The notes under the pieces were generated by a model. That model was not told the origin of the DNA and did not search any database. It saw only the letters and a list, made by a program, of their open reading frames with translations. From positions 6,759,501 through 6,823,500 of the forward strand of contig NZ_JACHIV010000001.1 in the NCBI RefSeq assembly GCF_014203325.1: a stretch of DNA of 64,000 nucleotides. Direction: 5' to 3'. This document shows positions 1-64,000 of this stretch, in pieces; position 1 is the first letter of the stretch, and each line of letters begins with the position of its first letter. This stretch comes from Saccharopolyspora gloriosae (GTDB lineage: Bacteria; Actinomycetota; Actinomycetes; Mycobacteriales; Pseudonocardiaceae). The position numbers and the translations under genes were made by a program.

Positions 1-50
1 CGACCCCCGATCAGAGTTCTTGCGGAACGGCCACATACCCGCCCCCTTTC

Positions 51-236
51 CTATTCCTCGGTTGTGGTGGTGATCAGGGCTTTGACGCCCTGCACGATCA
101 GCGCGAGCACGAGCAGCACCAGGAGCCCGGCAGCCGGACCGGCCAGCGCCCAGACGAGGGCCACCAGGCCCACGGCCAGCAGCCCGGTCAGGGCGAGCGC
201 GGCTAACGAGCCGAGGGTCAAATGCACGTGGAACAT
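51..236 (-). CDS. small hydrophobic membrane protein of the mobile element
   Basis: A 61-residue protein with an ATG start, a GGAGA box six bases upstream and a TAG stop. It is almost entirely hydrophobic: one membrane segment at about residues 7-30 and a second at 32-53, joined by an Ala-Gly-Pro turn, then a short tail of four Thr and two Glu. It lies 40 bases downstream of the FtsK-type transfer ATPase in the same direction, so it probably belongs to the transfer operon. Small hydrophobic Spd-type proteins accompany TraB in Streptomyces elements, and a similar spreading role is possible, but that is inference and I recognise no family. Confidence 0.65.
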   Translation of the reverse strand: MFHVHLTLGSLAALALTGLLAVGLVALVWALAGPAAGLLVLLVLALIVQGVKALITTTTEE

Positions 237-276
237 GGCGAATCTCCAATCACAGCAAGGGAAAAGGAACTTCCGG

Positions 277-1743
277 CTAGGCGGCGTCGTGGTCTTCGTC
301 GTCGCCGTCGAAGGAGTCGATCTGTTCGATGTCGGCTTCGGTGATCTCCGCGATGGCACTACGTCGAGGGCGCGGCGGTGTCGCGGGCTGCTCAGTACGC
401 CGGATCGGGGTGACGCTGGCGCCGACGCAGTAGGCGACGAGGGCGGCGATGTCGTCGTCGCTGGTGAATGCGGCCCGCACGCGGAGGGGTTCGCGGCGGC
501 CGTCGTGTTTGACGTAGCCGACGCCGGGCATGATCTCCGGAATCTGATCCGCCAGAGCCCCGCGGTCACGGACGCCTTCGCCCAAGGTCATGTCGACGTA
601 CGAGGCCTCATCGAGTCGCAGGGCGATCTTGGTGGGGAACAGGCCCCGCATCGGCACGTTGTCCTTGTGCGGCTCCTGCACCGCCCCCACAACCCGACCG
701 AGCACGGCCCGGTACTGGGTCAGGGCCTTGCCCAGCAGTGGTTCGAACTCCCGGGCAATGTCGCGGGTGCAGTACTGGGTCATCGCGGCCAGCTCGTCCA
801 CGATCAGCACATCCATCGGCGTCTCAGCCGACGCCGTAGCCGTGCGCACGCCTTGGCGGCCGAGGTCTTCCTTCCGGGCGTCCAAGGTCGTGACGTACTC
901 GCGCATGAGTTCCAGGCCGGTTTCGTCGCTGTCGGCGAAGCGGTGGAACATCTCCCGCCCCGCCCCGAACTCCATCCCGCCCTTCGGGTCGATCACCCAC
1001 AACCGCACCGACCCCGCCCGAATCAACGGCGCAAGCTGCCGGATCAAGCCCCACAACCAGGAGCCCTTCCCCGAACCGGTGGCCCCGGCCAACAGGATGT
1101 GCAGACCCCGTAGGAGGTCGAGGGCGAAGTCTCGGCCGTACTCGGTCCGCCCGATCACCAGGCGGGCCAGATCCACCGACTCCACCGACTCCGGCAACGC
1201 AGGCAGCGGGACGGGCATCTCATCGAACGGCTCGCGACGCTGGAAATCCAGGCTGATCACACCCGGCTTCAGCGTGCGCACCGTGGCACGGCGTGCCCGG
1301 TAGGCGTTGGCGAGGCGTTCGAGTACGGCTTCGAAGTCGCCGGGTTCCTGGGTCTTGACCATCCGAATGCGCACGTGGTCCCAGCACCACGAAGACGACA
1401 CCCGCAACACCTTCGGCGCCCACGAACGGCCCCGGTGATCGGTCACGACGAGCCCGGCTCGATACGCGAGGTCGAACCACTGGCGCTGGTAGACCGCCCA
1501 CCGTCTCCACCACGCCCGCAACAACCGGCCCGCGAACCGGTCGAACGTCGGACGATCCAACAAGCACCAGGACGCACCGGCCACCACCGCGATACCGGCG
1601 GCACTGAGCACCACCAGGTAACCCAGCCACACCACCGACGCACCCAGCACGACCGTGCTCGTCATCGAACGCGGATGCCGTGCCACCCACTTCCCCGCAG
1701 CCCGTGCCGGAGTCGTTCCCACCGCTACCCGTGTGTCCGTCAT
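277..1743 (-). CDS. FtsK/SpoIIIE-type DNA transfer ATPase (TraB/TraSA-like)
   Basis: Predicted motor that moves double-stranded element DNA between mycelial cells. The protein has 488 residues. The chosen ATG at 1743 has a GGGGAG box five bases upstream and starts MTDTRVAVGT; a longer open frame upstream lacks such a site. A hydrophobic stretch at about residues 31-58 gives one or two membrane segments. The Walker A motif GATGSGKG is at about 220-227 and a Walker B-like VLIVDELAAM follows, as in FtsK/SpoIIIE ATPases. TraB/TraSA proteins of actinomycete AICEs share this short N-terminal membrane part plus one FtsK domain. It lies between small element genes in one minus-strand operon. The FtsK class is certain; the conjugation role rests on context. 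Confidence 0.85.
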   Translation of the reverse strand: MTDTRVAVGTTPARAAGKWVARHPRSMTSTVVLGASVVWLGYLVVLSAAGIAVVAGASWCLLDRPTFDRFAGRLLRAWWRRWAVYQRQWFDLAYRAGLVVTDHRGRSWAPKVLRVSSSWCWDHVRIRMVKTQEPGDFEAVLERLANAYRARRATVRTLKPGVISLDFQRREPFDEMPVPLPALPESVESVDLARLVIGRTEYGRDFALDLLRGLHILLAGATGSGKGSWLWGLIRQLAPLIRAGSVRLWVIDPKGGMEFGAGREMFHRFADSDETGLELMREYVTTLDARKEDLGRQGVRTATASAETPMDVLIVDELAAMTQYCTRDIAREFEPLLGKALTQYRAVLGRVVGAVQEPHKDNVPMRGLFPTKIALRLDEASYVDMTLGEGVRDRGALADQIPEIMPGVGYVKHDGRREPLRVRAAFTSDDDIAALVAYCVGASVTPIRRTEQPATPPRPRRSAIAEITEADIEQIDSFDGDDEDHDAA

Positions 1744-1767
1744 GTGTGCTCCCCGGAAAAGAAAATG

Positions 1768-1800
1768 GGGTGCCGGACTCCGATGTGGAATCCGGCACCC
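1768..1800 (-). promoter_or_regulatory. hairpin in the leader of the transfer ATPase gene
   Basis: A perfect 10-bp stem (GGGTGCCGGA at 1768-1777 with its complement at 1791-1800) whose loop can pair further. On the minus strand it sits between the stop of the preceding small gene and the ribosome-binding site of the transfer ATPase. It could be a processing site or attenuator; no T-run follows, so a terminator is less likely. Confidence 0.45.
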
Positions 1801-1828
1801 TGGTGCCGATGTGTTCTGTTCTGCTGGT

Positions 1829-2008
1829 CTAGCTGCGCCGTTCGGCCATCTCCAACTGTGCGATGACCTCACCGACCGCGGTTTTCACCGCCTTCAGTTC
1901 GGATGCGACTTCTTTCGGTGTTCCGAATTTGCGCAGGACTCGGTTCATCGCGGCCATCGAGGAATCGATCCGCCGCACCGTCCCGTACACGCTCTCGCCC
2001 CGTGTCAT
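1829..2008 (-). CDS. small element protein, coupled to the gene upstream
   Basis: A protein of about 59 residues. The ATG at 2008 overlaps the TGA of the upstream gene in a TGATG junction; a GTG three bases earlier is also possible. The predicted helix at about residues 10-55 carries many charged residues (motif GTPKEVASELKAVKTAVGEV) and could form a coiled coil. It sits directly upstream of the FtsK-type ATPase in the same operon. I recognise no family. The tight coupling to both neighbours suggests a small accessory protein of transfer or of element maintenance. Confidence 0.6.
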   Translation of the reverse strand: MTRGESVYGTVRRIDSSMAAMNRVLRKFGTPKEVASELKAVKTAVGEVIAQLEMAERRS

Positions 2009-2262
2009 CACTTGTATCCCTTCGCCACCACGGCCCCGCCGTGTGCAGCCAACGCATCCCGCAACCGGGTCAACGCCACCTGCGCCTGCTGCGCCTGGTC
2101 CTCGATATCGGCGAACCGGCGGGCGTCGACGATGTCGTCTTCCAGGAACGCCACCCGGCCCAAGTCCTGGTCCAGCTCATCCACGAACCGCGCCAACACC
2201 TCCAGACGTGTCACCGCCGCCGACGCCGGCCCCACCCGCTTGAGAGCCTGCTCAATAGCCAC
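2008..2262 (-). CDS. small coiled-coil-like element protein
   Basis: An 84-residue protein starting MAIEQALKRVGPASAAV, with an ATG start and an AAGG box upstream. Residues 15-70 are rich in Leu, Ala, Asp, Glu and Gln with heptad-like spacing (for example the segment FADIEDQAQQAQVALTRL), so a coiled coil is likely. The stop overlaps the start of the next small gene, which precedes the transfer ATPase. Three genes are thus read as one unit. Function unknown; a structural or regulatory partner of the transfer machine is a guess from position only. Confidence 0.6.
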   Translation of the reverse strand: MAIEQALKRVGPASAAVTRLEVLARFVDELDQDLGRVAFLEDDIVDARRFADIEDQAQQAQVALTRLRDALAAHGGAVVAKGYK

Positions 2263-2589
2263 GAAGAACCACCCCTTTCCTTCTCACTCGCCGTCGTCGA
2301 CGAGATGCCGCCGGCCACCCACGCAGCCGGAACCGTGAAACCAGAAATCCCGATCAGAACGAACCCGCATCATCTGGTCCTCTCAGCATGGACAAGGCCA
2401 TGAAGACCCCCGAGCCACCAGCAACACCAGCAGACTCGGGGACCAACAAAGCCCTACCGGCACACACATTTCGTGCCGGAAAAAGGCATAGATCGGCCCA
2501 CTATGGAATTCGTCAAAGAACAAGCAGCCCACGAAAACGGCTTGAGGAATTGCTTTAGATAAGGACCGTCACGCCCGTACGGGCGGAGA
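2263..2589. other. 327-base stretch without a gene
   Basis: No convincing reading frame. It holds two small hairpins (CCCCGAG at 2408-2414 with CTCGGGG at 2435-2441; CCGGCAC at 2457-2463 with GTGCCGG at 2473-2479) and an AT-richer part around 2500-2560. It probably carries the promoter of the minus-strand transfer operon and the 3' untranslated part of the next minus-strand gene. No terminator with a T-run on the minus strand was found. Confidence 0.4.
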
Positions 2590-2985
2590 TCAGATCTGCG
2601 GGGTCAGTCCTGCCGCGCGGTAGGCGAGCCCGGAGGCGTAGCGGCCGTTGCGCTCGGTCTGCCACGGCGACACCGTCGCATCGATCAACTGCACGTACGT
2701 GCCCTCTTCGAACCCGTCACCGGGGTCTGCGGTGAGGGTCACCTTGATCTCCTCGCCCTTCTCCGCGAACTGGCCTTCCTGCGGGCGCTTCTTCGCGAAC
2801 AGCGACACCACGAAGTGCTGAACCCCAGACCGGTCCGTGACCACCTCTTCGACGCCGTTGTCGTTCTCCCGCATCTTCAACGCCGGAGACTCCGTCACCA
2901 TCAACTTGTAGCCCTGCAAGTTCACCGGGATGTTCCGCACTTTGACCTCCAAGCCCCGTCTTCGGGGCTTTCGACTGCCTGACAT
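2590..2985 (-). CDS. conserved-type hypothetical element protein
   Basis: A protein of about 131 residues with a basic start (MSGSRKPRRRG) followed by a compact mixed alpha/beta domain. Alternating hydrophobic and polar runs such as EEIKVTLTADPG and TYVQLIDATVSPW suggest a small beta-barrel or OB-like fold; this is a guess from pattern only. The ATG at 2985 is 134 bases from the divergent GntR gene, and the operator-like sites lie between them, so this gene is probably the main target of that repressor. A TTG just upstream of the ATG is an alternative start. I recognise no named family; single-strand DNA binding is one possibility. Confidence 0.6.
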   Translation of the reverse strand: MSGSRKPRRRGLEVKVRNIPVNLQGYKLMVTESPALKMRENDNGVEEVVTDRSGVQHFVVSLFAKKRPQEGQFAEKGEEIKVTLTADPGDGFEEGTYVQLIDATVSPWQTERNGRYASGLAYRAAGLTPQI

Positions 2986-3000
2986 CAATCAACATACAGG

Positions 3001-3012
3001 TGTTCTAGTACA
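3001..3012. promoter_or_regulatory. GntR operator-like site 1
   Basis: TGTTCTAGTACA fits the palindromic pattern TGTNCTAGNACA. It lies 16 bases upstream of the ATG of the divergent minus-strand gene, where a bound repressor would block its leader. Confidence 0.55.
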
Positions 3013-3023
3013 CCGTCAACTGG

Positions 3024-3035
3024 TGTTCTGGTACA
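3024..3035. promoter_or_regulatory. GntR operator-like site 2
   Basis: TGTTCTGGTACA matches TGTNCTAGNACA with one change and is 23 bases from site 1, about two helical turns, so repressor dimers could sit on the same face of the DNA. Confidence 0.5.
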
Positions 3036-3080
3036 GCATCAATAGGGCTTGTACCAGGGAAGATGCCGCGAGTAGGGTGC

Positions 3081-3092
3081 TGTCCTAGAACA
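3081..3092. promoter_or_regulatory. GntR operator-like site 3 (autoregulatory)
   Basis: TGTCCTAGAACA fits TGTNCTAGNACA exactly and lies 27 bases upstream of the GTG of the GntR gene itself, as expected for autorepression. A weaker half-site, TGTACCAG, is at 3050-3057. Confidence 0.55.
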
Positions 3093-3118
3093 CCGCGATC
3101 CTCTAGCTAGGAGCTGAA

Positions 3119-3871
3119 GTGCCGACGATCGACCGCGCCGAGCCGCCTTACCTTCAGGTGGTCCGGCACATCCGGGACCGCATCACCAGCGGTGAGCTGA
3201 AGGACGGCGACATGATCCCGTCGGCTCGCCAGATCGCGCGGGAGTGGGACGTCAGCCTGGCTACGGCGACGAAGGCTCTGAGCACGCTCCGGACGAGCGG
3301 GCTGGTGCGAGGCGTCAAGGGTGTCGGCACCGTCGTGCACACCGAGGGGCAGGCGCATCAGTCCGCGCGTGACCGGACCGTCTCGATCAACCGAACCGGC
3401 AAGATCTACCCGCCCGGTCACTACGCCAAGATCCGGTCAGCGCAACTCGTCTCGGCCACGAAGCGGGCCGCTGATGCATTGGGGATCGAGGAAGGCGCGC
3501 CGGCCATCCGCCGTCAGCGGACTACCTACCGCGAGGACCACAGCCCGATCTCCACATCGGTTTCGTGGTTCGCGGGTGATCTCGCGGCCCTGGCCCCGTT
3601 GCTGCTGACGACCGGCCGCATCGTCCAGGGCACGACGCAGTACGTCGAGGAGCAGACCGGCCGGGGGATCGTCGCGACCTACGTCGAGCACGCCGCAGGC
3701 ACCGCTTCCGCCGACGACGCGGGAGAACTCGGGGTTCCGGAGGGTTCCCCGGTCCTGCTGAGCCGGAACAGGTTCATCGACGGCAACGGCGCGGTGATCG
3801 AGTACGGCGAGTCGACGGCACAGCCGGATCACTGGATTTTCTACGAGTACAGCATCGAAGACGGCGAATAG
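3119..3871 (+). CDS. GntR-family repressor of the element (KorSA-like, HutC/UTRA type)
   Basis: A DNA-binding repressor of 250 residues. The GTG start at 3119 has an AGGAG box six bases upstream. Residues about 5-75 form the GntR winged helix (PPYLQVVRHIRDRITSGEL, then SARQIAREWDVSLATATKAL). Residues about 90-240 have the pattern of a UTRA ligand-binding domain (RRQRTTYREDHSPI, ending in an acidic tail). In pSAM2 a GntR protein, KorSA, represses the replication and transfer activator; here the operator series in front of the gene and the divergent element gene give the same layout. The inducer is unknown. Family is certain; the KorSA role is inferred. Confidence 0.85.
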   Translation: MPTIDRAEPPYLQVVRHIRDRITSGELKDGDMIPSARQIAREWDVSLATATKALSTLRTSGLVRGVKGVGTVVHTEGQAHQSARDRTVSINRTGKIYPPGHYAKIRSAQLVSATKRAADALGIEEGAPAIRRQRTTYREDHSPISTSVSWFAGDLAALAPLLLTTGRIVQGTTQYVEEQTGRGIVATYVEHAAGTASADDAGELGVPEGSPVLLSRNRFIDGNGAVIEYGESTAQPDHWIFYEYSIEDGE

Positions 3872-3948
3872 TAGTCGAACCAATCCGCTGAACAATCGAA
3901 TCAGCTAGCCAGCGACACCAGTAATGGTGCCGCCGGGGGGAGTTTGTC

Positions 3949-4410
3949 TTGGATACGACCTATTTTCAGTATCGTGCGGGAATCGTGTCGCAGTCCCACC
4001 GGGTTGTGCACTGCGCATTCGGTGAGGCGGAGGAGTCCGCCGCCTGGACTTCATGGTGCAGGCGTGAATTCCCCGGCCACCTGGTCGAGATCACTGCAAA
4101 GCCGGGGGAGTGCCCCGAAGCCGGTCAAGCGACACCGTGCGCGCCCTGCGTGCAGTGTCTCCTAGCGTTCACGGCCGCCATCGAAAGTCCGGCAGACGAT
4201 CCGATGCCGGTTCGTGCTCCTGATGAGAAGCCCGTAGCCGTCATCTTGCGGAAGGCTCAGTGGTTGCTCGATGACGCTGCCGACCACATCAACCAGGGGC
4301 GATGTGGGAAGACTGAGTACGCCGAGTTGGCGACGACCTTGGACGACCTGGCGAAGATGATGCGAGAGCGGGCGGAGGTTCCTCATGTCGTCGAAGAGCC
4401 GCACGATTGA
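3949..4410 (+). CDS. hypothetical element protein with a Cys cluster
   Basis: A protein of 153 residues. The TTG start at 3949 follows a GGGGGGAG box. The N-terminal half contains a tight cysteine group, including the segment CAPCVQC at about residues 64-70 plus other Cys and His residues, which could bind zinc. The C-terminal half is helical (about 95-145, motif ILRKAQWLLDDAADHI). It overlaps the next gene by 26 bases. I recognise no family. Its position between the GntR gene and purC suggests one plus-strand unit of element genes. Confidence 0.6.
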   Translation: MDTTYFQYRAGIVSQSHRVVHCAFGEAEESAAWTSWCRREFPGHLVEITAKPGECPEAGQATPCAPCVQCLLAFTAAIESPADDPMPVRAPDEKPVAVILRKAQWLLDDAADHINQGRCGKTEYAELATTLDDLAKMMRERAEVPHVVEEPHD

Positions 4411-4615
4411 CCGGAGGCGGCACGTCATGGGCAGGCACAGCCAGAGCAAACGCATCATCGGCTACATGACGGTTTGGACCGGCGATCTCAGTAGCGACCT
4501 TGCCGAGCCGGTTCCGCTCCGAGAACCGCAGCGTCCGGCCGCACTGGGCGGAGAGTGGGCGGAGCCGACTCCGGAGCTGCTACGCGCGGTGCTCGAAGGT
4601 TTGCAAGAACTCTGA
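4385..4615 (+). CDS. small hypothetical element protein
   Basis: A 76-residue protein starting inside the end of the preceding gene at the ATG at 4385. The start is basic (MSSKSRTIDRRRHVMGRHSQ) and the end is acidic and helical (EPTPELLRAVLEGLQEL). The overlap suggests coupled translation. No family recognised. The 149 bases after it are pyrimidine-rich and AT-rich for this genome and separate it from purC. Confidence 0.5.
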   Translation: MSSKSRTIDRRRHVMGRHSQSKRIIGYMTVWTGDLSSDLAEPVPLREPQRPAALGGEWAEPTPELLRAVLEGLQEL

Positions 4616-4764
4616 TTTCTCTAATTCTTCTTTCTGCTTCTGAAGTATCCCTCGCTCTTAATTCGGGTAGCCCATCAGCGCGCACGATGGCGACAAGCCC
4701 GTGTAGTAGGATGCGCAGGTCAGAGCCGCCGAGGTGCCCGCGATGAGAGCAGTCGAGGAATTCA

Positions 4765-5613
4765 ATGAAGCACATTCACGCCGGTAAGGTCAGGGACCTT
4801 TACGAACTGGACGGCGACATCATCTTGGTCGCGTCCGACCGGGTCTCTGTCTATGACGTGACGCTGCCCACGGCGATCCCCGACAAGGGCGCTCTGCTGA
4901 CCCAGCTCTCCGCCTGGTGGTTCCGCGAACTCGGCGACGTCGTCCCGAACCACGTCATCTCCACCACCGACGTCCCCGCGGAGTTCGGCCGGAACGCGCT
5001 GCGCTGCAAGCCGCTGGAGATGATCCAGGTCGAGTGCATCGCTCGCGGCTACCTGGCCGGGCTCGGCCTCCGCGAGTACCAGAAGTACGGAACCGTCTCC
5101 GGCGTCCCGTTGCCCGCCGGTCTGGTCGAGGGCAGCAAGCTGCCCGAGCCGATCTTCACGCCGACCACGAAGATCTCCGACACCGGCCACGACGAGTTCA
5201 TCACCTTCGACGACGTGGTGAACCAGGCCGGCCGCGAGACCGCCGAACGGCTCCGCGATCTCACGATCGAGATCTACCAGCGGGGCGCGGCGCGTGCGGA
5301 GCAGAAGGGCATCATCATCGCCGACACGAAGTTCGAGTTCGGCCGCGACGCGGACGGCACTCTGACGCTCGGAGACGAGGTGCTGACGTCGGACTCCTCC
5401 CGGTTCTGGCCCGCCGACCAGTGGAAGCCCGGCGGCCCCCAGTTCGCCTTCGACAAGCAGTTCGTCCGCGACTGGTCCAGCACGCTGGAGTGGGACCGCA
5501 CCCCGCCCGGCCCGGAGGTTCCGGCGGACATCGTCGAGGCCACCCGGCAGCGCTACACCAACCTGTACGAACGCATCACCGGCGAAACATGGACCCCCGG
5601 GAGCCAGTCATGA
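4765..5613 (+). CDS. purC: phosphoribosylaminoimidazole-succinocarboxamide (SAICAR) synthetase
   Basis: Joins CAIR and aspartate using ATP in purine synthesis. The protein has 282 residues, within the usual family range. The ATG at 4765 follows a GAGGAA box. Family signatures are intact: GKVRDLYELDG near the start, the conserved block LVASDRVSVYDVTLPTAIPD at about residues 21-40, the ECIARGYLAG block near residue 90, and later ADTKFEFG and DEVLTSDSSRFW. It therefore looks functional. Its place in a mobile element, next to a repressor gene and with a coupled small gene, is odd because the host should carry its own purC with the other pur genes. It may be a spare copy, or serve a nucleotide-linked function of the element. 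Confidence 0.9.
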   Translation: MKHIHAGKVRDLYELDGDIILVASDRVSVYDVTLPTAIPDKGALLTQLSAWWFRELGDVVPNHVISTTDVPAEFGRNALRCKPLEMIQVECIARGYLAGLGLREYQKYGTVSGVPLPAGLVEGSKLPEPIFTPTTKISDTGHDEFITFDDVVNQAGRETAERLRDLTIEIYQRGAARAEQKGIIIADTKFEFGRDADGTLTLGDEVLTSDSSRFWPADQWKPGGPQFAFDKQFVRDWSSTLEWDRTPPGPEVPADIVEATRQRYTNLYERITGETWTPGSQS

Positions 5614-5840
5614 CCGAACCATGGGACACCTACCCAGCCGCCAAGCTCGTCAACGACGTCGCCGAACTCCTCCAGGAGCGCGGCGTGACGCCCCACCCGG
5701 CCGAGGACCGCGAGGCCGAACGCATCCAGGCAGCCCGCAAGCTCCTGTCCAGCCTCGGCGTCACCCCGACGCTGTCCCCTGAGAAAAGCTTGGACCTGAA
5801 CGGCCACACGAACTACAACGCTCGGGTCCACGGGGACTGA
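5610..5840 (+). CDS. small protein translationally coupled to purC
   Basis: A 76-residue protein whose ATG at 5610 overlaps the purC stop in an ATGA junction, so its translation depends on purC. It is mainly helical, acidic and basic in turn (YPAAKLVNDVAELLQERGV, then AEDREAERIQAARKLLSSLG), with a polar tail. A strong terminator follows. No family recognised. Fixed coupling suggests that it works with the SAICAR synthetase or needs the same dosage, but nothing in the sequence shows how. Confidence 0.65.
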   Translation: MTEPWDTYPAAKLVNDVAELLQERGVTPHPAEDREAERIQAARKLLSSLGVTPTLSPEKSLDLNGHTNYNARVHGD

Positions 5841-5851
5841 CCCACAACGCT

Positions 5852-5884
5852 GAACGCCTCGCACCGATCCGGTGCGAGGCGTTC
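5852..5884 (+). terminator. terminator after the purC unit
   Basis: Perfect 14-bp stem GAACGCCTCGCACC / GGTGCGAGGCGTTC with a 5-base loop (GATCC), 11 bases after the stop of the small coupled gene. Only a short T-run follows. Confidence 0.75.
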
Positions 5885-5975
5885 TTGCAGGCAAGATGAA
5901 TAAGATCAACTGAACGTCACCCCGATGACAGACCGTCACCAGCATGCGCTAGAGTGTCACTCGCAAGCACGAAAA

Positions 5976-6013
5976 CTCGGCACACGCTCAACATCTGATG
6001 AGCGTGTGCCGAG
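5976..6013 (+). terminator. second strong hairpin with T-run
   Basis: Perfect 15-bp stem CTCGGCACACGCTCA / TGAGCGTGTGCCGAG with an 8-base loop; six bases after the stem comes the T-run CTTTTTC. It looks like an intrinsic terminator, although no gene ends close by. Confidence 0.55.
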
Positions 6014-6040
6014 AACACTTTTTCAGAGTCGAAGCTCCTA

Positions 6041-6072
6041 CTGTCAGTCTCCGCGGCAACGGAGACTGACAG
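6041..6072. repeat. third hairpin of the cluster
   Basis: Perfect 13-bp stem CTGTCAGTCTCCG / CGGAGACTGACAG with a 6-base loop, only 27 bases after the previous hairpin. No T-run. It lies about 115 bases before the small membrane-protein gene, so a leader or RNA-processing role is possible. Confidence 0.45.
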
Positions 6073-6188
6073 GTCCAACTATACAGCAAAGGTTTCAAAC
6101 GTTGCACGGGCCTCGAAGCAGGGGTGTTGTTGCAGGCCAGAGTATATGTGGACCAAGTCGGAGCTTCCCAGTCGTAAGGGAAGGCTTC

Positions 6189-6395
6189 ATGTTCGGCATG
6201 TTTAAGGCGGCTTTGGACCGTCTGTTCGCGACGCGGATGGATGTAAACAAGATCATCGCGCTCGCGATCGTGATGTGTGGCTTGGTGACGTGCGTTGCCA
6301 TCACCCAGGCGCAGGCAGATGTTCGAACGCAGGTCTGGCTGTGCGGAACGTTGATTGTGCTCGTCTGGATCGCAGTGGTGCACGCGCGACGGTAG
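6189..6395 (+). CDS. small two-segment membrane protein
   Basis: A 68-residue protein; the ATG at 6189 follows an AAGGGAAGG box. The start is amphipathic and basic (MFGMFKAALDRLFATRM); two hydrophobic segments follow at about residues 20-41 and 47-64, ending in a His-Ala-Arg-Arg tail. No family recognised. Such proteins in actinomycete elements can be transfer accessories, holins or toxins of type I systems; the nearby strong hairpins would suit regulation by RNA, but this is only a suggestion. Confidence 0.55.
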   Translation: MFGMFKAALDRLFATRMDVNKIIALAIVMCGLVTCVAITQAQADVRTQVWLCGTLIVLVWIAVVHARR

Positions 6396-7152
6396 ACCGG
6401 TGCCCTGGCGCGGCATCAGGTGGTCGCGCCAGGGGGCGTCACTCGATCTTCGAACGGGAGCCTGTGCTTCGCAGCACCCGTGTTCAGAGTTTCTTCTCTC
6501 CTTCAAGGGCGGCCCCTCCGGGGCCGCCTGCCTGCTGTCTGGTGCGCCCGGCCAAGCCGGACGCCGGGCGTGCGGCTGGCGCCGGTCCCGGCGTCCGGTG
6601 TCCGGGCGCGGAAGGAAAGCAGGCGGCCGGAAACCACGGAGGGGCCGCAGAGAAGAAGGAATGTCCTCGCCGGACGGGCAGGCCCACAGGGTGAGGGGGC
6701 AGGGCGCGCGGGCTGCGGTTCGGTCGTGGCTGGTTCCTGTCCTCACCCCATCGACCTCCCCAAGGGCTATCAGGCCGCGTCATGGGGGCAAGCCTGGCAT
6801 CGCAGGTCCGGTCGGCGTCGCAGGTTGCCCCCATGACACGTCCTGATTGGGCTGACGCCAGGTCGACGGGGTGAGGACAGGAAGCTCCTTCCTTGCAGAA
6901 AGGCAAAACCCCCGGCCATGTGCGAGACACGCCCAAGGGTAGCGAACCGAGGGATTCAAGATCAATCAACACTTTACCGCGTAAAACAACGTCAAATGAC
7001 ACATGGAGCCCATCATCAATGGCCACTTTCTTTTGCTATTGCCGTCGATAATGTGAGGGTTTGCCAATCAGTGTCAATCGCCAACAATCCCAGCCCGGCA
7101 ATCTGCAGAAAATTCAATTCGACGAGCCATCCTATCTGCTCCGCCCTCACTT
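6396..7152. other. 757-base hairpin-rich non-coding stretch
   Basis: No convincing gene. The left part (6500-6700) is very GC-rich with several stems, for example GGCGGCCCC at 6508-6516 with its complement at 6520-6528. The middle (6734-6883) is a nested inverted repeat, listed separately. The right part (6900-7150) turns clearly AT-richer, marking the start of the lower-GC cargo island. An origin of replication or transfer site of the element is possible. Confidence 0.45.
6734..6883. repeat. nested inverted repeat, possible transfer or replication site
   Basis: Outer arms of 24 bases at 6734-6757 and 6860-6883 pair with a single mismatch. Inner arms GTCATGGGGGCAA at 6779-6791 and its complement at 6825-6837 pair perfectly over 13 bases. 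The centre holds two direct copies of TCGCAGGT. A 150-base cruciform of this kind could be a cis-acting site (oriT/clt or origin) or a small non-autonomous insertion; no target duplication was found. Confidence 0.5.
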
Positions 7153-9141
7153 TTAACGCCGTTCAACACCAGATTCGTCACTATCTTCAGATACAGTCTC
7201 TTCTATCAGTACGGGCGGAGGATCGGTAACTGAAGCACCGTACTCGACCCCGATGGTGAACCAATCTTCGAGCTTTTTACCAGCCTCGCTGATAATCTCT
7301 CGCCACTTTTTCGCTGTCACCCGCGGAAGGCCCTGCTGTTGGATCACGCTGACGCCCTCTTCGTCCAGGACGGCTTCCAAATCCATGAGGCCATCCTGAA
7401 GCGCGTGCAACGCCTTGGAGACAACTCGTTGAGCTTCCATGAACGGATCGCTGGTGTCATCCGTCTGCCCGCGACCATCCCGCGGAAACAGTTCATAGCG
7501 AAGCTGCTTGTCCGTCAACGAGACGGGCTTACCTTCGCCGTTTCGGACGGGCTCTCCGCTGGCGTCCCGCAAGACAGGGCAGGAGCCATCTCGGCCATCC
7601 TTAATAATGTTCTCGAGCTGACGGATGCCAGCCGGAGTCCGTGTCATCGCCTCAAGCACGTCAGCGACCTTGCGCCGATCCGACCTAGAGCCAAGGTCGT
7701 TACGCGGAACCCTCAACACATCGTGCACAGCGACGTAGTACAGGGCTCGGACCGCCAACTCCGTGGAAGCTGCTCCGATTTCTCCGCCTTCGACCTCATG
7801 CTGAGCAGCCTTTACCAAAGCAGAAAGACTACGCCCCGTCGAACGCCACGGAGCCTTCATTGCGATTGGACCACCGTTAGTCATCACCTTGATGATGCGC
7901 TCCATGGCAGTATCTGGATACCGTAAAGTACCCCTGAACTCACGAGCCGCTAGCTCGATAGCAAAGGGGAGTTTTGTAGTCTGCCGGACCTGCACACGGC
8001 CCTTTTTCTCCCTACGGAGCACGAATGCGATCGGTTGCCGGATCACGTCATGCACCGCGGGATCCTTCGTCGTAAACAGCCACAATAGTCGCGCGAACCT
8101 GTCATCCAGGTATTCGGCCAAACCACGGTCAACAGCTTCCTTGTGGAAAATTCCACCCGCCAGCCACGAATATTCGTTTTCATTATGCAGAAGTCGTCCT
8201 CGGAAGGCTGCCTTAAGGCAGTCATCCGCAAGTACCGCGTTCTGGGCATTCTCAGCCCAGTCCACCTTAACGTTCAGGTGTTCCTGAGCAACCTTGACCT
8301 TAATCGCTTCTTCGAGATCGACGCTTCCCGGCTCATCTGGCTCAAATCCGACGATTAAGATAAAGTTCGTAGTGGCACAACGCACTCGCGCACGGTTAGC
8401 ACTCGTGATCTCCTTGGCGGGCTGCTCAACGATCGCGTTGATCTCATCGAGGAAGTCTTTCATCGGCTTAGCACTCGAGGGCGTCCGAAAGAGCGTGTCC
8501 TCCGGCATACACTCGAGTTCCTGTTGAGCCCAGCTGACTCGGGTCGAACCTTCCCGCACGTGCGGTACAGCGAGGTCAGCGCTACCATCGTCAAATTTGA
8601 TCACTGACATCACGCCGAACGGGGCATCCATGATGCCTTGTTCCCCGATCTTCGGGTACGGCTTGTTCTTGGCGCGTGTCTTCTCCATCGCCCGGTTAAG
8701 TGCAATGGCAAGCTGATCCCGCCCCGGCACGGTTAAGGTAAGTTCAGCGGCCTGCGCTTCAACTGCAGTGTTGAATATATTGTCGCCCTCTTCGACCGTT
8801 CTTCCAGCCACAGGATAGGTGTAGTCAGCAGCGTTGCGCGGATTGTTGAAGTCGGCCATTAGACGTGGCGTCCAAACCAGGCCCTCAATGTACAGGAGGT
8901 CTCCACCCGGAATCCTCATCCGGCGTGTGTTCTCTAGCTGAGGCAGTATCTGATCTGGATGTACAAACAGGGTGGACATAGCACCTGCTGCACGATCGCC
9001 CATTCCGAGCTTCTTCTTGGCCGCCGCACGCAAAGATCTGATGAGCTCCGGATCAGGCAGGGAAGGCAAGCGCCGAAGCGGGCGCGGCATCCTGGTTTCT
9101 TCGCCTTCAACTTCGGCCGGAAGCTTATTGTCACTGGCCAA
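7153..9141 (-). CDS. large protein of unknown function in the restriction-type island
   Basis: A 662-residue protein; the TTG start at 9141 has an AAGGAG box six bases upstream. No membrane segment or signal is seen. The N-terminal third has the pattern of ParB/DGQHR-type proteins: a strand-helix region near residues 84-110 (PRLMADFNNPRNA) and the segment REGSTRVSWAQQE at about 197-209, which resembles the phosphate-binding DGxxR loop of those families; this likeness is weak. The C-terminal two thirds is helical and charged, ending in an acidic tail. It is transcribed away from the HNH endonuclease gene. Base composition is lower in GC than the host, so it was probably acquired. Possibly a sensor or DNA-binding part of a defence system. 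Confidence 0.7.
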   Translation of the reverse strand: MASDNKLPAEVEGEETRMPRPLRRLPSLPDPELIRSLRAAAKKKLGMGDRAAGAMSTLFVHPDQILPQLENTRRMRIPGGDLLYIEGLVWTPRLMADFNNPRNAADYTYPVAGRTVEEGDNIFNTAVEAQAAELTLTVPGRDQLAIALNRAMEKTRAKNKPYPKIGEQGIMDAPFGVMSVIKFDDGSADLAVPHVREGSTRVSWAQQELECMPEDTLFRTPSSAKPMKDFLDEINAIVEQPAKEITSANRARVRCATTNFILIVGFEPDEPGSVDLEEAIKVKVAQEHLNVKVDWAENAQNAVLADDCLKAAFRGRLLHNENEYSWLAGGIFHKEAVDRGLAEYLDDRFARLLWLFTTKDPAVHDVIRQPIAFVLRREKKGRVQVRQTTKLPFAIELAAREFRGTLRYPDTAMERIIKVMTNGGPIAMKAPWRSTGRSLSALVKAAQHEVEGGEIGAASTELAVRALYYVAVHDVLRVPRNDLGSRSDRRKVADVLEAMTRTPAGIRQLENIIKDGRDGSCPVLRDASGEPVRNGEGKPVSLTDKQLRYELFPRDGRGQTDDTSDPFMEAQRVVSKALHALQDGLMDLEAVLDEEGVSVIQQQGLPRVTAKKWREIISEAGKKLEDWFTIGVEYGASVTDPPPVLIEETVSEDSDESGVERR

Positions 9142-9514
9142 GGTTTACTCCTTCAGTTTAGAAACCGCAGGAGACTCTCTCCCGCGAACACTTCGCGCGG
9201 GAGCTAACGCCGACCAGCTCACGCCTCGAACTTTCAGCGGATCATGCCCGCATCTGCTCGAACGGCTTAGACTGCCTATCGCGGCGTTTGCGTGACCTCT
9301 AGCTGCTTATACAGCTACTACGGGTACTTGCTACGTCCTCACGGGTCGGCGCCCGGATTCAGCCAGCCGCGACGCAGTATCACGTCGTGAAAGATCATAG
9401 CACGCTGCCAGTACGGAAGGTGGTGCGTGGATGCATCTTTTGCAGCACTGCCAGGAACCCCGACGTCGTCTACCGCATTAGACGAGCACGCGCCAGGAAA
9501 TCATTGCCGAGTCA
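9142..9514. other. divergent intergenic region of the defence-type island
   Basis: 373 bases between the unknown 662-residue protein and the HNH gene. It must carry both promoters. I see no strong repeat or reading frame in it; base composition stays lower in GC than the chromosome. Confidence 0.4.
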
Positions 9515-10453
9515 ATGACCCTGAGGGTGTGCTGGCCTACCGTAGTGATCAACACCGCTCCTCCAGCTTCGGTCGATTCAGCCGAAGTGGGGGAACAAGA
9601 TCGTCCAGCCGGCCAGCATGTGATCGTGACAGATAGAGCATTGCCCGAGCCGGGCTCCCCTGACCTCGACATCCTTCCGACAGAAGCACACCGGATGCTC
9701 TACCGTTATCTGTACGAGCGGCGATCCGACCCACCAACGATGCTTGAGATCCGAGCATATGCCGCGGAACAGACAGGAGAAGCGCACTCCCAGACTGACC
9801 GTCGTGTCCGTGACTTGCGGGATCACTTCGATGTACCGGCAGTGCGGTACGGACGCGAGCATCGCTATGTACTTACAGGCTGGTCGGCTGTAAAGAAGGC
9901 CGGTTCCCGGAAGTCCGTCAGTAGCCGTGTTCGCGCGGAAGTTCTCTCCCCACAGCGGTGTGCCCAGTGCGGGCGGAGGCCCCTCGAACACGGTATACGT
10001 CTTGAGGTTGACCACAAAGTACCCCGAGAATGGGGCGGAAACGACGAAATCGATAATCTTCAGCCTCTATGCGACGAATGCAATGCCGGAAAAAAGTCGT
10101 TTTATGTGACTTACGACGACTATGCTAATGAGATCCGAGAAGCGTCTATGCATCCTGAACCGCACGGACGAATCGGTGAACTACTCAAGGCTTTTCGTGG
10201 AGAGTGGGCCCCATCCAGCCTAATTGGCGTGGTGGCCTCAATGCAGCAGTACCAAGAGGATTGGCAGAAGCGGCTACGGGAACTGCGATTTTTAGGCTGG
10301 ATAATCGAGAGCAAGAGAATGAAGGATCCTATTTCGGGAAGAGTAAACACCTCTTACCGGGTTTCACACTGGGAGCCATGGCCGGAAGGATCCATTCGGG
10401 CCGAGGTTGCCAGGCGCGACCCTTCGAACAAGAAATATAAGCCTCGGGATTAG
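9515..10453 (+). CDS. HNH endonuclease, probable restriction enzyme
   Basis: Predicted DNA nuclease of up to 312 residues. The HNH module is complete: Cys149 and Cys152 (CAQC), the VDHKVPREWGG block with Asp166-His167, Asn181, and Cys186/Cys189 (CDEC), so a structural zinc is likely. Residues about 55-125 look like a winged-helix DNA-binding part (LRDHFDVPAVRYGREHRYVL), and the C-terminal 90 residues another (RELRFLGWIIESKR). The ATG at 9515 lacks a clear ribosome site and later starts (for example GTG at 9544) are possible. It converges with a C5 methyltransferase gene and shares a terminator with it. A type II restriction role with that methylase is inferred. Confidence 0.8.
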   Translation: MTLRVCWPTVVINTAPPASVDSAEVGEQDRPAGQHVIVTDRALPEPGSPDLDILPTEAHRMLYRYLYERRSDPPTMLEIRAYAAEQTGEAHSQTDRRVRDLRDHFDVPAVRYGREHRYVLTGWSAVKKAGSRKSVSSRVRAEVLSPQRCAQCGRRPLEHGIRLEVDHKVPREWGGNDEIDNLQPLCDECNAGKKSFYVTYDDYANEIREASMHPEPHGRIGELLKAFRGEWAPSSLIGVVASMQQYQEDWQKRLRELRFLGWIIESKRMKDPISGRVNTSYRVSHWEPWPEGSIRAEVARRDPSNKKYKPRD

Positions 10454-10462
10454 TGGACTGAT

Positions 10463-10508
10463 CCGTCGGCCTGCTACGGATTATCCTCAAAACCGTGCAG
10501 GCCGACGG
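10463..10508. terminator. shared terminator between HNH and methyltransferase genes
   Basis: Perfect 12-bp stem CCGTCGGCCTGC / GCAGGCCGACGG with a 22-base loop, between two converging genes whose stops are 68 bases apart. Confidence 0.6.
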
Positions 10509-10521
10509 GCTTCCTAGTTTG

Positions 10522-11778
10522 CTAGCTAATGCGAGCTCGATGCTTCAGGAAGAGTTCATGACGGGCATGGTCGTCCTGGCCAGTAAAGGCTCGGAACTGT
10601 CCAAGACGATACGCCGTGGCGGCCTCCCCGTTGCGGACTTCTACGTCGAAATCGTGACTGAGAAGGCTGATGCGGCGCTCGATTTCGGAGGCGTCGATCG
10701 ATGCGCCTACAGCCTGGATTATCTGCCCCTGGGTCATAAAATCATTGGCAGATTTGAGCACTTTATAAATGGGGTCGTGCTCAAGGGGTGTCCGCTCGAC
10801 TGGGCTGCCTTCGTGCCTGAAGGCACGGATGATCGCTGCCCCGACCGCGGCGGCGACTGGCGGCGGGAAGGCATTAGCAATTTGCCGGTACTTGCTCGTT
10901 TTTCGAGCTGGTATTTTCCATTCATCAATGTCAAATCCCAGAGACGGGAGCCATCCCTGCAGGCGAGCGGCCATATCCGTGGTGATCTTAGGCCCGACCT
11001 CGAACTTATCCCCGGGGTGTGGCGCGTCGTTTGCGATACCGAGAGCGTCGACGCCCATCTCTGCCCAAGCCCGCTTGGCCCGGGTAGGGCCGAGGTCGGC
11101 GCCTCCGTGCTTCTTCGACCCCCCGACGATCGTGGGAGCGATCTTGTTGGCTTGCTGCACCCACTTGGCGGTGCCCTCCCAGCCATGCGTCCCCATCAAG
11201 CCCTCCAGAGCCTGGCCCACGGTGCCCGGATCACCCTGCGGCTCAGGCCATGCAAAGTAGGCGGCATCGTCTGGGCGAAGCGCGACGAGGACGAAACGAG
11301 GCCGAAGTTGCGGCACTCCAAAATCAGAGGCCTGGAGAAGCTTCCATTCGGCGACGTAGCCGAGCTCTGTCAGGCGGTCGAGGATGTGCTGACGGTAGCC
11401 GGCAAAACGGGGCATGCTCAGGCCGCGGACGTTCTCCAGCAGGAGCGCTCGAGGCATGACGACCTCCATCTGTTCAACTGCCCAGGCGAAGAGGTCGCGC
11501 TCGTCCGTAGAGCCAAGCTGTTTGCCCGCGATCGTGAACGGCGGGCAGGGGACTCCTCCGGCGAGCAGGGAGACTCCCTTGGATCCAGCGGGGTCCCACA
11601 CCTCAATGTCTGCTACGTCTCCTTCTGCGACCTTCCAGCTCGGCCGGTTCTCACGCAGCGTGTTGCAGGCGTTACTGTCCAACTCAACCGCAAGTGCATG
11701 TTCAAAGCCTGCTTTTTCCAGGCCGAGAGCCTGGCCGCCCGCACCGGCACAAATCTCAACGACGTCGAAAGCCGACAT
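10522..11778 (-). CDS. DNA (cytosine-5-)-methyltransferase
   Basis: Transfers a methyl group from S-adenosylmethionine to cytosine C5 in DNA. The protein has 418 residues from the ATG at 11778, preceded by GAGAGGAG; a TTG codon just before it is less likely. Motif I is ICAGAGGQALGL (about 9-20), motif IV has the catalytic Cys78 in GGVPCPPF, motif VI is ENVRG (115-119), motif VIII QLRPRFVLVAL and motif X YRQIANAFPPPVAAAVG. The last 80 residues form an extra winged-helix-like part (TQGQIIQAVGASIDASEIER), unusual for this class. It is divergent from the vsr gene and convergent with the HNH gene, the usual make-up of a type II restriction-modification locus with mismatch repair. Confidence 0.93.
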   Translation of the reverse strand: MSAFDVVEICAGAGGQALGLEKAGFEHALAVELDSNACNTLRENRPSWKVAEGDVADIEVWDPAGSKGVSLLAGGVPCPPFTIAGKQLGSTDERDLFAWAVEQMEVVMPRALLLENVRGLSMPRFAGYRQHILDRLTELGYVAEWKLLQASDFGVPQLRPRFVLVALRPDDAAYFAWPEPQGDPGTVGQALEGLMGTHGWEGTAKWVQQANKIAPTIVGGSKKHGGADLGPTRAKRAWAEMGVDALGIANDAPHPGDKFEVGPKITTDMAARLQGWLPSLGFDIDEWKIPARKTSKYRQIANAFPPPVAAAVGAAIIRAFRHEGSPVERTPLEHDPIYKVLKSANDFMTQGQIIQAVGASIDASEIERRISLLSHDFDVEVRNGEAATAYRLGQFRAFTGQDDHARHELFLKHRARIS

Positions 11779-11881
11779 CAATACTCCTCTCAGGGGCTCG
11801 GCACGGCCACGGACACCTGTCAGGAGTATCTTGCCCCGTGCATGTGCTGGTACCCGTCACCGCCCTACGGTTGGTGTCTTC

Positions 11882-12382
11882 GTGTCTGGTAGCGACCGCA
11901 GCGAGGCTCGGCAGCGAGCCCACGACGCAGGCCTGTATCCCGCCCCTCTGAACGCCGGGCGCTCTCGCAACATGCAGGCGAACCGGCGGGTGAACACCAA
12001 GCCGGAAATGGTCCTACGCAAAGCCTTGCATGGGCTCGGCTACCGGTATCGCAAAGACCTCTTGCTGCGGCTCGAGGAAGGCATCCGGGTCAGACCGGAC
12101 ATCGTGTTCACAGCCCGCAAGGTCGCTGTATTCGTTGACGGCTGCTTCTGGCACGCCTGTCCGCAACACGGTCGGCAGCCGACGACGAATGAGTGGTACT
12201 GGACTCCGAAGCTCCAGCGGAACGTTGATCGTGACCAGAGAGTGAACGCGGCACTGCGCAGCAGCGGTTGGCAGGTCGTCCGGGTCTGGGAGCATGAGCC
12301 ACTGGACGACGCGATCTTGCAAGTTGAGCGAGCCATCCAGCTTGCCTACGAACTTAGGTTCGAATCTAACGGCCCCCTCTGA
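11882..12382 (+). CDS. vsr: Vsr-type very-short-patch mismatch endonuclease
   Basis: Nicks DNA at T:G mismatches formed by deamination of methylcytosine. The protein has 166 residues from GTG 11882. The typical N-terminal block RSRNMQANRRVNTKPEMVLR (about residues 27-46) is complete, which excludes the later ATG at 11972 as the start. The catalytic region RPDIVF with Asp73, then VAVFVDGCFWHACPQH with the zinc and catalytic Cys/His residues, and WQVVRVWEHE all match the family. It lies divergent from the C5 methyltransferase with 103 bases between the starts, and presumably repairs the mutational damage that this enzyme causes. It is the last gene before the element end. Confidence 0.93.
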   Translation: MSGSDRSEARQRAHDAGLYPAPLNAGRSRNMQANRRVNTKPEMVLRKALHGLGYRYRKDLLLRLEEGIRVRPDIVFTARKVAVFVDGCFWHACPQHGRQPTTNEWYWTPKLQRNVDRDQRVNAALRSSGWQVVRVWEHEPLDDAILQVERAIQLAYELRFESNGPL

Positions 12383-13085
12383 CAAAACCTGGCCTGCACC
12401 AGGGCAGGACCAGGAGTGCCCGGCCTGCTGCTAACCCCCTCAGTGCTCTCGCCTTGTTGCTGATCAGCATTCGTCCGCCTTAAGTGATCACCTCGCGCAA
12501 GCCCCACTTTTCCCTCACAAATCAGTGACAAACACCCTCAAGTGGCCATGAATAGCGTCGATTTTCTTTTGCGAAGAACCCAGTTCCTGGGCAACGTTGA
12601 TGAGCACTAGCGAACAACGACAGCCGACTGCTCCTAAAGCCGGTATCGCAGGTTCGACTTCGACCGACACCACGGCAGCCAGGCCATCGGCCGCCAGCAT
12701 GACTCAACCGGCACCGGGGTTCGCCCGCGAGGAGTCCAGGCACTCCCAGGGGCTCACGAATGTGCGTGACAACGTCCCGCCGGAGATGCTGTCTGGGGCC
12801 ACTTGAGGCCCACAGATGACGAAGGCGACGGGGCATCGTGACTGGTTGCCGCACGAAGGGCCAGCCGCGCCGCAGGTAGACGACAGTCTGGAACGCCCTC
12901 CGGAGGCAGGATTCAGCAGCAGGCAGGGGAGCTGGTAGCTCCATAGATGACCTGAGTCCCACACCTTACCCGTACAAAACAACGACAAAGGACCCGAGAA
13001 GGCCGCGTTTAGTGCGCATGTGCGTTTGCAACCCTGCCTGGTAGCGGGGAACGTCGACTGACAGCGTCAGACGTCGACAAGCGCC
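12383..13085. other. 703-base stretch at the element end, no clear gene
   Basis: Short frames exist but none has good codon use, a ribosome site and a recognisable product. Two similar phrases, read on the minus strand at about 12,510-12,535 and 12,960-12,990, would encode near-identical ten-residue starts (MSLICEGKVG and MSLFCTGKVW), so a short duplication is present. A tRNA-like fragment lies at 12,624-12,672. The stretch looks like eroded mobile-element ends. Confidence 0.4.
12624..12672 (+). pseudogene. possible degraded 3' fragment of a tRNA (anticodon CCT)
   Basis: The bases CTCCTAA (12,631-12,637) look like an anticodon loop with CCT in the middle, flanked by a nearly pairing stem (CGACT/AGCCG), then a GCAGGTTCGACT T-arm-like run and a final ACACCA. 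The T-stem no longer pairs on its 3' side. It could be an old attachment scar at tRNA-Arg(CCT) or chance. Confidence 0.25.
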
Positions 13086-13132
13086 GATTGGTAATCCGTG
13101 GGTTCTGGGTTCGATCCCCAGGCGCCCCACCA
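13086..13132 (+). pseudogene. 3' fragment of tRNA-Thr(GGT), attachment site of the element
   Basis: The bases from the anticodon loop TTGGTAA (13,088-13,094; anticodon GGT at 13,090-13,092) through a perfect T-arm (CTGGG TTCGATC CCCAG), acceptor strand GCGCCCC and ACCA end are intact, but the 5' half of a tRNA is absent upstream; the 5' side of the anticodon stem does not pair. This is what remains at one end of an element that integrates into the 3' part of a tRNA gene by a tyrosine recombinase. The intact tRNA should lie at the other end, left of the window. Confidence 0.75.
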
Positions 13133-13370
13133 TCCCGCCTGGTCAGAGCACTGGGCATCTCGTTGCTGAGCCCGGTTGCCAATTGGTTGCCAACTTCGTC
13201 GGATTGCCCGTCGGAGTCCACGAACGCCAGCGCGTCGGCGCTCGCGCGGGACTGCTGGCCTCGCCCGAAGTAGGTCATCGACACCCGGGAGCGCCCGAGC
13301 AGGTCGGCCACTTGGCGGGTGTTGAGACTGCGGTTGCCGTCGACCGAGTGTCCGGTTCCGCGCTTCCGCT
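13133..13370 (-). pseudogene. remnant of a tyrosine recombinase (integrase) C-terminus
   Basis: On the minus strand the translation contains LNTRQVADLLGRSRVSMTYF followed by GRGQQSRASADAL, like the last 60 residues of actinobacterial phage/ICE integrases (usual pattern RxVADxLGHxxVSMTxDxYxGRG). Three or four residues before the catalytic Tyr appear lost and the rest of the gene is missing. It directly abuts the tRNA-Thr fragment on the side away from the element, as an integrase of a second element placed after the same tRNA would. Not functional. Confidence 0.6.
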
Positions 13371-13422
13371 GATCCGTCGGGACCGTGTGGTCGGCGCGGA
13401 CGGCTGGTCGGTGATCAGCGCC

Positions 13423-13968
13423 TCACGACGAGTGCTTGCGCAGCAGGGACGGCGATGGCCGGAACAGCCATCGTCCTGCCACGACGTTGCCGATGGTCAG
13501 CGCGATCGGCAGGGCCGGCAGCACCAGGTATCCGAGGATGGCCGGTGTGTAGTGCACCTCGGGTCGAGGGGCGAATCCGCTCGACGTGGCGATCATCTTG
13601 GTCATGAGCCATATCGAGACACCACCGGAGAAGATCGTCCCCCCGGCCATCACGAGCATGACCCGGCGGGCTTGCCGTGCTTGAGTGGTGTTCAAGTACC
13701 CGCTCGACACGTAGGGCCGTCCGCTGACGAGCACGATCGCCGACAGCAACGCGAAGAAGTCGGCGATCACCCCGGCGCCTACGACCACGACCGTGACGGG
13801 GTTGTAGGACGTGGGGAGCGCGTATCCGAGCGGCACGACCAGGGCGCCGCACGCGACGCTCATCAGGACGGCGATGGTCCAGAGCAGGGTGGACCACCTG
13901 CGGATGGCGGTGACGGTGCCTTGCGGGACGTGCGCGAACCGCTGGGCCGGGTGGGGGCCGTAGATCAC
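13423..13968 (-). CDS. four-helix membrane protein, unknown
   Basis: A protein of about 181 residues from GTG 13968, which overlaps the stop of the small gene upstream in a GTGA junction. Four hydrophobic segments are visible: about 20-45 (TLLWTIAVLMSVACGALVV), 53-78, 90-112 and 133-158, with short loops and a basic end (RWLFRPSPSLLRKHSS). No family recognised. It is the first complete gene after the element scar, so it may be chromosomal or part of the older element remnant. Confidence 0.6.
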   Translation of the reverse strand: MIYGPHPAQRFAHVPQGTVTAIRRWSTLLWTIAVLMSVACGALVVPLGYALPTSYNPVTVVVVGAGVIADFFALLSAIVLVSGRPYVSSGYLNTTQARQARRVMLVMAGGTIFSGGVSIWLMTKMIATSSGFAPRPEVHYTPAILGYLVLPALPIALTIGNVVAGRWLFRPSPSLLRKHSS

Positions 13969-14222
13969 GAGCGAGCCTGCCGTCCGCAGTCGTCGTCGGA
14001 GAGGTCGGTGTTCGACCACTCGGTGCCGAGGTCGTAGATCTTCTGCTCGACGGTCGTGCCGTTCGTCGCCGTGTTGCCGGTGGTGAGCGCGTTTCGCGCG
14101 CAGGTCACGAGGATCGGCCGACTTTCGGGTGTCGTCCGCGACTTCCACTTCGCGCGCTTCGGTGGTGCGGCTTCGCGCAGGCCGGAGCGGAATCGAAGAT
14201 CCTCGCGACTCCGCCCGTACAT
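13965..14222 (-). CDS. small hypothetical protein coupled to the membrane protein
   Basis: Its C-terminal 47 residues look coding (VTCARNALTTGNTATNG, then an acidic end LSDDDCGRQARS) and the TGA overlaps the GTG of the following membrane-protein gene. The start is uncertain: ATG 14222 lies inside an operator palindrome of the divergent TetR gene; a GTG at 14108 gives a shorter 47-residue product. It may be the end of a larger damaged gene. No family recognised. Confidence 0.35.
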   Translation of the reverse strand: MYGRSREDLRFRSGLREAAPPKRAKWKSRTTPESRPILVTCARNALTTGNTATNGTTVEQKIYDLGTEWSNTDLSDDDCGRQARS

Positions 14223-14244
14223 GTACAGTGGGGCGTACATGTAC
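14217..14244. promoter_or_regulatory. twin palindromic operators of the TetR/P450 unit
   Basis: Two identical perfect palindromes GTACATGTAC at 14,217-14,226 and 14,235-14,244, centres 18 bases apart, about 40 bases before the TetR start. TetR regulators commonly bind such paired sites next to their own gene. Confidence 0.65.
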
Positions 14245-14282
14245 GTTTTCGCAGTTCGCGGTCGACCAGGAAGGGGTGGGGT

Positions 14283-14891
14283 GTGGCGTCGAGGGTGGTG
14301 CGGGAGCGGGTTCGGGGTGAGGTGCGGCAGGGCATCCTGGACGAGGCCGAGCGGCTGATCCGCGAGGAGGGCCTGCCGGGGTTGACGATGCGCAAGCTCG
14401 CCTCCCGGCTCGGGTACGCGCCGATGTCGCTGTACTCGTACTTCGCCGACAAGCAGGCGCTGCTGCGCGAACTCGGGCGCCAGGGCTTCGAGGTGATCGC
14501 GCGCCGCCTCGAAGGGGCGGTCGAGCGCGGCGGCGTGGACGGGGTGCGCGAGCTGCTGGTGGAGTTCGTGCGCTACGCCCACGAGGACCCGGTGCACTAC
14601 CGGGCGCTGTTCCTGGGGGACAGGCCCGTCACCGATCGGCCGGAATGCCCGGACGCGGTGAACCCGGCGTTCGCGCTGCTGTCCGAGCACGTGGCGGAAT
14701 GCGTCGCGCGGGGAGCTCTCAGCGGTGACGTGCTCGCGACGAGCACGGTGCTGTGGACCGCGGTGCACGGTGCCGCCACCGTCGTCGTCACCTTCGAGCA
14801 TTGCCCGTTCGGGTCCTGGGAAACCTACGCGGAAACGATGGTGGACACGGCGTTGGCCGGGGTCCGCGCCCGCCCGTTGACGGGCGGCTGA
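14283..14891 (+). CDS. TetR-family regulator of the adjacent P450
   Basis: A transcriptional repressor of 202 residues with a GTG start. The N-terminal helix-turn-helix is clear (AERLIREEGLPGLTMRKLASRLGYAPMSLYSYFADKQALL, about residues 21-62). The C-terminal half resembles TetR_C-type ligand domains (ELLVEFVRYAHEDPVHYRALF). It lies 74 bases before the CYP102-type gene in the same direction, and twin GTACATGTAC palindromes precede it, so it probably represses itself and the P450 until a fatty-acid-like or other hydrophobic ligand binds. In Bacillus the CYP102A1 gene also follows a TetR repressor (Bm3R1); the ligand here is unknown. Confidence 0.88.
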   Translation: MASRVVRERVRGEVRQGILDEAERLIREEGLPGLTMRKLASRLGYAPMSLYSYFADKQALLRELGRQGFEVIARRLEGAVERGGVDGVRELLVEFVRYAHEDPVHYRALFLGDRPVTDRPECPDAVNPAFALLSEHVAECVARGALSGDVLATSTVLWTAVHGAATVVVTFEHCPFGSWETYAETMVDTALAGVRARPLTGG

Positions 14892-14965
14892 ACCGTCGCC
14901 GCCGAGAGCGCGACGGAGTCGAAGCAGCGGGTTCCGGCGAACCCGATCCCCACTGGAGGGTTGAG

Positions 14966-17900
14966 ATGACCACGCCCCAGGAACTTGTGGCGATCCCGCA
15001 ACCGAAGCCGAAGCCGATCGTCGGCAACCTCCCGGAGCTCGACGCGGACAAGGGCGTCTTCCGCTTCGTGGAGCTGGCCGAGCAGTACGGTCCGATCTTC
15101 CGGTTGCAGCTGCTGAACCGGAAGCTGGTCGTCGTGCAGTCGCAGGAACTGGTCGACGAGCTCTGCGACGAGGAGCGGTTCGACAAGGAGCTCAACGCGC
15201 CGCTGCGCAACGTCCGGGACTTCGCCGGCGACGGGCTGTTCACCGCGTGGACCGACGAGCCGAATTGGCAGGCGGCGCACCGGATCCTGATGCCCGCGTT
15301 CGGGCCGGCGTCGTTGCGCGACATGTTCGACGGCATGGCCGACATCGCCGAGCAGCTGCTGCTGATGTGGGAGCGGCGCGGGCCGGAGCACCGCATCGAC
15401 GTCGCCGACGACACGACGCGGCTCACCCTGGACACGATCGCGCTGTGCTCGTTCAGCCACCGCTTCAACAGCTTCTACGCGGAGCGGATGAACCCGTTCG
15501 TCGAGTCGATGGTGCGGGCGCTGGTCGAGTCCGGTGCGCGCGCCGGTCGGCTGCCGGGGCAGGAACTCCTGATGCGCGGCACCCGCAAGCAGTACGCGGC
15601 GGACAAGGAGCTGATGCACCGGGTCGCCGACCAGCTCATCGCCGACCGCCGGGAGCACCCACTGCCCGAGGGGCGGCACGACATCCTGGACACGATGCTC
15701 ACCGCGACCGACCCGAAGACCGGGGCGCGGCTGCCCGATGAGAACGTGCGCTACCAGCTGGTCACCTTCCTCATCGCCGGGCACGAGACCACCAGCGGGC
15801 TGCTCACGTTCACCTTGCACGAACTGCTGCGGAACCCGGACGTGCTGGCGAAGGCGCAGGCCGAAGTGGACCGGGTGCTGGGCACCGAGGCGCCGCGGTT
15901 CGAGCACCTGAGCGGGCTCGGCTACCTCGACCAGATCTTCAAGGAGTCGCTGCGGCTGTGGCCGACGGCGCCCGCGTTCGCCGTCACCCCGCGCGCCGAC
16001 GGCACCGTGCTCGGCGGGCGCTACGAGCTGGACCGGGACGACACGCTGCTGGTCGTGGCGCCCGGCCTGCACCGGGACCCGGCGGTGTGGGGCGCGGACG
16101 CGGAGACCTTCGACCCGGAGCGGTTCTCCTTCGAGCGCGCGGAAATGCTGCCGCCGAACGCGTGGAAGCCGTTCGGCAACGGGCAGCGCTCCTGCATCGG
16201 GCGCGGATTCGCGTTGCAGGAGGCCACGTTGTTCCTCGCGATGCTGCTGCAGCGCTTCGACATCTCCGCGGCCGACCCGGACTACCAGCTCAAGATCAAG
16301 CAGACGTTGACGATCAAACCGGAGGGCCTGTACCTGCACGCCCGTCGGCGCGACGTGCGGATCAGCTCCGCGGAACCCGCCGAGCGGGCCACTCCCGCCG
16401 CCGTGCGGGCCGAGCCGAACGGCGTGCCGGTGCGGGTGCTCTACGGCTCGAACGCGGGCACCGCGCAGGCGTTCGCGCAGCGCATCGCCAACGACGCCAC
16501 CGCGCGCGGCTGCACGGGCAGCCTCGAACCGCTCGACGACGCCGTCGGCGACCTCGCGGGCGACGGGGTCGTCGTCATCGTCACCGCTTCCTACGAGGGG
16601 CAGCCGCCGGACAACGCGCGGGAGTTCGTGCGCTGGCTGCGGGAACAGCCCGACGGGGCGCTGGACGGGGTGCGGTACGTGGTGTTCGGCTGCGGCAACA
16701 CCGACTGGGCCCGCACCTACCAAGCAGTTCCGTCCGAAGTGGACGAACAGCTCGCGCGGGCCGGGGCGAAACGGCTCGTGGAGCGCGGCCGGGCCGACGC
16801 GCGCGGCGACTTCTTCGGGCAGTTCGACGACTGGTACTCCGGATTCTGGGGCCCGGTCGCCGCCGAGTTCGGGTTGGCCGACACCGCCCCGGAGACCGCC
16901 GGGCAGCTGTCGGTGGAGTTCGCCGGAACCACCCGCGACCCGATCGTGCGGGCCAACGACCTGCAGTGGGGCACCGTCGTCGAGAACCGGGAGCTCACCG
17001 ACCTCGCCGCCGGGTCCAAGCGGCACCTGGAGATCGCGCTGCCGGAAGGCGTGCGCTACCGCGCCGGGGACTACCTCGCGGTGCTGCCGCTCAACCCGCC
17101 CGCCGTGGTGGCGCGGGCGCTGAGCCGGTTCGGCCTCGCCCACGACGACCAGGTGGTGCTGCGCGGCGAGCGGACCTTCCTGCCGACCGGATCCCACGTC
17201 GCCGCCGGAGAACTGCTCGGCAGCTACGTCGAACTCGCCCAGCCCGCGACGCGCAGGCAGATCGAGCTGCTCGCCGACGCCGCCGCCTGCCCGCCGGACG
17301 TGCGCGCGCTGCACGCGCTGAGCCGGGACGCCGACGCGCACGCCGAGCAGGTCCTGCGGCCGCGGGTGACCCTGCTCGACCTGCTGGAGCGCTTCCCGTC
17401 CTGCGCGCTCACCTTCGGCGGATTCCTGCGGCTGCTGAGCCCGTTGACGCCGCGGCAGTACTCCATCTCCAGCTCGCCCCGGTGGAACCCGGCGCACGCC
17501 ACGCTCACCGTGGCCGTGCTCAACGAGCCCGCGCGCTCCGGCAGCGGGACCTACGAGGGCGCCGCGTCGAACCACCTCGCGCAGGCCCGGCCGGGCACGA
17601 AGGTCGCGGTGACGGTGCGGCCGTCGAACGTGGCGTTCCACCCGCCGGAGTCGCTGGAGACGCCGCTGGTGCTGGCCTGCGCGGGCAGCGGCATCGCCCC
17701 GTTCCGCGGTTTCCTGCAGGACCGCGCGCTCGCCGCGCGGGAGCAGGGCGTGACTCCGGCGCCCGCGCTGCTGTTCTTCGGTTGCCACGGACCGGAATCC
17801 GACCACCTGTACCGCGAGGAGCTCGCCGCGTGGGCGGCGGACGGCGTGGTCGACGTGCGGCCCGCGTACTCCGCGGAACCGGTCGACGGCGTCCGCTACG

Positions 17901-18124
17901 TGCAGGACCGGCTCTGGGCCGACCGCGCCGACGTGATCGACCTGGTCGAGCGCGGGGCGACGGTGTTCGTGTGCGGCGACGGGCAGCGGATGGCTCCGGC
18001 CGTGCACCGGACCTGCGCCCGCATCTACGAGGAGGCCACCGGCGCCACCGCGGAGCAGGCCGAGCAGTGGATGATCGAGATGGAGCGCGACCACGCCCGC
18101 TACGTCGCCGACGTCTTCGCTTGA
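14966..18124 (+). CDS. self-sufficient cytochrome P450/NADPH-P450 reductase (CYP102, BM3-type)
   Basis: One polypeptide of 1052 residues that hydroxylates fatty-acid-like substrates with electrons from NADPH. The ATG at 14966 follows a GGAGGG box. P450 part: oxygen-binding motif AGHETTSG (271-278), ExxR as KESLR (326-330), heme loop FGNGQRSCIG with ligand Cys410. A linker at about 465-485 leads to the FMN domain (VLYGSNAGTAQAFAQRIA, about 491-508), then the FAD domain with RQYSISSSP and the NADPH domain with CAGSGIAPFRGF and a VFVCGDGQRM block. Length and order equal those of CYP102A1 (1049 residues). All key residues are present. Soluble, cytoplasmic. Confidence 0.96.
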   Translation: MTTPQELVAIPQPKPKPIVGNLPELDADKGVFRFVELAEQYGPIFRLQLLNRKLVVVQSQELVDELCDEERFDKELNAPLRNVRDFAGDGLFTAWTDEPNWQAAHRILMPAFGPASLRDMFDGMADIAEQLLLMWERRGPEHRIDVADDTTRLTLDTIALCSFSHRFNSFYAERMNPFVESMVRALVESGARAGRLPGQELLMRGTRKQYAADKELMHRVADQLIADRREHPLPEGRHDILDTMLTATDPKTGARLPDENVRYQLVTFLIAGHETTSGLLTFTLHELLRNPDVLAKAQAEVDRVLGTEAPRFEHLSGLGYLDQIFKESLRLWPTAPAFAVTPRADGTVLGGRYELDRDDTLLVVAPGLHRDPAVWGADAETFDPERFSFERAEMLPPNAWKPFGNGQRSCIGRGFALQEATLFLAMLLQRFDISAADPDYQLKIKQTLTIKPEGLYLHARRRDVRISSAEPAERATPAAVRAEPNGVPVRVLYGSNAGTAQAFAQRIANDATARGCTGSLEPLDDAVGDLAGDGVVVIVTASYEGQPPDNAREFVRWLREQPDGALDGVRYVVFGCGNTDWARTYQAVPSEVDEQLARAGAKRLVERGRADARGDFFGQFDDWYSGFWGPVAAEFGLADTAPETAGQLSVEFAGTTRDPIVRANDLQWGTVVENRELTDLAAGSKRHLEIALPEGVRYRAGDYLAVLPLNPPAVVARALSRFGLAHDDQVVLRGERTFLPTGSHVAAGELLGSYVELAQPATRRQIELLADAAACPPDVRALHALSRDADAHAEQVLRPRVTLLDLLERFPSCALTFGGFLRLLSPLTPRQYSISSSPRWNPAHATLTVAVLNEPARSGSGTYEGAASNHLAQARPGTKVAVTVRPSNVAFHPPESLETPLVLACAGSGIAPFRGFLQDRALAAREQGVTPAPALLFFGCHGPESDHLYREELAAWAADGVVDVRPAYSAEPVDGVRYVQDRLWADRADVIDLVERGATVFVCGDGQRMAPAVHRTCARIYEEATGATAEQAEQWMIEMERDHARYVADVFA

Positions 18125-18146
18125 GGAGTCCGTTCGGAGTGACCTG

Positions 18147-18322
18147 CAGCGGAACCTCAGCGGCTTGCTCGCTCCGGGATCGATTTCTGATGTAGGCGCC
18201 CCTACACGGCGAAATCGTTGTCCTCATGAGGAAGCCGCTGAGAACCCGCCGGTGGTCGTTGTGCTCAAGCCGGTCACTGCTCAGCGGCTCCGCCGCTGAC
18301 AAGACGACGACCGAAAGATCAT
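18147..18322 (+). repeat. long palindromic intergenic repeat, copy A
   Basis: First of four copies. Outer stem CTCAGCGGCTTGCTC (18,156-18,170) pairs with 18,228-18,242 with one mismatch; an inner stem (GATCGATTTC/GAAATCG) and a tip TGTAGG/CCTACA follow. A second module after it has the stem TCAGCGG/CCGCTGA at 18,281-18,299. It fills most of the gap after the P450 gene and may end its transcript. Nothing else is seen in this gap. Confidence 0.7.
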
Positions 18323-18430
18323 TCTGCAAGGACCTCTGAGCCGGTGCGGGGCTTTGGCCCCTGGGACGGCGCTTCCCGGCGGGGGCACCGTGGTCACCGT
18401 GCGGTGCCCGTCCGGGGGCGGAGGTGAGTC

Positions 18431-19069
18431 GTGGGCCTGCAGATCCTGCCGTTGGCCATCACGATGCTGGCCGGGCCGCAGATCATGTCGGCGATCGTGT
18501 TCGTGACGACCGCGCGCCCGGTGCGGGTCTCGGTGGCGTTCGTGCTCGGCGTGCTGGTGGCGACGACGTTCGGCGTGCTCGTGGCCCGCGGGCTGGCGGC
18601 GTTGCTGGGCGGCGCGATCCCGGTCGACGGCGAATCGCACGCGGCGGGCGCGCTGGGCGAAGGCATCCAGATCGCGCTGATGGCCCTGCTGGCGCTGGCG
18701 GCGCTGCGCAACTACCTGCGGCGCAGGACGGCCGAGCCGCCGAAGTGGCTGGGCACCTTGCTCGCGGCCGGTCCGGGCACCGCGCTCAAGACGGGGCTGC
18801 TGGTGGTGCTGGCGATGCCGTCCGACCTCGTGATCATGCTGACGGTCGGCGTGAACCTCCAGCACCACGGCGCCGGCCTGGCCGGCGCGATCCCGTTCAT
18901 CGCGGCCACCGCGTTGATCGCGGCCCTCCCGCTGCTGCTCTACCTCCTGTTCCACCGGCGCGCGGTGACGGCGATGCCGAAGCTGCGAGATTGGATGAAC
19001 ACCCACAGCTGGCTGGTCAACATCATCGTCTGCCTGTTCTTCATAGCCCTGATCGCCACCGGCGGCTGA
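18431..19069 (+). CDS. GAP/Sap-like multi-pass membrane protein
   Basis: A 212-residue integral membrane protein; the GTG start follows GGAGGTGA. Six hydrophobic segments are seen at about residues 3-25, 32-55, 75-95, 112-137, 150-172 and 190-210. The start GLQILPLAITMLAGPQIM and the pattern AGPGTALKTGLLVVLAMPSDLV resemble the GAP/Sap (sulfolipid-1-addressing) family of actinobacterial lipid exporters related to LysE. A substrate cannot be told from the sequence. It lies alone between a palindromic repeat and a converging lipase gene. Confidence 0.65.
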   Translation: MGLQILPLAITMLAGPQIMSAIVFVTTARPVRVSVAFVLGVLVATTFGVLVARGLAALLGGAIPVDGESHAAGALGEGIQIALMALLALAALRNYLRRRTAEPPKWLGTLLAAGPGTALKTGLLVVLAMPSDLVIMLTVGVNLQHHGAGLAGAIPFIAATALIAALPLLLYLLFHRRAVTAMPKLRDWMNTHSWLVNIIVCLFFIALIATGG

Positions 19070-19108
19070 CGTGCCGAGGTCCAGGCCGGGCCCTCGGCAC
19101 GTCGTGCC

Positions 19109-20089
19109 TCAGCGGGCTTCCGTGCTCGCGCCGTTGAAGGGCGGGCTGGGGACGCACGGGGGTTCGACGGCGTTGTCCGGGTCGAGGGCGTTGAGCACGT
19201 ACTGCTCGGCGCGGCGGTCGAACGCGATGCCGATGTGGTCGGTGAGGTTGATCTCGCAGCCGTCCTGCAGCAGGACGTTGGTCACCTGCGGGCCGTCCAG
19301 GAAGGCCGAGGTGTGCGGGGTGACGACTTCGTCGTACTTGGTCTGGATGACGGTGTAGTCGACGCCGGGCACGGTGTCGTCGCCTGCGTTGAGCTCGGCC
19401 ATGAACTCGGAGTCCGCCAGCTGGTCGCGCACCGAGTCGCCCAGGCCCGCCTGCAGCAGTTCGGGAACTCCGGGCAGCTTCGAGAGCCCGAGCACGTCGG
19501 TGCCGTGGTTGGACGGGGACAGGCCCACGAGGTGCTCGACCGCGTCCGCGCCGCCGAGTTCGCCGAGGTAGTAGCGGGGCAGCATGCCGCCTTGGGAGTG
19601 CCCCACGATGTCGACCTTCTCGCTGCCGGTGGTGTCGCGGACCTCGTCGACGAACTCGGCGAGTTCGACGGCGGAGTCGGGGATCGCGGCGGTGCCGCCC
19701 GCGGGGAAGGTGCCGGGAGCTCCGACGCCGAGCCCGCTGTCCTGGCCGTAGTTGAACGCGAACACGCAGTAGCCCTCGTTGACCAGGCGCGGCGACAGCG
19801 AATACCAGTTGAAGGTCATGTTCTCGACGGTTCCGTGCACCAGGACCACGGGCCGCGGGTGTTCCGGCGAGGGCGTGCAGGAGTCGTCGTTGGCGCCCGC
19901 TGGGGCCGTGTCGGGGTGGGCCGCTGCGTGGGCGAAGGCCGCCGCACCTGAGTTGATCACCGGGAGCGCGTCGTCGGCCGCCGCGCTCGCCGGGAAGGTC
20001 GCGCTCACCGCCGCGGCGGCCAGCACGACACCGAGTCGTCGTCTTCTCCGAGCGGTTCGCGCGGAGCGGTCACGAGTCAGGTTCGCCAT
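19109..20089 (-). CDS. secreted lipase/esterase (alpha/beta hydrolase)
   Basis: An exported lipid esterase of 326 residues. The ATG at 20089 follows GGTGGTGGG. The signal peptide has an Arg-rich start (RTARRRRRLG), a hydrophobic core and an AxA cleavage site near residue 37 (SAAADD). The mature enzyme has the oxyanion strand VVLVHGT followed by VENMTFNWYSLSP, the nucleophile motif GHSQGG, an Asp in the PGVDYTVIQTKYDEVVTP region and a His in LTDHIGIAFD near the end, as in actinomycete extracellular lipases. Two Cys pairs may form disulfides. Acts outside the cell on acylglycerols or esters. Confidence 0.9.
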   Translation of the reverse strand: MANLTRDRSARTARRRRRLGVVLAAAAVSATFPASAAADDALPVINSGAAAFAHAAAHPDTAPAGANDDSCTPSPEHPRPVVLVHGTVENMTFNWYSLSPRLVNEGYCVFAFNYGQDSGLGVGAPGTFPAGGTAAIPDSAVELAEFVDEVRDTTGSEKVDIVGHSQGGMLPRYYLGELGGADAVEHLVGLSPSNHGTDVLGLSKLPGVPELLQAGLGDSVRDQLADSEFMAELNAGDDTVPGVDYTVIQTKYDEVVTPHTSAFLDGPQVTNVLLQDGCEINLTDHIGIAFDRRAEQYVLNALDPDNAVEPPCVPSPPFNGASTEAR

Positions 20090-20603
20090 TGAACCCACCA
20101 CCTCTTCTGAGCTTCGTCGCACAGATCAGGGAGTTCAACTCTTGCGCGCTCAACGAAGAAGTGGTCGTGTGATCCTATTCACATGTTCGTATCCGGGAGG
20201 GCGCGTTGCCCGAGTCGACCCCGATGCGACTCGGGCAACGCGCGGGTCACCGCGGCCCCGTCGCGCGGTGACGTCTTCGGTCGGATCCCGTCAGGTGCGG
20301 TGGCGGGCGGAGGAGCGGTCGGTGCCGGAATACTCCGCCGTTTCCGAGATGGATGGTATTGCCGGATATCCGCGGAACTCGTCGAACATCCGGATGCGCC
20401 CGAAGCGCCGAGCTCCCCGCCGCGGAATCAGCGCGGTGCGCAGTCCTGCGGCGTCCACCGCGGCGGTCCTCTCGGCGCGTCGCGCGGTCGTCGGAACGCG
20501 ATGGTCGGAAGGCATTGCCCGGTCCTTCTGGTGCTGGATGCGAGTGTTCGCTGCGGACGACAATGCCGTGGGATCGGCGAGAGGAAAACGCACGGTTGCG
20601 GGT
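20090..20603. other. 514-base stretch without a convincing gene
   Basis: Lies between the lipase start and the end of the Crp-type regulator, both on the minus strand. Short frames exist on both strands, none with a ribosome site and typical third-position GC. An imperfect inverted repeat with CCCGAGTCG (20,210-20,218) and CGACTCGGG (20,227-20,235) lies in the upstream part. Confidence 0.35.
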
Positions 20604-21263
20604 TTAGTCGGAATAATCTGAGATTTCTCGGAGCCGCGGTAAATCCGTCACGATGATGCTGCGGTAACCGCGCTGCAGCACGTCCTGTTCGTGCAGGTCG
20701 CGCAGCGCCTTCTCCACCGTGCGCAGCCGGACCCCGGCCAGCGTCGCCAGCTCCTCGTGGTTGAGCGGGGGCCCGATCCGCCAGTTGCCGTCGGAGTCCT
20801 GCTCGCCGTAGGTGTCCACGACCTCCAGCAGCACGCGCGGCACCCGCTTGGTCGCCGAGAGGTTCGCGTTGTCGATCCGGCGGCGGTTCGCCCAGCGCAA
20901 CCGGGCGTTGACCATGAGGACCATCGCGACCGCCGCGTCCGCGTGCTCGCTCAGGAAGCGGCGGAAATCGCTCGATTTGATCAGCCGCGCCCTGGTGTGC
21001 GCCCCCGCGGTGACCGTGGCCGACCGGGCTCGCCGCTCCAGCGCGGCCATCTCGCCCACCAGGTCACCGCCGAAGCGGATGCCGAGCAGCGTCGGGCCGC
21101 CCGATTCCGACAGCGCCTGCACCTTCGCCGAGCCGCTGAGCAGCAGCACCACGTGCGAACTGTCGTCGCCCTGGCGCAGAATCGTGTGGCCCGCTTCGAA
21201 GATCACTTCGGGGCCGAGGTCGAGCAACGTCCGCTGGGTTTCGCGGCGCAGCCGGGCGAGCAA
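20604..21263 (-). CDS. Crp/Fnr-family transcriptional regulator
   Basis: A cyclic-nucleotide-binding-type regulator of 219 residues. The N-terminal beta-barrel is evident (GHTILRQGDDSSHVVLLLSG, then RFGGDLVGEMAALERRARSA, about residues 25-85), with the phosphate-loop-like GEMAALERRARSA matching the family. A long dimer helix follows and then a winged helix-turn-helix (LNHEELATLAGVRLRTVEKAL, about 167-187). The annotated start is TTG 21263 with a GGAG box six bases away. The frame stays open upstream to an ATC codon behind a much stronger GGAGGAGAGGAG box, so the true start may be non-standard. Ligand and targets unknown. Confidence 0.85.
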   Translation of the reverse strand: MLARLRRETQRTLLDLGPEVIFEAGHTILRQGDDSSHVVLLLSGSAKVQALSESGGPTLLGIRFGGDLVGEMAALERRARSATVTAGAHTRARLIKSSDFRRFLSEHADAAVAMVLMVNARLRWANRRRIDNANLSATKRVPRVLLEVVDTYGEQDSDGNWRIGPPLNHEELATLAGVRLRTVEKALRDLHEQDVLQRGYRSIIVTDLPRLREISDYSD

Positions 21264-21674
21264 GCTGAACTCCGGCCACTGCGCCTGAGGTGGATCAGTG
21301 ATGACCGCTCCTCTCCTCCCGAAGCGCGAGGTGGCGTTCGGCCGAACTCGAATTCAGCCGAATCGCGGTGCGCCCGCAGTAGCCGGTCGCCGTTCATTCT
21401 GGAACCGGCCGGGCGAAACCAGTCACCGCTGACCGGGTGATCACACCCGGCGAGCGGCGGTGGAAACATCGGGTCCCCCTCGCGGGTTATTCGATTCAGC
21501 GGAGATCTTCACTAATCCGGTCGCCGGATCGGGCCATTCCGGTAGCAACTCACTCGTTCGGACTAACGATTGTGCGGATCGTGGAGCATTCGAGGCAGAT
21601 CCGCTCGCCTGAAACTCCTTCGAAAGGCGATCCGGACGGCGGCCACCGCCGGTGACCGCCGTCCGTTGATCGGG
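21264..21674. other. 411-base intergenic stretch
   Basis: Upstream region of the Crp-type gene, with a strong purine box GGAGGAGAGGAG on the minus strand near 21,312-21,323 and an AT-richer part at 21,480-21,560. No gene seen. The terminator of the NmrA/SnoaL unit lies at its right end. Confidence 0.4.
21634..21664 (-). terminator. terminator of the NmrA/SnoaL operon
   Basis: Perfect 9-bp stem GGACGGCGG / CCGCCGTCC with a 13-base loop, ten bases beyond the stop of the NmrA-like gene on the minus strand. Confidence 0.55.
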
Positions 21675-22484
21675 TTATGCCAACTCCGCCAGATGGGCGC
21701 GGGCGAATTCGCGGAACGAGCGCGGCGGCCGTCCCAGGATCTCCGCCGCTGTCGTGGTGGTGCAGTCCTCCGCGCCGTCGCGAATACCGGCGTCTACCGC
21801 TCCCAACGCCGCCGCGAACGCATCCGGCATCCCCGTCGCGCGGAATATTTCGGTGCGCTCGGCGACGCTCACCGCGCGATGCCGGATCCGGCGACCGGTG
21901 ACCTCGCTGAGCACCTCGGCGACCTCCGGGTACGACAGCGACTCCGGTCCGGTGAGCAGGTGCTCGCCCTCCGGAGCGGGGCCGGTGAGCAACCGGGCGG
22001 CGACCGCGGCGATGTCATCGGCGTCGATCCAGCCGAGCCTGCCGTCGCCCGCCGCGCTGACGAGCTCGTCGTGCTCGCGCAGCCCATCGCCCAGCGGATG
22101 GCCGCCGAGCACGTTCTGCATGAAGCCCGACGGACGCAGCACCGCCGACTCCGGCATCCGGCGAACCTCCCGCACGAGCTCGTCCACGCCCGGCGCGCCG
22201 GGCAGCACGATGAGCGAACCCAGCAGCACCACCCGGCGCACCCCGGCGGCGGTCGCCTCCGCCAGGAACGGCGCCACGAGCCGCATCGGTTCGAGCTCGG
22301 CCAGCGGCGGCACCAGGTATGCGGCGCGGACGCCCGCGAGCGCCGGCCGGAAGGTGGTGGGGTCGTTCCAGTCGAACCGGACCCGGCCGGGGCCGGGGTT
22401 GCGGGAGGCGACCCTGGCCGCCGGCAGCAGCCGGGACAGCGGGCGGCCGGTCTTGCCGGTTCCGCCGATCAGCAGCACCGTCAT
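21675..22484 (-). CDS. NmrA-like NAD(P)-binding protein
   Basis: Atypical short-chain dehydrogenase of 269 residues, soluble. The start MTVLLIGGTGKTGRPLSRLL carries the GxTGxTG nucleotide-binding loop; later features are VRRVVLLGS, the SGFMQNVLG segment and a LSYPEVAEVLSEVTGRRI stretch, all typical of NmrA/QOR2-type NAD(P)H sensors or quinone reductases. The ATG at 22484 overlaps the stop of the upstream SnoaL-like gene in an ATGA junction, so both are one operon. The pair is divergent from an XRE regulator. The substrate is unknown. Confidence 0.85.
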   Translation of the reverse strand: MTVLLIGGTGKTGRPLSRLLPAARVASRNPGPGRVRFDWNDPTTFRPALAGVRAAYLVPPLAELEPMRLVAPFLAEATAAGVRRVVLLGSLIVLPGAPGVDELVREVRRMPESAVLRPSGFMQNVLGGHPLGDGLREHDELVSAAGDGRLGWIDADDIAAVAARLLTGPAPEGEHLLTGPESLSYPEVAEVLSEVTGRRIRHRAVSVAERTEIFRATGMPDAFAAALGAVDAGIRDGAEDCTTTTAAEILGRPPRSFREFARAHLAELA

Positions 22485-22921
22485 GCCCGCGCCTCCAGCG
22501 ATTCGATCAGCGCGGGCAGTTCCCCGGCGGCCTGCGCCGCCAGCACCGGGCTCCAGTAGTCCCGGTAGTGGGTGATCAGCCCGTCCCGCACCGTCAGCAC
22601 CGCGATGTAGTGCATGACGTACGGCTCGCCGGTGCGCACGGTGCGGCCGTGCGCGGTGAACTCGGCGATCACCTTCTCGGGATCGGTCGTCTCGTGCAGC
22701 TCGTAGGCGGGGAAACCGGTGATGTCCACGCGGTCCGGGTAGCCGTCGAGGTATTCGCGCATCCCGTCGCGCCCGTCGACGCGGGCGGGCGTGCCGGCGG
22801 CGAACGGCGCTTCGAACACGATGTCCGGCGCGAACAGCTCGATCGCGCCGGCCATGTCCTTGGCCAGCAGCAGTGCGGTGAACCGGTCGATCACGTCGGC
22901 CGGTGTGGTCGGGGTCGTCAC
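22481..22921 (-). CDS. SnoaL/ketosteroid-isomerase-like protein
   Basis: A 146-residue single-domain protein of the NTF2 fold. The GTG at 22921 follows GGAGGAG. Typical parts: an N-terminal helix (ADVIDRFTALLLAKDMAGAI), the FAPDIVFEAPFA strand, GRDGMREYLDG and a beta-sheet rich end with TVRDGLITHYRDYWSP. Members serve as isomerases, cyclases or binding proteins, often next to oxidoreductases. Coupled to the NmrA-like gene, with which it probably handles the same small molecule. Confidence 0.85.
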   Translation of the reverse strand: MTTPTTPADVIDRFTALLLAKDMAGAIELFAPDIVFEAPFAAGTPARVDGRDGMREYLDGYPDRVDITGFPAYELHETTDPEKVIAEFTAHGRTVRTGEPYVMHYIAVLTVRDGLITHYRDYWSPVLAAQAAGELPALIESLEARA

Positions 22922-23046
22922 GGGTCGCTCCTCCGCGTCGGTGTCGAGGTCCACGTTCGGCGCTGCGGCGCGGCGCGGGAACGTCCGGTTCAGCCCCGGA
23001 CCGGCGGTCCGTGGATGGCGGCCGGAGTCCGTGCCAGGCTGGCTCG

Positions 23047-23874
23047 GTGAGCAAACGGGACCTCGGCGACTTCCTGCGCACCAGGCGCGAAGCGCGCACG
23101 CCCGCGGCGGCCGGCCTGCCCGCGGGCCCGCGCAGGCGCACCCCCGGTCTGCGGCGCGAGGAGGTCGCGGTGCTGGCCGGGGTGTCGGTGAACTACTACG
23201 AGCGGCTGGAGCAGGCCCGCGGCCCGCACCCCTCACCGCAGGTGCTGGATGCGCTGGTCGTCGCGCTGGGCCTGTCCGCGACCGAACGGGAGCACCTGGC
23301 CACGCTCGCCGAGCACGCCCCGGCGCACTCCGGTCCGCCGGAGGAGCCGCCGCCTGCCGTGCTGCGGTTGCTGGACCGGCTGGGGACGGTGCCCGCCTAC
23401 GTGCTCAACGCGCGCCACGACGTGCTCGCGTGGAACCCGGCGGCCGCCGCGCTGCTGGTGGACTTCGCCGCGCTGCCCGCGCCGGAGCGCAACATCCTGC
23501 GGCTGGCGATGCGCGGCGGGCCGCTGCGCTGCGAACCGTCCGGGGACGGCTTCACCCGGCAGGCTGCCTCCGAGCTGCGGCAGGCGTCCGCGCGCTACCC
23601 CGCGGACCGGCGGCTCGGCGAGCTGGTGCGGGACTTCGCCGCGCACAGCCCGGAGTTCGCCGCGCACTGGCGGGACCAGGAGCTGGGCGTCGGCGAGGCC
23701 GTGCCCAAGCGCCTCCGGCACCCCCGGCTCGGCCTGGTCGAGCTGGAGATCCAGGAACTGCGCGTGCCCGGCCACGACCACCGGGTGGTGCTGCTGACCG
23801 CCGAACCGGGGTCGGCGTCGGCCGCGAAGCTCGATGCCCTCCGACCCGGGCCGCGGCTGCGCGCCGTGCCGTGA
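23047..23874 (+). CDS. XRE-family regulator with MmyB-like C-terminal domain
   Basis: A 275-residue regulator with GTG start. Helix-turn-helix at about residues 3-70: LGDFLRTRREARTPA, then LRREEVAVLAGVSVNYYERL. The C-terminal domain (LLDRLGTVPAYVLNARHDVL, then FAAHSPEFAAHWRDQELG) matches the MmyB-like ligand-binding domain common in actinobacteria. It is divergent from the SnoaL-NmrA operon across 125 bases; such regulators usually control the neighbouring oxidoreductase genes, so it probably represses them. No clear palindrome was found between the starts. Confidence 0.87.
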   Translation: MSKRDLGDFLRTRREARTPAAAGLPAGPRRRTPGLRREEVAVLAGVSVNYYERLEQARGPHPSPQVLDALVVALGLSATEREHLATLAEHAPAHSGPPEEPPPAVLRLLDRLGTVPAYVLNARHDVLAWNPAAAALLVDFAALPAPERNILRLAMRGGPLRCEPSGDGFTRQAASELRQASARYPADRRLGELVRDFAAHSPEFAAHWRDQELGVGEAVPKRLRHPRLGLVELEIQELRVPGHDHRVVLLTAEPGSASAAKLDALRPGPRLRAVP

Positions 23875-23955
23875 TCGATCGTTTCCGCGCGCGTCCCCCT
23901 CGCCGCGCCGGTTCGTGGGTGATCATGGGGGTTCGGGCGGGAACGGGGAGGGCGG

Positions 23956-24594
23956 ATGGCCGACATCGATGTGGGGCCGGGCGAGAGCACCGGGCTCGAA
24001 GGCGAAGCGCGGCGGCCCGGTGACGTCCTCGCGCGGGTGCTCACCGAGGTGTTCTCCCCCGCGGTGATCGTCCTGCTGCTGCCGATCGCCGTGGCCTGGC
24101 GCGCCACGCACTCGCCGGGACCCGCGCTCGGGTGGGGCGTGTTCGTCGCGTTCACCAGCAGCGTGCTGCCGATGGCGGGGATCGTCGCCGGTTCCCGGCT
24201 GGGCTGGTGGGACGGCCACCACGTGCGCGATCGGGAGGGCAGGCTGGTGCCGTTCGTGCTGCTGATCGTGCTCAGCTCGCTCGGCCTGGCCGTGCTGGTG
24301 CTCGCGGGCGCGCCGCGGCTGATGGTGGCGCTGGACGTGGCGATGCTGTCGGCGCTGCTGGTCGTCGGCCTGATCACGGTGTGGTGGAAGGTCTCGGTGC
24401 ACGCGGCCGTGGCGGCGGGCGCGACGGCGATCCTGGCCGTGGTGTTCTCGCCGTGGTTGCTGCTGCTGTGGGTGCTGACGGCGGCGGTGGGCTGGTCGCG
24501 GGTCCGGCTCGGCGACCACACTCCCGCGCAGGTGGCGGTCGGCGCCGTCATCGGCGTCGCGGCGGGCGCCGTCGGCTACCTCGCGGTCATGTGA
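23956..24594 (+). CDS. PAP2-like membrane phosphatase-type protein
   Basis: A 212-residue membrane protein; the ATG at 23956 follows GGGGAGG. After a polar N-terminus it has six hydrophobic segments. Remnants of the PAP2 signature are visible in KVSVHAAVAAGAT and GWSRVRLGDHTPAQVAVGA, where SR and the downstream His match the phosphatase motif 3, while the usual KxxxxxxRP motif 1 is not seen. It may act on isoprenoid or phosphatidate phosphates or be a non-catalytic relative. Converges with the YigZ gene, 13 bases between stops. Confidence 0.65.
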   Translation: MADIDVGPGESTGLEGEARRPGDVLARVLTEVFSPAVIVLLLPIAVAWRATHSPGPALGWGVFVAFTSSVLPMAGIVAGSRLGWWDGHHVRDREGRLVPFVLLIVLSSLGLAVLVLAGAPRLMVALDVAMLSALLVVGLITVWWKVSVHAAVAAGATAILAVVFSPWLLLLWVLTAAVGWSRVRLGDHTPAQVAVGAVIGVAAGAVGYLAVM

Positions 24595-24607
24595 GGCCGT
24601 CCGCGCG

Positions 24608-25228
24608 TCAGAGCGGGACCTCCGCGTGGACGAGCTCACCGCGCACGGCCTCCGCCGCGCCGCCGGTGGCTTCGGCGAGCCACACGTCGAAGGCGTCGAG
24701 CTCCGGCTCCGGGACCTGGACCACGAACCTGACGTGCTCCGAGTAGTCCACATCGGACACCAGGAATCCCTGCGACCGCAGGTCGTTCTCCAGCTTGCCC
24801 GCCACCAGGTAGTCCACGGCGGTCGACATCAGCCGCATCGGGCGCAGCTCGGCGAGCGCCACGTGCTCCAGCGCCGCCGAGACGGCCCCGCCGTAGGCGC
24901 GCACCAGGCCGCCCGCGCCGAGCAGCGTGCCGCCGAAGTACCGCGACACCACGGCGACCACGTGCGTGATCTCGTTGTGCCGCAGCACTTCCAGCATCGG
25001 CACCCCGGCCGTGCCGCCCGGCTCGCCGTCGTCGCTGGAGCGCTGGGTCCGGCCGTCCGCGCCCAGCACGTAGGCCGAGCAGTGGTGCCGCGCGTCGTGG
25101 TGCAGCTTGCGCCGCTGCGCGATGAACTCCCGCGCCTGCTCCTCCGACTCGGCTCGGGACAGCGCGCAGAGGAACCGGGACCGCTTGATCTCCAGCTCGA
25201 ATTCGCCTGATCGCCGGATTGCGCGCAC
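24608..25228 (-). CDS. YigZ/IMPACT-family protein (UPF0029)
   Basis: A 206-residue protein with GTG start. The N-terminal UPF0029 domain is typical: IKRSRFLCALSRAESEEQAR, then HHDARHHCSAYVLG, SSDDGEPGGTAG and VVSRYFGGTLLGAGGLVRAY. The C-terminal DUF1949 part follows from about residue 140. Proteins of this family are found in all domains of life and are linked to translation regulation in eukaryotes; the bacterial role is not settled. Soluble, cytoplasmic. Confidence 0.92.
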   Translation of the reverse strand: MRAIRRSGEFELEIKRSRFLCALSRAESEEQAREFIAQRRKLHHDARHHCSAYVLGADGRTQRSSDDGEPGGTAGVPMLEVLRHNEITHVVAVVSRYFGGTLLGAGGLVRAYGGAVSAALEHVALAELRPMRLMSTAVDYLVAGKLENDLRSQGFLVSDVDYSEHVRFVVQVPEPELDAFDVWLAEATGGAAEAVRGELVHAEVPL

Positions 25229-25412
25229 CCGCGCCCCTTCCCATTCGCAACGCTTCTACCTGCGGTTATGGTGACGTCGATCACCTGAACAAGCTCGATT
25301 CGCGTGATCCGGGCCGGTGAGAGAGGTCGATACCGCAGGTCACGGTATTCACGTGCACGTCACTCGGACGCGGTTTTCCGTTCCGCCACCACGACACGTA
25401 ACGTCCTCCCTC

Positions 25413-25616
25413 ATGGAGCAGTCATCGAGTCCGCTGGAGCCTGGCACGCGGGTGCGTGCCTCGTTCGGCCGGTTCCGCGATCAGGTCGGCACGGTGGTGG
25501 AGACGGCATCGGGGCTTCCCGAGGTCTTCGACGGCCCAGTGCTGTGGGTCCGGTTCGACGGCAGCGAGGAGCCAGGCCTGGTAGCGGGTCGCTTCCTGGA
25601 GGAAGCGGCCGCCTGA
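25413..25616 (+). CDS. small KOW-like hypothetical protein
   Basis: A 67-residue protein starting at ATG 25413. The core PGTRVRASFGRFRDQVGTVV is like the KOW/SH3-type turn of ribosomal and transcription factors, followed by GPVLWVRFDGSEEPGL, which completes a small beta-barrel. The ribosome site is weak (CCTCCC region). No named family beyond that; a binding role for RNA or protein is inferred from the fold pattern. Confidence 0.55.
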   Translation: MEQSSSPLEPGTRVRASFGRFRDQVGTVVETASGLPEVFDGPVLWVRFDGSEEPGLVAGRFLEEAAA

Positions 25617-25716
25617 CCTCCGAACGCCGGCCCGCCGCGGCGGCCGGCGGCGGAACCTCCCCGCTCCCGCCTCCCGCTCGTCGGTTCCGGCGAGCCACGA
25701 GCCGGGCGCCCCGGCT

Positions 25717-26838
25717 TCACCCCCAGATCTCCTCCGCCGCGCGCACGACCAGGCTCAGCTTCGCCACTTCCTGCTCGTAGCTCAGGGCGTTGCCCTCCTG
25801 GGTGGAGGCGAAGCCGCACTGCGGCGACAGGCACAGCTGGTCCGGGTCGACGTAGCGGGACGCCTCCTCGACGCGCCGCTTGAGGTCGTCGACGGACTCC
25901 AGCTCGCCGCTCTTGGTGGTGACCAGTCCGAGCACGACGTGCTTGCCCTTCGGCAGGAAGCGCAGCGGCGCGAACCCGCCGGAGCGGGCGTCGTCGAACT
26001 CCAGGAAGAATCCGTCCACGTCGAGCTCGTTGAACAGGGCTTCGGCGACGAAGTCGTAGCCGCCCTCGGCCACCCACGACGAGCGGTAGTTCCCCCGGCA
26101 CAGGTGCGTGGTCACGGCCATCGACGCGGGCCGGTCCCGGATCGAGGCGTTGATCAGCTCGATGGTGCGCAGGTGCTCGTGCTCGGCGTCGTCGCCGCGC
26201 GCGGCGAGCTGCTCGCGCTGCCTCGGGTCGTTCAAGTAGGCGAGGCCGGTGTCGTCGAGCTGCAGGTAGTGGCAGCCCAGCCCGGCCAGCGCGTGCACCT
26301 CGGCGCGGTAGGCGGCGGCGAGGTCGGCGCGGAACTCGGCGAGGTCCGGGTACACCTCCGGGTCGATCGAGGCGCGGCCCCCGCGGTAGAGCACCATGCC
26401 CGGCGACGGGATGGTCAGCTTCGGCGTCGCGGTCCGGGCGCGGTCGGCGAGCGCCTTGAACGCGCTCTCGAAGATCGTGTGATCGAGGCCGAGCTTCGCG
26501 TCGATCCGCATCTCGGGGGTGGCGAACTCGACGTCCCCGTCGGCGTTGTGGAACCGCACGGTCAGCGAGGAGTCCTCGACCCGGTTGATGCCGCGCAACT
26601 GGTACAGGAAGTCCATGTGCCAGGAGGCGCGGCGGAATTCGCCGTCGGTGGCGCTGGAGAGACCGATCTCCTCCTGCATGGCCACGACGTCGGTGATCGC
26701 CTCGTCCTCGATCCGCTCCAGCTCGGCGGCATCGATGCGTCCGGCGGTGAACTCGTCGCGGGCCGCCAGCAGGTGCGGGGGGCGGAGGAGGCTGCCGACG
26801 TGGTCGGCGCGGAACGGTGGGGCTACGCGAGGACTCAT
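25717..26838 (-). CDS. MetE C-terminal-like cobalamin-independent methyltransferase
   Basis: A 373-residue zinc methyltransferase of the short MetE family (YxjG/YxjH type, core catalytic half only). Signatures: start FRADHVGSLLRPPHLL, FLYQLRGINRVEDSS, the folate-side block YLQLDDTGLAYL, zinc ligands in THLCRGNYRSSW (His, Cys), EFDDARSGG (Glu) and the final CLSPQCGFAST (Cys). Members transfer methyl groups to homocysteine or other thiols; acceptor and donor cannot be told. Alone, divergent from a FAD monooxygenase gene. Confidence 0.88.
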   Translation of the reverse strand: MSPRVAPPFRADHVGSLLRPPHLLAARDEFTAGRIDAAELERIEDEAITDVVAMQEEIGLSSATDGEFRRASWHMDFLYQLRGINRVEDSSLTVRFHNADGDVEFATPEMRIDAKLGLDHTIFESAFKALADRARTATPKLTIPSPGMVLYRGGRASIDPEVYPDLAEFRADLAAAYRAEVHALAGLGCHYLQLDDTGLAYLNDPRQREQLAARGDDAEHEHLRTIELINASIRDRPASMAVTTHLCRGNYRSSWVAEGGYDFVAEALFNELDVDGFFLEFDDARSGGFAPLRFLPKGKHVVLGLVTTKSGELESVDDLKRRVEEASRYVDPDQLCLSPQCGFASTQEGNALSYEQEVAKLSLVVRAAEEIWG

Positions 26839-27013
26839 GCCCCGGCAACCTACTTCCCCGCGGAGCGGGTGACCGCACCCCGCTGTCGCCCAGTGGATTA
26901 CCCTCGCGCATTACTCCATTCGAGAGATGTTCATCACTGTATGTGAGGAGCGACAACTCGGATCCGCCGGACGCTTGGGTAAAATCGGCGAGCCAGCCAG
27001 CTTCGCAGGACGG

Positions 27014-28153
27014 ATGGATACGATGCGCGTTCTCGTCATCGGAGCCGGGATCGGTGGCCTCGCGGTGGCCAAAGGTCTCATCGACGCCGGTCACGACGTT
27101 GCGGTCTTCGAACACGCGGACGCGCTGCGCGACGGCGGCGCTGCGGTGACCGTGTGGAGCAACGGAACCGCCGCGCTCGGCCAGCTCGGCGTCACCCTCG
27201 AAGACGTCGGGCGCCCGCTGCACTCCTTGAAGTCCATCACCGACACCGGTCGGCTGCTGTGGGAAGCAGACCTGGCCGACGTCACCGAACGCCTCGGCTC
27301 GCCCACCATCGAAACCCCGCGCCGCCTGCTCACCGGCAAGATCGCGGCGGCGCTGCCCGCGCACGTGCTGCACTTCGGCCGCCGCTGCATCGCCGTCACC
27401 GAGACCTCCGACCGGGTCATCGTGGACTTCGCCGACGGCACCAGCGCCGAAGGCGACGTGCTGATCGGCGCAGACGGGCAGCGGTCCGCGGTGCGCCGCG
27501 AAGTGCTCGGCGGCAGCCCCGCGCGGCTGACCGGCTGGGCCAGCTGGCAAGGCCTCACCCGCAGCGACCTGCCCGTGGCGCACGGGCACCAGACCGTGAA
27601 CATCGCCGGCCGCGTGGCGCACTGCGGGTTCATCCCCGCCGGCAACGGGCTGCTGCACTGGTGGTTCGACCTGCCGTGGCGGGAAGGCGACACCCCGATG
27701 TCGCTGCGGGACCTGCGCCGCATGTTCGCCGGCTGGGCGGACCCGGTGCGCCCGCTGCTCGCCGAAGTGGGGCCGGACGACCTCGGTTTCTTCCCGCACA
27801 TCCGCCACGTCGTGCCCCGCGTCTGGGGCGGGGCACGCAGCACGCTGCTCGGCGACGCGGTGCACGCGATGCCGCCCGCGGTGGCGCAGGCCGCGAACCA
27901 GACGCTGGAGGACGCCTGGCTGCTCTCGCACCGGCTCGCCGACGTCACGGGGGCGCCGGAAGAGGCGCTGCGGGCCTACGAGCAGGAGCGGCGCTCCCGG
28001 GTGCTCAAGGTCTCGCGCACCGCCGCGTTCACCTCCGCGCAGCGCAGCACCCCGCTGCAGCGCGTCGGCAGGCTCCCGAAGTGGATCGCCACCCGCAGCC
28101 AGGTCGCCTCGCTGCGCTCCGGCAGCACCGTCCTGCGGCCCGTTCCCGCCTGA
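27014..28153 (+). CDS. FAD-dependent monooxygenase (PHBH-like)
   Basis: A flavoprotein hydroxylase of 379 residues. The start ATG 27014 or 27023 precedes the dinucleotide-binding fold MRVLVIGAGIGGLAVAKGL; later comes DVLIGADGQRSAVRR (the DG motif) and LLGDAVHAMPPAVAQAANQTLEDAW (the GD motif), the three fingerprints of group A aromatic hydroxylases. No membrane anchor. The substrate is unknown. Converges with the aldo-keto reductase gene and shares its terminator; divergent from the MetE-like gene. Confidence 0.92.
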   Translation: MDTMRVLVIGAGIGGLAVAKGLIDAGHDVAVFEHADALRDGGAAVTVWSNGTAALGQLGVTLEDVGRPLHSLKSITDTGRLLWEADLADVTERLGSPTIETPRRLLTGKIAAALPAHVLHFGRRCIAVTETSDRVIVDFADGTSAEGDVLIGADGQRSAVRREVLGGSPARLTGWASWQGLTRSDLPVAHGHQTVNIAGRVAHCGFIPAGNGLLHWWFDLPWREGDTPMSLRDLRRMFAGWADPVRPLLAEVGPDDLGFFPHIRHVVPRVWGGARSTLLGDAVHAMPPAVAQAANQTLEDAWLLSHRLADVTGAPEEALRAYEQERRSRVLKVSRTAAFTSAQRSTPLQRVGRLPKWIATRSQVASLRSGSTVLRPVPA

Positions 28154-28194
28154 TCGTCGCCCGCTGAGCGGCGGCGGACCCGCCTCCGGACGTG

Positions 28195-28231
28195 CGAAAG
28201 CCCGCCCGACACCTCGTCGAGCGGGCTTTCG
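28195..28231. terminator. bidirectional terminator
   Basis: Perfect 11-bp stem CGAAAGCCCGC / GCGGGCTTTCG around a 15-base loop, between the converging monooxygenase and aldo-keto reductase genes. Confidence 0.75.
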
Positions 28232-28244
28232 GGCCGATGCGGGA

Positions 28245-29075
28245 TCAGGCGCCGAGGACGTCCGGGTCCGGGCCGACGCGGGTTCCGGTGTCCAGGCCCG
28301 CGATGACCGCGAGGTCGTCGTCGGCGAGCTCGAAGTCGAACACCTGGATGTTCTGCCGGATGCGCGACGGCGTCGCCGACTTCGGGATCACCACGTTGCC
28401 GAGCTGGATGTGCCAGCGCAGCACGATCTGCGCGGGGCTCTTGCCGTACTTCTCCGCCAGCGAACCCAGCGTCGGGTCCTCCAGCAGGCCCTTGCCCTGG
28501 CCGATCGGACTCCACGCCTCGGTGAGGATGCCGTGCTCGCGGTGGAACGCGCGCAGGTCGCCCTGCTGGAGGTTCGGGTGCAGCTCGATCTGGTTCAGGG
28601 CGGGCACCACGTCGGTCTCCTCGAACAACCGGCGCAGGTGCGGGATCTGGAAGTTCGAGACGCCGATGGACTTCGCGCGGCCGTCGGCGCGCAGCTTCTC
28701 GAACGCCTTCCACGTGTCGACGTACTTGTCCTGCCCGGCGGCGGGCCAGTGGATCAAGTACAGGTCGACGTAGTCCAAGCCGAGCTTGCCGATGCTGTCG
28801 TCGAACGCCTTCAGGGTGCTGTCGTAGCCCTGCTGGTCGTTCCACAGCTTGGTGGTGACGAACAGGTCCTCACGCCGCACACCCGATTCGGCGATCGCCT
28901 TGCCGACGCCTTCCTCGTTGCCGTAGGCAGCAGCGGTGTCGATGCTGCGGTACCCGGCCTCGATCGCCGTGGCCACCGGCTCGATCACTTCTTCCGGCGG
29001 CACCTGGAAGACGCCGAAGCCGAGCTGCGGGATCGACGCTCCGCTGTTGAGCGTGAGGTTCGGAACCTGGGTCAT
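28245..29075 (-). CDS. aldo-keto reductase
   Basis: NADPH-dependent carbonyl reductase of 276 residues, the usual length. The catalytic tetrad is complete: Asp in RSIDTAAAYGNEEGVG with the following Tyr, Lys in VTTKLWNDQ and His in YLIHWPAAG. The cofactor loop IPKSATPSRIRQN near the end matches the family (class 5, 2,5-diketogluconate reductase-like). ATG start with a GAGGAA-like box. Cytoplasmic; the substrate is open. Confidence 0.95.
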   Translation of the reverse strand: MTQVPNLTLNSGASIPQLGFGVFQVPPEEVIEPVATAIEAGYRSIDTAAAYGNEEGVGKAIAESGVRREDLFVTTKLWNDQQGYDSTLKAFDDSIGKLGLDYVDLYLIHWPAAGQDKYVDTWKAFEKLRADGRAKSIGVSNFQIPHLRRLFEETDVVPALNQIELHPNLQQGDLRAFHREHGILTEAWSPIGQGKGLLEDPTLGSLAEKYGKSPAQIVLRWHIQLGNVVIPKSATPSRIRQNIQVFDFELADDDLAVIAGLDTGTRVGPDPDVLGA

Positions 29076-29308
29076 CTACTCGTTCCTCCCAATGGGTCGA
29101 ACGTTGCCGGGGCACCCGCGACCTCGCCCGCGGATCACCACTCGGTGCAACCCGCCCGCCCGGCCGCGGATTCCCGGTTCGAGGCGTCCTCCATCACAGC
29201 ACGCACCCCGACCCGAAGCTATCCGGCGAACCAGTGCCCGGACGTTCCCGCGCACGGCGCCGGTCGAGGTTCAGGACCTTCGTCCCGCCACCGGGAGCAG
29301 CGCAGACG

Positions 29309-29350
29309 TGCACGGGGCCGGTCACCGCGGTGAGTGACCGGCCCCGTGCA
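29309..29350 (-). terminator. terminator of the DHA1 exporter gene
   Basis: Perfect 17-bp stem (TGCACGGGGCCGGTCAC at 29,309-29,325 with its complement at 29,334-29,350), 8-base loop, 13 bases beyond the stop of the minus-strand exporter gene. Confidence 0.75.
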
Positions 29351-29362
29351 GTCCGAGGGTTC

Positions 29363-30577
29363 TCAGTGCGCGGGGGCGGCCGCCTCCGCCTGCTCGGTCT
29401 CGCAGCGGTGCGAGGCGACGACCTCGCCGGAGCGCGGCGTCCGGTCCAGCCAGCCGGACAGCAGCGCGAAGCCGAGTCCGACCACGGCGAGGATCGCGCC
29501 GACCCAGCTGGGCGCGGTCAAGCCGAACCCGCCCGCGATGACCAGGCCGCCGAGGTAGGCGCCGAGCGAGTTGGCGATGTTGAACGTGGACTGGATGCTC
29601 GCCGAGCCCAGCGCGGGGGCTTCCTTGGCCTCGTCCAGAATCCGCGCCTGGATGCTGGGGATCGCGGCGAAGCCCGCCAGCCCGACTACGAACACGTTGA
29701 TCGCGGTCAGCACCATGCTCTGCGAGGTGACCAGGAAGGCCAGCAGCGACACGGCCAGCAGCGAGAGGAAGACGTACAGCGTCCGCATCGGTGCCCGGTC
29801 CGCGAGCCGCCCGCCGATGACGGTCCCGGCGGTCATGCCCAGGCCGAACAGCGCCAGCAGCGCCGTGGCCATCGTGGGCGTGAAGCCGGTGACGTCGGTG
29901 AGCAGCGGCTTGATGTAGCTGTAGAAGGAGAACGTGGCGGCGAAGCCGAACACGACGACGGCGAACGCGAGCCACACCTGCGGGCGCTTGAAGGCGACGA
30001 GCTCGCCGCGCAGGCTCACGTCGGTCGGCTTGGGCTGCTGCGGCACCAGGGCGGCGACGGCGATCAGGGCGATCACGCCGATGGCCGCGACCACGCCGAA
30101 GGTGAAGCGCCATCCGAAGGACTGCCCGAGCAGGGTGCCCAGCGGGACGCCGACGATGTTGGCGACGGTGAGGCCGATGAACATCATCGAGATGGCCTGG
30201 GCGCGCTTGTCCCGCGCGACCAGCCCGGCGGCGACGACCGCGCCGACGCCGAAGAAGGTGCCGTGCGGCAGTCCGGCGATGAACCGGGCGGCCAGCAGCG
30301 TCTCGTGGGTGGGGGCGAACGCGGAGGCCAGGTTCCCGACGACGAACAGGGCCATCATGCTGATCAGCATCGTCTTGCGCCGGACGCGCATGCCGCCCGC
30401 GGTGAGCAGCGGCGCGCCGACGACGACGCCCAGCGCGTACAGCGAGATGTAGCCGCTGGCGTCGGACAGCGACACGTGCAGGTTCGAGGCCACTTCGGGC
30501 AGCAGCCCCATCATGACGAACTCGGTGGTTCCAATGCCGAAAGCTGCGATGGCCAGTGCCAACAGGGCAATGGGCAA
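29363..30577 (-). CDS. MFS exporter of the DHA1 family
   Basis: A proton-driven drug or sugar exporter of 404 residues with 12 hydrophobic segments. The start AIAAFGIGTTEFVMMGLLPE is the hallmark of the AraJ/SotB/NepI branch of DHA1 proteins. Motif A-like GGMRVRRKTM after the second segment and the mid-protein loop are in place. The TTG start at 30577 follows an AGGAG box six bases away. The C-terminal tail is short and polar. Alone in its transcript, followed by a strong terminator. Substrate unknown. Confidence 0.9.
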   Translation of the reverse strand: MPIALLALAIAAFGIGTTEFVMMGLLPEVASNLHVSLSDASGYISLYALGVVVGAPLLTAGGMRVRRKTMLISMMALFVVGNLASAFAPTHETLLAARFIAGLPHGTFFGVGAVVAAGLVARDKRAQAISMMFIGLTVANIVGVPLGTLLGQSFGWRFTFGVVAAIGVIALIAVAALVPQQPKPTDVSLRGELVAFKRPQVWLAFAVVVFGFAATFSFYSYIKPLLTDVTGFTPTMATALLALFGLGMTAGTVIGGRLADRAPMRTLYVFLSLLAVSLLAFLVTSQSMVLTAINVFVVGLAGFAAIPSIQARILDEAKEAPALGSASIQSTFNIANSLGAYLGGLVIAGGFGLTAPSWVGAILAVVGLGFALLSGWLDRTPRSGEVVASHRCETEQAEAAAPAH

Positions 30578-31058
30578 GGAGGTCTCCTGAATGCGAAAGT
30601 GCCGGACCGGGTCAGTGCCCCGAACCCGCCTTCCGGCTGAGGGCGCGCGTGATCCCCGCTGCTGTGGCGGTCGTCGGTGCTCGGAGCTCTCTCAGGAAGA
30701 CCGGCTGTCGCTGGCGGCTCCCCGGGCACGTTCAACACTAGTGCCCGCCGATGGTGTTCCCAGCGGGACTATGAAGCGGACCACTGCCGCGCGGGCCGGT
30801 TTCCACTCGTTCGGTTCAGTGCGAACGCGCCATGGGAGGCATCGGCCACAGTGGAGCGGCCGTTACGGTTCCGACCCCTGTTTGAAACGATTTGTGCGAG
30901 GTCAGTCCGCCGGGCGTGCCACGTTGTGCAGTATGCCCAATTCGCTCGGTTGTCCTTTGTGGACTATCTGAATCCGATCGCGGGAAATGGTCGATCCAGG
31001 GAAGCAGCGAGTTGATCTTCGAATGCGCCGCGCACGCGCGGGAATCGTTTCCCGGAGA
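30578..31058. other. 481-base intergenic stretch
   Basis: Between the exporter start and the end of the oxidase subunit gene, both on the minus strand. It should hold the exporter promoter. No repeat, RNA or gene with support was seen. Confidence 0.35.
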
Positions 31059-32786
31059 TCATCCGCGTTCGCGGGATTCCGCCCCTTCGGAAGCGGAATG
31101 CCGTCCGACCACGTGCGCCTCCACCTCCATCCGGCGCCGCATGTGCGGGTAGTGCAGCTCGAACGCGGGCCGCACCGACCGGATGCGCGGCAGCTCCGTG
31201 AAGTTGTGCCGCGGCGGCGGGCAGGACGTCGCCCACTCCAGCGAGTTCCCGTGCCCCCACGGATCGTCCACGTCGGCCTTCGTCCCGAACCGGTGGCTGG
31301 CGAACACGTTCCACAGGAACGGCAGCATCGAAGCGCCCAGGATGAACGCGCCCACGGTCGAAGCGACGTTCATGCCGGTGAAGCCGTCCGTGGACAGGTA
31401 GTCCGCGTAGCGCCGCGGCATCCCGGCCCCGCCCAGCCAGTGCTGCACCAGGAACGTCGTGTGGAAACCGATGAACGTGAGCCAGAAGTGGATCTTGCCG
31501 AGGCGTTCGTCCATCATCCGGCCGGTCATCTTCGGGAACCAGAAGTACATCCCGGCGAACACCGCGAACACGATCGTCCCGAACAGCACGTAGTGGAAGT
31601 GCGCCACCACGAAGTACGTGTCGTGCACGTGGAAGTCCAGCGGCGGCGCGGCCAGCAGCACGCCCGTGAGCCCGCCCAGCAGGAACGTCGCCAGGAACCC
31701 GACGGAGAACAGCATGGGCGTCTCGAACGTGAGCTGCCCGCGCCACATCGTGCCGATCCAGTTGAAGAACTTCACGCCCGTCGGCACCGCGATCAGGAAC
31801 GTCGTGAACGAGAAGAACGGCAGCAGCACCGCGCCCGTCGCGAACATGTGGTGCGCCCACACCACCACCGACAGCATCCCGATGAGCAGCGTCGCGTACA
31901 CCAGGCCGGTGTAGCCGAACAGGGGTTTGCGGCTGAACACGGGGAAGATCTCGGTGACGATGCCGAAGAACGGCAGCGCCACGATGTAGACCTCCGGATG
32001 CCCGAAGAACCAGAACAGGTGCTGGTAGGCGATCGCCCCGCCGGTGGCCGGGTCGAACACGTGCGCCCCGAGGTGCCGGTCCGCCAGCAGGCCGAACAGC
32101 GCCGCGGTCAGGATCGGGAACGCCATCAGGATCAGGACGCTGGTCACCAGGATGTTCCAGGTGAAGATCGGCATCCGCCACATCGTCATGCCCGGAGCGC
32201 GCATGCACACCGTCGTCGTGATCATGTTGACCCCGCCGAGGATGGTGCCCAACCCGCTGACCAGCAGCCCCGTGATCCACAGGTCGCCGCCGAAGCCGCC
32301 GCTGTAGATCGAGCGCGACAGCGGCGCGTACGCGGTCCAGCCGAAGTCCGCGGCGCCGCCCGGCATCACCAGCCCGCTCACCACGGTCAGCCCGCCGAAC
32401 AGGAACAACCAGTACGAGAACGCGTTGAGCCGTGGGAACGCCACGTCGGGAGCGCCGATCTGCAGCGGCAGGATGATGTTCGCGAAGCCGAACACGATCG
32501 GCGTCGCGAACAGCAGCAGCATGATCGTGCCGTGCATCGTGAACAGCTGGTTGTACTGCTCCTGGGACAGGAACTGGAGCCCCGGCTGGGCCAGTTCGCC
32601 GCGGATGAGCAGCGCCATCGCCCCGCCGACGATGAAGAAGCCGAACGCCGTCGCCAGGTAGAGCTTGCCGATCTCCTTCGGGTCGGTGGTGCGCAGCATC
32701 CCGAGGAACCGGGACCCCTTCGCCGGGCGCTCGCCGCTGTGCGCGCGGGTCGGGACCGGGGACGGCCGTTCGTGCACGGTGGCCAT
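31059..32786 (-). CDS. ctaD: cytochrome c oxidase subunit I (aa3-type)
   Basis: Heme-copper oxidase core of 575 residues in the cytoplasmic membrane. ATG 32786 follows AGAGGAG. Heme and copper ligands are present: His in [15 protein letters not shown] (low-spin heme), [14 protein letters not shown] (CuB His and the cross-linked Tyr), [10 protein letters not shown] (two CuB His), and [16 protein letters not shown] (heme a3 and a). Twelve membrane segments. No subunit II, III or assembly gene lies beside it, so it is probably a second, stand-alone copy of ctaD, as known in several actinobacteria, working with subunits encoded elsewhere. Confidence 0.96.
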
Positions 32787-33006
32787 GCGTGCTCCTCTGG
32801 GCGTGGGCTCCGCTGATCGGTCGGGTCGCTGCTGAGCTGCGCGAACGCGGTCTCGTCCGTCAGTCTTGACCCGGTCCGGAGGGTCGGCAATCCGGTCCGC
32901 GGGCGAACTCGGGACGACCGGTCCTTGAGCCGGAGCGCTCGGTCTGCTCGGCTCGTACCGAGCCGTCGCGCCACCGGGTGCGGCGGCAGGACTCGGAGGG
33001 ATCCAG

Positions 33007-33804
33007 ATGGCACTGACCCTGGGCGGCGGACCGCTCACGACTCGCCCGCCGGAGGCGGTCAACTACCGGATCGACGGACCCCCGCACCGGTTGTTCCTGC
33101 ACGACTTCCCGCGCCGGGTCCGGGCGCTGTTCGGCGGTGAGGTGGTGCTCGACAGCGACCGCGCGCGGCTGCTGCACGAGAGCAACCTGCTGCCGCAGCT
33201 CTACGTGCCCACCGAGGACGTGCGGACGGACCTGCTGCAGCCGACCTCGCACAGCACGCACTGCCCGTTCAAGGGCGACGCGGCGTACCACTCGGTGCGG
33301 GCGGGCGACCGGATCGCGGAGAACGCGGTCTGGCACTACCCGCGGCCTACGGAGTCCGCGCCGTGGCTGGAGGGCCTCGTCGCCCTCTACTGGGGCTCGA
33401 TGGACGCCTGGTTCGACGAGGACGAAGAGGTCTTCGGCCACATCCGCGACCCGTACCACCGGTTCGACGTCCGCAGCACCGGCAGGCACGTGCGGGTGCT
33501 GGCCGGGGACGTGGTGGTCGCTGAGAGCAGGCGCGCGAAGCTGCTGTCCGAAACGGGACTGCCGAACCGCTACTACCTGCCGCGCGAGGACGTGCGCACC
33601 GAGCTGCTGGAACCGAGCGCGACGCACACCGTCTGCCCGTACAAGGGCACCGCCTCGTACGCGTCGCTGCGGGTGGGCGAGCGGCGCCTGCCGGACGCGG
33701 CGTGGTCGTACCCGGAACCCTTCGACGGCGCGCTCGCCATCGCCGACCGGCTCTGCTTCCTAAGCGATGACCTCACCACCGAGATCGACGGCGAACCGCT
33801 CTGA
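33007..33804 (+). CDS. tandem DUF427 protein
   Basis: A 265-residue soluble protein with two copies of the DUF427 domain. Copy 1 at about 30-125 ([48 protein letters not shown]) and copy 2 at about 150-250 ([46 protein letters not shown]). Each contains the family CPxKGxAxY motif. ATG start with a GGAGGGA box. Function is not established; the domain is widespread in actinobacteria as a single or double unit. Confidence 0.93.
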
Positions 33805-33830
33805 CCGCTTGCCGTTGGTCTTGGCTTGAG

Positions 33831-34012
33831 TAGCGGGTCGGGTGGCGGAACCTCAGCGGCCTTCTCGCTGCGGGATCGATTTCTCATGTAGCTCCCTACA
33901 CAGCGAAATCGCTGTCCTCGCGAGAAGGCCGCTGAGAACCCGCCGGTGGTCGTTTTGCTCAAGCTGGTCACTGCTCAGCGGCTTCGCCGCTGACAAGACG
34001 AAGATCAAAGAC
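33831..34012 (+). repeat. long palindromic intergenic repeat, copy B
   Basis: Same orientation as copies A and C. Stem CTCAGCGGCCTTCTCGC at 33,852-33,868 pairs perfectly over 17 bp with 33,920-33,936; tip TGTAG/CTACA. The left flank starting TAGCGGGTCGGGTGGCGG is identical to that of copy C. The second module with CAGCGG/CCGCTG and AAGACGAAGATCAAAG follows. It fills the gap after the DUF427 gene. Confidence 0.75.
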
Positions 34013-34046
34013 AAACGGTCGCCACCTCGCCGCCACTTCGAGAACG

Positions 34047-34616
34047 TCAGCCCGTCAGTGCGGACATGGCCATGCGGTGCAGCAGGGCGGTCATGGCCGC
34101 GGTGTCGAGGTGCGCGCTGTAGGGCGTCGAGTTGATCAGGCCGAGCACCGCGTGCACGGTGGCGCGCGCGGTGGGCTGGTCGAGCTCGGGCCGCGCCAGG
34201 CGCAGCACCTCCACCCACACCTCCACGTAGCCGCGCTGGGCTTCCCGGACCCGGTGCCGCTCGTTCGCGGCGAGGCTGTCCAGGTCGCGCAGGTGCACGC
34301 TGATCAGCGCCGGGTTGGTGAGGGCGAACTCGACGTGCCTGCGCACCAGTTCGTCCAGCGTGCGCAGCGGTTCGGCGGTGGAGCTGGCCCGGCTGCGCCC
34401 CGCGTCGAGCAGCCGGTCGCTGATGCCGGTGAGCATCTCGGCGAGCATCGCGTCCTTGCCGCGGAAGTGCCGGTACAGCGCGGGCCCGGAGATGCCGACG
34501 GCCCGGCCGATGTCGTCGATGCCGACGCCGTGGAACCCGTAGCGCGCGAACAGCTCCGCCGCAGCGTCGAGGATCTGCTCGCGGCGGCTCGGTCGGGAGG
34601 TGGCCGGCTCGCTCAT
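34047..34616 (-). CDS. TetR-family regulator of the leucine-catabolism operon
   Basis: A 189-residue repressor. Helix-turn-helix at about residues 12-55 (REQILDAAAELFARYGFHGV, then IDDIGRAVGISGPALYRHF). The C-terminal part HVEFALTNPALISVHLRDL is the pattern seen in TetR proteins near acyl-CoA carboxylase genes. It is divergent from the accD-accA-acyl-CoA dehydrogenase operon across 101 bases that hold a perfect 16-bp inverted repeat, so it probably represses the operon and itself, released by an acyl-CoA intermediate (inference). Confidence 0.9.
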   Translation of the reverse strand: MSEPATSRPSRREQILDAAAELFARYGFHGVGIDDIGRAVGISGPALYRHFRGKDAMLAEMLTGISDRLLDAGRSRASSTAEPLRTLDELVRRHVEFALTNPALISVHLRDLDSLAANERHRVREAQRGYVEVWVEVLRLARPELDQPTARATVHAVLGLINSTPYSAHLDTAAMTALLHRMAMSALTG

Positions 34617-34639
34617 CGGCGCCGATACTAGACGCCGAG

Positions 34640-34683
34640 GTTAGTCATCGTTAACATCTGGGCGGCGGTTAACGATGACTAAC
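34640..34683. promoter_or_regulatory. operator of the TetR regulator
   Basis: Perfect 16-bp inverted repeat GTTAGTCATCGTTAAC at 34,640-34,655 and GTTAACGATGACTAAC at 34,668-34,683, spacer 12 bases, between the TetR gene and the carboxylase operon. Confidence 0.75.
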
Positions 34684-34717
34684 TTGACCGGATCCAGCCT
34701 GAGCGGGAGGAACGTCG

Positions 34718-36331
34718 GTGGATGCGCCCGTCCTGACCAGCACGATCGATGCGGAGGCCGAACGGCCCGCCCGGTTCGCCGCCGAACACGCGGCCCTGGT
34801 CGACGACCTCAACGCCCGGCTCGCGACGGCCAGGCTCGGCGGACCGGAGAAGTCCCGCCTGCGCCACGTCGAACGCGGCAAGCTGCTGCCCCGCGACCGG
34901 GTGGACGCGGTGCTGGACCGGGGCTCGCCGTTCCTGGAGCTGTCCCCGCTGGCCGCGCACGAGCTCTACGACGGCGACGCGCCGTCGGCCGGGATCATCA
35001 CCGGCATCGGCCGCGTCTCCGGGCGCGAATGCGTGATCGTCGCCAACGACGCCACCGTCAAGGGCGGCACCTACTACCCGATGACGGTCAAGAAGCACCT
35101 GCGCGCCCAAGAGGTCGCGCTGCACAACAACCTGCCCTGCCTGTACCTGGTGGACTCCGGCGGCGCGTTCCTGCCCAGGCAGGACGAGGTGTTCCCGGAC
35201 CGCGAGCACTTCGGGCGGATCTTCTACAACCAGGCCACCATGTCCGCGCGCGGCATCCCGCAGATCGCCGCCGTGCTCGGCTCCTGCACCGCCGGCGGCG
35301 CCTACGTGCCCGCGATGAGCGACGAAGCGGTGATCGTGCGCGAGCAGGGCACGATCTTCCTCGGCGGCCCGCCGCTGGTGAAGGCCGCGACCGGTGCCGA
35401 GGTCACCGCCGAAGAGCTCGGCGGCGGCGACCTGCACTCGCGGACCTCCGGCGTCACCGACCACCTAGCGGAGGACGACGCGGACGCGCTGCGCATCGTG
35501 CGCTCCATCGTCAGCACCCTCGGTCCGCGCGCGCCGCGGCCGTGGGAGGTCGTCGCGCCGGAAGAGCCCGCCGTGTTGCCGGACGACCTCTACGCCGTCG
35601 TGCCCACCGACAGCCGCACCCCCTACGACGTGCACGAGGTCATCGCCCGCATCGTCGACGGCAGCCGGTTCCAGGAGTTCAAGCGCGACTACGGCACCAC
35701 GCTCGTCACCGGCTTCGCCCGGCTGCACGGACATCCCGTGGGCATCGTCGCCAACAACGGCATCCTGTTCGGCGAGTCCGCGCTCAAGGGCGCGCACTTC
35801 ATCGAGCTCTGCGACAAGCGCTCGATCCCGCTGGTGTTCCTGCAGAACATCTCCGGGTTCATGGTCGGCCAGGAGTACGAGGCGGGCGGCATCGCCAAGC
35901 ACGGCGCGAAGATGGTCACCGCCGTGGCCTGCGCGCGGGTGCCGAAGTTCACCGTGGTCATCGGCGGCTCCTTCGGCGCGGGCAACTACTCGATGTGCGG
36001 ACGGGCGTACTCGCCGCGGTTCCTGTGGATGTGGCCCAACGCGCGGGTCTCCGTGATGGGCGGCGAGCAGGCCGCGTCGGTGCTGGCCACCGTGCGCCGC
36101 GACCAGTTCGACGCGCGCGGCGAGCACTGGTCCGACGAGGCCGAGGACGAGTTCAAGAACCCCATCCGCGAGCAGTACGAGCAGCAGGGGCACCCGTACT
36201 ACTCGACGGCGCGGTTGTGGGACGACGGCGTCATCGACCCGAAGCAGACCAGGTCCGTGCTGGGGCTGGCGCTGTCGGTCGCGGCGAACGCGCCACTGGA
36301 CCCGGTCGGCTACGGCGTCTTCCGGATGTGA
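34718..36331 (+). CDS. accD1: methylcrotonyl-CoA carboxylase carboxyltransferase (beta) subunit
   Basis: Moves the carboxyl group from biotin to 3-methylcrotonyl-CoA in leucine breakdown. The protein has 537 residues, the usual MCC-beta length. GTG 34718 follows GGGAGG. MCC-type signatures: [38 protein letters not shown], the CoA oxyanion [16 protein letters not shown] in the first half and [20 protein letters not shown] in the second. It starts the operon with the alpha subunit and an acyl-CoA dehydrogenase in the same order as M. tuberculosis accD1-accA1-fadE19. Substrate choice is by similarity to MCC-beta rather than propionyl-type beta. Confidence 0.93.
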
Positions 36332-36350
36332 GTCGTCAGGATGGTCTTCG

Positions 36351-36530
36351 TAGCGGGTCGGGTGGCGGAACCTCAGCGGTTTCCTCGCTGCGGGATCTTT
36401 TTCCCGAGTGGCTCCGCCACGAGGGAAAAAGCCGTCCTCGCGAGGAAACCGCTGAGAACCCGCGGGTGGTCGATCTGCGTGCGTGGTCGCTGCTCAGCGG
36501 CTCCGCCGCTGACAAGACATAGATCAAGAG
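36351..36530 (+). repeat. long palindromic intergenic repeat, copy C
   Basis: Stem CTCAGCGGTTTCCTCGC at 36,372-36,388 pairs perfectly over 17 bp with 36,440-36,456; inner stem TTTTTCCC/GGGAAAAA and tip GTGGC/GCCAC. The second module CAGCGG/CCGCTG follows at about 36,495-36,512. It lies inside the carboxylase operon, between the beta and alpha subunit genes, so it would be part of their transcript. Confidence 0.75.
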
Positions 36531-36608
36531 ATCGCGAAGCTGGTCCTCGGTGCGAGGTGTTCGGTGAACGGGATTGTTCGTGCGCGGCAACGGAATGAGG
36601 TGAGTGCG

Positions 36609-38633
36609 GTGGCGAGCGAGGCGGTGCCGGCTGAGGGTGGCCGGATCGACGCGGTGCTGGTGGCCAACCGCGGGGAGATCGCGGTCCGGGTGATCCGCAC
36701 CCTGCGTGCGCTGGGCATTCGGGCCATCGCGGTGCACAGCGACGCCGATCGCGACGCTCGGCACGTCGCCGAAGCCGACACCTCCGTCCACATCGGACCG
36801 AGCAGTGCGGCGCAGAGCTACCTGTCCGTGCGGCGGGTCGTCGACGCGGCGGTGCGGTCCGGTGCGCAGGCCGTGCACCCGGGCTACGGATTCCTGTCCG
36901 AGAACACCGAGTTCGCGCGGGCCTGCGCCGAAGCCGGGCTCCTGTTCATCGGGCCACCGGCCGCGGCGATCGAGGCGATGGGCGACAAGATCCGCGCCAA
37001 GGCCACCGTCACCGAAGCGGGCGTGCCCGTCGTGCCCGGCCGCAGCGACCCGGGCATGACCGACGCCGACCTGGTCGACGCCGCGCACGACGTGGGGTTC
37101 CCGGTGCTGCTGAAGCCGTCCGCCGGTGGCGGCGGCAAGGGCATGCGGCTCGTCTCGGACCCCGCGAAGCTGCCCGAGCAGATCGCTTCGGCCCGGCGGG
37201 AAGCGGGCGCGGCCTTCGGCGACGACACGTTGTTCGTGGAGCGCTTCGTCGCCCGTCCCCGGCACATCGAGGTGCAGGTCCTCGCCGACGCGCACGGCGG
37301 CGTGGTGCACCTCGGCGAACGCGAGTGCAGCCTGCAGCGGCGCCACCAGAAGATCATCGAAGAGGCGCCGTCGCCGCTGCTCGACGAGCAGACCCGGCAG
37401 CGCATCGGGACCGCCGCGGTCTCCGTCGCGCGCTCGGTCGGCTACGTCGGGGCGGGCACCGTGGAGTTCATCGTCTCCGCCGACCGGCCGGAGGACTTCT
37501 TCTTCATGGAGATGAACACCCGGCTGCAGGTGGAGCACCCGGTGACCGAGCTCGTCACCACCGTCGGCGGCCGGCGCGGCTTCGACCTCGTCGAGTGGCA
37601 GGTCCGGATCGCCGCTGGCGAGCGGCTGCCGTTCGCGCAGCAGGACCTGTCGCTGGAGGGCCACGCCGCGGAGGCCCGCGTCTACGCCGAAGACCCCGCC
37701 CGCGGTTTCCTGCCCAGCGGCGGGCGGGTGCTGGCGGTGCACGAACCCACCGGTGCGCGGGTCGATTCCGGCATCGCGGCGGGCACCGTCGTCGGTTCGG
37801 ACTACGACCCGATGCTGGCCAAGGTCATCACCTGGGGGCCCGATCGCGGCGCGGCGCTGCGCAGGCTCGACGCCGCGCTTGCCGAGACCGCGGTGCTGGG
37901 CGTGACCACGAACGTCGCGTTCCTGCGCGCGCTGCTCGGTCACCCCGAGGTGCGCGCGGGCGAACTCGACACCGGGCTCGTCGAGCGGAACCTGGCGGAG
38001 CTCACCGCCGAGTCGGTGCACCCGGAGGTGCTGGTCGCCGCGGCGCTCGCCGACCTCGCCGCCGCCGAACCCGACGACGCCGTCGCCGACCCGTGGCAGG
38101 TGCCCGGCGGCTGGCGGCTCGGCGAACCCGCCTGGAGCACGTGGCGCTACGCCGACGCCGAGGTCCGGGTGCGCGGTCGCGCGGCCGACGCGGAGGTCTC
38201 GCTGGACGGCGAGGCGGGCCCGGCGAGCGCGGTGCTGCACGGCGACCGGCTCACCGTCACCTACCGCTCCCGCGTCCGCCGCTACCGCCGGGCGCGCGAG
38301 GGCGACACCACCTGGCTCGCCGCGGACGGCCGCACCTGGGCCGTCACCGAACACCGGCTGCTCGCCGAACGAGCCGAGCGCGGCGCCGGATCGGGCGGCG
38401 CGATCACCAGCCCGATGCCGGGCACCGTGCTGTCGGTCGAGATCAGCGCGGGCCAGGAAGTCCGAAGAGGACAGACGTTGTTCGTGGTGGAGGCGATGAA
38501 GATGGAGCACACCGTCACCGCCCCGCTGGACGGGACCGTCACCTCGGTCACCGCCCGCCCCGGAACACCGGTGGCGCTCGACGAAGCGCTCGCCGTGCTC
38601 ACCGCACACCCTTCCCACCCCGAGGAGCACTGA
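36609..38633 (+). CDS. accA1: acyl-CoA carboxylase alpha subunit (biotin carboxylase-BCCP)
   Basis: Carboxylates its own biotin with ATP and bicarbonate for the beta subunit. About 674 residues from GTG 36609, which has a GAGGTGA box; upstream GTG codons are alternatives. Order: biotin carboxylase N-domain ([20 protein letters not shown]), ATP-grasp with [14 protein letters not shown] and [19 protein letters not shown]-domain with [12 protein letters not shown], a BT-like linker, then the biotinyl domain ending with [15 protein letters not shown], where the Lys of EAMKM carries biotin. Length fits MCC-alpha. Followed after one base by the dehydrogenase gene. Confidence 0.94.
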
Positions 38634-38634
38634 C

Positions 38635-39786
38635 ATGATCGACCACCGGCTCGGCGAAGATCACGAAGCGCTGCGCGACTCGGTGCGGACCTTCGCGCGC
38701 AAGGAGATCGCTCCCGTCATCGGCGGCTACTACGAGCGCGAGGAGTTCCCGTACCCGCTGGTGCGGACCATGGGGTCGATGGGCCTGTTCGGGCTGCCCG
38801 TCGGCGAGGAGCACGGCGGCATGGGCGGCGACTACTTCACGCTGTGCCTGGCGCTGGAGGAACTCGCGCGGATCGACTCGTCGGTGGCGATCACGCTCGA
38901 AGCGGGCGTGTCCCTCGGCACCATGCCGATCTACCGCTTCGGCACCGCAGAGCAGCAGCGGGAGTGGCTGCCCCGGTTGTGCGGCGCGGAGGTCCTCGGC
39001 GCGTTCGGACTCACCGAACCGGGCGGCGGTTCCGACGCCGGAGCCACCCGCACCACCGCGGTGCTCGACGGCGACGAGTGGGTCATCAACGGTTCCAAGG
39101 CGTTCATCACGAACTCCGGAACGGACATCACCGCGTTCGTCACCGTCACCGCCGTGACCGGCACCAAACCCGACGGCGGCAAGGAGATCTCCACGATCAT
39201 CGTGCCCTCCGGCACGCCCGGGTTCACCGTCGCGCCCAAGTACTCCAAGGTCGGCTGGAACGCCTCCGACACCCACGAGCTGGCCTTCGACGACTGCCGG
39301 GTGCCCGCCGCGAACCTGCTCGGCGAACGCGGCCGGGGCTACGCGCAGTTCCTGTCGATCCTCAGCGAGGGCCGCATCGCCATCGCCGCGCTCGGCACGG
39401 GGCTCGCGCAGGGCTGCGTGGACGAGTGCCTGCGCTACGCGGGCGAACGCGAAGCGTTCGGCCACCACATCGGCGAGTACCAGGCGATCCAGTTCAAGAT
39501 CGCCGACATGGAGCTGCGCGCGCACAACGCGCGGCTCGCCTACTACGACGCCGCGTCCCGGATGCTGCGCGGCGAACCGTTCCGCAAGCAGGCCGCGCTG
39601 GCGAAGCTCACCTCGTCCGATGCCGCGATGGACAACGCCCGCGACGCCACCCAGATCTTCGGCGGCTACGGCTTCATGAACGAAACCCCCGTGGGCCGCT
39701 TCTACCGCGACGCCAAGATCCTGGAGATCGGCGAAGGAACCAGCGAAGTCCAACGAATGCTGATCGCCCGAGAACTAGGCCTCTAA
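38635..39786 (+). CDS. acyl-CoA dehydrogenase of the leucine-catabolism operon
   Basis: FAD enzyme of 383 residues that oxidises short acyl-CoAs. ATG 38635 starts one base after the stop of the alpha subunit and follows GAGGAGC. Family parts: FGLTEPGGGSDAGATRTTAV (FAD contact), PKYSKVGWNASDTHELAFDD, ILSEGRIAIAALGTGLAQGC, DATQIFGGYGFMNETPVGRF and, near the end, ILEIGEGTSEVQRMLIAREL with the catalytic-type Glu. Operon order suggests isovaleryl-CoA or another branched acyl-CoA as substrate, although isovaleryl enzymes often place the catalytic Glu elsewhere. Cytoplasmic tetramer expected. Confidence 0.92.
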   Translation: MIDHRLGEDHEALRDSVRTFARKEIAPVIGGYYEREEFPYPLVRTMGSMGLFGLPVGEEHGGMGGDYFTLCLALEELARIDSSVAITLEAGVSLGTMPIYRFGTAEQQREWLPRLCGAEVLGAFGLTEPGGGSDAGATRTTAVLDGDEWVINGSKAFITNSGTDITAFVTVTAVTGTKPDGGKEISTIIVPSGTPGFTVAPKYSKVGWNASDTHELAFDDCRVPAANLLGERGRGYAQFLSILSEGRIAIAALGTGLAQGCVDECLRYAGEREAFGHHIGEYQAIQFKIADMELRAHNARLAYYDAASRMLRGEPFRKQAALAKLTSSDAAMDNARDATQIFGGYGFMNETPVGRFYRDAKILEIGEGTSEVQRMLIARELGL

Positions 39787-39884
39787 CCCCCAGCGTCTCG
39801 GGCGCGGCGAAGCAACCCCGCCTTGCGGCCGAAGGCCGTGCCTGTATGCGCGTCAGCGCATAGCCCACGTCAAGAAGCCGCTCA

Positions 39885-39995
39885 CCCGCGGGTTCTCAGT
39901 CGGTCTCTCGCGAGGACAGCTTTTTCCCTCGTGGCGGAGCCACTTGGGAAAAAGATCCCGCAGCGAGAGACCGACTGAGGTTCCGCCACTGGACC
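39885..39995 (-). repeat. long palindromic intergenic repeat, copy D (inverted)
   Basis: Opposite orientation to copies A-C. Stem CTCAGTCGGTCTCTCGC at 39,895-39,911 pairs perfectly over 17 bp with 39,963-39,979; inner stem CTTTTTCCC/GGGAAAAAG and tip GTGGC/GCCAC as in copy C but reversed. Flanks GTTCCGCCAC and CCCGCGGGTT match the other copies. The second module is not clearly present. It closes the leucine operon. Confidence 0.75.
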
Positions 39996-40033
39996 ACCCA
40001 AGCAGAACGACCGGCTAAGCCCCAGAAAGAAAA

Positions 40034-40072
40034 CTGCCGGCAGAGGCGGTCGGGGGGCGCCTCTGCCGGCAG
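40034..40072. terminator. bidirectional terminator
   Basis: Perfect 14-bp stem CTGCCGGCAGAGGC / GCCTCTGCCGGCAG with an 11-base loop, preceded by AAAGAAAA, between the leucine operon and the converging ribbon-helix-helix gene. Confidence 0.7.
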
Positions 40073-40151
40073 AGCCGGGGTTTTCGGGGTTGTGGTCGAT
40101 GTCGGGGGTTGGTCGGGGGGTCGGCCGCACGCCGCGGCGCGCGGCAGGGGA

Positions 40152-40637
40152 TCAGCGGATGCGTTCGCGCGGGACCGTGATCTCGGCGTCGGTTTCGCCG
40201 CCGTAGGCGTAGGCGTACGGGTCGTAGCCGGGCTGCTGCCCGTAACCCGCTTCCTGCTGCGGCCACGCGGGCGTGCCGTCGAGCTGTCCGTGCTGCTGCA
40301 CCGGGCCGCGCGGCGGTTCCGGCAGTGCCGGTTCCGGTTCGGCGGCCTGCGACAGGTGCTGCATCACCCAGTCCCGAGCCAGCGCACCGGGGGAGGTGCC
40401 TTGCCGGGCGGCGAGCTCCTTGAGCTGCTCGTTGGCCATCAGCGGCAACCGCAGCTGGTGGACCTCCGCCCCGCCGAAACCGCGGCCGGTGCCGGTGGTT
40501 TCGAGGTCGTCCTTCGGGGCCAGGGCCGCGAGGTACGAGTCGAGTTCGTGATCCGGCTCGTTGGCCTGCTGCTGGTTGGCGGACTTGCCCCGCTGATCCT
40601 GCTGCCGGCGTCCGGTCTTGATTCGTCCTAGAGCCAC
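40152..40637 (-). CDS. ribbon-helix-helix-like protein with Gln/Pro-rich tail
   Basis: About 161 residues from GTG 40637 (GTG 40643 also possible). The start VALGRIKTGRRQQDQ is basic. Residues about 57-95, with VHQLRLPLMANEQLKELAAR followed by QGTSPGALARDWVMQHL, give the strand-helix-helix of a CopG/Arc-type DNA-binding domain. The C-terminal third is low complexity, rich in Pro, Gln, Gly and Tyr (QPGYDPYAYAYGGE), unlike a toxin partner domain. No toxin gene is adjacent. It is divergent from the arabinosyltransferase gene across 111 bases and might regulate it (inference). Confidence 0.6.
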   Translation of the reverse strand: MALGRIKTGRRQQDQRGKSANQQQANEPDHELDSYLAALAPKDDLETTGTGRGFGGAEVHQLRLPLMANEQLKELAARQGTSPGALARDWVMQHLSQAAEPEPALPEPPRGPVQQHGQLDGTPAWPQQEAGYGQQPGYDPYAYAYGGETDAEITVPRERIR

Positions 40638-40748
40638 GCGCACACGATAACGGTTTTGTTGCGAAACATGGAGTGCTGTGTCCGCATTCATGGCGGCGTG
40701 TCGGACGTACCGCGCCCCCGCGGGTGGCCGGAATGGGAGTCTCCACGG

Positions 40749-43700
40749 GTGAACCAGCCGCCCTCGCTCCTGCGCGCGAGTTCCGCGCCGCGTCCGCTTC
40801 GTTCGCGATCGTCGCTGGTGATCGGCGTTCTCGGCGTGCTCGCCGCGCTGCTGCTGCCGTTCGCTCCGGTGCTCGCCGACCAGACCACCGTGACGTGGCC
40901 GCAAGCGGGAGCCGCCCCGGAATCGACCACGGCTTTTTTCGTGCCCTACGCCCCCGCCGAGACGCACGTCGACGTGCCGTGCCCGGTCGTGCGCGCAGGG
41001 CAACGGGAACCGGGGCCGACGACGTTGGTCGCGAGCACCCGTCCCGGCGCGCCGTCCACGGGCTTCGCGGTGGTCGCCGCGGACGGTGATCTGCTGGTGC
41101 AGATCGGTGGCAGGCAGGTGCACCGCGGACCGATCCCCGCCGGTGACTGCGCGGTGCGGCTCGACGCCACCGGCGCCGGGAGCACGGTGCGGATCGGCGC
41201 GGACACCGCGGTGCTGCCCGGTGACCGGGTGCGGGAGGTCTTCGCGTTCACCACGGACCTCCCCGCCGAGCAGGCCCGAGGCTTGGCGGTGCACGCCCGC
41301 ACCAGCACCTGGTTCGAGAACTCGCCCACCGGCGCGAAGATCGCGCTGATCGGCGCGCAGCTCGCCCTCGCGGCGGCCGCGCTCACCTTGCTCGCCCGCG
41401 CCGACCGGCGCCGCGGGCGCGGGGACCGGCCGGCCGACGAGCCCCTCCCCGACGGAGGCGCGGACCCCGATCAGCACGCGCCGGCCGGAGCCACCGGACG
41501 TCGGCGGATCGGCTCCTGGCCGCTGGACCTCGGCGTGCTCGTCACCCTGCTGATCTGGGCGGTCCTCGGCCCCCGCACCCCCGACGACGGCTTCACCGAG
41601 GGCATCGTGCGCAACGCGCTGCACTCCGGCGCGTTCACGAACTACTACCGCTGGGAGAACGCGGCCGAATCCCCGTTCACCGCGGTGCTCTTCCTCGTCG
41701 AGCCGCTGATCTCGCTGCACGCGAACCCGCTGGTGCTGCGGTTGCCGAGCCTGCTGGCGGGGTTCCTCACCTGGCTGCTGCTGAGCCGCGGCGCGCTGCC
41801 CGTGCTGCTGCCCGGCCACGCCCGCCTCGGCCGGGTGCGCGCGCTGCTCGCCGGTGCGCTGCTGCTCTGGTGGCTGCCGTTCGACCTCGGAGTGCGCCCC
41901 GAGCCGTTCGTCGCGTTCGGCGCCACCGTCGTGCTGACCTGCGTGCTGCGCGGCACCCGGCGGGAGGGCCGGTTGCTGCTGCTCGGCTGCGGCGCGCTGG
42001 CGGCGGGGCTCACCGTCGCGGTCAACCCGGTCGGCGTCACCGCGGCCGCCCCGCTGCTCCTGCTGGCCCCGCGGATCTGGCGGACGCTGCGCGCCGGGGG
42101 CTCGCCGTGCGGAGCGATCGCGCTGCTGGCCTGCGTCGGGGCGGTCGGGCTGGTGGCGATGTTCGCCGACCAGTCCTGGTACGGCGTCAGCCGAGCCACC
42201 GAGCTGCATCGGTTCTACGGGCCGAACGTGCCGTGGTTCGAGGAGATCCGCCGCTACGAGTACCTGCTCGGCTTCGACGACGAGCAGGGCGGCCTCGGCC
42301 GCCGGTTGCCGGTGCTGATCACGTTGCCGCTGCTGGCCTGCTCGGTGCTGCTGCTCGCGCGCGGGAGCCGGGCGCTGCCCGGCCTGCGCGCCGCGCACGT
42401 GGCGCCGGTGGCGTTCGCGCTGGGACTGGGGATGTTGTGGCTGACCCCGTCGAAGTGGACGCACTACTTCGGCGCGCTCGCCGGTCTCGGCGCGCTCGCG
42501 CTGACGGTGTCGGTGGTGCTGCTGGTGGCGGCACGCGACGAGCTCGTCGGCCTGGTCGGGACCGTGCTGCTCGTGGTGGGGATCAGCGTGGCGTTCGCGG
42601 GTCGCAACGAGTGGTTCCTGCACTCGGACTTCGGGGTGCCGCGCGCGCAGGCCCCGTTCGCGCCGTTCGACGGCCCGCTGTCGTGGATCGCGCTCACCGG
42701 GGTCGTGCTGCTGTTCGGCAGGCGGCGCTGGCGGGCGGTGCTCGGCCGGATGCCCGCGGTGCTGGGCGTGACGGCCGTCGTGCTCGGTGTGGCGGTGCTG
42801 CTGGTGTCGTTCGTCGTCGCCCCGTTCCGGCAGCTCGGCGGCTACTCGGTCGGCGCGCAGAACATCGGGCACCTGACCGGCGGCGACTGCGGCATCGCCG
42901 ACCGGATCGTGACCACCCGCGATGCTCCCGGCGGACCGCTGCGGCCCGTCGCGGGCGGCGGCGACCGGTCCCGCGGCTTCGTCGAACGCGGCGGATTCCC
43001 GAAGTTCCAGGCGCCGCCCGCCCCGCCGGGCACCGGCAGCGCCACCTACCTGTGGGGCAGCCTCGACGGCGGCGGTGCCGCGACGGGCGAGCTCACCAGC
43101 CGCTGGTTCGCGCTGCCGCCGCCGCGGGCGGATCAGGAGCTCGCGCTGTCGGTGGCCGGGCGCACCGGCGACGGCAACCGGCTCGTGCTGGAGTTCGGCC
43201 GGGACTCGCGGCCGATCGGGCAGCGGGTGCTCGACGACTCCTGGAAGGACGACGACGAACGCCGCACCTACCCCAGCGACCGCGTCGTCGAGGACGCGCC
43301 GCAGGACCGTCCCGAGTGGCGGGAGGTGCTCCTCGGCGCCGCCGAGGTGCCCGCGGGCGCGAACACCGTGCGCGTCCTCGCCGCCGACGCCACCACCGAC
43401 GACGGCGGCTGGCTCGCCACCACCGGGCCGCGGCTGCGGGACGTGGCGCCGTTGCGGGCTTCGCTCGGGGGCGCTGTCTACGTGGACTGGGCGATGGTGT
43501 GGGACTTCCCGTGCGAGCGCAGGTCACCGCGGGTCGCGGGCGGTCTCGCGCAGGCGCCGACGACGCTGCTGACGCCGCCCGACGACCTCGGTTTCGCCGG
43601 GCAGGCCCCGTTCGTGCGGGAGATCGGCGGCAGCTTCGCCGGAATCCGCGAGGTCGGCGTCGAAGGCACCGTCGCGACGCGGCTGCTGGGGGCCCAGCGG

Positions 43701-43859
43701 CGACCGCAGGACGCGGACTGGGGCGAGCTCGTCCGCGTCGCCTACCCGATGCGGCGCGACGCCTACGACACCGCGACCAGCACCGAACGGCGCTGGGGCT
43801 GGGAAGGCGACCGCACTCCGCTGGGCTACCCGGACAGCGCGGCGAGGCCGAGCGGCTGA
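40749..43859 (+). CDS. arabinosyltransferase of the EmbC/A/B family
   Basis: GT-C membrane glycosyltransferase of about 1036 residues that adds arabinofuranose from decaprenyl phosphate to cell-wall arabinan. The start is put at GTG 40749 behind GGGAG. First a membrane segment (SSLVIGVLGVLAALLLPF), then a periplasmic beta domain, about 12 further membrane segments, and a C-terminal periplasmic carbohydrate-binding part with SFAGIREVGVEG near the end. The catalytic acidic pair is in TPDDGFTEGIVRNAL, followed by NYYRWENAAESPF as in Emb proteins. Encoded singly, not in a multi-gene emb cluster. Target of ethambutol in mycobacteria. Confidence 0.92.
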   Translation: MNQPPSLLRASSAPRPLRSRSSLVIGVLGVLAALLLPFAPVLADQTTVTWPQAGAAPESTTAFFVPYAPAETHVDVPCPVVRAGQREPGPTTLVASTRPGAPSTGFAVVAADGDLLVQIGGRQVHRGPIPAGDCAVRLDATGAGSTVRIGADTAVLPGDRVREVFAFTTDLPAEQARGLAVHARTSTWFENSPTGAKIALIGAQLALAAAALTLLARADRRRGRGDRPADEPLPDGGADPDQHAPAGATGRRRIGSWPLDLGVLVTLLIWAVLGPRTPDDGFTEGIVRNALHSGAFTNYYRWENAAESPFTAVLFLVEPLISLHANPLVLRLPSLLAGFLTWLLLSRGALPVLLPGHARLGRVRALLAGALLLWWLPFDLGVRPEPFVAFGATVVLTCVLRGTRREGRLLLLGCGALAAGLTVAVNPVGVTAAAPLLLLAPRIWRTLRAGGSPCGAIALLACVGAVGLVAMFADQSWYGVSRATELHRFYGPNVPWFEEIRRYEYLLGFDDEQGGLGRRLPVLITLPLLACSVLLLARGSRALPGLRAAHVAPVAFALGLGMLWLTPSKWTHYFGALAGLGALALTVSVVLLVAARDELVGLVGTVLLVVGISVAFAGRNEWFLHSDFGVPRAQAPFAPFDGPLSWIALTGVVLLFGRRRWRAVLGRMPAVLGVTAVVLGVAVLLVSFVVAPFRQLGGYSVGAQNIGHLTGGDCGIADRIVTTRDAPGGPLRPVAGGGDRSRGFVERGGFPKFQAPPAPPGTGSATYLWGSLDGGGAATGELTSRWFALPPPRADQELALSVAGRTGDGNRLVLEFGRDSRPIGQRVLDDSWKDDDERRTYPSDRVVEDAPQDRPEWREVLLGAAEVPAGANTVRVLAADATTDDGGWLATTGPRLRDVAPLRASLGGAVYVDWAMVWDFPCERRSPRVAGGLAQAPTTLLTPPDDLGFAGQAPFVREIGGSFAGIREVGVEGTVATRLLGAQRRPQDADWGELVRVAYPMRRDAYDTATSTERRWGWEGDRTPLGYPDSAARPSG

Positions 43860-44543
43860 TCGGTGCCCGGGACCCGGGAACGAGGTACCCCGGACAGCGG
43901 AGGACCCCCACGCCAGGGGGAGGAGCGCGGGGGTCGGAGGGGATCTCCACAGTCGCTGACCGGGGGTGGATCAGCTTCACGATTGTGGCATGGCTTTCCC
44001 ATTTTTGGGAGGGACAGCCGGGAAACGTTGCTACCCGTTGTCACCTGAATCGCCCAAACGTCAGCGAGCTTCACTCGAAGGTGAGCATCCGGCCACCGTT
44101 GGACGAGGGCGAGCGGGCCGCCGCCCTCCGCGATCACGCCCACCTGCTCGATCCACCCGGAAAGAGCAATCCCCACCCGCGCTGGGGCGGGAGGAGCCCG
44201 TGCCCGAGAGCTCCACCGGCACGTCCGCGGCACCCCGCCCCTAGCCCCGCGCGACGCGACGGGCGCTCTCCACGCGTGATCGCCGGAGCTCGGGCCGTGG
44301 CCTCACGAGCTGCGATGATCCGCGCTCACCGGCCGGTCCTCCCGGCAGGACCGGGCGATCGACGACGGCGGCTTTCCAGAGTGGACGAGACATCAGGTTC
44401 GGCTTGGACGGTCGGCCGGTCCGAAGTGGATCGAATCAGCCCGAACGATTACGCAGCGTCTCAAGCGAATCACTCTGTGGGGGGCTGCGGCTGTGTACAA
44501 GCTGTGGATAACCTGCGGCCGAAACCCGAGCCGGGGAGGCACC
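43860..44543. other. 684-base stretch without a convincing gene
   Basis: Follows the arabinosyltransferase. Contains a copy-like phrase of its last codons (TACCCCGGACAGCGGAGG at 43,886-43,903, repeating part of the CDS end), GC-rich C/G runs, and an AT-richer part at 43,975-44,040. No frame has both a ribosome site and typical codon use. The right end holds the promoter of the next small gene. Confidence 0.35.
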
Positions 44544-44783
44544 ATGTACGGGTCGCTGGACGTACGGAAGTTCTTGTCGCAGCAGGAAGAAACCGCTAGC
44601 CGATCAGCCTCGGTGGTGCCTGCGCCGCGCAGCGGCGAGCCCTCCGGGATCACCGACGAGCAGGTGCACCGGGCGCGGGTCGCGGTGGCGCGCAGTTCGG
44701 AGGACGCCGAGGACTGCCGGCTGCTGCTGGACATGCTCGGACTGGTCCCGGACGAGGACGGCGAGCCGCCGGTCACGCAGTGA
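44544..44783 (+). CDS. small hypothetical protein, helical
   Basis: A 79-residue protein; ATG 44544 follows GGGGAGG. The start MYGSLDVRKFLSQQEETASR is followed by a Pro/Ser linker and a helical C-terminus (TDEQVHRARVAVARSSEDAE, then CRLLLDMLGLVPDEDGE). No family recognised; the pattern of a short protein with one Cys near a helix resembles small actinobacterial regulators, but nothing more can be said. A strong hairpin follows about 200 bases later. Confidence 0.6.
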   Translation: MYGSLDVRKFLSQQEETASRSASVVPAPRSGEPSGITDEQVHRARVAVARSSEDAEDCRLLLDMLGLVPDEDGEPPVTQ

Positions 44784-44978
44784 GCCGCCCGGCCGTGATC
44801 GGAGCCGATCACCGCATCCGGGTCGGCACTGGTCCGGAGCGGCTGGAGCGGTGTCCGGTGCGGGCGGGCGGCGGCCCGGTGATCGGCGGCGACATCGCTG
44901 GGCACCGGCGTACCGGTGTCCGGACGGCGAGCCGGCGGCGGCGCCGCGGTCAGGGCCGGGTGCCGTCGAAGCAGGGCT

Positions 44979-45028
44979 GTCTTCCCGCGAGGGCGGGCAC
45001 CCCCCGGTGGCTCGCCTCGCGGGAAGAC
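44979..45028. terminator. strong hairpin
   Basis: Perfect 14-bp stem GTCTTCCCGCGAGG / CCTCGCGGGAAGAC with a 22-base loop. Could end the small gene at 44,544-44,783, although it lies 196 bases after its stop. Confidence 0.5.
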
Positions 45029-45053
45029 GTCGAGCCCAGCGGCGGGCTCGGTG

Positions 45054-45077
45054 AAAACATACCGTGCGGTTTCTTTT
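45054..45077. promoter_or_regulatory. ARE-like operator of gamma-butyrolactone receptors
   Basis: The run AAACATACCGTGCGGTTTCT is a near palindrome (half-sites AACATACCG and CGGTTTCTT) of the kind bound by ArpA/ScbR-type receptors. It lies about 200 bases before the receptor-like TetR gene, so autoregulation is plausible. Confidence 0.45.
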
Positions 45078-45275
45078 GCGTTCCCTCCAGGTCACCGGTC
45101 GGTTCCAGCAAGATCACCGACGGGACACGGGAACGGCGGATGGGCACGTGCAGGGGCGGCGGGGTAACTTCGCGTGGCGTAGTTGATCATCCTTTCGTGG
45201 GCCGTGTCACCGGATCTAGTTACGCCGAGATCTCGCGCTGAGCATGGCCGACACTCCAGCCGCCGGAGCCGTGCC

Positions 45276-45887
45276 ATGCCCCAGCAGCGTCGGGCGCAAG
45301 TCACCCGCCGTGCCATCGTCATCGCTGCTGCCGAGGAGTTCGACCGCGTCGGCTTCGACGCCACGCCGCTGAGCGCGATCCTCCGCCGAAGCGGTGTCAC
45401 GAAGGGCGCGTTCTACTTCCACTTCCCGTCCAAGGACGCCGTCGCGGCCGCGCTCGTGCGCTTCCAGGCCCAGGTGTGGGCCAAGATCTGGCAGCGCTGG
45501 ACGTCCCGGGGCCTCGATCCGCTGTCCACCGCCGTCGAACTCGTCGACGAAGTGGTCCGGATCCTGGAGCACGACGTGGTCGTCCGCGCCGGCGCCCGGC
45601 TCGCGATGCGGGACCAGGACACCGTCGCCCGCTGGGAGCAACTGCTCACCGGGCTGCTGCGGAGCTCCGCGGAGAACGGCCTGCTGCGCCCCGAAGTCGA
45701 TCCCGTGGCCGCCACTCGTGTCCTCTACGCCACGCTCGTCGGCGTCCGCGTGCTCAGCGCGAGCCGCGCGATCGGCGCGGCCCAGCAGACCGGCGAGATC
45801 TGGCGGCTCATCCTCGGCGGCATCGCCACCGCCGACTGGTTACGAAACAACCCCTCGGTCCCCGCCGCCGCCCCGCGCCCAAGCTGA
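45276..45887 (+). CDS. TetR-family regulator, gamma-butyrolactone receptor-like
   Basis: A 203-residue DNA-binding receptor. The N-terminal part (MPQQRRAQVTRRAIVIAAAE, FDRVGFDATPLSAILRRSG, VTKGAFYFHFPSKDAVAAAL) matches the ArpA/ScbR branch of TetR proteins, in which VTKGAxYFHFxSK is nearly constant. The C-terminal domain follows the same pattern (HDVVVRAGARLAMRDQD). These proteins repress secondary-metabolism and morphology genes until a butyrolactone-type signal binds. No signal synthase (AfsA-like) gene is in the window. An ARE-like palindrome lies upstream. ATG start; the ribosome site is poor. Confidence 0.82.
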   Translation: MPQQRRAQVTRRAIVIAAAEEFDRVGFDATPLSAILRRSGVTKGAFYFHFPSKDAVAAALVRFQAQVWAKIWQRWTSRGLDPLSTAVELVDEVVRILEHDVVVRAGARLAMRDQDTVARWEQLLTGLLRSSAENGLLRPEVDPVAATRVLYATLVGVRVLSASRAIGAAQQTGEIWRLILGGIATADWLRNNPSVPAAAPRPS

Positions 45888-46201
45888 GACCGCCGTCACA
45901 AAGATCGTTTTTCGCCCCGAAGTCCTCCCGGGCGAGCCTGCGCCCCTGTTTCCGTCGCCGCTCCGCTCCGTCGCGCCCCGCCGGACCGAGGTGCCGACCG
46001 AGTGAAAAAAGCTGGTCAGGTGGCTACACTCGTCCGTGGTCGCGCTCGCAGGAGCGAGCGTGGAGCGGGCCCGCGCCGCTTAAGCACCCCCCGGTGCGAG
46101 GCCCCTTGAGGCGTGTCGTAAGCTTTCATCACTGCCAACGGGGCGCCCCGAAAGGGAAAAGCCGGTTGGAGGTAAGGCCGGGTCGGTGTCGAATCGGCCA
46201 A
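45888..46201. other. leader region of the tRNA cluster
   Basis: 314 bases without a gene. A promoter for the tRNA genes is visible: GTGAAA at 46,002-46,007 and TACACT at 46,025-46,030, spacing 17 bases. The following 170 bases would be removed as the 5' leader of the tRNA precursor. Confidence 0.5.
46002..46030 (+). promoter_or_regulatory. promoter of the tRNA-Glu-Asp-Phe cluster
   Basis: -35-like GTGAAA and -10 TACACT with a 17-base spacer, the housekeeping sigma type, upstream of three tRNA genes in the same direction. Confidence 0.5.
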
Positions 46202-46274
46202 GCCCCCATCGTCTAGCGGCCTAGGACGCCGCCCTTTCAAGGCGGTAGCGCGGGTTCGAATCCCGTTGGGGGTA
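46202..46274 (+). tRNA. tRNA-Glu (anticodon TTC)
   Basis: Cloverleaf with acceptor GCCCCCA/TGGGGGT, anticodon loop CTTTCAA (TTC at 46,236-46,238) between CCGC and its complement, and a T-arm GCGGG TTCGAAT CCCGT. No CCA is encoded. First of three tRNA genes. Confidence 0.95.
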
Positions 46275-46290
46275 CGCAACAACAGAACAT

Positions 46291-46364
46291 GGCCCAGTGG
46301 CGCAGTTGGTTAGCGCGCCGCCCTGTCACGGCGGAGGTCGCGGGTTCAAGTCCCGTCTGGGTCG
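46291..46364 (+). tRNA. tRNA-Asp (anticodon GTC)
   Basis: Acceptor GGCCCAG/CTGGGTC, anticodon loop CTGTCAC with GTC at 46,325-46,327, T-arm GCGGG TTCAAGT CCCGT. 16 bases after tRNA-Glu, same transcript. Confidence 0.95.
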
Positions 46365-46395
46365 CCAGAGCGTTCGGCTGAGAGCCGGCCGCCAT

Positions 46396-46469
46396 GGCCA
46401 GGTAGCTCAGTTGGTACGAGCGTCCGCCTGAAAAGCGGAAGGTCGGCGGTTCGACCCCGCCCCTGGCCA
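46396..46469 (+). tRNA. tRNA-Phe (anticodon GAA)
   Basis: Acceptor GGCCAGG/CCTGGCC, anticodon loop CTGAAAA with GAA at 46,430-46,432, T-arm GGCGG TTCGACC CCGCC. Last of the cluster; a terminator and a mobile-element scar follow. Confidence 0.95.
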
Positions 46470-46477
46470 CCGCTCTT

Positions 46478-46503
46478 GAGCTGGCACAAGCAAGCCCCAC
46501 CGG
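46478..46503 (+). repeat. left copy of a 26-bp direct repeat (element scar)
   Basis: Starts GAGCTGGCACAAGCAAGC and is identical over 26 bases to 47,797-47,822. It overlaps the left arm of the tRNA terminator. The repeats bound a 1.3-kb stretch that holds an integrase remnant. Confidence 0.65.
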
Positions 46504-46518
46504 GTTCCGGTGGGGCTT
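46492..46518 (+). terminator. terminator of the tRNA cluster
   Basis: 12-bp stem AAGCCCCACCGG / CCGGTGGGGCTT with a 3-base loop, then CTTGGT, 22 bases after tRNA-Phe. Confidence 0.8.
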
Positions 46519-46538
46519 CTTGGTCTCAGTTGGACGTC

Positions 46539-46730
46539 TCAGTCTCGGCCACAGCACAAGCCGGTGAGCTGTGAGGCCACGTCCCGCCGGATCTCGTCGG
46601 TGACGTGCATGTCGCGCTTCTTCATCATCGGGGTCGGCCGATCCCATGAGACCCATGGACGTCCGGTCCAGGCGCCCAGCGCCAGGAGCGTGGTCGCCGC
46701 GGTGTGACGAGCGTTGTGCAGTCACCGTCA
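46539..46730 (-). pseudogene. integrase (tyrosine recombinase) remnant
   Basis: The minus strand reads HNARHTAATTLLALG, then after a short gap WDRPTPMMKKRDMHVTDEIR and RDVASQL before a TGA. This is the end of a phage/ICE integrase (usual pattern HxxRHTAATxLLxxG ... MTxRYxHVTDExxRxVA): the HxxRH box is present, about ten residues before the last box are missing and the catalytic Tyr has become Asp (KRD for KRY). No upstream part remains. It lies directly after the tRNA-Phe terminator, a common integration site. Confidence 0.7.
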
Positions 46731-47149
46731 GCGTCCGGAGTGGACGACTCACCACCGTGCGAGACCTTCTGCAAGTGGCCTTCCGGTCAGCCGAGGGTCT
46801 TCGAAGTGTCCCGCTCCCGCGGGGCTGCTTGACCTACCGCGTGCTGGCCGCCGAGCACCGGGTATGTGGCTGGTGCTCGGCGGCTGGGACCGAAACGGGA
46901 GGCCGGTGGCCGGGGATCACGCAGGGACGCTAAGGGGCGTCCCTGATCCAGGCGCTTGGAGCTGGTGTTGCTTATGCGGTCAGCTTGCCGATCAGCAATG
47001 CCTTTGGCGCTTCGCCATGGAGTCCTCGTGAACCAGCTCGCCTGCTTGCGGTTGCGTGAAGAACGAACGGCGTAGGACATTGCCTCGCAGCTATCAACTG
47101 ACAGACTCCAGAACGCGGCCGATCTCGGTGATCCTCCGCTGCTGCTTTG
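46731..47149. other. 419-base remnant stretch inside the element scar
   Basis: No intact gene. It has a strong 13-bp hairpin (GCCGCCGAGCACC at 46,847-46,859 with its complement at 46,872-46,884) and the small stem GGGACGC/GGCGTCC at about 46,923-46,942. Probably eroded element DNA. Confidence 0.4.
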
Positions 47150-47416
47150 TCAGTCCAGGATTTCGAGGAGGAACTGCCCGTTCGAAAGCTGGTACGTGCA
47201 GCGGTAGTCCGAGTAGCCGTGATTCAGGTAGATTTCGCCGCCGCCCTGGCACTGGCTCTTCGTGTCGTAGAAGCCGGCGTACTCCCATCCGCTCATCGTC
47301 GATGAGGCGGAGGTGCTGGACAAGGGCGCCGCCCCAGCGGGTGCGGCCAGGGCGACGCCTGCCAAGCCGAGAATCGCACTCGCTGTGACCGCGAGACGCG
47401 AGACCCATGCACGCAT
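47150..47416 (-). CDS. small secreted protein
   Basis: An 88-residue precursor; ATG 47416 follows AGAGGAAC. The signal peptide MRAWVSRLAVTASAILGLAG has a cleavage site near residue 28 (AGAAP). The mature part of about 60 residues has a Ser/Thr-rich start and a small domain with two Cys (SQCQGGG and YRCTY), probably one disulfide, ending QFLLEILD. It resembles small secreted proteins of unknown function common in Streptomyces. It lies inside the element scar between the direct repeats, so it may be cargo. Confidence 0.7.
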   Translation of the reverse strand: MRAWVSRLAVTASAILGLAGVALAAPAGAAPLSSTSASSTMSGWEYAGFYDTKSQCQGGGEIYLNHGYSDYRCTYQLSNGQFLLEILD

Positions 47417-47948
47417 GTGGTTCCTCTGTTGAGGGGTCCGAACAAATGTCGACCCGTCGGTTTTCAGGTGATGGGAATGCTTGTTGGTCTGAACGTCAAC
47501 GGCCACGGTCATGGCACCGATGGGTGCATCCCGGAACATGCTTTTCATTTGTATGATCCCCTCAGTATTTCTTCGAGTGTGCCGAGTCACCAGGTCTGGC
47601 ATGACCAAGATAAGGGCGCGGCCACAACTGGTGAATCCGCAGATCGCAGGTGCCGCTGCATTCCTTCGTAGCGTGCACGCCCTACTTTGGTTGCAACGTC
47701 GCTTCGGTACCCAGGGTCGGGACTTCGTGGTGCTGCCACTGCTGGTTAGGCGGGGGCGGCGTGGGTGCTCCGCTAGAAGGCGGGGTGTAGGCAGCCGAGC
47801 TGGCACAAGCAAGCCCCACCGGATCGCGGGGCGGGGGGCGTTTGTCAGCTGATGGTGTCGTTCGCGCGATGAACGCAGCCCTCGTCGGATGACGAGGGCT
47901 GCTCGGCGTCGGGCCCGGTGCGTGCCGCGGATCCGGGTCAGGCGGGGG
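47417..47948. other. intergenic stretch with the right end of the element scar
   Basis: About 530 bases without a supported gene, AT-richer at 47,500-47,620, upstream of the small secreted-protein gene. It ends at the right 26-bp direct repeat and the 3' region of the next minus-strand gene. Confidence 0.4.
47797..47822 (+). repeat. right copy of the 26-bp direct repeat
   Basis: Identical to 46,478-46,503 but without the right arm of the terminator hairpin, as expected of the distal attachment copy of an inserted element. Confidence 0.65.
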
Positions 47949-48170
47949 TCACTGCACGGGGGACTGCTGCAGCGAGGGGGTCAGCGTGTACTTGTAGATC
48001 CACACGCCGTGCGGGCGCTGGTGGTCCTTGACGTACGCGGCCATGGGTTCCTCGCCGTCGCGCGGCACGGGTAGCGGGGACAGCGGTCCGCCCGCGGCGC
48101 CGGTGGGCAGGGTGATCTCCCGCCCGTCTTCGGGCCCACCGAACAGTTCGATCCGGGTGTGCAGGTCCAC
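47949..48170 (-). CDS. small GGPxDG-type hypothetical protein
   Basis: 73 residues from GTG 48170, which has a GGGAGGG box seven bases away; a longer frame to ATG 48212 lacks a good site. The core IELFGGPEDGREITLPTG resembles a short domain often seen in actinophage and actinobacterial small proteins, followed by a Pro-rich loop and HGVWIYKYTLTPS. Function unknown. Just outside the element scar, so it may be part of the same acquired DNA. Confidence 0.55.
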   Translation of the reverse strand: MDLHTRIELFGGPEDGREITLPTGAAGGPLSPLPVPRDGEEPMAAYVKDHQRPHGVWIYKYTLTPSLQQSPVQ

Positions 48171-48482
48171 GGGCGATCCCTCCCCATAGTGCGGAGTCGT
48201 GAGTACGGCCATCGGGTTCGACCGCGGGCGGCGGCGGCAGGTTCCCTTGCCCACTCAAACGAGTGAAGCGGAACTCGGTTGCGTAGGAAAACAAATTACA
48301 CCCGAACGTAGGACGCCCCCGCGCTCAACCGGCCTGGGGGTCACCGGGAGTGCGGGGGCGTGAAGTCCACCCCTGGGGGTCAGGTGGACACTTCTCAGGT
48401 TACTTGGGCGGGATGCGGATTGTCTCTAGCTGCAGAGATCTTTTTTCGCGGGATCGGGGTGAGCCGGGTCCGACCTGGCCAC

Positions 48483-49322
48483 TCACGTGTCGGCCGATCG
48501 CACCAACGCCAGCGCCTGATCGTCGTGGCGCTTCGGTCGAGGCCAGCGAACCCCGTCCGGATCCGACAGCTCCGCGGCCCTGACCTGGTCGAGCACGACC
48601 TCCGGTCCGTCCCGCAGTGCCACGTCCAGCATCGCCGCCCAGTCCGGGTAGATCCCGTAGTCCTGCACGCCGCAGGACACGCCGTCGGTCATCACCATGG
48701 CCGCCGTGACATCGCGTCGGGCCAGCCGGAGGCGGGCCGCGTGCGCTGCGGCCTCCGGGACGGCCTCGGCCACCCAGAAGCCTCCGTCGACGTTGCGCCA
48801 GCGCGAGGTGCGGTCCATCGACGTGCCCAGCGCGTCCCGGTGCCCGGTGCCGAATCCCGCGCCGGAGCGGAGCCGGTCGCGGTATCCGGTACCGGGGCGG
48901 GAGCGCAGCGACGCCAGCTGTTCGTCGAGCACCGGCCGGAGCCCCTCGGTGGTGCTCAGCACGATCGGGCTGTCGGCGAGCACCAGGGCGTCCACGTGCT
49001 CGTCGTCCCAGCGCAGCAGGGAGGCCGTGCTGGACGGGGATGCTCCGGGGCGCAGGTCGAAGGCCGCCACCAGCTCGGCGATGGCGTTCGCGAGCACGTC
49101 GGCCAGGTCGGCTCCCGGCTCCGCCAGCCGGGGCTCCAGCGCCTCCGCGAGCCTGGCCGCGTACCAGCCGCCGCTGCGCGTTCCGGGGTGCAGGGAGGTC
49201 GCGCCGTCGAGCACCGCCACCGCGTTCGGCAGTACCAGCACCACGTCTTCGCTCGGCTTCGCCGCCGAGTCCGGTGGGGTCAGCCGATCTCCCGCCCGTT
49301 CGGCCACCTCGACATTCGCCAT
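48483..49322 (-). CDS. PP2C-like protein phosphatase
   Basis: A 279-residue cytoplasmic protein with the pattern of PPM/PP2C phosphatases: NAVAVLDGATSLHPGTRSGG (metal-binding Asp-Gly), ALVLADSPIVLST, AAMVMTDGVSCGVQDYG (metal Asp) and KRHDDQALALVRSAD (final Asp pair). The usual length is 240-280. No regulatory domain or membrane segment. Such proteins remove phosphate from Ser/Thr of kinase targets; no kinase gene is next to it. Seven bases before the stop of the YczE-like gene, read the same way, so possibly one operon. Confidence 0.75.
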   Translation of the reverse strand: MANVEVAERAGDRLTPPDSAAKPSEDVVLVLPNAVAVLDGATSLHPGTRSGGWYAARLAEALEPRLAEPGADLADVLANAIAELVAAFDLRPGASPSSTASLLRWDDEHVDALVLADSPIVLSTTEGLRPVLDEQLASLRSRPGTGYRDRLRSGAGFGTGHRDALGTSMDRTSRWRNVDGGFWVAEAVPEAAAHAARLRLARRDVTAAMVMTDGVSCGVQDYGIYPDWAAMLDVALRDGPEVVLDQVRAAELSDPDGVRWPRPKRHDDQALALVRSADT

Positions 49323-49329
49323 GCCCCGA

Positions 49330-49965
49330 TTATCGGGTGCCGCGCACGGTCACGAAGGGCAGGAACAGCTGGGTGATCGCTCCGATCGACGTCGCGTACA
49401 GCACGGTTCCGAGGCCCACGCTGCCGCCGAGTCCCCAGCCGACCGCCAGCACGCCGATCTCGATCCCGGTCCGCACCAGCCGCACCGACCAGCCGGTCCG
49501 CGCGTGCAGGCCGGTCATGAGGCCGTCCCTCGGTCCCGGGCCGAGGCGGGCGCCGACGTAGATCGCGGTGGCCAGCCCGTTGAGCACGACCCCGGACACG
49601 ATCAGCGTCAGCTGCCACGGGAGCCACTGCGCCGGTGGCACCAACCCGAGCACCACGTCCACCGACAGCGCGATGACCACGACGTTCGCCACCGTTCCGA
49701 TGCCCGGTCGTTGCCGCAGCGGCACCCAGAGGGCGAGCACGATGACGCTGGTGAGCGCGGTGATCGCGCCGAAGCTCCAGTCCAAGCGATGGGTGAGGCC
49801 GTCGTGGAGCACGTCCCACGGCGACAGGCCGATCTCCGCGCGGACCATCAACGCCATGCTCGTGCCGTACAGCGCCAGGCCGGCGAACAACTGGGCCAGG
49901 CGGGTGGTCGGGCGGACGGTGACGGGTACCGAGGAAAGATCCACCTTGGGTGGTGTTGCAGCCAT
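49330..49965 (-). CDS. YczE/YyaS-family membrane protein
   Basis: A 211-residue membrane protein with ATG 49965. Five to six hydrophobic segments; the start RLAQLFAGLALYGTSMALMVRAEIGLSPWDVLHDG and the later GLATAIYVGARLGPGPRDGLMTGL are typical of the YczE (BCR/YitT-related) family. In many bacteria this gene lies divergent from a MocR regulator, exactly as here, and is thought to be its main target. Substrate unknown; transport of a vitamin B6 or amino-acid related compound is only a suggestion. Confidence 0.85.
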   Translation of the reverse strand: MAATPPKVDLSSVPVTVRPTTRLAQLFAGLALYGTSMALMVRAEIGLSPWDVLHDGLTHRLDWSFGAITALTSVIVLALWVPLRQRPGIGTVANVVVIALSVDVVLGLVPPAQWLPWQLTLIVSGVVLNGLATAIYVGARLGPGPRDGLMTGLHARTGWSVRLVRTGIEIGVLAVGWGLGGSVGLGTVLYATSIGAITQLFLPFVTVRGTR

Positions 49966-49983
49966 GTGTCCGTAGTACCGACT

Positions 49984-50010
49984 GATTGGCCTTGTTTTCG
50001 AGTGCCAATC
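49984..50010. promoter_or_regulatory. operator-like inverted repeat between yczE-like and mocR genes
   Basis: GATTGGC at 49,984-49,990 and GCCAATC at 50,004-50,010 with a 13-base spacer, and a third partial copy ATTGGA at 50,019-50,024 just before the MocR start. A likely MocR binding site. Confidence 0.55.
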
Positions 50011-50026
50011 TGAAACTATTGGACTC

Positions 50027-51463
50027 ATGTCTCGCGTAGTAGGACGAATCGGCGCCCGTGGCATTGCGGAGTTGCTCGGCACCTGGAACTCCGGCCGGGC
50101 CACGTCCACCGGGCTGCACCAGGCGGTGCGGCGGCTGGTGCTCGACGGCAGGCTCCCGCCCGGGACCCGGCTGCCCGCGGAACGCGAGTTCGCCGAGGCG
50201 ATCGGCGTGAGCCGCACCCTCGTCGTGCGGGCGCTCGACCTGCTGCGGGAGGAGGGGTTCGCCGCGAGCAGGCAGGGCTCCGGTTCGTGGGTGCGGCTGC
50301 CGGGGGACCGGGCGAACACCGATCCCGGCGGCTGGCAGCCCGCGACCCCGGATCTGATCAACCTCGCGCAGGCCACGCTGCCCGCGCCGCCGGAGCTCAC
50401 CGAAGCACTGGACCGGGCGCGCTGCCGGTTCCCTGAGCACCTCTGTGGCCACGGCTACCAGGCGTTCGGCCTTCCCGAACTGCGCGAACGCATCGCGGAG
50501 AGCCACACGCGACGCGGGCTGCCCACCTCGCCGCAGCAGATCCTCGTCACCAACGGCGCTCAGCACGGGTTCGCGCTGGTGCTGCGCGCGCTCGTGTCCC
50601 CAGGTGAGCGGGTGCTGGTCGAGCACCCGACCTATCCGAACCCGCTGCAGGCCATTCGCGGCGTGGGGGCCGATGCGGTCGCGGTGCCGATGCTGGCGCA
50701 GGGGTGGGACCTCGACCTGATGGCGGCGACGTTGCAGCAGGCGATGCCGAAGCTGGCCTACCTGATCCCGGACTTCCAGAACCCCACCGGCATCCGGATG
50801 ACCGCGCAGGACCGGGAACGGCTGGTCGCGGTGCTGCGCCGCACCCGCACCACGGCGGTCGTCGACGAGACCCTGATCGACCTGGACCTCACCGGCGGGA
50901 CTCCGCCGCCACCGGTGGCGGCGTTCGGTGAGGACCGGGTGATCACGATCGGGTCCGCGGGGAAGTCCTTCTGGGGCGGGCTGCGGCTCGGCTGGGTCCG
51001 GGCCTCGGAGGACCTGGTGCAGCGGTTGCTGCTGGACCGGGCCGCGGTGGACCTGGGCAGTCCCGTCCTGGAGCAGTTGTTGCTCGCCGAGCTGCTGGCC
51101 GACCCCGAGCCGGTGCTGCGGCGGCGGCGAGCGCACGTGGCCGAGCTGCGGGAGGCGTTGATCGCGGAGCTCGCCGAGCAGTTGCCCACCTGGACGTTCC
51201 GGGTGCCCGACGGCGGCCTGGCGCTGTGGTGCGACCTGGGCGTCCCGGTGAGCAGCAGGCTCGCGGTCGCCGCCGAGCAGCACGGGCTGCGGCTGGTGCC
51301 GGGATCCCGGTTCGCGGTGCGGGGAACGATGGAGCGGTACCTGCGGCTCCCGTACACGCTGCCGGTGGAGCAGCAGCGCGAGGCGGTGCGCCGGTTGGCG
51401 CTGGCGGCGGCCGGGTTCGACGGTGCGCCCGACCCGTGCCCGTGGGACATGGCGATCAGCTGA
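50027..51463 (+). CDS. MocR-type regulator (GntR winged helix fused to aminotransferase domain)
   Basis: A 478-residue PLP-binding transcription factor. N-terminal GntR winged helix at about residues 20-85 (LHQAVRRLVLDGRLPPGTRL, then EFAEAIGVSRTLVVRALDLL). A linker leads to a class I aminotransferase-like domain with NGAQHGFALVLRAL, EHPTYPNPLQAI, FQNPTGIRM and the PLP-binding Lys in TIGSAGKSFWGGLRLGW. MocR/YczR proteins sense PLP or an amino-acid adduct and regulate the divergent membrane protein gene. ATG start 61 bases from the other ATG. A strong terminator follows. Confidence 0.94.
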   Translation: MSRVVGRIGARGIAELLGTWNSGRATSTGLHQAVRRLVLDGRLPPGTRLPAEREFAEAIGVSRTLVVRALDLLREEGFAASRQGSGSWVRLPGDRANTDPGGWQPATPDLINLAQATLPAPPELTEALDRARCRFPEHLCGHGYQAFGLPELRERIAESHTRRGLPTSPQQILVTNGAQHGFALVLRALVSPGERVLVEHPTYPNPLQAIRGVGADAVAVPMLAQGWDLDLMAATLQQAMPKLAYLIPDFQNPTGIRMTAQDRERLVAVLRRTRTTAVVDETLIDLDLTGGTPPPPVAAFGEDRVITIGSAGKSFWGGLRLGWVRASEDLVQRLLLDRAAVDLGSPVLEQLLLAELLADPEPVLRRRRAHVAELREALIAELAEQLPTWTFRVPDGGLALWCDLGVPVSSRLAVAAEQHGLRLVPGSRFAVRGTMERYLRLPYTLPVEQQREAVRRLALAAAGFDGAPDPCPWDMAIS

Positions 51464-51471
51464 CCCCGGAC

Positions 51472-51508
51472 CGCCTTCCGGCACGGCCCCTCGTCGTGCC
51501 GGAAGGCG
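51472..51508 (+). terminator. terminator of the mocR gene
   Basis: Perfect 14-bp stem CGCCTTCCGGCACG / CGTGCCGGAAGGCG with a 9-base loop, 9 bases after the stop. Confidence 0.75.
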
Positions 51509-51713
51509 ACCTCGGGTGTGGTCCCGGCGCCGCAGGGGCAGCGCGACACCGGGACCGGGGCGCTCGGACGGTGATCAGGACAGGTCAAGGTTCCTGTGCA
51601 CGCATGCCGAGAGTCGCCCCCGATACCGGTCCTGCCGGGCGCAGTCGGCTGGACCGGAGACTGCGGTGGGCGTGTTCGCACGCGAGCCCGCGGGCCGGTG
51701 CGATCCGTTCGGA

Positions 51714-52613
51714 TCAGTCAGGTGAGGCGGACGGCTCGATCAGCGCGATGCCGCGCAGCGCGACCGTTTCGACGTGGCCGCCCGCGGCCCGCACGGGGCC
51801 GGGCAGGCAGGGCTGCGTCGGCAGGATGGCGTGCGTCCAGCGCAGGCCGTGGCCCGGGCCGGTGGGTGCGGCGGTCGCGGTGGCGACGGGTGCGGTCGGT
51901 GGGCAGGCAGGCGGCACCGGCTGCGGGGTCGACGTGGTCGGGTGCCCGCGGTCGCCGTGCGCGTGGGGTGCCGGTGAGCCGCGGTCTCGGCTGGCGTGGT
52001 CGGTTCCGGTGCCGTCGGCGAGGTGCTCGGATTCCACTGCGATCGGTCCCGCTGCGGGAGCCGGCGGGAGTGCGGGGTCGGAGAGCCGCGGTGCGGTCGG
52101 CCGAGGAGCTCCACCGTCGTGATCGGAACGCCGCGGAGCGTCGGTGCCCGGGTGTCGTTCCGCGGGGCGCGGTGGGTCGGCGTCGGGTTCGGTGAGCGAG
52201 GACTCGACGGGGTCGGTGACCTCGGGGTCGCCGACCGGGCCGAGCCGGGAGTGGACGTCGGAAGCGATGCCGCCGACGAGTTCGGCGACTTCGTTCGCGG
52301 CGGTCGGTTCGTCGTGGGCGGTGTTCGTCTCCGCGGCGGTGACCGAAGCGCTGCCGGGCTCCGCGGCGGAACCGGGCCGGGTCTCGTCGCCGCCGTCGGA
52401 TTCCGGTTCCGCTTCGACGGCGGGTGCCGTGACGGCGACCGCGGGGACCGTCGAGAGGTGCACCTGCGGTGCGCTCGGCGCCGCCGTGGCGAGACCGGCT
52501 CCCAGCAGCCAAGCGCCGCCGGTGATCCCGGCGACGGCGAGGCTCCGCGCGGTCCACGCGCGCACGAGCGACCAGTGTCTGCGCTGCGCGCAGCTACCGG
52601 TCACCCTCACCAC
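51714..52613 (-). CDS. secreted low-complexity protein (Ala/Pro/Glu-rich)
   Basis: About 299 residues; the start is uncertain among GTG codons at 52,613, 52,610 and 52,604. The N-terminus SLVRAWTARSLAVAGITGG, then AWLLGAGLATAAPSAPQVH, is a clear Sec signal peptide with cleavage after ATAA. The rest is low complexity, first acidic (EAEPESDGGDETRPGSAAEP), then rich in Pro, His and Arg (PAPHAHGDRGHPTTSTPQPV), with one Cys pair near the end (VPPACPPTA, TQPCLPGP). No family recognised. It is divergent from the subtilisin-like protease of the sigma/CHAT cassette and could be part of it or its target. Confidence 0.55.
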   Translation of the reverse strand: MVRVTGSCAQRRHWSLVRAWTARSLAVAGITGGAWLLGAGLATAAPSAPQVHLSTVPAVAVTAPAVEAEPESDGGDETRPGSAAEPGSASVTAAETNTAHDEPTAANEVAELVGGIASDVHSRLGPVGDPEVTDPVESSLTEPDADPPRPAERHPGTDAPRRSDHDGGAPRPTAPRLSDPALPPAPAAGPIAVESEHLADGTGTDHASRDRGSPAPHAHGDRGHPTTSTPQPVPPACPPTAPVATATAAPTGPGHGLRWTHAILPTQPCLPGPVRAAGGHVETVALRGIALIEPSASPD

Positions 52614-52807
52614 CGCCTGTCGGTCGGATCGCGCCGAGCACGAGGGATCAATGGTCCCTCCGCCATAGGATGGGTGGCAGCCCTTCTCGGTATCAACCAC
52701 CCGGATAGGCGGTGTCATACCACCGGTTGCGGCGAATCTCCCTGGCTCGGTGCCACTGGTGTGCCGTCGGATTTCACCCGACAGCATGCCCCAAGTGGAC
52801 GATCATA

Positions 52808-53959
52808 GTGACTGATCGCACAGTGTCTCCTGTGGATCCAACGGTGGGGACCAGCGTGACGCTCGCGGAGCTCGGTGCGCACTGGGCCCGCTACGGGCAC
52901 GACCTGCTGGTGCACGATCCCGGCGGTCCGGGGGAATGCCTGGTCCGCCGGGGTGAGCTCATCGCCCCGCGCGGATCGCTGGACCCGGCGCTGTCCCGGT
53001 TCCGGCGCTGGGTGGACCGCGTCGAGCACGACGACGACCTGCAGCTGGCGCGTGTCCGGCTGCGGACCTCCGAACGGGACCGCTGCCTCGACATCGCGGG
53101 TGAGGTGCCGGAGGTCAGCGCCAACCACGTGCACGTCGGTTCGACGACGATGTTCGGCACTCCGGTGATGTTCGGGACCGGTGCCGATCCGGGTCCGGCG
53201 GCACCCGTGGCGGAGCCCGTCCGGCAGCGGTGGGACGTCACCGTCGCGGTCCTCGACACGGGGTGCGATCCGCATCCGTGGTTCGCGGACCGGGACTGGT
53301 TCGAAGCGGTGCCGGAAGTGCTCGACGCGGACGACGACAACGATCAGGACCGGCAGGCGGGGCACGGCACCTTCGTCTCGGGCGTGCTGCTGCGGCACGC
53401 TCCGGGCGTCACGATCCGGCCGCGCCGGGTGCTGTCCTCGCTGGGGTTCACCGATGATCTGACCGTCGTCGCCGGATTGCGGGCGCTGCGGCGGGAATCC
53501 GGCGCGCGAGGCGAGCGGATCGACGTGGTGCTGCTGACCGCCGGATGCCACACCGCGAGCGATCGGTGCCCGCCCGCGCTGCGCGCCGAGCTCAAGTGCT
53601 TCGGCGGCACCGCGGTGGTGGCCGCCGCCGGCAACCACGGTTCGTCGCGCCCGTTCTGGCCCGCGGCGTTGCCGGAGGTGGTGGGTGTCGCGGCGACGGG
53701 ATCGGACGGCGCGCTCGCCGGGTTCTCGAACTCGGGCGGCTGGGTCGACGCGTGCGCGCCGGGTGTGGACGTGGTGAGCAGCCACGTCCGGCTGCTGCCG
53801 GGAACCGGTGGCACCCGGCGGTACGGATTCGCGCGCTGGAGCGGGACGTCGTTCGCAGCGCCGCAGGTCGCGGCGGGGGTGGCCGCGGCCTTCCGGGACG
53901 GTCGCGATGTGCGGGAGGCGGTGCGCGCCGCCGTTCGGCGTTACCCGTTCGGGGGTTAA
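52808..53959 (+). CDS. S8 subtilisin-like serine protease, no signal peptide
   Basis: A 383-residue protease from GTG 52808. The catalytic triad is complete: Asp in VTVAVLDTGCDPHPWF, His in QAGHGTFVSGVLLRHAPG, Ser in WSGTSFAAPQVAAGVAAAF; the oxyanion Asn is in VVAAAGNHGSS. The first 130 residues form a separate domain (VTLAELGAHWARYGHDLLVH, then VRRGELIAPRGSLDPALSRF) that may bind a partner or act as an inhibitor. No signal peptide or membrane segment, so it should work inside the cell, which is unusual for subtilases. It lies 73 bases before the sigma-factor gene in the same direction and probably belongs to the sigma/CHAT cassette. Confidence 0.9.
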   Translation: MTDRTVSPVDPTVGTSVTLAELGAHWARYGHDLLVHDPGGPGECLVRRGELIAPRGSLDPALSRFRRWVDRVEHDDDLQLARVRLRTSERDRCLDIAGEVPEVSANHVHVGSTTMFGTPVMFGTGADPGPAAPVAEPVRQRWDVTVAVLDTGCDPHPWFADRDWFEAVPEVLDADDDNDQDRQAGHGTFVSGVLLRHAPGVTIRPRRVLSSLGFTDDLTVVAGLRALRRESGARGERIDVVLLTAGCHTASDRCPPALRAELKCFGGTAVVAAAGNHGSSRPFWPAALPEVVGVAATGSDGALAGFSNSGGWVDACAPGVDVVSSHVRLLPGTGGTRRYGFARWSGTSFAAPQVAAGVAAAFRDGRDVREAVRAAVRRYPFGG

Positions 53960-54032
53960 TCGGCCCGCGATGAATCTGTTCGGGGTCCTCGCGCCTCTTA
54001 CTCGTGACCCGATCATGAGGGGAGGGGGCGAG

Positions 54033-54626
54033 ATGCACGCCGTGCACGAGAACTCGGAGCCGGGCGGTGCGCCGGATCTGCTGGAACGCGCCGCGACCGG
54101 TGAGGCGGCGGCCTGGCGGGAGCTGGTGGACCGCAACACCGCGGTGGTGTGGGCCGCTGCGAGGGCGTATTCGCCGACGGCGGCCGACGCGGAGGACGTG
54201 TGCCAGGTGACCTGGCTGTCGCTGGCGGAGAACTTGGGCAACCTGCGCGATCCACGGGCGTTGCCGGGCTGGTTGGCCACGACCGCGCGGCGGGAGGCGG
54301 TGCGGTTGTCGAAGGCCCGGCACCGGGAGTCGCCGGTCGATTGGGACACCGGCATGTTCGACATTCCCGATCACGCCGACGGCCCGGAGGTGAGCGCGTT
54401 GCGTTCGGTCGCGGTGTCCCGGATGTGGCAGGCGTTCGCCGGGATGTCCCGGCGCTGCCAGCAGTTGCTGCGGGTGGTGGCGGTGGCCCCGGACGCCAGC
54501 TACGCGCAGGTGAGCCAGGCGCTCGGCATGCCGAGGGGCAGCATCGGCCCGAAGAAGGGCCGCTGCCTCGCCGCGTTGCGGGAGCGCCTGGCCACCGGCG
54601 GGTGCGTCGAGGAGGCAGCGGGATGA
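54033..54626 (+). CDS. ECF-type sigma factor
   Basis: Directs RNA polymerase to a special promoter set. 197 residues from ATG 54033, behind a GGAGGGGG box; two earlier in-frame ATGs (53,970 and 54,015) lack such a site. Sigma-2 region about 20-95: ERAATGEAAAWRELVDRNTA, AEDVCQVTWLSLAENLG, LPGWLATTARREAVRLSKAR. Sigma-4 region about 135-190: RCQQLLRVVAVAPDASYAQV and LGMPRGSIGPKKGRCLAALR. There is no typical zinc anti-sigma gene next to it; the coupled 162-residue protein may take that place. Its stop overlaps the start of that gene (ATGA). Confidence 0.92.
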   Translation: MHAVHENSEPGGAPDLLERAATGEAAAWRELVDRNTAVVWAAARAYSPTAADAEDVCQVTWLSLAENLGNLRDPRALPGWLATTARREAVRLSKARHRESPVDWDTGMFDIPDHADGPEVSALRSVAVSRMWQAFAGMSRRCQQLLRVVAVAPDASYAQVSQALGMPRGSIGPKKGRCLAALRERLATGGCVEEAAG

Positions 54627-55111
54627 GCCCGCGGATGCCTGCCGAGCTGCGCGTGCTGCGCGACCTGTTCCAGCTCTGCGATCCACCACCCGGGCAGGTG
54701 CGCACCGCGGCGTACGCGGCGGCGGGGCTGGCGCGCGGTCGGGCCGACGCGGCGGCGCTGGAGCTGGTCGGCGACTCCGCCGACGCTCCCGCTCCGGTGC
54801 GGTCGTCCGCGTCCGGGCCGGGTGATCCCGAGCCGCGAGTGCTGACGTTCCTGATGCCGGGCCGGATCGTGGAGCTGGACCTGGTGCCGATGGTGCAGGG
54901 GTTGTTCCGGGCGTCCGGCATGGTGATCAGCCGCGCCGGGCAGGGGCGGCCGGAAGGGGACGTGCTGCTGCGGCATCCCGGTGGCGAGTGCGTCGCGGAG
55001 CTCGACGAGTTCGGCGCGTTCCGCGCGACCGACGTTCCGGCGGGTCCGCTGGGCGTGGTGTTCCGGCAGGTGGGCTCGACGCCCGCCGTGGCGGATTGGC
55101 TGGTCTGTTGA
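54623..55111 (+). CDS. unknown protein of the sigma/CHAT cassette, candidate anti-sigma or protease substrate
   Basis: 162 residues from ATG 54623, overlapping the sigma stop. The N-terminal 40 residues (LRVLRDLFQLCDPPPGQVRT) are helical and could contact the sigma factor; a Pro/Ser/Ala linker follows at about 50-72 (SADAPAPVRSSASGPGDPEP), exposed and likely protease-accessible. The C-terminal 85 residues are beta-rich (VLTFLMPGRIVELDLVPMVQ; DVLLRHPGGECVAELDEFGA; GPLGVVFRQVGSTPAVADWL), like a carboxypeptidase-regulatory or SH3-type fold. No known family. The three genes overlap stop-to-start, so their ratio is fixed. A role as inhibitor cut by the neighbouring proteases is inference. Confidence 0.75.
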   Translation: MSPRMPAELRVLRDLFQLCDPPPGQVRTAAYAAAGLARGRADAAALELVGDSADAPAPVRSSASGPGDPEPRVLTFLMPGRIVELDLVPMVQGLFRASGMVISRAGQGRPEGDVLLRHPGGECVAELDEFGAFRATDVPAGPLGVVFRQVGSTPAVADWLVC

Positions 55112-57732
55112 GCGCCGGGGTGGTGCTGGCGCCGGTCTCGGATCCGATCGCGGCCGCGGTGCGGTGGCGGGAGCAGGTGGGCGCCGACCCGGACGGCGCG
55201 GTTCGGGCCGCGGAGCACTGGCTCGCGCACGCCGGGGATCGGGAACTGCGGGTGTTGGCGCGGCACATCTGCGCGCTGGCGGCCGTGGAGCGGGGCCGGT
55301 CCGCGGAGGCGCGGCAGCACGTGCGCCTCGCGTTGTCGGCGGCGCGGTGCGCGCGGCTCGGGGAGCGGGCCGCGCAGGTGCTGCTGACCTCGGCGTGGAT
55401 CGAGCTGAACCGGGGCGACCCGGACACCGCGTGGCGGCAGTTGGCGGAGGCGTCGGAGCAGCTCACCGGGTTGGACGCGGTCCGGGCCGAGTGCCTGCGC
55501 GGAGTGCTGCTGTGCCACCAGGACCTCTTGGCGGAGGCGGAGGTGGCGCTCTCCGCGGCGTTACCGCGGTTGCTCGAACACCGCGACCACCAGTGGGCCG
55601 CGAACGCCTACGTCGCGCGGGGCTTGGCGCACCTGTACCGCAACGGCCTGGACGCGGCGGAGTCCGACCTCGCGGTGGCGGAGCAGCTGTTCGGTGCCGA
55701 CGGCCGGGACGGCCGTGCCGCGCTGTGCAGGCACAACCGGGGTTGCGTGGCGCTGCGGGCCGGGGACTTGCCGCGTGCGTTGCGGTTGTTCGACGAGGCG
55801 CGGGCCGCGGGGGTCGATCCGGACGAGCACCCGGAGGTCCGCATCGACCGGGCCGAAGCACTGGCGGAGGCCGGGCTGCACGAGCAGGCCAGGGGCGAAC
55901 TGCACCGGGCGGCGGATCGGTTGCGGCGGCTCGGCAGGGAGGCACGGCTCGGCGACACCTGGTTGACGCTCGCCGGATGCGCGCTGCGCGCGGGTGCTCC
56001 GGAGGCGGCGATCGGTCCGGCGCGGCGCGCCGCCAGGTTGTTCCGCTCGCAGCGGCGGCGTTCGTGGGCCGCGCTCGCGGTCGCCACCGAGTGCCAGGCG
56101 CGGCTGCGGGCGGGGCAGGTGTCGCGGTATTCGCTGGCCGCGGCGAAGCGGGCGGGCCACGCGTGCGCGGCGCACGGCTGGACCACGGCCGCCGCCGAGC
56201 TGTGGCTCGCGGCGGGGCGCGAAGCGACCCGGCTGGGCAGGCGGGTCACGGCCCGGACCTTGCTGGAGCTGGCCGCGACCGGCCGTGGTCAGGTTCCGGG
56301 TTCCACCCGGCAGCTCGCCGTGGGCTGGCTCGGGGAGGCGCTGCTCGCGGCGGACGCGGGCGACGACGGCAGGCTGTTCGACAGCTGCCGCCGCGGACTG
56401 CGCGCGGTGGAGAGCTACGCGAGCGGAATCGCCGCCTGGGAACCGCGGATCGAGGCGTTCGGCCTCGCCGAGGAGCTCGGTGGGGTCGCGATCGGTGCGG
56501 CCCTGCGTTCGGAGGACCCGCGACTGGTGCTGCGCTGGGTCGAGCGGTACAGGCTCGGGTCGGCGCACCGGAGAGCGGTGCGCCCTCCCGACGATCCCGA
56601 GCTGGGGTCGGCGCTGGTCCGGCTGCGATCGGCGGTGTCCGGTGCGACCGCGGCCGACGGTTCCAGGCTGCGGACCGCGCTGTCCGAGATCGGTGTCCTG
56701 GAACGACAGGTGCGGGACCGGGCGCTGCTGGTCGCCGGGGGTTCGGCGGGCGAGGCTCAGGTGGCCGGGGTCGACGAGGTGCTGAGCGCGTTGGGCGACG
56801 ACGTGCTGCTCAGCCTGTTCGCGCACGACGGGGAGCTGCACGCGGTCTCCGTCGTCGACGGCCGGCCGCGGCTGCACGACCTCGGGGCCGAGGCGACGGC
56901 GGTGCTCGAAACCCAGCGGCTGCGCTACCTGCTGGCACGGCAGGCCGAGTCGGGCGACGGCCGGGTGGGCGCCGTCTACGCGGGAGGTGCCGCCGAGGCG
57001 GCGGCGGCCGTGCAGCGGCAACTGCTGGCGCCGGTGCTCGCGGCGCTGCCTCCGGGACGGCGGCTGGTGGTGGTGCCGACCGGACCGCTGCACGCGGTGC
57101 CGTGGGCGGCGTTGCCCGCCTGCCGGGGCCGGGGCGTGACGGTGGCGCCGTCGTTGCGGACCTGGCTGCGCGGCCGGGCGGATGCCGGGCTGGACCGGTC
57201 TCCGGGCGAACCGGTGTGGGTGTCCGGTCCGGGGCTGGAGCACGCCGAGCGCGAGGTCGCCGCCCTGCACGCGGCCGGTGGCGGGCGCTTGCTGTCGGGG
57301 ATCGACGCCCGTGCGGAGCGGGTGCTGGACGCCGTGGACGGAGCCCGGATCGCGCACATCGCCGCGCACGGCCGGTTCCGGGACGACCAGCCGCTGCTGT
57401 CCTGCCTGGACCTCGCGGACGGTCCGCTCTACGGCTACGACCTGGACCGGCTGCGGCGCGGACCGCGCACCGTGGTGCTCTCGGCGTGCGAGGCAGGGCG
57501 TTCGGTGGTGGGCCGCGCAGGTCAGCTCACCGGTCTGGCCGCCACCTTGCTCGGGCGCGGCACGGCGACCGTGATCGCCAGCGTCGTCCCCGTGCCCGAC
57601 GAGCGCACCGCGGACGTGATGCTCGCGCTGCACTCCCTGCTGCGCGGCGGCGCACCACCGGCCGAAGCCCTCGCCACCGCTCAAGCCACCTACGGCGAAT
57701 CAGGCTTCCTCTGCCTGGGATACGGAGGCTGA
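55108..57732 (+). CDS. TPR-CHAT caspase-like protease
   Basis: An 874-residue cytoplasmic protein from TTG 55108, which overlaps the preceding stop in a TTGA junction (GTG 55120 is an alternative). Residues about 20-450 are a row of helical TPR-like repeats (AANAYVARGLAHLYRNGLDA, AALCRHNRGCVALRAGDLPR). The last 200 residues are a CHAT domain: LVVVPTGPLHAVPWAALPAC, then catalytic His754 in HIAAHGRFRDDQPLLS and Cys794 in VVLSACEAGRSVVG, then LTGLAATLLGRGTATVIAS. The clan CD protease dyad is thus complete. TPR-CHAT proteins cut specific partners after activation; the sigma-coupled small protein is the obvious candidate. Confidence 0.92.
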   Translation: MSAGVVLAPVSDPIAAAVRWREQVGADPDGAVRAAEHWLAHAGDRELRVLARHICALAAVERGRSAEARQHVRLALSAARCARLGERAAQVLLTSAWIELNRGDPDTAWRQLAEASEQLTGLDAVRAECLRGVLLCHQDLLAEAEVALSAALPRLLEHRDHQWAANAYVARGLAHLYRNGLDAAESDLAVAEQLFGADGRDGRAALCRHNRGCVALRAGDLPRALRLFDEARAAGVDPDEHPEVRIDRAEALAEAGLHEQARGELHRAADRLRRLGREARLGDTWLTLAGCALRAGAPEAAIGPARRAARLFRSQRRRSWAALAVATECQARLRAGQVSRYSLAAAKRAGHACAAHGWTTAAAELWLAAGREATRLGRRVTARTLLELAATGRGQVPGSTRQLAVGWLGEALLAADAGDDGRLFDSCRRGLRAVESYASGIAAWEPRIEAFGLAEELGGVAIGAALRSEDPRLVLRWVERYRLGSAHRRAVRPPDDPELGSALVRLRSAVSGATAADGSRLRTALSEIGVLERQVRDRALLVAGGSAGEAQVAGVDEVLSALGDDVLLSLFAHDGELHAVSVVDGRPRLHDLGAEATAVLETQRLRYLLARQAESGDGRVGAVYAGGAAEAAAAVQRQLLAPVLAALPPGRRLVVVPTGPLHAVPWAALPACRGRGVTVAPSLRTWLRGRADAGLDRSPGEPVWVSGPGLEHAEREVAALHAAGGGRLLSGIDARAERVLDAVDGARIAHIAAHGRFRDDQPLLSCLDLADGPLYGYDLDRLRRGPRTVVLSACEAGRSVVGRAGQLTGLAATLLGRGTATVIASVVPVPDERTADVMLALHSLLRGGAPPAEALATAQATYGESGFLCLGYGG

Positions 57733-57837
57733 CTCGACACCACTAACCCGGAAGCCCGTGGCGTTGCCGCTGACACGAAGCCGTTCACCTGGAAGGACAA
57801 GATCAGAGACCCGCACACCAGGTCAGCAGAGAGGGAG

Positions 57838-59007
57838 TCAGGCGAGGCCGTGCAAGCGGCGGATCGCTTCGTCGAGCACTTCGTCCTGCTTGCAGAACGC
57901 GAAGCGCACCAGGTGCCGCACCGGTTCCGGATCGTCGCAGAACACCTGCACGGGGATCGCCGCGACGCCGACCCGCTCCGGCAGCGCCCGGCACAGCTCG
58001 GCGCCGTCGGTGAACCCGAGCGGCCGGACGTCCGCGCAGATGAAGTAGGTGCCTTCGGAGGCCAGCACGTCCAGGCCGGCCTCGGTGAGGCCCTTGGACA
58101 GCCGGTCCCGCTTGCGTTGCAGGTCGTCGCGCAGGCCCCGGACCCAGTCCAGTTCGTTGCGCAGCGCGTGCGCCACGGCGGGCTGGAACGGGGCGCCGCC
58201 GACGAAGGTGAGGAACTGCTTCGCGGCGCGGATCGCACCGATGAGCTCCGCGGGCCCGCACGCCCAGCCGATCTTCCACCCGGTGGCGCTGAAGCTCTTG
58301 CCGACGCTGGAGATCGTCACGGTGCGCTCGGCCATGCCCGGCAGCGTGGCCAGCGGGGTGTGCGCCCGTCCGTCGAAGAGCAGGTGCTCGTAGACCTCGT
58401 CGGTGATGGCGATCAGGTCGTGCTCGCGGCAGACCTCGGCGATCGCGTGGAGCTCGGCGTCGGTGAGCACCGTGCCGGTCGGGTTGTGCGGCGAGTTCAG
58501 CACCAGCGCGCGGGTCCGCGGACCCGCGGCGGCGCGCAGGGCGTCCAGGTCCAGCTCGAACCGGTGATCGGGTCCTTGCCGGAGCCCGACGGTGCGGCGC
58601 ACCCCGCCCGCCATGGCGACGGCCACCGGGTACGAGTCGTAGTAGGGCTCGATGAGCACGACCTCGTCACCCGGTTCCAGCAGCGCCAGCATCGAGGCGG
58701 TGATGGCCTCGGTGGCGCCGACGGTCACCAGGATCTCGCCGTCCGGGTCGTACTCGATGCCGTAGTGCGCCTGCCGGTGCTCGGAGATCGCGGCCCGCAG
58801 ATCCGGTTCGCCCGCGCCGGGCGGGTACTGGTTGACCCCGTCGGCGATCGCCTGCTGCGCGGCTCGGAGCATGCCCGCGGGACCGTCGGTGTCGGGGAAA
58901 CCTTGGCCGAGGTTGACCGCTCCCGTCTTGCGGGCCAGCTCGGTGATCTCGGCGAAGATCGTCGACGTGAACGGGCGCAACCGGGAGGTGAGGGCGGGAG
59001 TACGCAC
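57838..59007 (-). CDS. dapC: PLP aminotransferase, DapC-like
   Basis: A class I aminotransferase of 389 residues from GTG 59007. It closely follows the pattern of M. tuberculosis DapC (Rv0858c), the N-succinyl-diaminopimelate aminotransferase of lysine and peptidoglycan synthesis: TSRLRPFTSTIFAEITELAR, GAVNLGQGFPDTDGP, VTVGATEAITASMLALLEPG, LNSPHNPTGTVL, ITDEVYEHLLFDGRAHTPL, and the PLP-Lys in VTISSVGKSFSATGWKIGWA. Related enzymes act on methionine or kynurenine, so substrate is by similarity. Divergent from the DUF445 gene. Confidence 0.9.
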   Translation of the reverse strand: MRTPALTSRLRPFTSTIFAEITELARKTGAVNLGQGFPDTDGPAGMLRAAQQAIADGVNQYPPGAGEPDLRAAISEHRQAHYGIEYDPDGEILVTVGATEAITASMLALLEPGDEVVLIEPYYDSYPVAVAMAGGVRRTVGLRQGPDHRFELDLDALRAAAGPRTRALVLNSPHNPTGTVLTDAELHAIAEVCREHDLIAITDEVYEHLLFDGRAHTPLATLPGMAERTVTISSVGKSFSATGWKIGWACGPAELIGAIRAAKQFLTFVGGAPFQPAVAHALRNELDWVRGLRDDLQRKRDRLSKGLTEAGLDVLASEGTYFICADVRPLGFTDGAELCRALPERVGVAAIPVQVFCDDPEPVRHLVRFAFCKQDEVLDEAIRRLHGLA

Positions 59008-59154
59008 GGCTGGAACCCTACCGGCATTTTTCGATCTTGTTCGGTTCGGCGCGAGCGGCGGCGCACCGTGCGCGGGAGGCGACGAACGGTCACCGGGGGA
59101 CGTTTCCGGCACGATCCCACCGGTGTCCCCGTCCGCTGCTGCAACAATCGTGGA

Positions 59155-60420
59155 GTGGCACAGACAGCGGTACCCGATTCGGACGAGCTCAAGCGGCGGG
59201 CGCTGCGACGGATGAAGGCCGTCGCGGGCGGGCTGCTGCTCGCGGCCACGGTGATCTACGTGATCGCCCGCTGGCAGGAGAACGCCGGTGCCGCCGCGTG
59301 GGTCGGCTACGTCCGGGCCGCGGCCGAAGCGGGCATGGTCGGTGCGCTGGCGGACTGGTTCGCGGTGACGGCGCTGTTCCGGCGCCCGCTGGGGCTGCCG
59401 ATCCCGCACACCGCGATCATCCCGACCCGCAAGGACGCGCTGGGCCGCAACCTCGGCGCCTTCGTCGGGGAGAACTTCCTGGCCGAGCCGGTGGTGCGGG
59501 ACAAGCTGGGCCGCGCCGAGATCGGCGCCCGCGTCGGCACCTGGCTCGACGACGAGGCCCACGCCGAGCGGGTCACCTCGGAGCTGGCCACCGCGGTGCG
59601 CGGCGCCGTGCAGGTGCTGCGCGACGACGACGTGCAGGCCGTGCTGGAGCAGTCGGTGCTGCGCAAGGTCCTGGACCAGCAGTGGGGACCGCCGCTGGGG
59701 CGGATCCTGTCGCAGGTGTTCGCCGACGGCACCCACCACAAGCTGGTCGACCTCATCTGCGATCGGGCCTACGACTGGGCGCGGGACAACCACGACACCG
59801 TGCTGCGCGTGGTGAGCCAGCGCGCCCCGTCCTGGTCGCCGCGGTTCTTCGACGGCATGGTCGCCGACAAGATCTACGCGGAGGTGCTGTCGTTCGCGTG
59901 GGCGGTGAAGACCGACCCGGACCACCAGATGCGCAAGGCCGTGGACCGGTTCCTGGTCGACTTCGCCCACGACCTGCAGCACGACCCGAAGACCATGGAG
60001 CGCGCCGAGCAGATCAAGCAGCAGGTGATCGAGCACCCGGAGGTGCAGAACCTCGTCGGCTCGGCCTGGAGCACAGCCAAGAGGATGCTGCTGGACGCCG
60101 CGGAGGACCCGTCCAGCGAGCTGCGGCTGCGGGTGCGCGACGGCCTGCGCGGTTTCGGGCGCAGGCTGGCGACGGAGCCGGAGCTGCGCGGCAAGGTGGA
60201 CGGCTGGGTGGAGGGCGCGGCCGTCTACGTGGTGTCGCACTACCGCACCGAGATCACCACCCTGATCACGGACACCGTGGAGCGCTGGGACGCGGAGGAG
60301 ACCTCCCGCAAGATCGAGCTCCAGGTGGGCCGGGACCTGCAGTTCATCCGCATCAACGGCACCGTCGTGGGCGCCCTGGCCGGGCTGGTGATCTACACGG
60401 TGTCCCAGCTGCTGCTGTGA
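59155..60420 (+). CDS. DUF445 membrane-anchored protein
   Basis: 421 residues from GTG 59155. Two membrane segments: one at about 18-35 (AVAGGLLLAATVIYVIARW) and one at the very end (INGTVVGALAGLVIYTVSQL), with the family block GYVRAAAEAGMVGALADWFAVTALFRRPLGLPIPHTAIIP between. The long middle is helical and charged. DUF445 proteins (YheB/YjiN type) are common in bacteria with no settled role. Convergent with the CGNR regulator. Confidence 0.92.
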   Translation: MAQTAVPDSDELKRRALRRMKAVAGGLLLAATVIYVIARWQENAGAAAWVGYVRAAAEAGMVGALADWFAVTALFRRPLGLPIPHTAIIPTRKDALGRNLGAFVGENFLAEPVVRDKLGRAEIGARVGTWLDDEAHAERVTSELATAVRGAVQVLRDDDVQAVLEQSVLRKVLDQQWGPPLGRILSQVFADGTHHKLVDLICDRAYDWARDNHDTVLRVVSQRAPSWSPRFFDGMVADKIYAEVLSFAWAVKTDPDHQMRKAVDRFLVDFAHDLQHDPKTMERAEQIKQQVIEHPEVQNLVGSAWSTAKRMLLDAAEDPSSELRLRVRDGLRGFGRRLATEPELRGKVDGWVEGAAVYVVSHYRTEITTLITDTVERWDAEETSRKIELQVGRDLQFIRINGTVVGALAGLVIYTVSQLLL

Positions 60421-60963
60421 TCAGCTCTCGGTGGCGTGCCGTTCGCGCCAGGAGCGGGCCTTCTCCCGGTTCCCGCAGACCCGCATCGAGCACCACGTGC
60501 GGGACTTGTTGCGCGAGCGGTCGTAGAACGCCCACAGGCAGTCGTCCGCCGGGCAGATCTTGATCCGGTTCCAGTGGCCGGTGTGCACCAGGTGCACGGA
60601 CGCGGCCAGCACGGTGCCGAGCGCGTCGTGCCCGCCGAGCACCGGCACGCCGTCGTGCAGGACCACGGGCACCGGCCAGGTGATCGTGTCGACGGGTGCG
60701 GGTGCGGACGGGTCGTAGGACACGGCGCCGCGCATGGCGTCGCGGATGCGCCGCGCCGCGCCGCGTTCGCCCGCTACTCCCAGACCGCGTCCGGTGGACC
60801 ACTCCCGCCACTGGTCGGCGGAGTCCAGGACGTCCGTGTCGGCTTCGGCGTCGCAGGTGTTGAGGAAGGCCAGCACCAGCTCGACGTCGCGCTCGGCGTC
60901 CTGGTCCGCGGCGTGGTTCGCAGGGACTCGGTCAGCGACGGCTCTGCTGTTCACGAACACCAT
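60421..60963 (-). CDS. CGNR zinc-finger regulator (ABATE domain)
   Basis: 180 residues from ATG 60963. The N-terminal ABATE-type domain (VLAFLNTCDAEADTDVLDSA to ILHLVHTGHWNRI region, about 25-130) is followed by the zinc finger CPADDCLWAFYDRSRNKSR, then TWCSMRVCGNREKAR, which contains the CGNR signature with four Cys. Such proteins are stress-related regulators found widely in actinobacteria. A palindrome GGTTACTAACC at 61,019-61,029 lies 56 bases upstream and may be an operator. Confidence 0.92.
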   Translation of the reverse strand: MVFVNSRAVADRVPANHAADQDAERDVELVLAFLNTCDAEADTDVLDSADQWREWSTGRGLGVAGERGAARRIRDAMRGAVSYDPSAPAPVDTITWPVPVVLHDGVPVLGGHDALGTVLAASVHLVHTGHWNRIKICPADDCLWAFYDRSRNKSRTWCSMRVCGNREKARSWRERHATES

Positions 60964-61018
60964 CGTAGGCGATTAGCCGGTTGCAGCGTGCGGTGATAAC
61001 TCGTGTACTTCGCAAGAC

Positions 61019-61029
61019 GGTTACTAACC
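61019..61029. promoter_or_regulatory. palindrome upstream of the CGNR gene
   Basis: GGTTACTAACC is a perfect 11-base palindrome in the CGNR gene upstream region; a GTAACC-like half (GGTTAT) follows at 61,047-61,052. Possible autoregulatory site. Confidence 0.35.
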
Positions 61030-61191
61030 CCTGTATATCAGACGATGGTTATGTCACGATGTGGCTCGTCGCAGTGACGGTGCGGGGGCGGCGGCAAGGC
61101 GCTGAGCAGGGCGGCTCCGGCCGTTCGGCCCGCGGCGCCCGATCTCGTTCTCGCGCCTCGCTGAATCCGTTCCCGATGGAGAGGACTCGCC

Positions 61192-61581
61192 ATGAGTACC
61201 GCAGCACCGTTGTCGATCGCGGCGTTCGCGATCGACACCCCCGATCCGCGTGCGCTCGCCGAGTTCTACGGGCGCTTGCTGGGCTGGGAGATCGACGAGG
61301 CCGAGGCGGAGCCCGACTGGGTGGAGCTGGCCGACCCGGCGGGCGGTCCGCCGCTGGCCTTCCAGCTCGATCCGCACTTCGTTCCGCCGACCTGGCCGGA
61401 CCGGACGCGGCCGCAGATGATGCACGTCGACGTGCGGGTGGCGACCTTGGAGGAGGGGCACGAGCGCGCTGTGGGTGCCGGGGCGCGGCTGCTGCCGCAG
61501 CCACCGGATCGGCAGGGGGTGAACTGGCGCGTCTACGCCGATCCCGACGGTCATCCGTTCTGCGTGTGCGCGCAGCAGTGA
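61192..61581 (+). CDS. VOC-family (glyoxalase-like) protein
   Basis: A 129-residue protein of the vicinal oxygen chelate fold; ATG 61192 follows GGAGAGG. Two beta-alpha-beta halves: SIAAFAIDTPDPRALAEFYG with LLGWEIDEAEAEPDWVELAD, and QMMHVDVRVATLEEGHERAV with WRVYADPDGHPFCVC. Metal-site His and Glu positions are only partly kept, so it may be a binding protein or an enzyme on an unknown small molecule, for example a resistance or thiol-related one. Confidence 0.88.
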   Translation: MSTAAPLSIAAFAIDTPDPRALAEFYGRLLGWEIDEAEAEPDWVELADPAGGPPLAFQLDPHFVPPTWPDRTRPQMMHVDVRVATLEEGHERAVGAGARLLPQPPDRQGVNWRVYADPDGHPFCVCAQQ

Positions 61582-61648
61582 TCCGCCGGTAGCGGTGTCG
61601 GTGCTGGTGGCGGCCTTGTGCGGAGTGCCTGCCGTCTCACTCGGAAGG

Positions 61649-61667
61649 TGCAAGCTGACTGCTTGCA
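61649..61667. promoter_or_regulatory. inverted repeat upstream of the XRE gene
   Basis: TGCAAGC at 61,649-61,655 and GCTTGCA at 61,661-61,667, spacer 5 bases, 52 bases before the XRE start; a likely binding site of that regulator. Confidence 0.5.
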
Positions 61668-61718
61668 ATAGTTAGCACTCGTGGCTACCGTGGAACGCAG
61701 CCGGAAGGAGCAAGGGCG

Positions 61719-62138
61719 ATGGAGCGGGTGGACAAGACCGTCAACAAGGCCGTGAACCAAGCGGTCAGCGACCTCGGCGGTTACATCCGGGCGCAACGCA
61801 GCAACGCCCAGATCTCGCTTCGCGAGCTCGCCAAGAGCGCGGGGGTGTCCAACCCCTACCTCAGCCAGATCGAGCGCGGCCTGCGCAAGCCGAGCGCGGA
61901 GATCCTCCAGCAGATCGCCAAGGCGCTGCGCATCTCCGCGGAGGCGCTCTACGTGCAGGCCGGGATCCTGGAGCAGCGCGAGGGCGGCCCGGTGGTGGAC
62001 GCCATCATCGCCGACCCCGATCTGGGCGAGCGGCAGAAGCAGGTCCTGCTCGACATCTACGCCTCGTTCCGGCGCGAACACGACGGCCTCGCCGACGGGC
62101 CGGACCAGCACCGCACCGATTCCCCCGATGAGGAGTGA
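61719..62138 (+). CDS. XRE-family regulator of the hbhA cluster
   Basis: 139 residues from ATG 61719. Helix-turn-helix at about 20-80: LGGYIRAQRSNAQISLRELA, SAGVSNPYLSQIERGLRKPS, ILQQIAKALRISAEALYVQA. The tail is acidic. It matches in size, domain and place the M. tuberculosis gene Rv0474, which also lies just before hbhA. A TGCAAGC/GCTTGCA repeat precedes it, suggesting autoregulation. Its stop overlaps a GTG six bases before the ATG of the HbhA-like gene. Confidence 0.9.
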   Translation: MERVDKTVNKAVNQAVSDLGGYIRAQRSNAQISLRELAKSAGVSNPYLSQIERGLRKPSAEILQQIAKALRISAEALYVQAGILEQREGGPVVDAIIADPDLGERQKQVLLDIYASFRREHDGLADGPDQHRTDSPDEE

Positions 62139-62143
62139 GCATC

Positions 62144-62854
62144 ATGCCGACGAACGAGAACAGCACGAAGACCCCCGGTCAGGCGCAGTCCGGTCCCGCG
62201 CTCGGCGAAGCCGCCGAGCAGGCGCGCACCCCGCTGCTCGCCGCGCTCGGCGCCGGTGACCTCGCCGCGCAGACCATCGCCGACACGCTCAGCAAGCTCC
62301 GCGGCCGGTTGAACGAGGGTGCGGAGTCGGCGCGCACCGGGGTCAACGAGCTGCCCCACGACCTCAAGGAGCGCTTCGACCCGGCGGAGCTGCGCAAGCG
62401 CGTCGACGCCTACACGCAGTCCGCCGTGCAGCTCTACGGCTACCTCGCCGACCGGGGTGAGACGACCTTCGAGCGCATCCAGGCCCAGCCCCAGGTCAAG
62501 CAGGCGTGGAGCCAGCTGGAGCAGGTGCAGGGCCGGGTGGACACCGCCGTCGGGGACGCGCGGGTCATCGCCGACGACGTGCTGGGCAAGGTCACCCGGA
62601 CCACCCGCTCCTGGGGTGAGAAGGCCGCGGAGACCACGGAGAAGACCACGACCGTCGCGGCCGAGAAGGTCCGCGAGACGGCGGCCGACGTGGCGGACGC
62701 GGTCGAGGAGACCGGTTCGGACGCGGCGACCGCGACCCGCAGCACCAGCCGCAAGGCCGCCAACCGCACCGCTGCGGCGAAGACCGCGCCGAAGACCACC
62801 GGCGCAGCGAAGACCGGCACCGCGAAGAAGGCGACCGGCAAGTCCGAGAACTGA
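62144..62854 (+). CDS. hbhA: HbhA-like heparin-binding protein
   Basis: 236 residues from ATG 62144, behind AGGAG. The first 170 residues are helical with coiled-coil spacing (LLAALGAGDLAAQTIADTLS; LKERFDPAELRKRVDAYTQS; VKQAWSQLEQVQGRVDTAVG). The C-terminal 60 residues are rich in Lys and Ala (RKAANRTAAAKTAPKTTGAA), the heparin-binding tail of mycobacterial HbhA. No signal peptide, as in HbhA. In mycobacteria it is an adhesin and lipid-associated protein; in a soil actinomycete a role at the cell pole or envelope is more likely (inference). A terminator follows. Confidence 0.87.
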   Translation: MPTNENSTKTPGQAQSGPALGEAAEQARTPLLAALGAGDLAAQTIADTLSKLRGRLNEGAESARTGVNELPHDLKERFDPAELRKRVDAYTQSAVQLYGYLADRGETTFERIQAQPQVKQAWSQLEQVQGRVDTAVGDARVIADDVLGKVTRTTRSWGEKAAETTEKTTTVAAEKVRETAADVADAVEETGSDAATATRSTSRKAANRTAAAKTAPKTTGAAKTGTAKKATGKSEN

Positions 62855-62908
62855 GCCGCGTCCGCGGACTCGGCCGCGAGCAGCGGCGGGTTCGGGCGCG
62901 GTACGACC

Positions 62909-62947
62909 GAGCGGGACCCCCGGGACGGCTACTCCGGGGTCCCGCTC
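62909..62947 (+). terminator. terminator after the hbhA-like gene
   Basis: Perfect 12-bp stem GAGCGGGACCCC / GGGGTCCCGCTC with a 15-base loop, directly before the DUF2516 start. Confidence 0.7.
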
Positions 62948-62964
62948 ACACGTAGGGTGGAGTG

Positions 62965-63282
62965 GTGGAGTTGTCATTCAGCGGTCCGCCGGAGTTGCTG
63001 CTGCAGTTCTGGATTCTGAAGGTCATCTGGCTGGCCGGTCTGCCGCTCGGGCTGTACGCCTTCGTGCACGCGCTGCTGCAGCGGGCCGACGCGTTCACCG
63101 CGGTCGGCAAACTGTCCAAGCCCGCGTGGCTGGGCATCACCGGCGCCGGGCTGGTGATGCTGGCGGTGTTCACCAGCGGGCCGATCACGATCATCTGGTT
63201 GGCGGGGCTGGTGGGCGTCCTGGTCTACCTGCTCGACGTGCGCCCGAAGGTCACCGACGTGCAGCGGGGCAGCTCCTGGTAG
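62965..63282 (+). CDS. DUF2516 membrane protein
   Basis: About 105 residues from GTG 62965 (GTG 62962 also possible). Three hydrophobic segments: LLLQFWILKVIWLAGLPLGL, WLGITGAGLVMLAVFTSGPI and IIWLAGLVGVLVYLLDVRPK, with the DVRPKV end typical of DUF2516 (M. tuberculosis Rv0476). Same cluster order as in mycobacteria: XRE, hbhA, DUF2516. Function unknown. Confidence 0.88.
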   Translation: MELSFSGPPELLLQFWILKVIWLAGLPLGLYAFVHALLQRADAFTAVGKLSKPAWLGITGAGLVMLAVFTSGPITIIWLAGLVGVLVYLLDVRPKVTDVQRGSSW

Positions 63283-63293
63283 CCGAGGGCTCG

Positions 63294-64000
63294 GTGGCGC
63301 CCGCTGCCGGCGCGCTTCCTTCCGGTGCCCGGTGGCGTTCCTACGGCAGGGGCGAGCCGATCACGCTGGTGGCGCACGGCCTGGGCGCGACGCCGGGTGA
63401 GGCACGCATCCCCGCCTCGGGGTTGCCGGGCACGCGCGTCGTGCTCACCTTCGCGGGCCACGGCGAGGCGGCCGACCCGCCTGCGGGGTATTGGGATCAC
63501 GGCGTGCTGGCCGCGGACGTGCTGGCCGCGGCGGATGCCACCGGCGCCACTCGCGCGGTCGGCGTCTCGTTGGGAACGGGTGCGCTGACGAGGGCGGTCG
63601 CGACCCTCCCGGACCGGTTCGAACGGCTCGCGCTGCTGCTGCCCGCCGTGGTGGACGGAGCGCGCGAGGTGTCCTCGGCGTGGGCGCTGGAGCGGCTGGC
63701 CGAGGCGGTCGACGCGGCGGAGTCCGACGGCGGTGCCGCGCTGCGCGAGCGGGTGGCCGGTGAGTTCCCTCCCGGCGTGGACCTGGGCGAACACCTCGAC
63801 CTCCGGGTGGCCGCGCTGCGCAGGCTCGGCCCGGCGCTGCACGCCTTGGCGGACCGGCCGGTCCTCGACGACGCCGCCGCGTTGAGCTCGGTGCGGGCGG
63901 ACGTGCTGGTCGTGACCGGTACCGACGATCCGCTGCACCCGGTGTCCGCCGCGCGGCGGACCGCCGCAGCGATCCCCGGAGCCCGGCTGGAAGTGCTGCC
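63294..64000 (+). CDS. alpha/beta hydrolase, truncated at the window end
   Basis: Incomplete: 235 codons are visible from GTG 63294 and the frame is open at the window edge. The alpha/beta hydrolase pattern is clear: WRSYGRGEPITLVAHGLGAT (oxyanion HG), GTRVVLTFAGHGEA, nucleophile motif GVSLGTGALTRAV with Ser, and VRADVLVVTGTDDPLHPVSA, which holds the acid-site Asp; the catalytic His should follow outside the window. It starts 11 bases after the DUF2516 stop and is probably cotranscribed. Likely a peroxidase-type or esterase-type enzyme of unknown substrate. Confidence 0.85.
   Translation, partial: MAPAAGALPSGARWRSYGRGEPITLVAHGLGATPGEARIPASGLPGTRVVLTFAGHGEAADPPAGYWDHGVLAADVLAAADATGATRAVGVSLGTGALTRAVATLPDRFERLALLLPAVVDGAREVSSAWALERLAEAVDAAESDGGAALRERVAGEFPPGVDLGEHLDLRVAALRRLGPALHALADRPVLDDAAALSSVRADVLVVTGTDDPLHPVSAARRTAAAIPGARLEVL

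What the first reader, a model, noticed from the sequence alone, without database searches (positions are those of the whole stretch)
52808..57732. CRISPR-free protease/sigma cassette: subtilase, ECF sigma factor, small unknown protein and TPR-CHAT protease
Seen: a signal-less subtilase with a full triad, then an ECF sigma factor, a 162-residue unknown protein and an 874-residue TPR-CHAT protease with His754/Cys794; the last three genes overlap (ATGA and TTGA). Known: in type III-E CRISPR, the TPR-CHAT protease Csx29 cuts Csx30, which relieves inhibition of the sigma factor CASP-sigma (Craspase). Inference: this chromosomal cassette uses the same logic without CRISPR. A trigger sensed by the TPR part would activate CHAT, which cuts the 162-residue protein and frees the sigma factor to start a stress or defence programme; the internal subtilase would mature or amplify the signal. 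The similarity is in layout, not proven homology.
Basis: partly seen in the sequence, partly recalled or inferred. Interest (0 to 1): 0.85.

Follow-up and report, generated by a model that had tools for sequence, protein, structure and literature searches.

The report
Caspase-like protease and sigma factor cassette
A four-gene bacterial switch, in which a caspase-like protease probably cuts a small inhibitor to free a transcription factor, is spread across the actinobacteria without CRISPR beside it; its gene neighbourhood has been noted in print before, but its mechanism is untested.

Summary
In detail: 52808-57732 encodes a signal-less S8 subtilase, an ECF sigma factor, a 162-residue protein (here SM) and a TPR-CHAT protease; the last three genes overlap. 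The host is a Saccharopolyspora. SM follows sigma on the same strand in 78 of 78 unique loci holding both, while S8 and CHAT move and flip. This context is not new: a review (PMC8999054, passages) reports carboxypeptidase, subtilase and CHAT proteins around ECF54 sigma factors and proposes proteolysis without an anti-sigma factor. What I add: SM matches no peptidase; it is modelled as two helices plus an Ig-like beta-sandwich; it sits where anti-sigma factors sit; and its low-confidence linker holds an arginine (R60) kept in 81 of 84 sequences, a candidate cleavage site. Best reading: CHAT cuts SM to release sigma, like Craspase but without CRISPR. Binding, cleavage, trigger and regulon are untested.

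The parts
52691..52716 (+). conserved block upstream of the S8 gene (TATCAACC...GGCGGTGTC); candidate promoter, not resolved
   Evidence: alignment of upstream regions of 16 loci of the window's family
52808..53959 (+). S8 subtilase without signal peptide, 383 aa, triad D150/H186/S348; N-terminal ~140 residues match no Pfam family
   Evidence: Pfam PF00082 E 2.6e-22 over residues 144-360; triad invariant in 12 aligned sequences
53969..54001 (+). conserved block between S8 stop and sigma start (TGAATC ... CTCTTA); candidate internal promoter, not resolved
   Evidence: alignment of 16 loci
54033..54626 (+). ECF sigma factor, 197 aa, regions 2 and 4 only (ECF54-like by context)
   Evidence: alternative upstream ATG 53970
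54623..55111 (+). SM, 162 aa: two N-terminal helices (low confidence), linker, C-terminal Ig-like/CarboxypepD_reg-like beta-sandwich; candidate sigma inhibitor
54800..54802 (+). codon of SM Arg60, candidate cleavage (P1) residue in the linker
   Evidence: Arg in 81 of 84 SM sequences; model pLDDT below 50 for residues 56-66
55108..57732 (+). TPR-CHAT caspase-like protease, 874 aa, His754/Cys794
   Evidence: PF12770 E 2.9e-35, sub-threshold TPR matches; H754 and C794 invariant in 15 aligned sequences

Best explanation
A CRISPR-free, protease-gated sigma switch. At rest SM, made by translational coupling right after sigma, holds the ECF sigma factor inactive through its N-terminal helices (inferred). 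The TPR arm of the CHAT protein senses an unknown internal trigger and switches on the caspase-like domain (inferred from Csx29). CHAT cuts SM in the linker, most likely after the conserved Arg60, splitting helices from beta-sandwich and freeing sigma (inferred). Sigma then transcribes its regulon, perhaps including its own operon (not shown). S8 is an accessory second protease that may remove the SM remnant or act downstream (guess). Shown here: conserved unit, fixed sigma-SM order, intact catalytic residues, SM architecture by model, Arg60 conservation. It works like Craspase (Csx29-Csx30-CASP-sigma), but is not a member of that CRISPR family.
For: Co-occurrence after choosing by CHAT: sigma, SM and S8 in 18 of 18 loci (17 of the 25 CHAT-positive genomes without an SM hit, plus G234), and sigma+SM 18 of 20, S8 14 of 20 in the family (picked by me to spread over genera, 2 of the 20 repeat earlier loci). 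In the same 396 phylum genomes, own included: SM hit in 26, CHAT in 47, both in 22, Fisher P 2.5e-19, uncorrected for kinship. SM is 3' of sigma on the same strand, 5 to 421 bases (median 47) between matched stretches, in 78 of 78 unique loci with both; the four genes occur in eight plain orders and two compound ones. Invariant CHAT His/Cys and S8 triad. Extra SM copies beside S8/CHAT without a second sigma (L098, L114) fit SM as a protease partner. Arg60 in 81 of 84 SMs, next residue G/S/A/T in 82 of 84, amid variable, gapped columns of low model confidence. Sigma has no regulatory extension. Precedent: Csx29 cuts Csx30, which inhibits CASP-sigma (PMC10028731, passages).
Against: No binding or cleavage datum. 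Arg60 could be structural. Csx30 is cut in a loop of its C-terminal domain, not in the inter-domain linker, and no single residue was essential by alanine substitution there, so the parallel is loose. Distance correlations over 69 loci (pairs with too few shared columns dropped; pairs not independent) tie sigma to the SM N-terminal part only slightly more than to its C-terminal part (partial rank 0.26 against 0.17) and give SM-N against the CHAT domain -0.14. Seven of 78 unique sigma-SM loci have no CHAT within the stretch, and 2 of 28 SM genomes had no CHAT match at E 1e-10, both drafts of hundreds of contigs. Three loci (L069, L072, L082) had SM without a sigma gene found. The published proposal is that proteases degrade sigma itself.
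Confidence: 0.5

Rival explanations
1. The published ECF54 proposal: there is no anti-sigma factor; proteases such as the subtilase and CHAT keep the system off by degrading the sigma factor itself, and SM is only an adaptor (probably the 'carboxypeptidase' of the old description).
For: Review PMC8999054 section 3.3 (passages), citing Casas-Pastor 2021 and Huang 2015 (neither held).
Against: SM matches no peptidase family; its only recurrent Pfam match is the non-catalytic CarboxypepD_reg domain, 18 of 29 members at E 0.1 or better, best 1.6e-7. It sits in the anti-sigma position in every unique locus with both genes (78 of 78).
Confidence: 0.17
2. A caspase-like cell-death or damage cascade: CHAT activates the subtilase, or the reverse, and these two act on many cell proteins; sigma and SM only control expression of the cassette.
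For: S8 and CHAT can stand as a pair away from sigma-SM (9 loci: L107-L111, L113, L119, L130, L138), so they form a module of their own; the S8 linkers carry tandem repeats in several lineages.
Against: No S8 was found in 11 unique sigma-SM-CHAT loci (L024, L026, L027, L077, L081, L129, L135, L143-L146; L081 begins at a contig end). No toxicity data.
Confidence: 0.2
3. SM binds sigma, but is released by a ligand or by the TPR arm acting as a partner-switching platform, and CHAT proteolysis is secondary.
For: The sigma-SM pair is also kept where no CHAT is nearby (7 loci); a beta-sandwich could bind a ligand (weak generic folds only).
Against: CHAT catalytic residues are invariant, and SM-bearing genomes mostly hold a CHAT match (26 of 28 at E 1e-10 or better).
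Confidence: 0.1

Closest known systems
ECF54 sigma-factor group (Casas-Pastor 2021, not held; described in PMC8999054, passages)
   Same: ECF sigma with subtilase, CHAT and 'carboxypeptidase' proteins in its genetic context; proteolytic control proposed
   Different: No anti-sigma factor was assigned there; here SM is read as the inhibitor and matches no peptidase. Membership by the group's own model could not be tested
Craspase / type III-E CASP system (Cas7-11, Csx29, Csx30, CASP-sigma)
   Same: TPR-CHAT protease, a partner protein and an ECF sigma factor encoded together; distant CHAT homology by profile
   Different: No CRISPR array beside the cassette; SM (162 aa) has no detected similarity to Csx30 (565 residues in PMC10028731); an S8 protease is added; a different trigger is required
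CalpL-CalpT-CalpS (type III CRISPR SAVED-Lon protease, anti-sigma, sigma; mechanism recalled; PMC11417357 on CalpL seen as search listing with the start of its abstract)
   Same: Protease cuts an inhibitor to free an ECF sigma (recalled)
   Different: Lon protease triggered by cyclic oligoadenylate; CRISPR-linked
RseA/DegS and RsiW-type regulated proteolysis of anti-sigma factors (mentioned in PMC10028731)
   Same: Proteolytic release of a sigma factor
   Different: Membrane-bound anti-sigma and envelope signal; here no membrane segment was noticed in any of the four proteins (by eye)

Membership tests
ECF54 group | ECF sigma with region 2 and 4 | tested here: met
   Sigma70_r2 E 7.6e-11, TIGR02937 sigma70-ECF E 7.9e-17 over its cut-off; region 4 weak, E 0.11
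ECF54 group | subtilase, CHAT and carboxypeptidase-domain proteins conserved in the neighbourhood | tested here: met
   that the authors' 'carboxypeptidase' is the CarboxypepD_reg-like domain of SM is my inference
ECF54 group | sequence match to the group's own HMM or subtree | not testable with these tools
   the classification paper and its models are not held
Craspase (type III-E) | TPR repeats plus CHAT domain with catalytic His and Cys | tested here: met
   the CHAT profile matches chains named TPR-CHAT at E 0.0048 and Csx29 at E 0.021
Craspase (type III-E) | CHAT protein is Csx29 by the curated model NF041237 | tested here: not met
   window protein: no match at E 0.001; 2 of 15 aligned sequences match, best E 1.3e-5
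Craspase (type III-E) | encoded beside a CRISPR array | tested here: not met
   no repeat family of three or more copies in 46000-64000; a Cas1 match lies 2.8 Mb away
Craspase (type III-E) | encoded with Cas7-11 | not tested
   Cas7-11 itself was not searched for, in the window, the genome or the related loci
Craspase (type III-E) | partner protein homologous to Csx30 | tested here: inconclusive
   SM profile against PDB chains: 4 matches at E up to 10, none named Csx30
Class I / zinc anti-sigma factors | match to a known anti-sigma domain | tested here: not met
   no anti-sigma family in Pfam (29 members, E up to 0.1) or NCBIfam (E up to 0.01)
Carboxypeptidases | peptidase domain | tested here: not met
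   no peptidase family among the 8 Pfam families matched; the regulatory-like domain matches 18 of 29 members
Known anti-phage systems (PADLOC) | match to a defence protein model | tested here: inconclusive
   partial BovA (E 2.2e-4, CHAT) and subtilase (E 2.8e-8, S8) matches, IetS weaker

The most novel reading that the evidence does not exclude
Craspase is one CRISPR-recruited branch of a much wider CRISPR-free class: across Actinomycetota a TPR-CHAT caspase cuts SM after a conserved linker arginine to release an ECF sigma factor, with a subtilase as second protease, so that caspase-controlled transcription is a general bacterial signalling mode.
Probability: 0.3. Interest if true: 0.85.

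Novelty: new variant of a known kind. Interest (0 to 1): 0.6.

Why it matters
If true, caspase-like proteolysis gating transcription is a widespread actinobacterial mechanism and not a CRISPR curiosity; in the window's family 129 of 200 genomes hold the CHAT, with up to five matches in one genome. It would give an entire ECF group (ECF54) its missing inhibitor and trigger-reading protease, and offers a concrete residue (SM Arg60) that makes the mechanism testable in one experiment.

Tried and rejected
Chance neighbourhood: rejected by selection on CHAT; the own genome has 9 S8 places, about 2% chance of one per 16 kb.

Mobile defence island: not supported for the window's family, whose flanking genes recur in L022-L026; position varies elsewhere. 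In the 36 loci clustered, gene families other than the four that were shared by three or more of the 26 divergent loci were confined to related genomes (L022-L027 of one order; L078, L079, L080 and L083 of one genus). Cas genes were not specifically sought in the related loci.

AlphaFold model of CHAT: run by mistake without an alignment, mean pLDDT 45.1, not used. Complexes could not be predicted.

Promoter of sigma: conserved blocks seen, but no motif that I found convincing shared between the S8 and sigma upstream regions or with other lineages; no regulon search made. The sigma-70 consensus scan gave one minus-strand match and no terminator.

Co-evolution by distances: weak, inconclusive; a first run failed.

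Literature: 10 searches. Of 3 papers holding 'ECF54' only the review PMC8999054 is about sigma factors, by title, and by titles and abstract starts no listed paper joins these four genes experimentally; subscription papers and preprints are not covered. Passage searches in PMC7159879, PMC7406223 and PMC8103513 gave nothing on this cassette.

Plasmid records: Nonomuraea gerenzanensis has two four-gene loci (L124, L125). Three other plasmid sigma hits (L122, L123, L126) had none of the other three families above my cut-offs, though L123 (Miltoncostaea) has an annotated S8 next to sigma. A further plasmid hit (H2, Streptomyces chartreusis, CHAT part only) was not followed.

Cut-offs: SM 25, CHAT 60, S8 120, sigma 110 bits by profiles built from my own alignments. 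SM hits G224, G234 and G246 are weak and lie in long other frames.

Full report
WHAT IS THERE. The window is part of a 6.83 Mb one-contig genome. Named relatives of SM are Saccharopolyspora (10 loci) and Halosaccharopolyspora (1), and a genome marked as the same genus (G001) has the contig length of Saccharopolyspora sp. NFXS83, so the host is a Saccharopolyspora. The cassette, all + strand: S8 52808-53959, ECF sigma 54033-54626, SM 54623-55111, TPR-CHAT 55108-57732. Families: Peptidase_S8 (E 2.6e-22), Sigma70_r2 (7.6e-11), CHAT (2.9e-35) with sub-threshold TPR matches; SM only a weak CarboxypepD_reg hit (E 0.07). The genome has 3 CHAT-domain places, of which only this one matches by the whole protein.

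CONSERVATION. A search with SM found it in 12 of 41 genomes, the window's own included. The 11 others, fetched, all carry sigma, SM and CHAT in that order, and 8 of the 11 also S8 (L024, L026 and L027 lack an S8 hit). A profile of SM found matches in 26 of 396 genomes across the phylum, own included, three of them weak and inside long other frames (G224, G234, G246; only 9 candidates per genome were scored). Of 20 of those loci fetched, profiles found sigma in 17, CHAT in 10 and S8 in 8.

I then turned the test round and chose by CHAT. The CHAT profile matched 47 of the same 396 genomes at E 1e-60 or better (2 candidates per genome scored); 22 of these were among the 26 SM genomes, against 25 of the other 370 (Fisher P 2.5e-19, not corrected for kinship). 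Of the 25 CHAT genomes without an SM hit I fetched 17, plus G234: 18 of 18 loci hold SM, sigma and S8 within 8 kb. So the first SM count was too low, and the association is stronger than the table shows. The eight not fetched were G191, G223, G308, G318, G365, G383, G401 and G409. Within the window's own family the CHAT profile matched 129 of 200 genomes, own included, with up to five matches in one genome.

ARRANGEMENT. After removing repeats, 95 fetched loci were classified: 77 (the window counted as one) and 18; 78 of them hold both sigma and SM (62 and 16). SM lies 3' of sigma on the same strand in all 78, with 5 to 421 bases (median 47) between the matched stretches; I did not check each gap for a small extra gene. 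Of the 78, 60 hold all four genes, 11 lack S8 only, 7 have no CHAT in the stretch fetched. The four genes occur in eight plain orders and two compound ones. Nine loci are an S8-CHAT pair without sigma-SM nearby; seven of these come from genomes chosen because they carry SM elsewhere. Three loci had SM without sigma, three plasmid loci sigma alone, one CHAT alone and one S8 alone. L098 and L114 hold extra SM copies beside S8/CHAT without a second sigma. I read this as two modules, sigma-SM and S8-CHAT, usually kept together, with SM as the link.

THE PROTEASES. CHAT H754 and C794 are invariant in the 15 aligned sequences, the S8 triad in 12. The CHAT-domain profile matches solved chains named CHAT domain protein (E 5.3e-5 to 0.0012), TPR-CHAT (0.0048) and Csx29 (0.021) and, best, the CHAT protein 8rot (E 2.7e-11). 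So Csx29 is a distant relative of this domain; the window's protein is not Csx29 by the curated model.

PUBLISHED KNOWLEDGE. A 2022 review states that for group ECF54 proteolytic control without an anti-sigma factor has been proposed because carboxypeptidase, subtilase and CHAT proteins are conserved in its context (PMC8999054, passages). That is this cassette by context. The two source papers were not held. The Craspase work shows Csx29 cutting Csx30, supports Csx30 inhibiting CASP-sigma and cleavage relieving it; the cut falls in a loop of the Csx30 C-terminal domain, and how it frees sigma was left open (PMC10028731, passages).

MECHANISM AND LIMITS. Shown: a conserved unit, locked sigma-SM order, intact catalytic residues, no peptidase match for SM, the conserved linker Arg. 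Inferred: SM inhibits sigma; the TPR arm senses a trigger; CHAT cuts SM; S8 is accessory. Against: the weak coevolution signal, sigma-SM loci without CHAT near (7 of 78), two of 28 SM genomes with no CHAT match (G307, G424; both drafts in hundreds of contigs), and no experiment. Conserved upstream blocks exist, but I could not define sigma's promoter.

VERDICT. The points that I did not find in print, within the ten searches named under Tried and rejected, are SM as the likely inhibitor and Arg60 as a testable cut site.

Noticed in passing
window 6000-12400: A stretch of low GC (0.575-0.60 against mostly 0.67-0.75 from 14 kb on) with a Vsr-type mismatch endonuclease frame at 11414-12382 (E 4.2e-20); may be an acquired restriction-modification-like island.
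   Followed up: partly
L070, L076, L087, L088 (S8 genes): The linker between N-terminal and catalytic parts of the S8 proteins holds short tandem repeats (NPAYQG-like, HPFWGG-like) that differ by lineage; one member of that alignment matches a collagen-repeat model.
   Followed up: no
window 52785-52838: Two similar GTGTCC..TGTGGA-like stretches about 34 bases apart, out of frame with each other, at the start of the S8 gene, clearer in other Saccharopolyspora than in the window.
   Followed up: no
L114:4078-15377: A compound locus with S8, SM, CHAT, SM, S8, CHAT, sigma, SM in one row: three SM for one sigma.
   Followed up: partly
L074:10513-14192: The CHAT gene of this locus is broken into several frames while S8, sigma and SM give single matches.
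   Followed up: no
L123:8007-9403: Miltoncostaea oceani plasmid: a related sigma gene directly followed by an annotated S8 peptidase, with no SM or CHAT above my cut-offs.
   Followed up: no
window 40656-43859 and 14753-18124: An arabinosyltransferase (EmbC-like domains) and a P450-reductase fusion.
   Followed up: no
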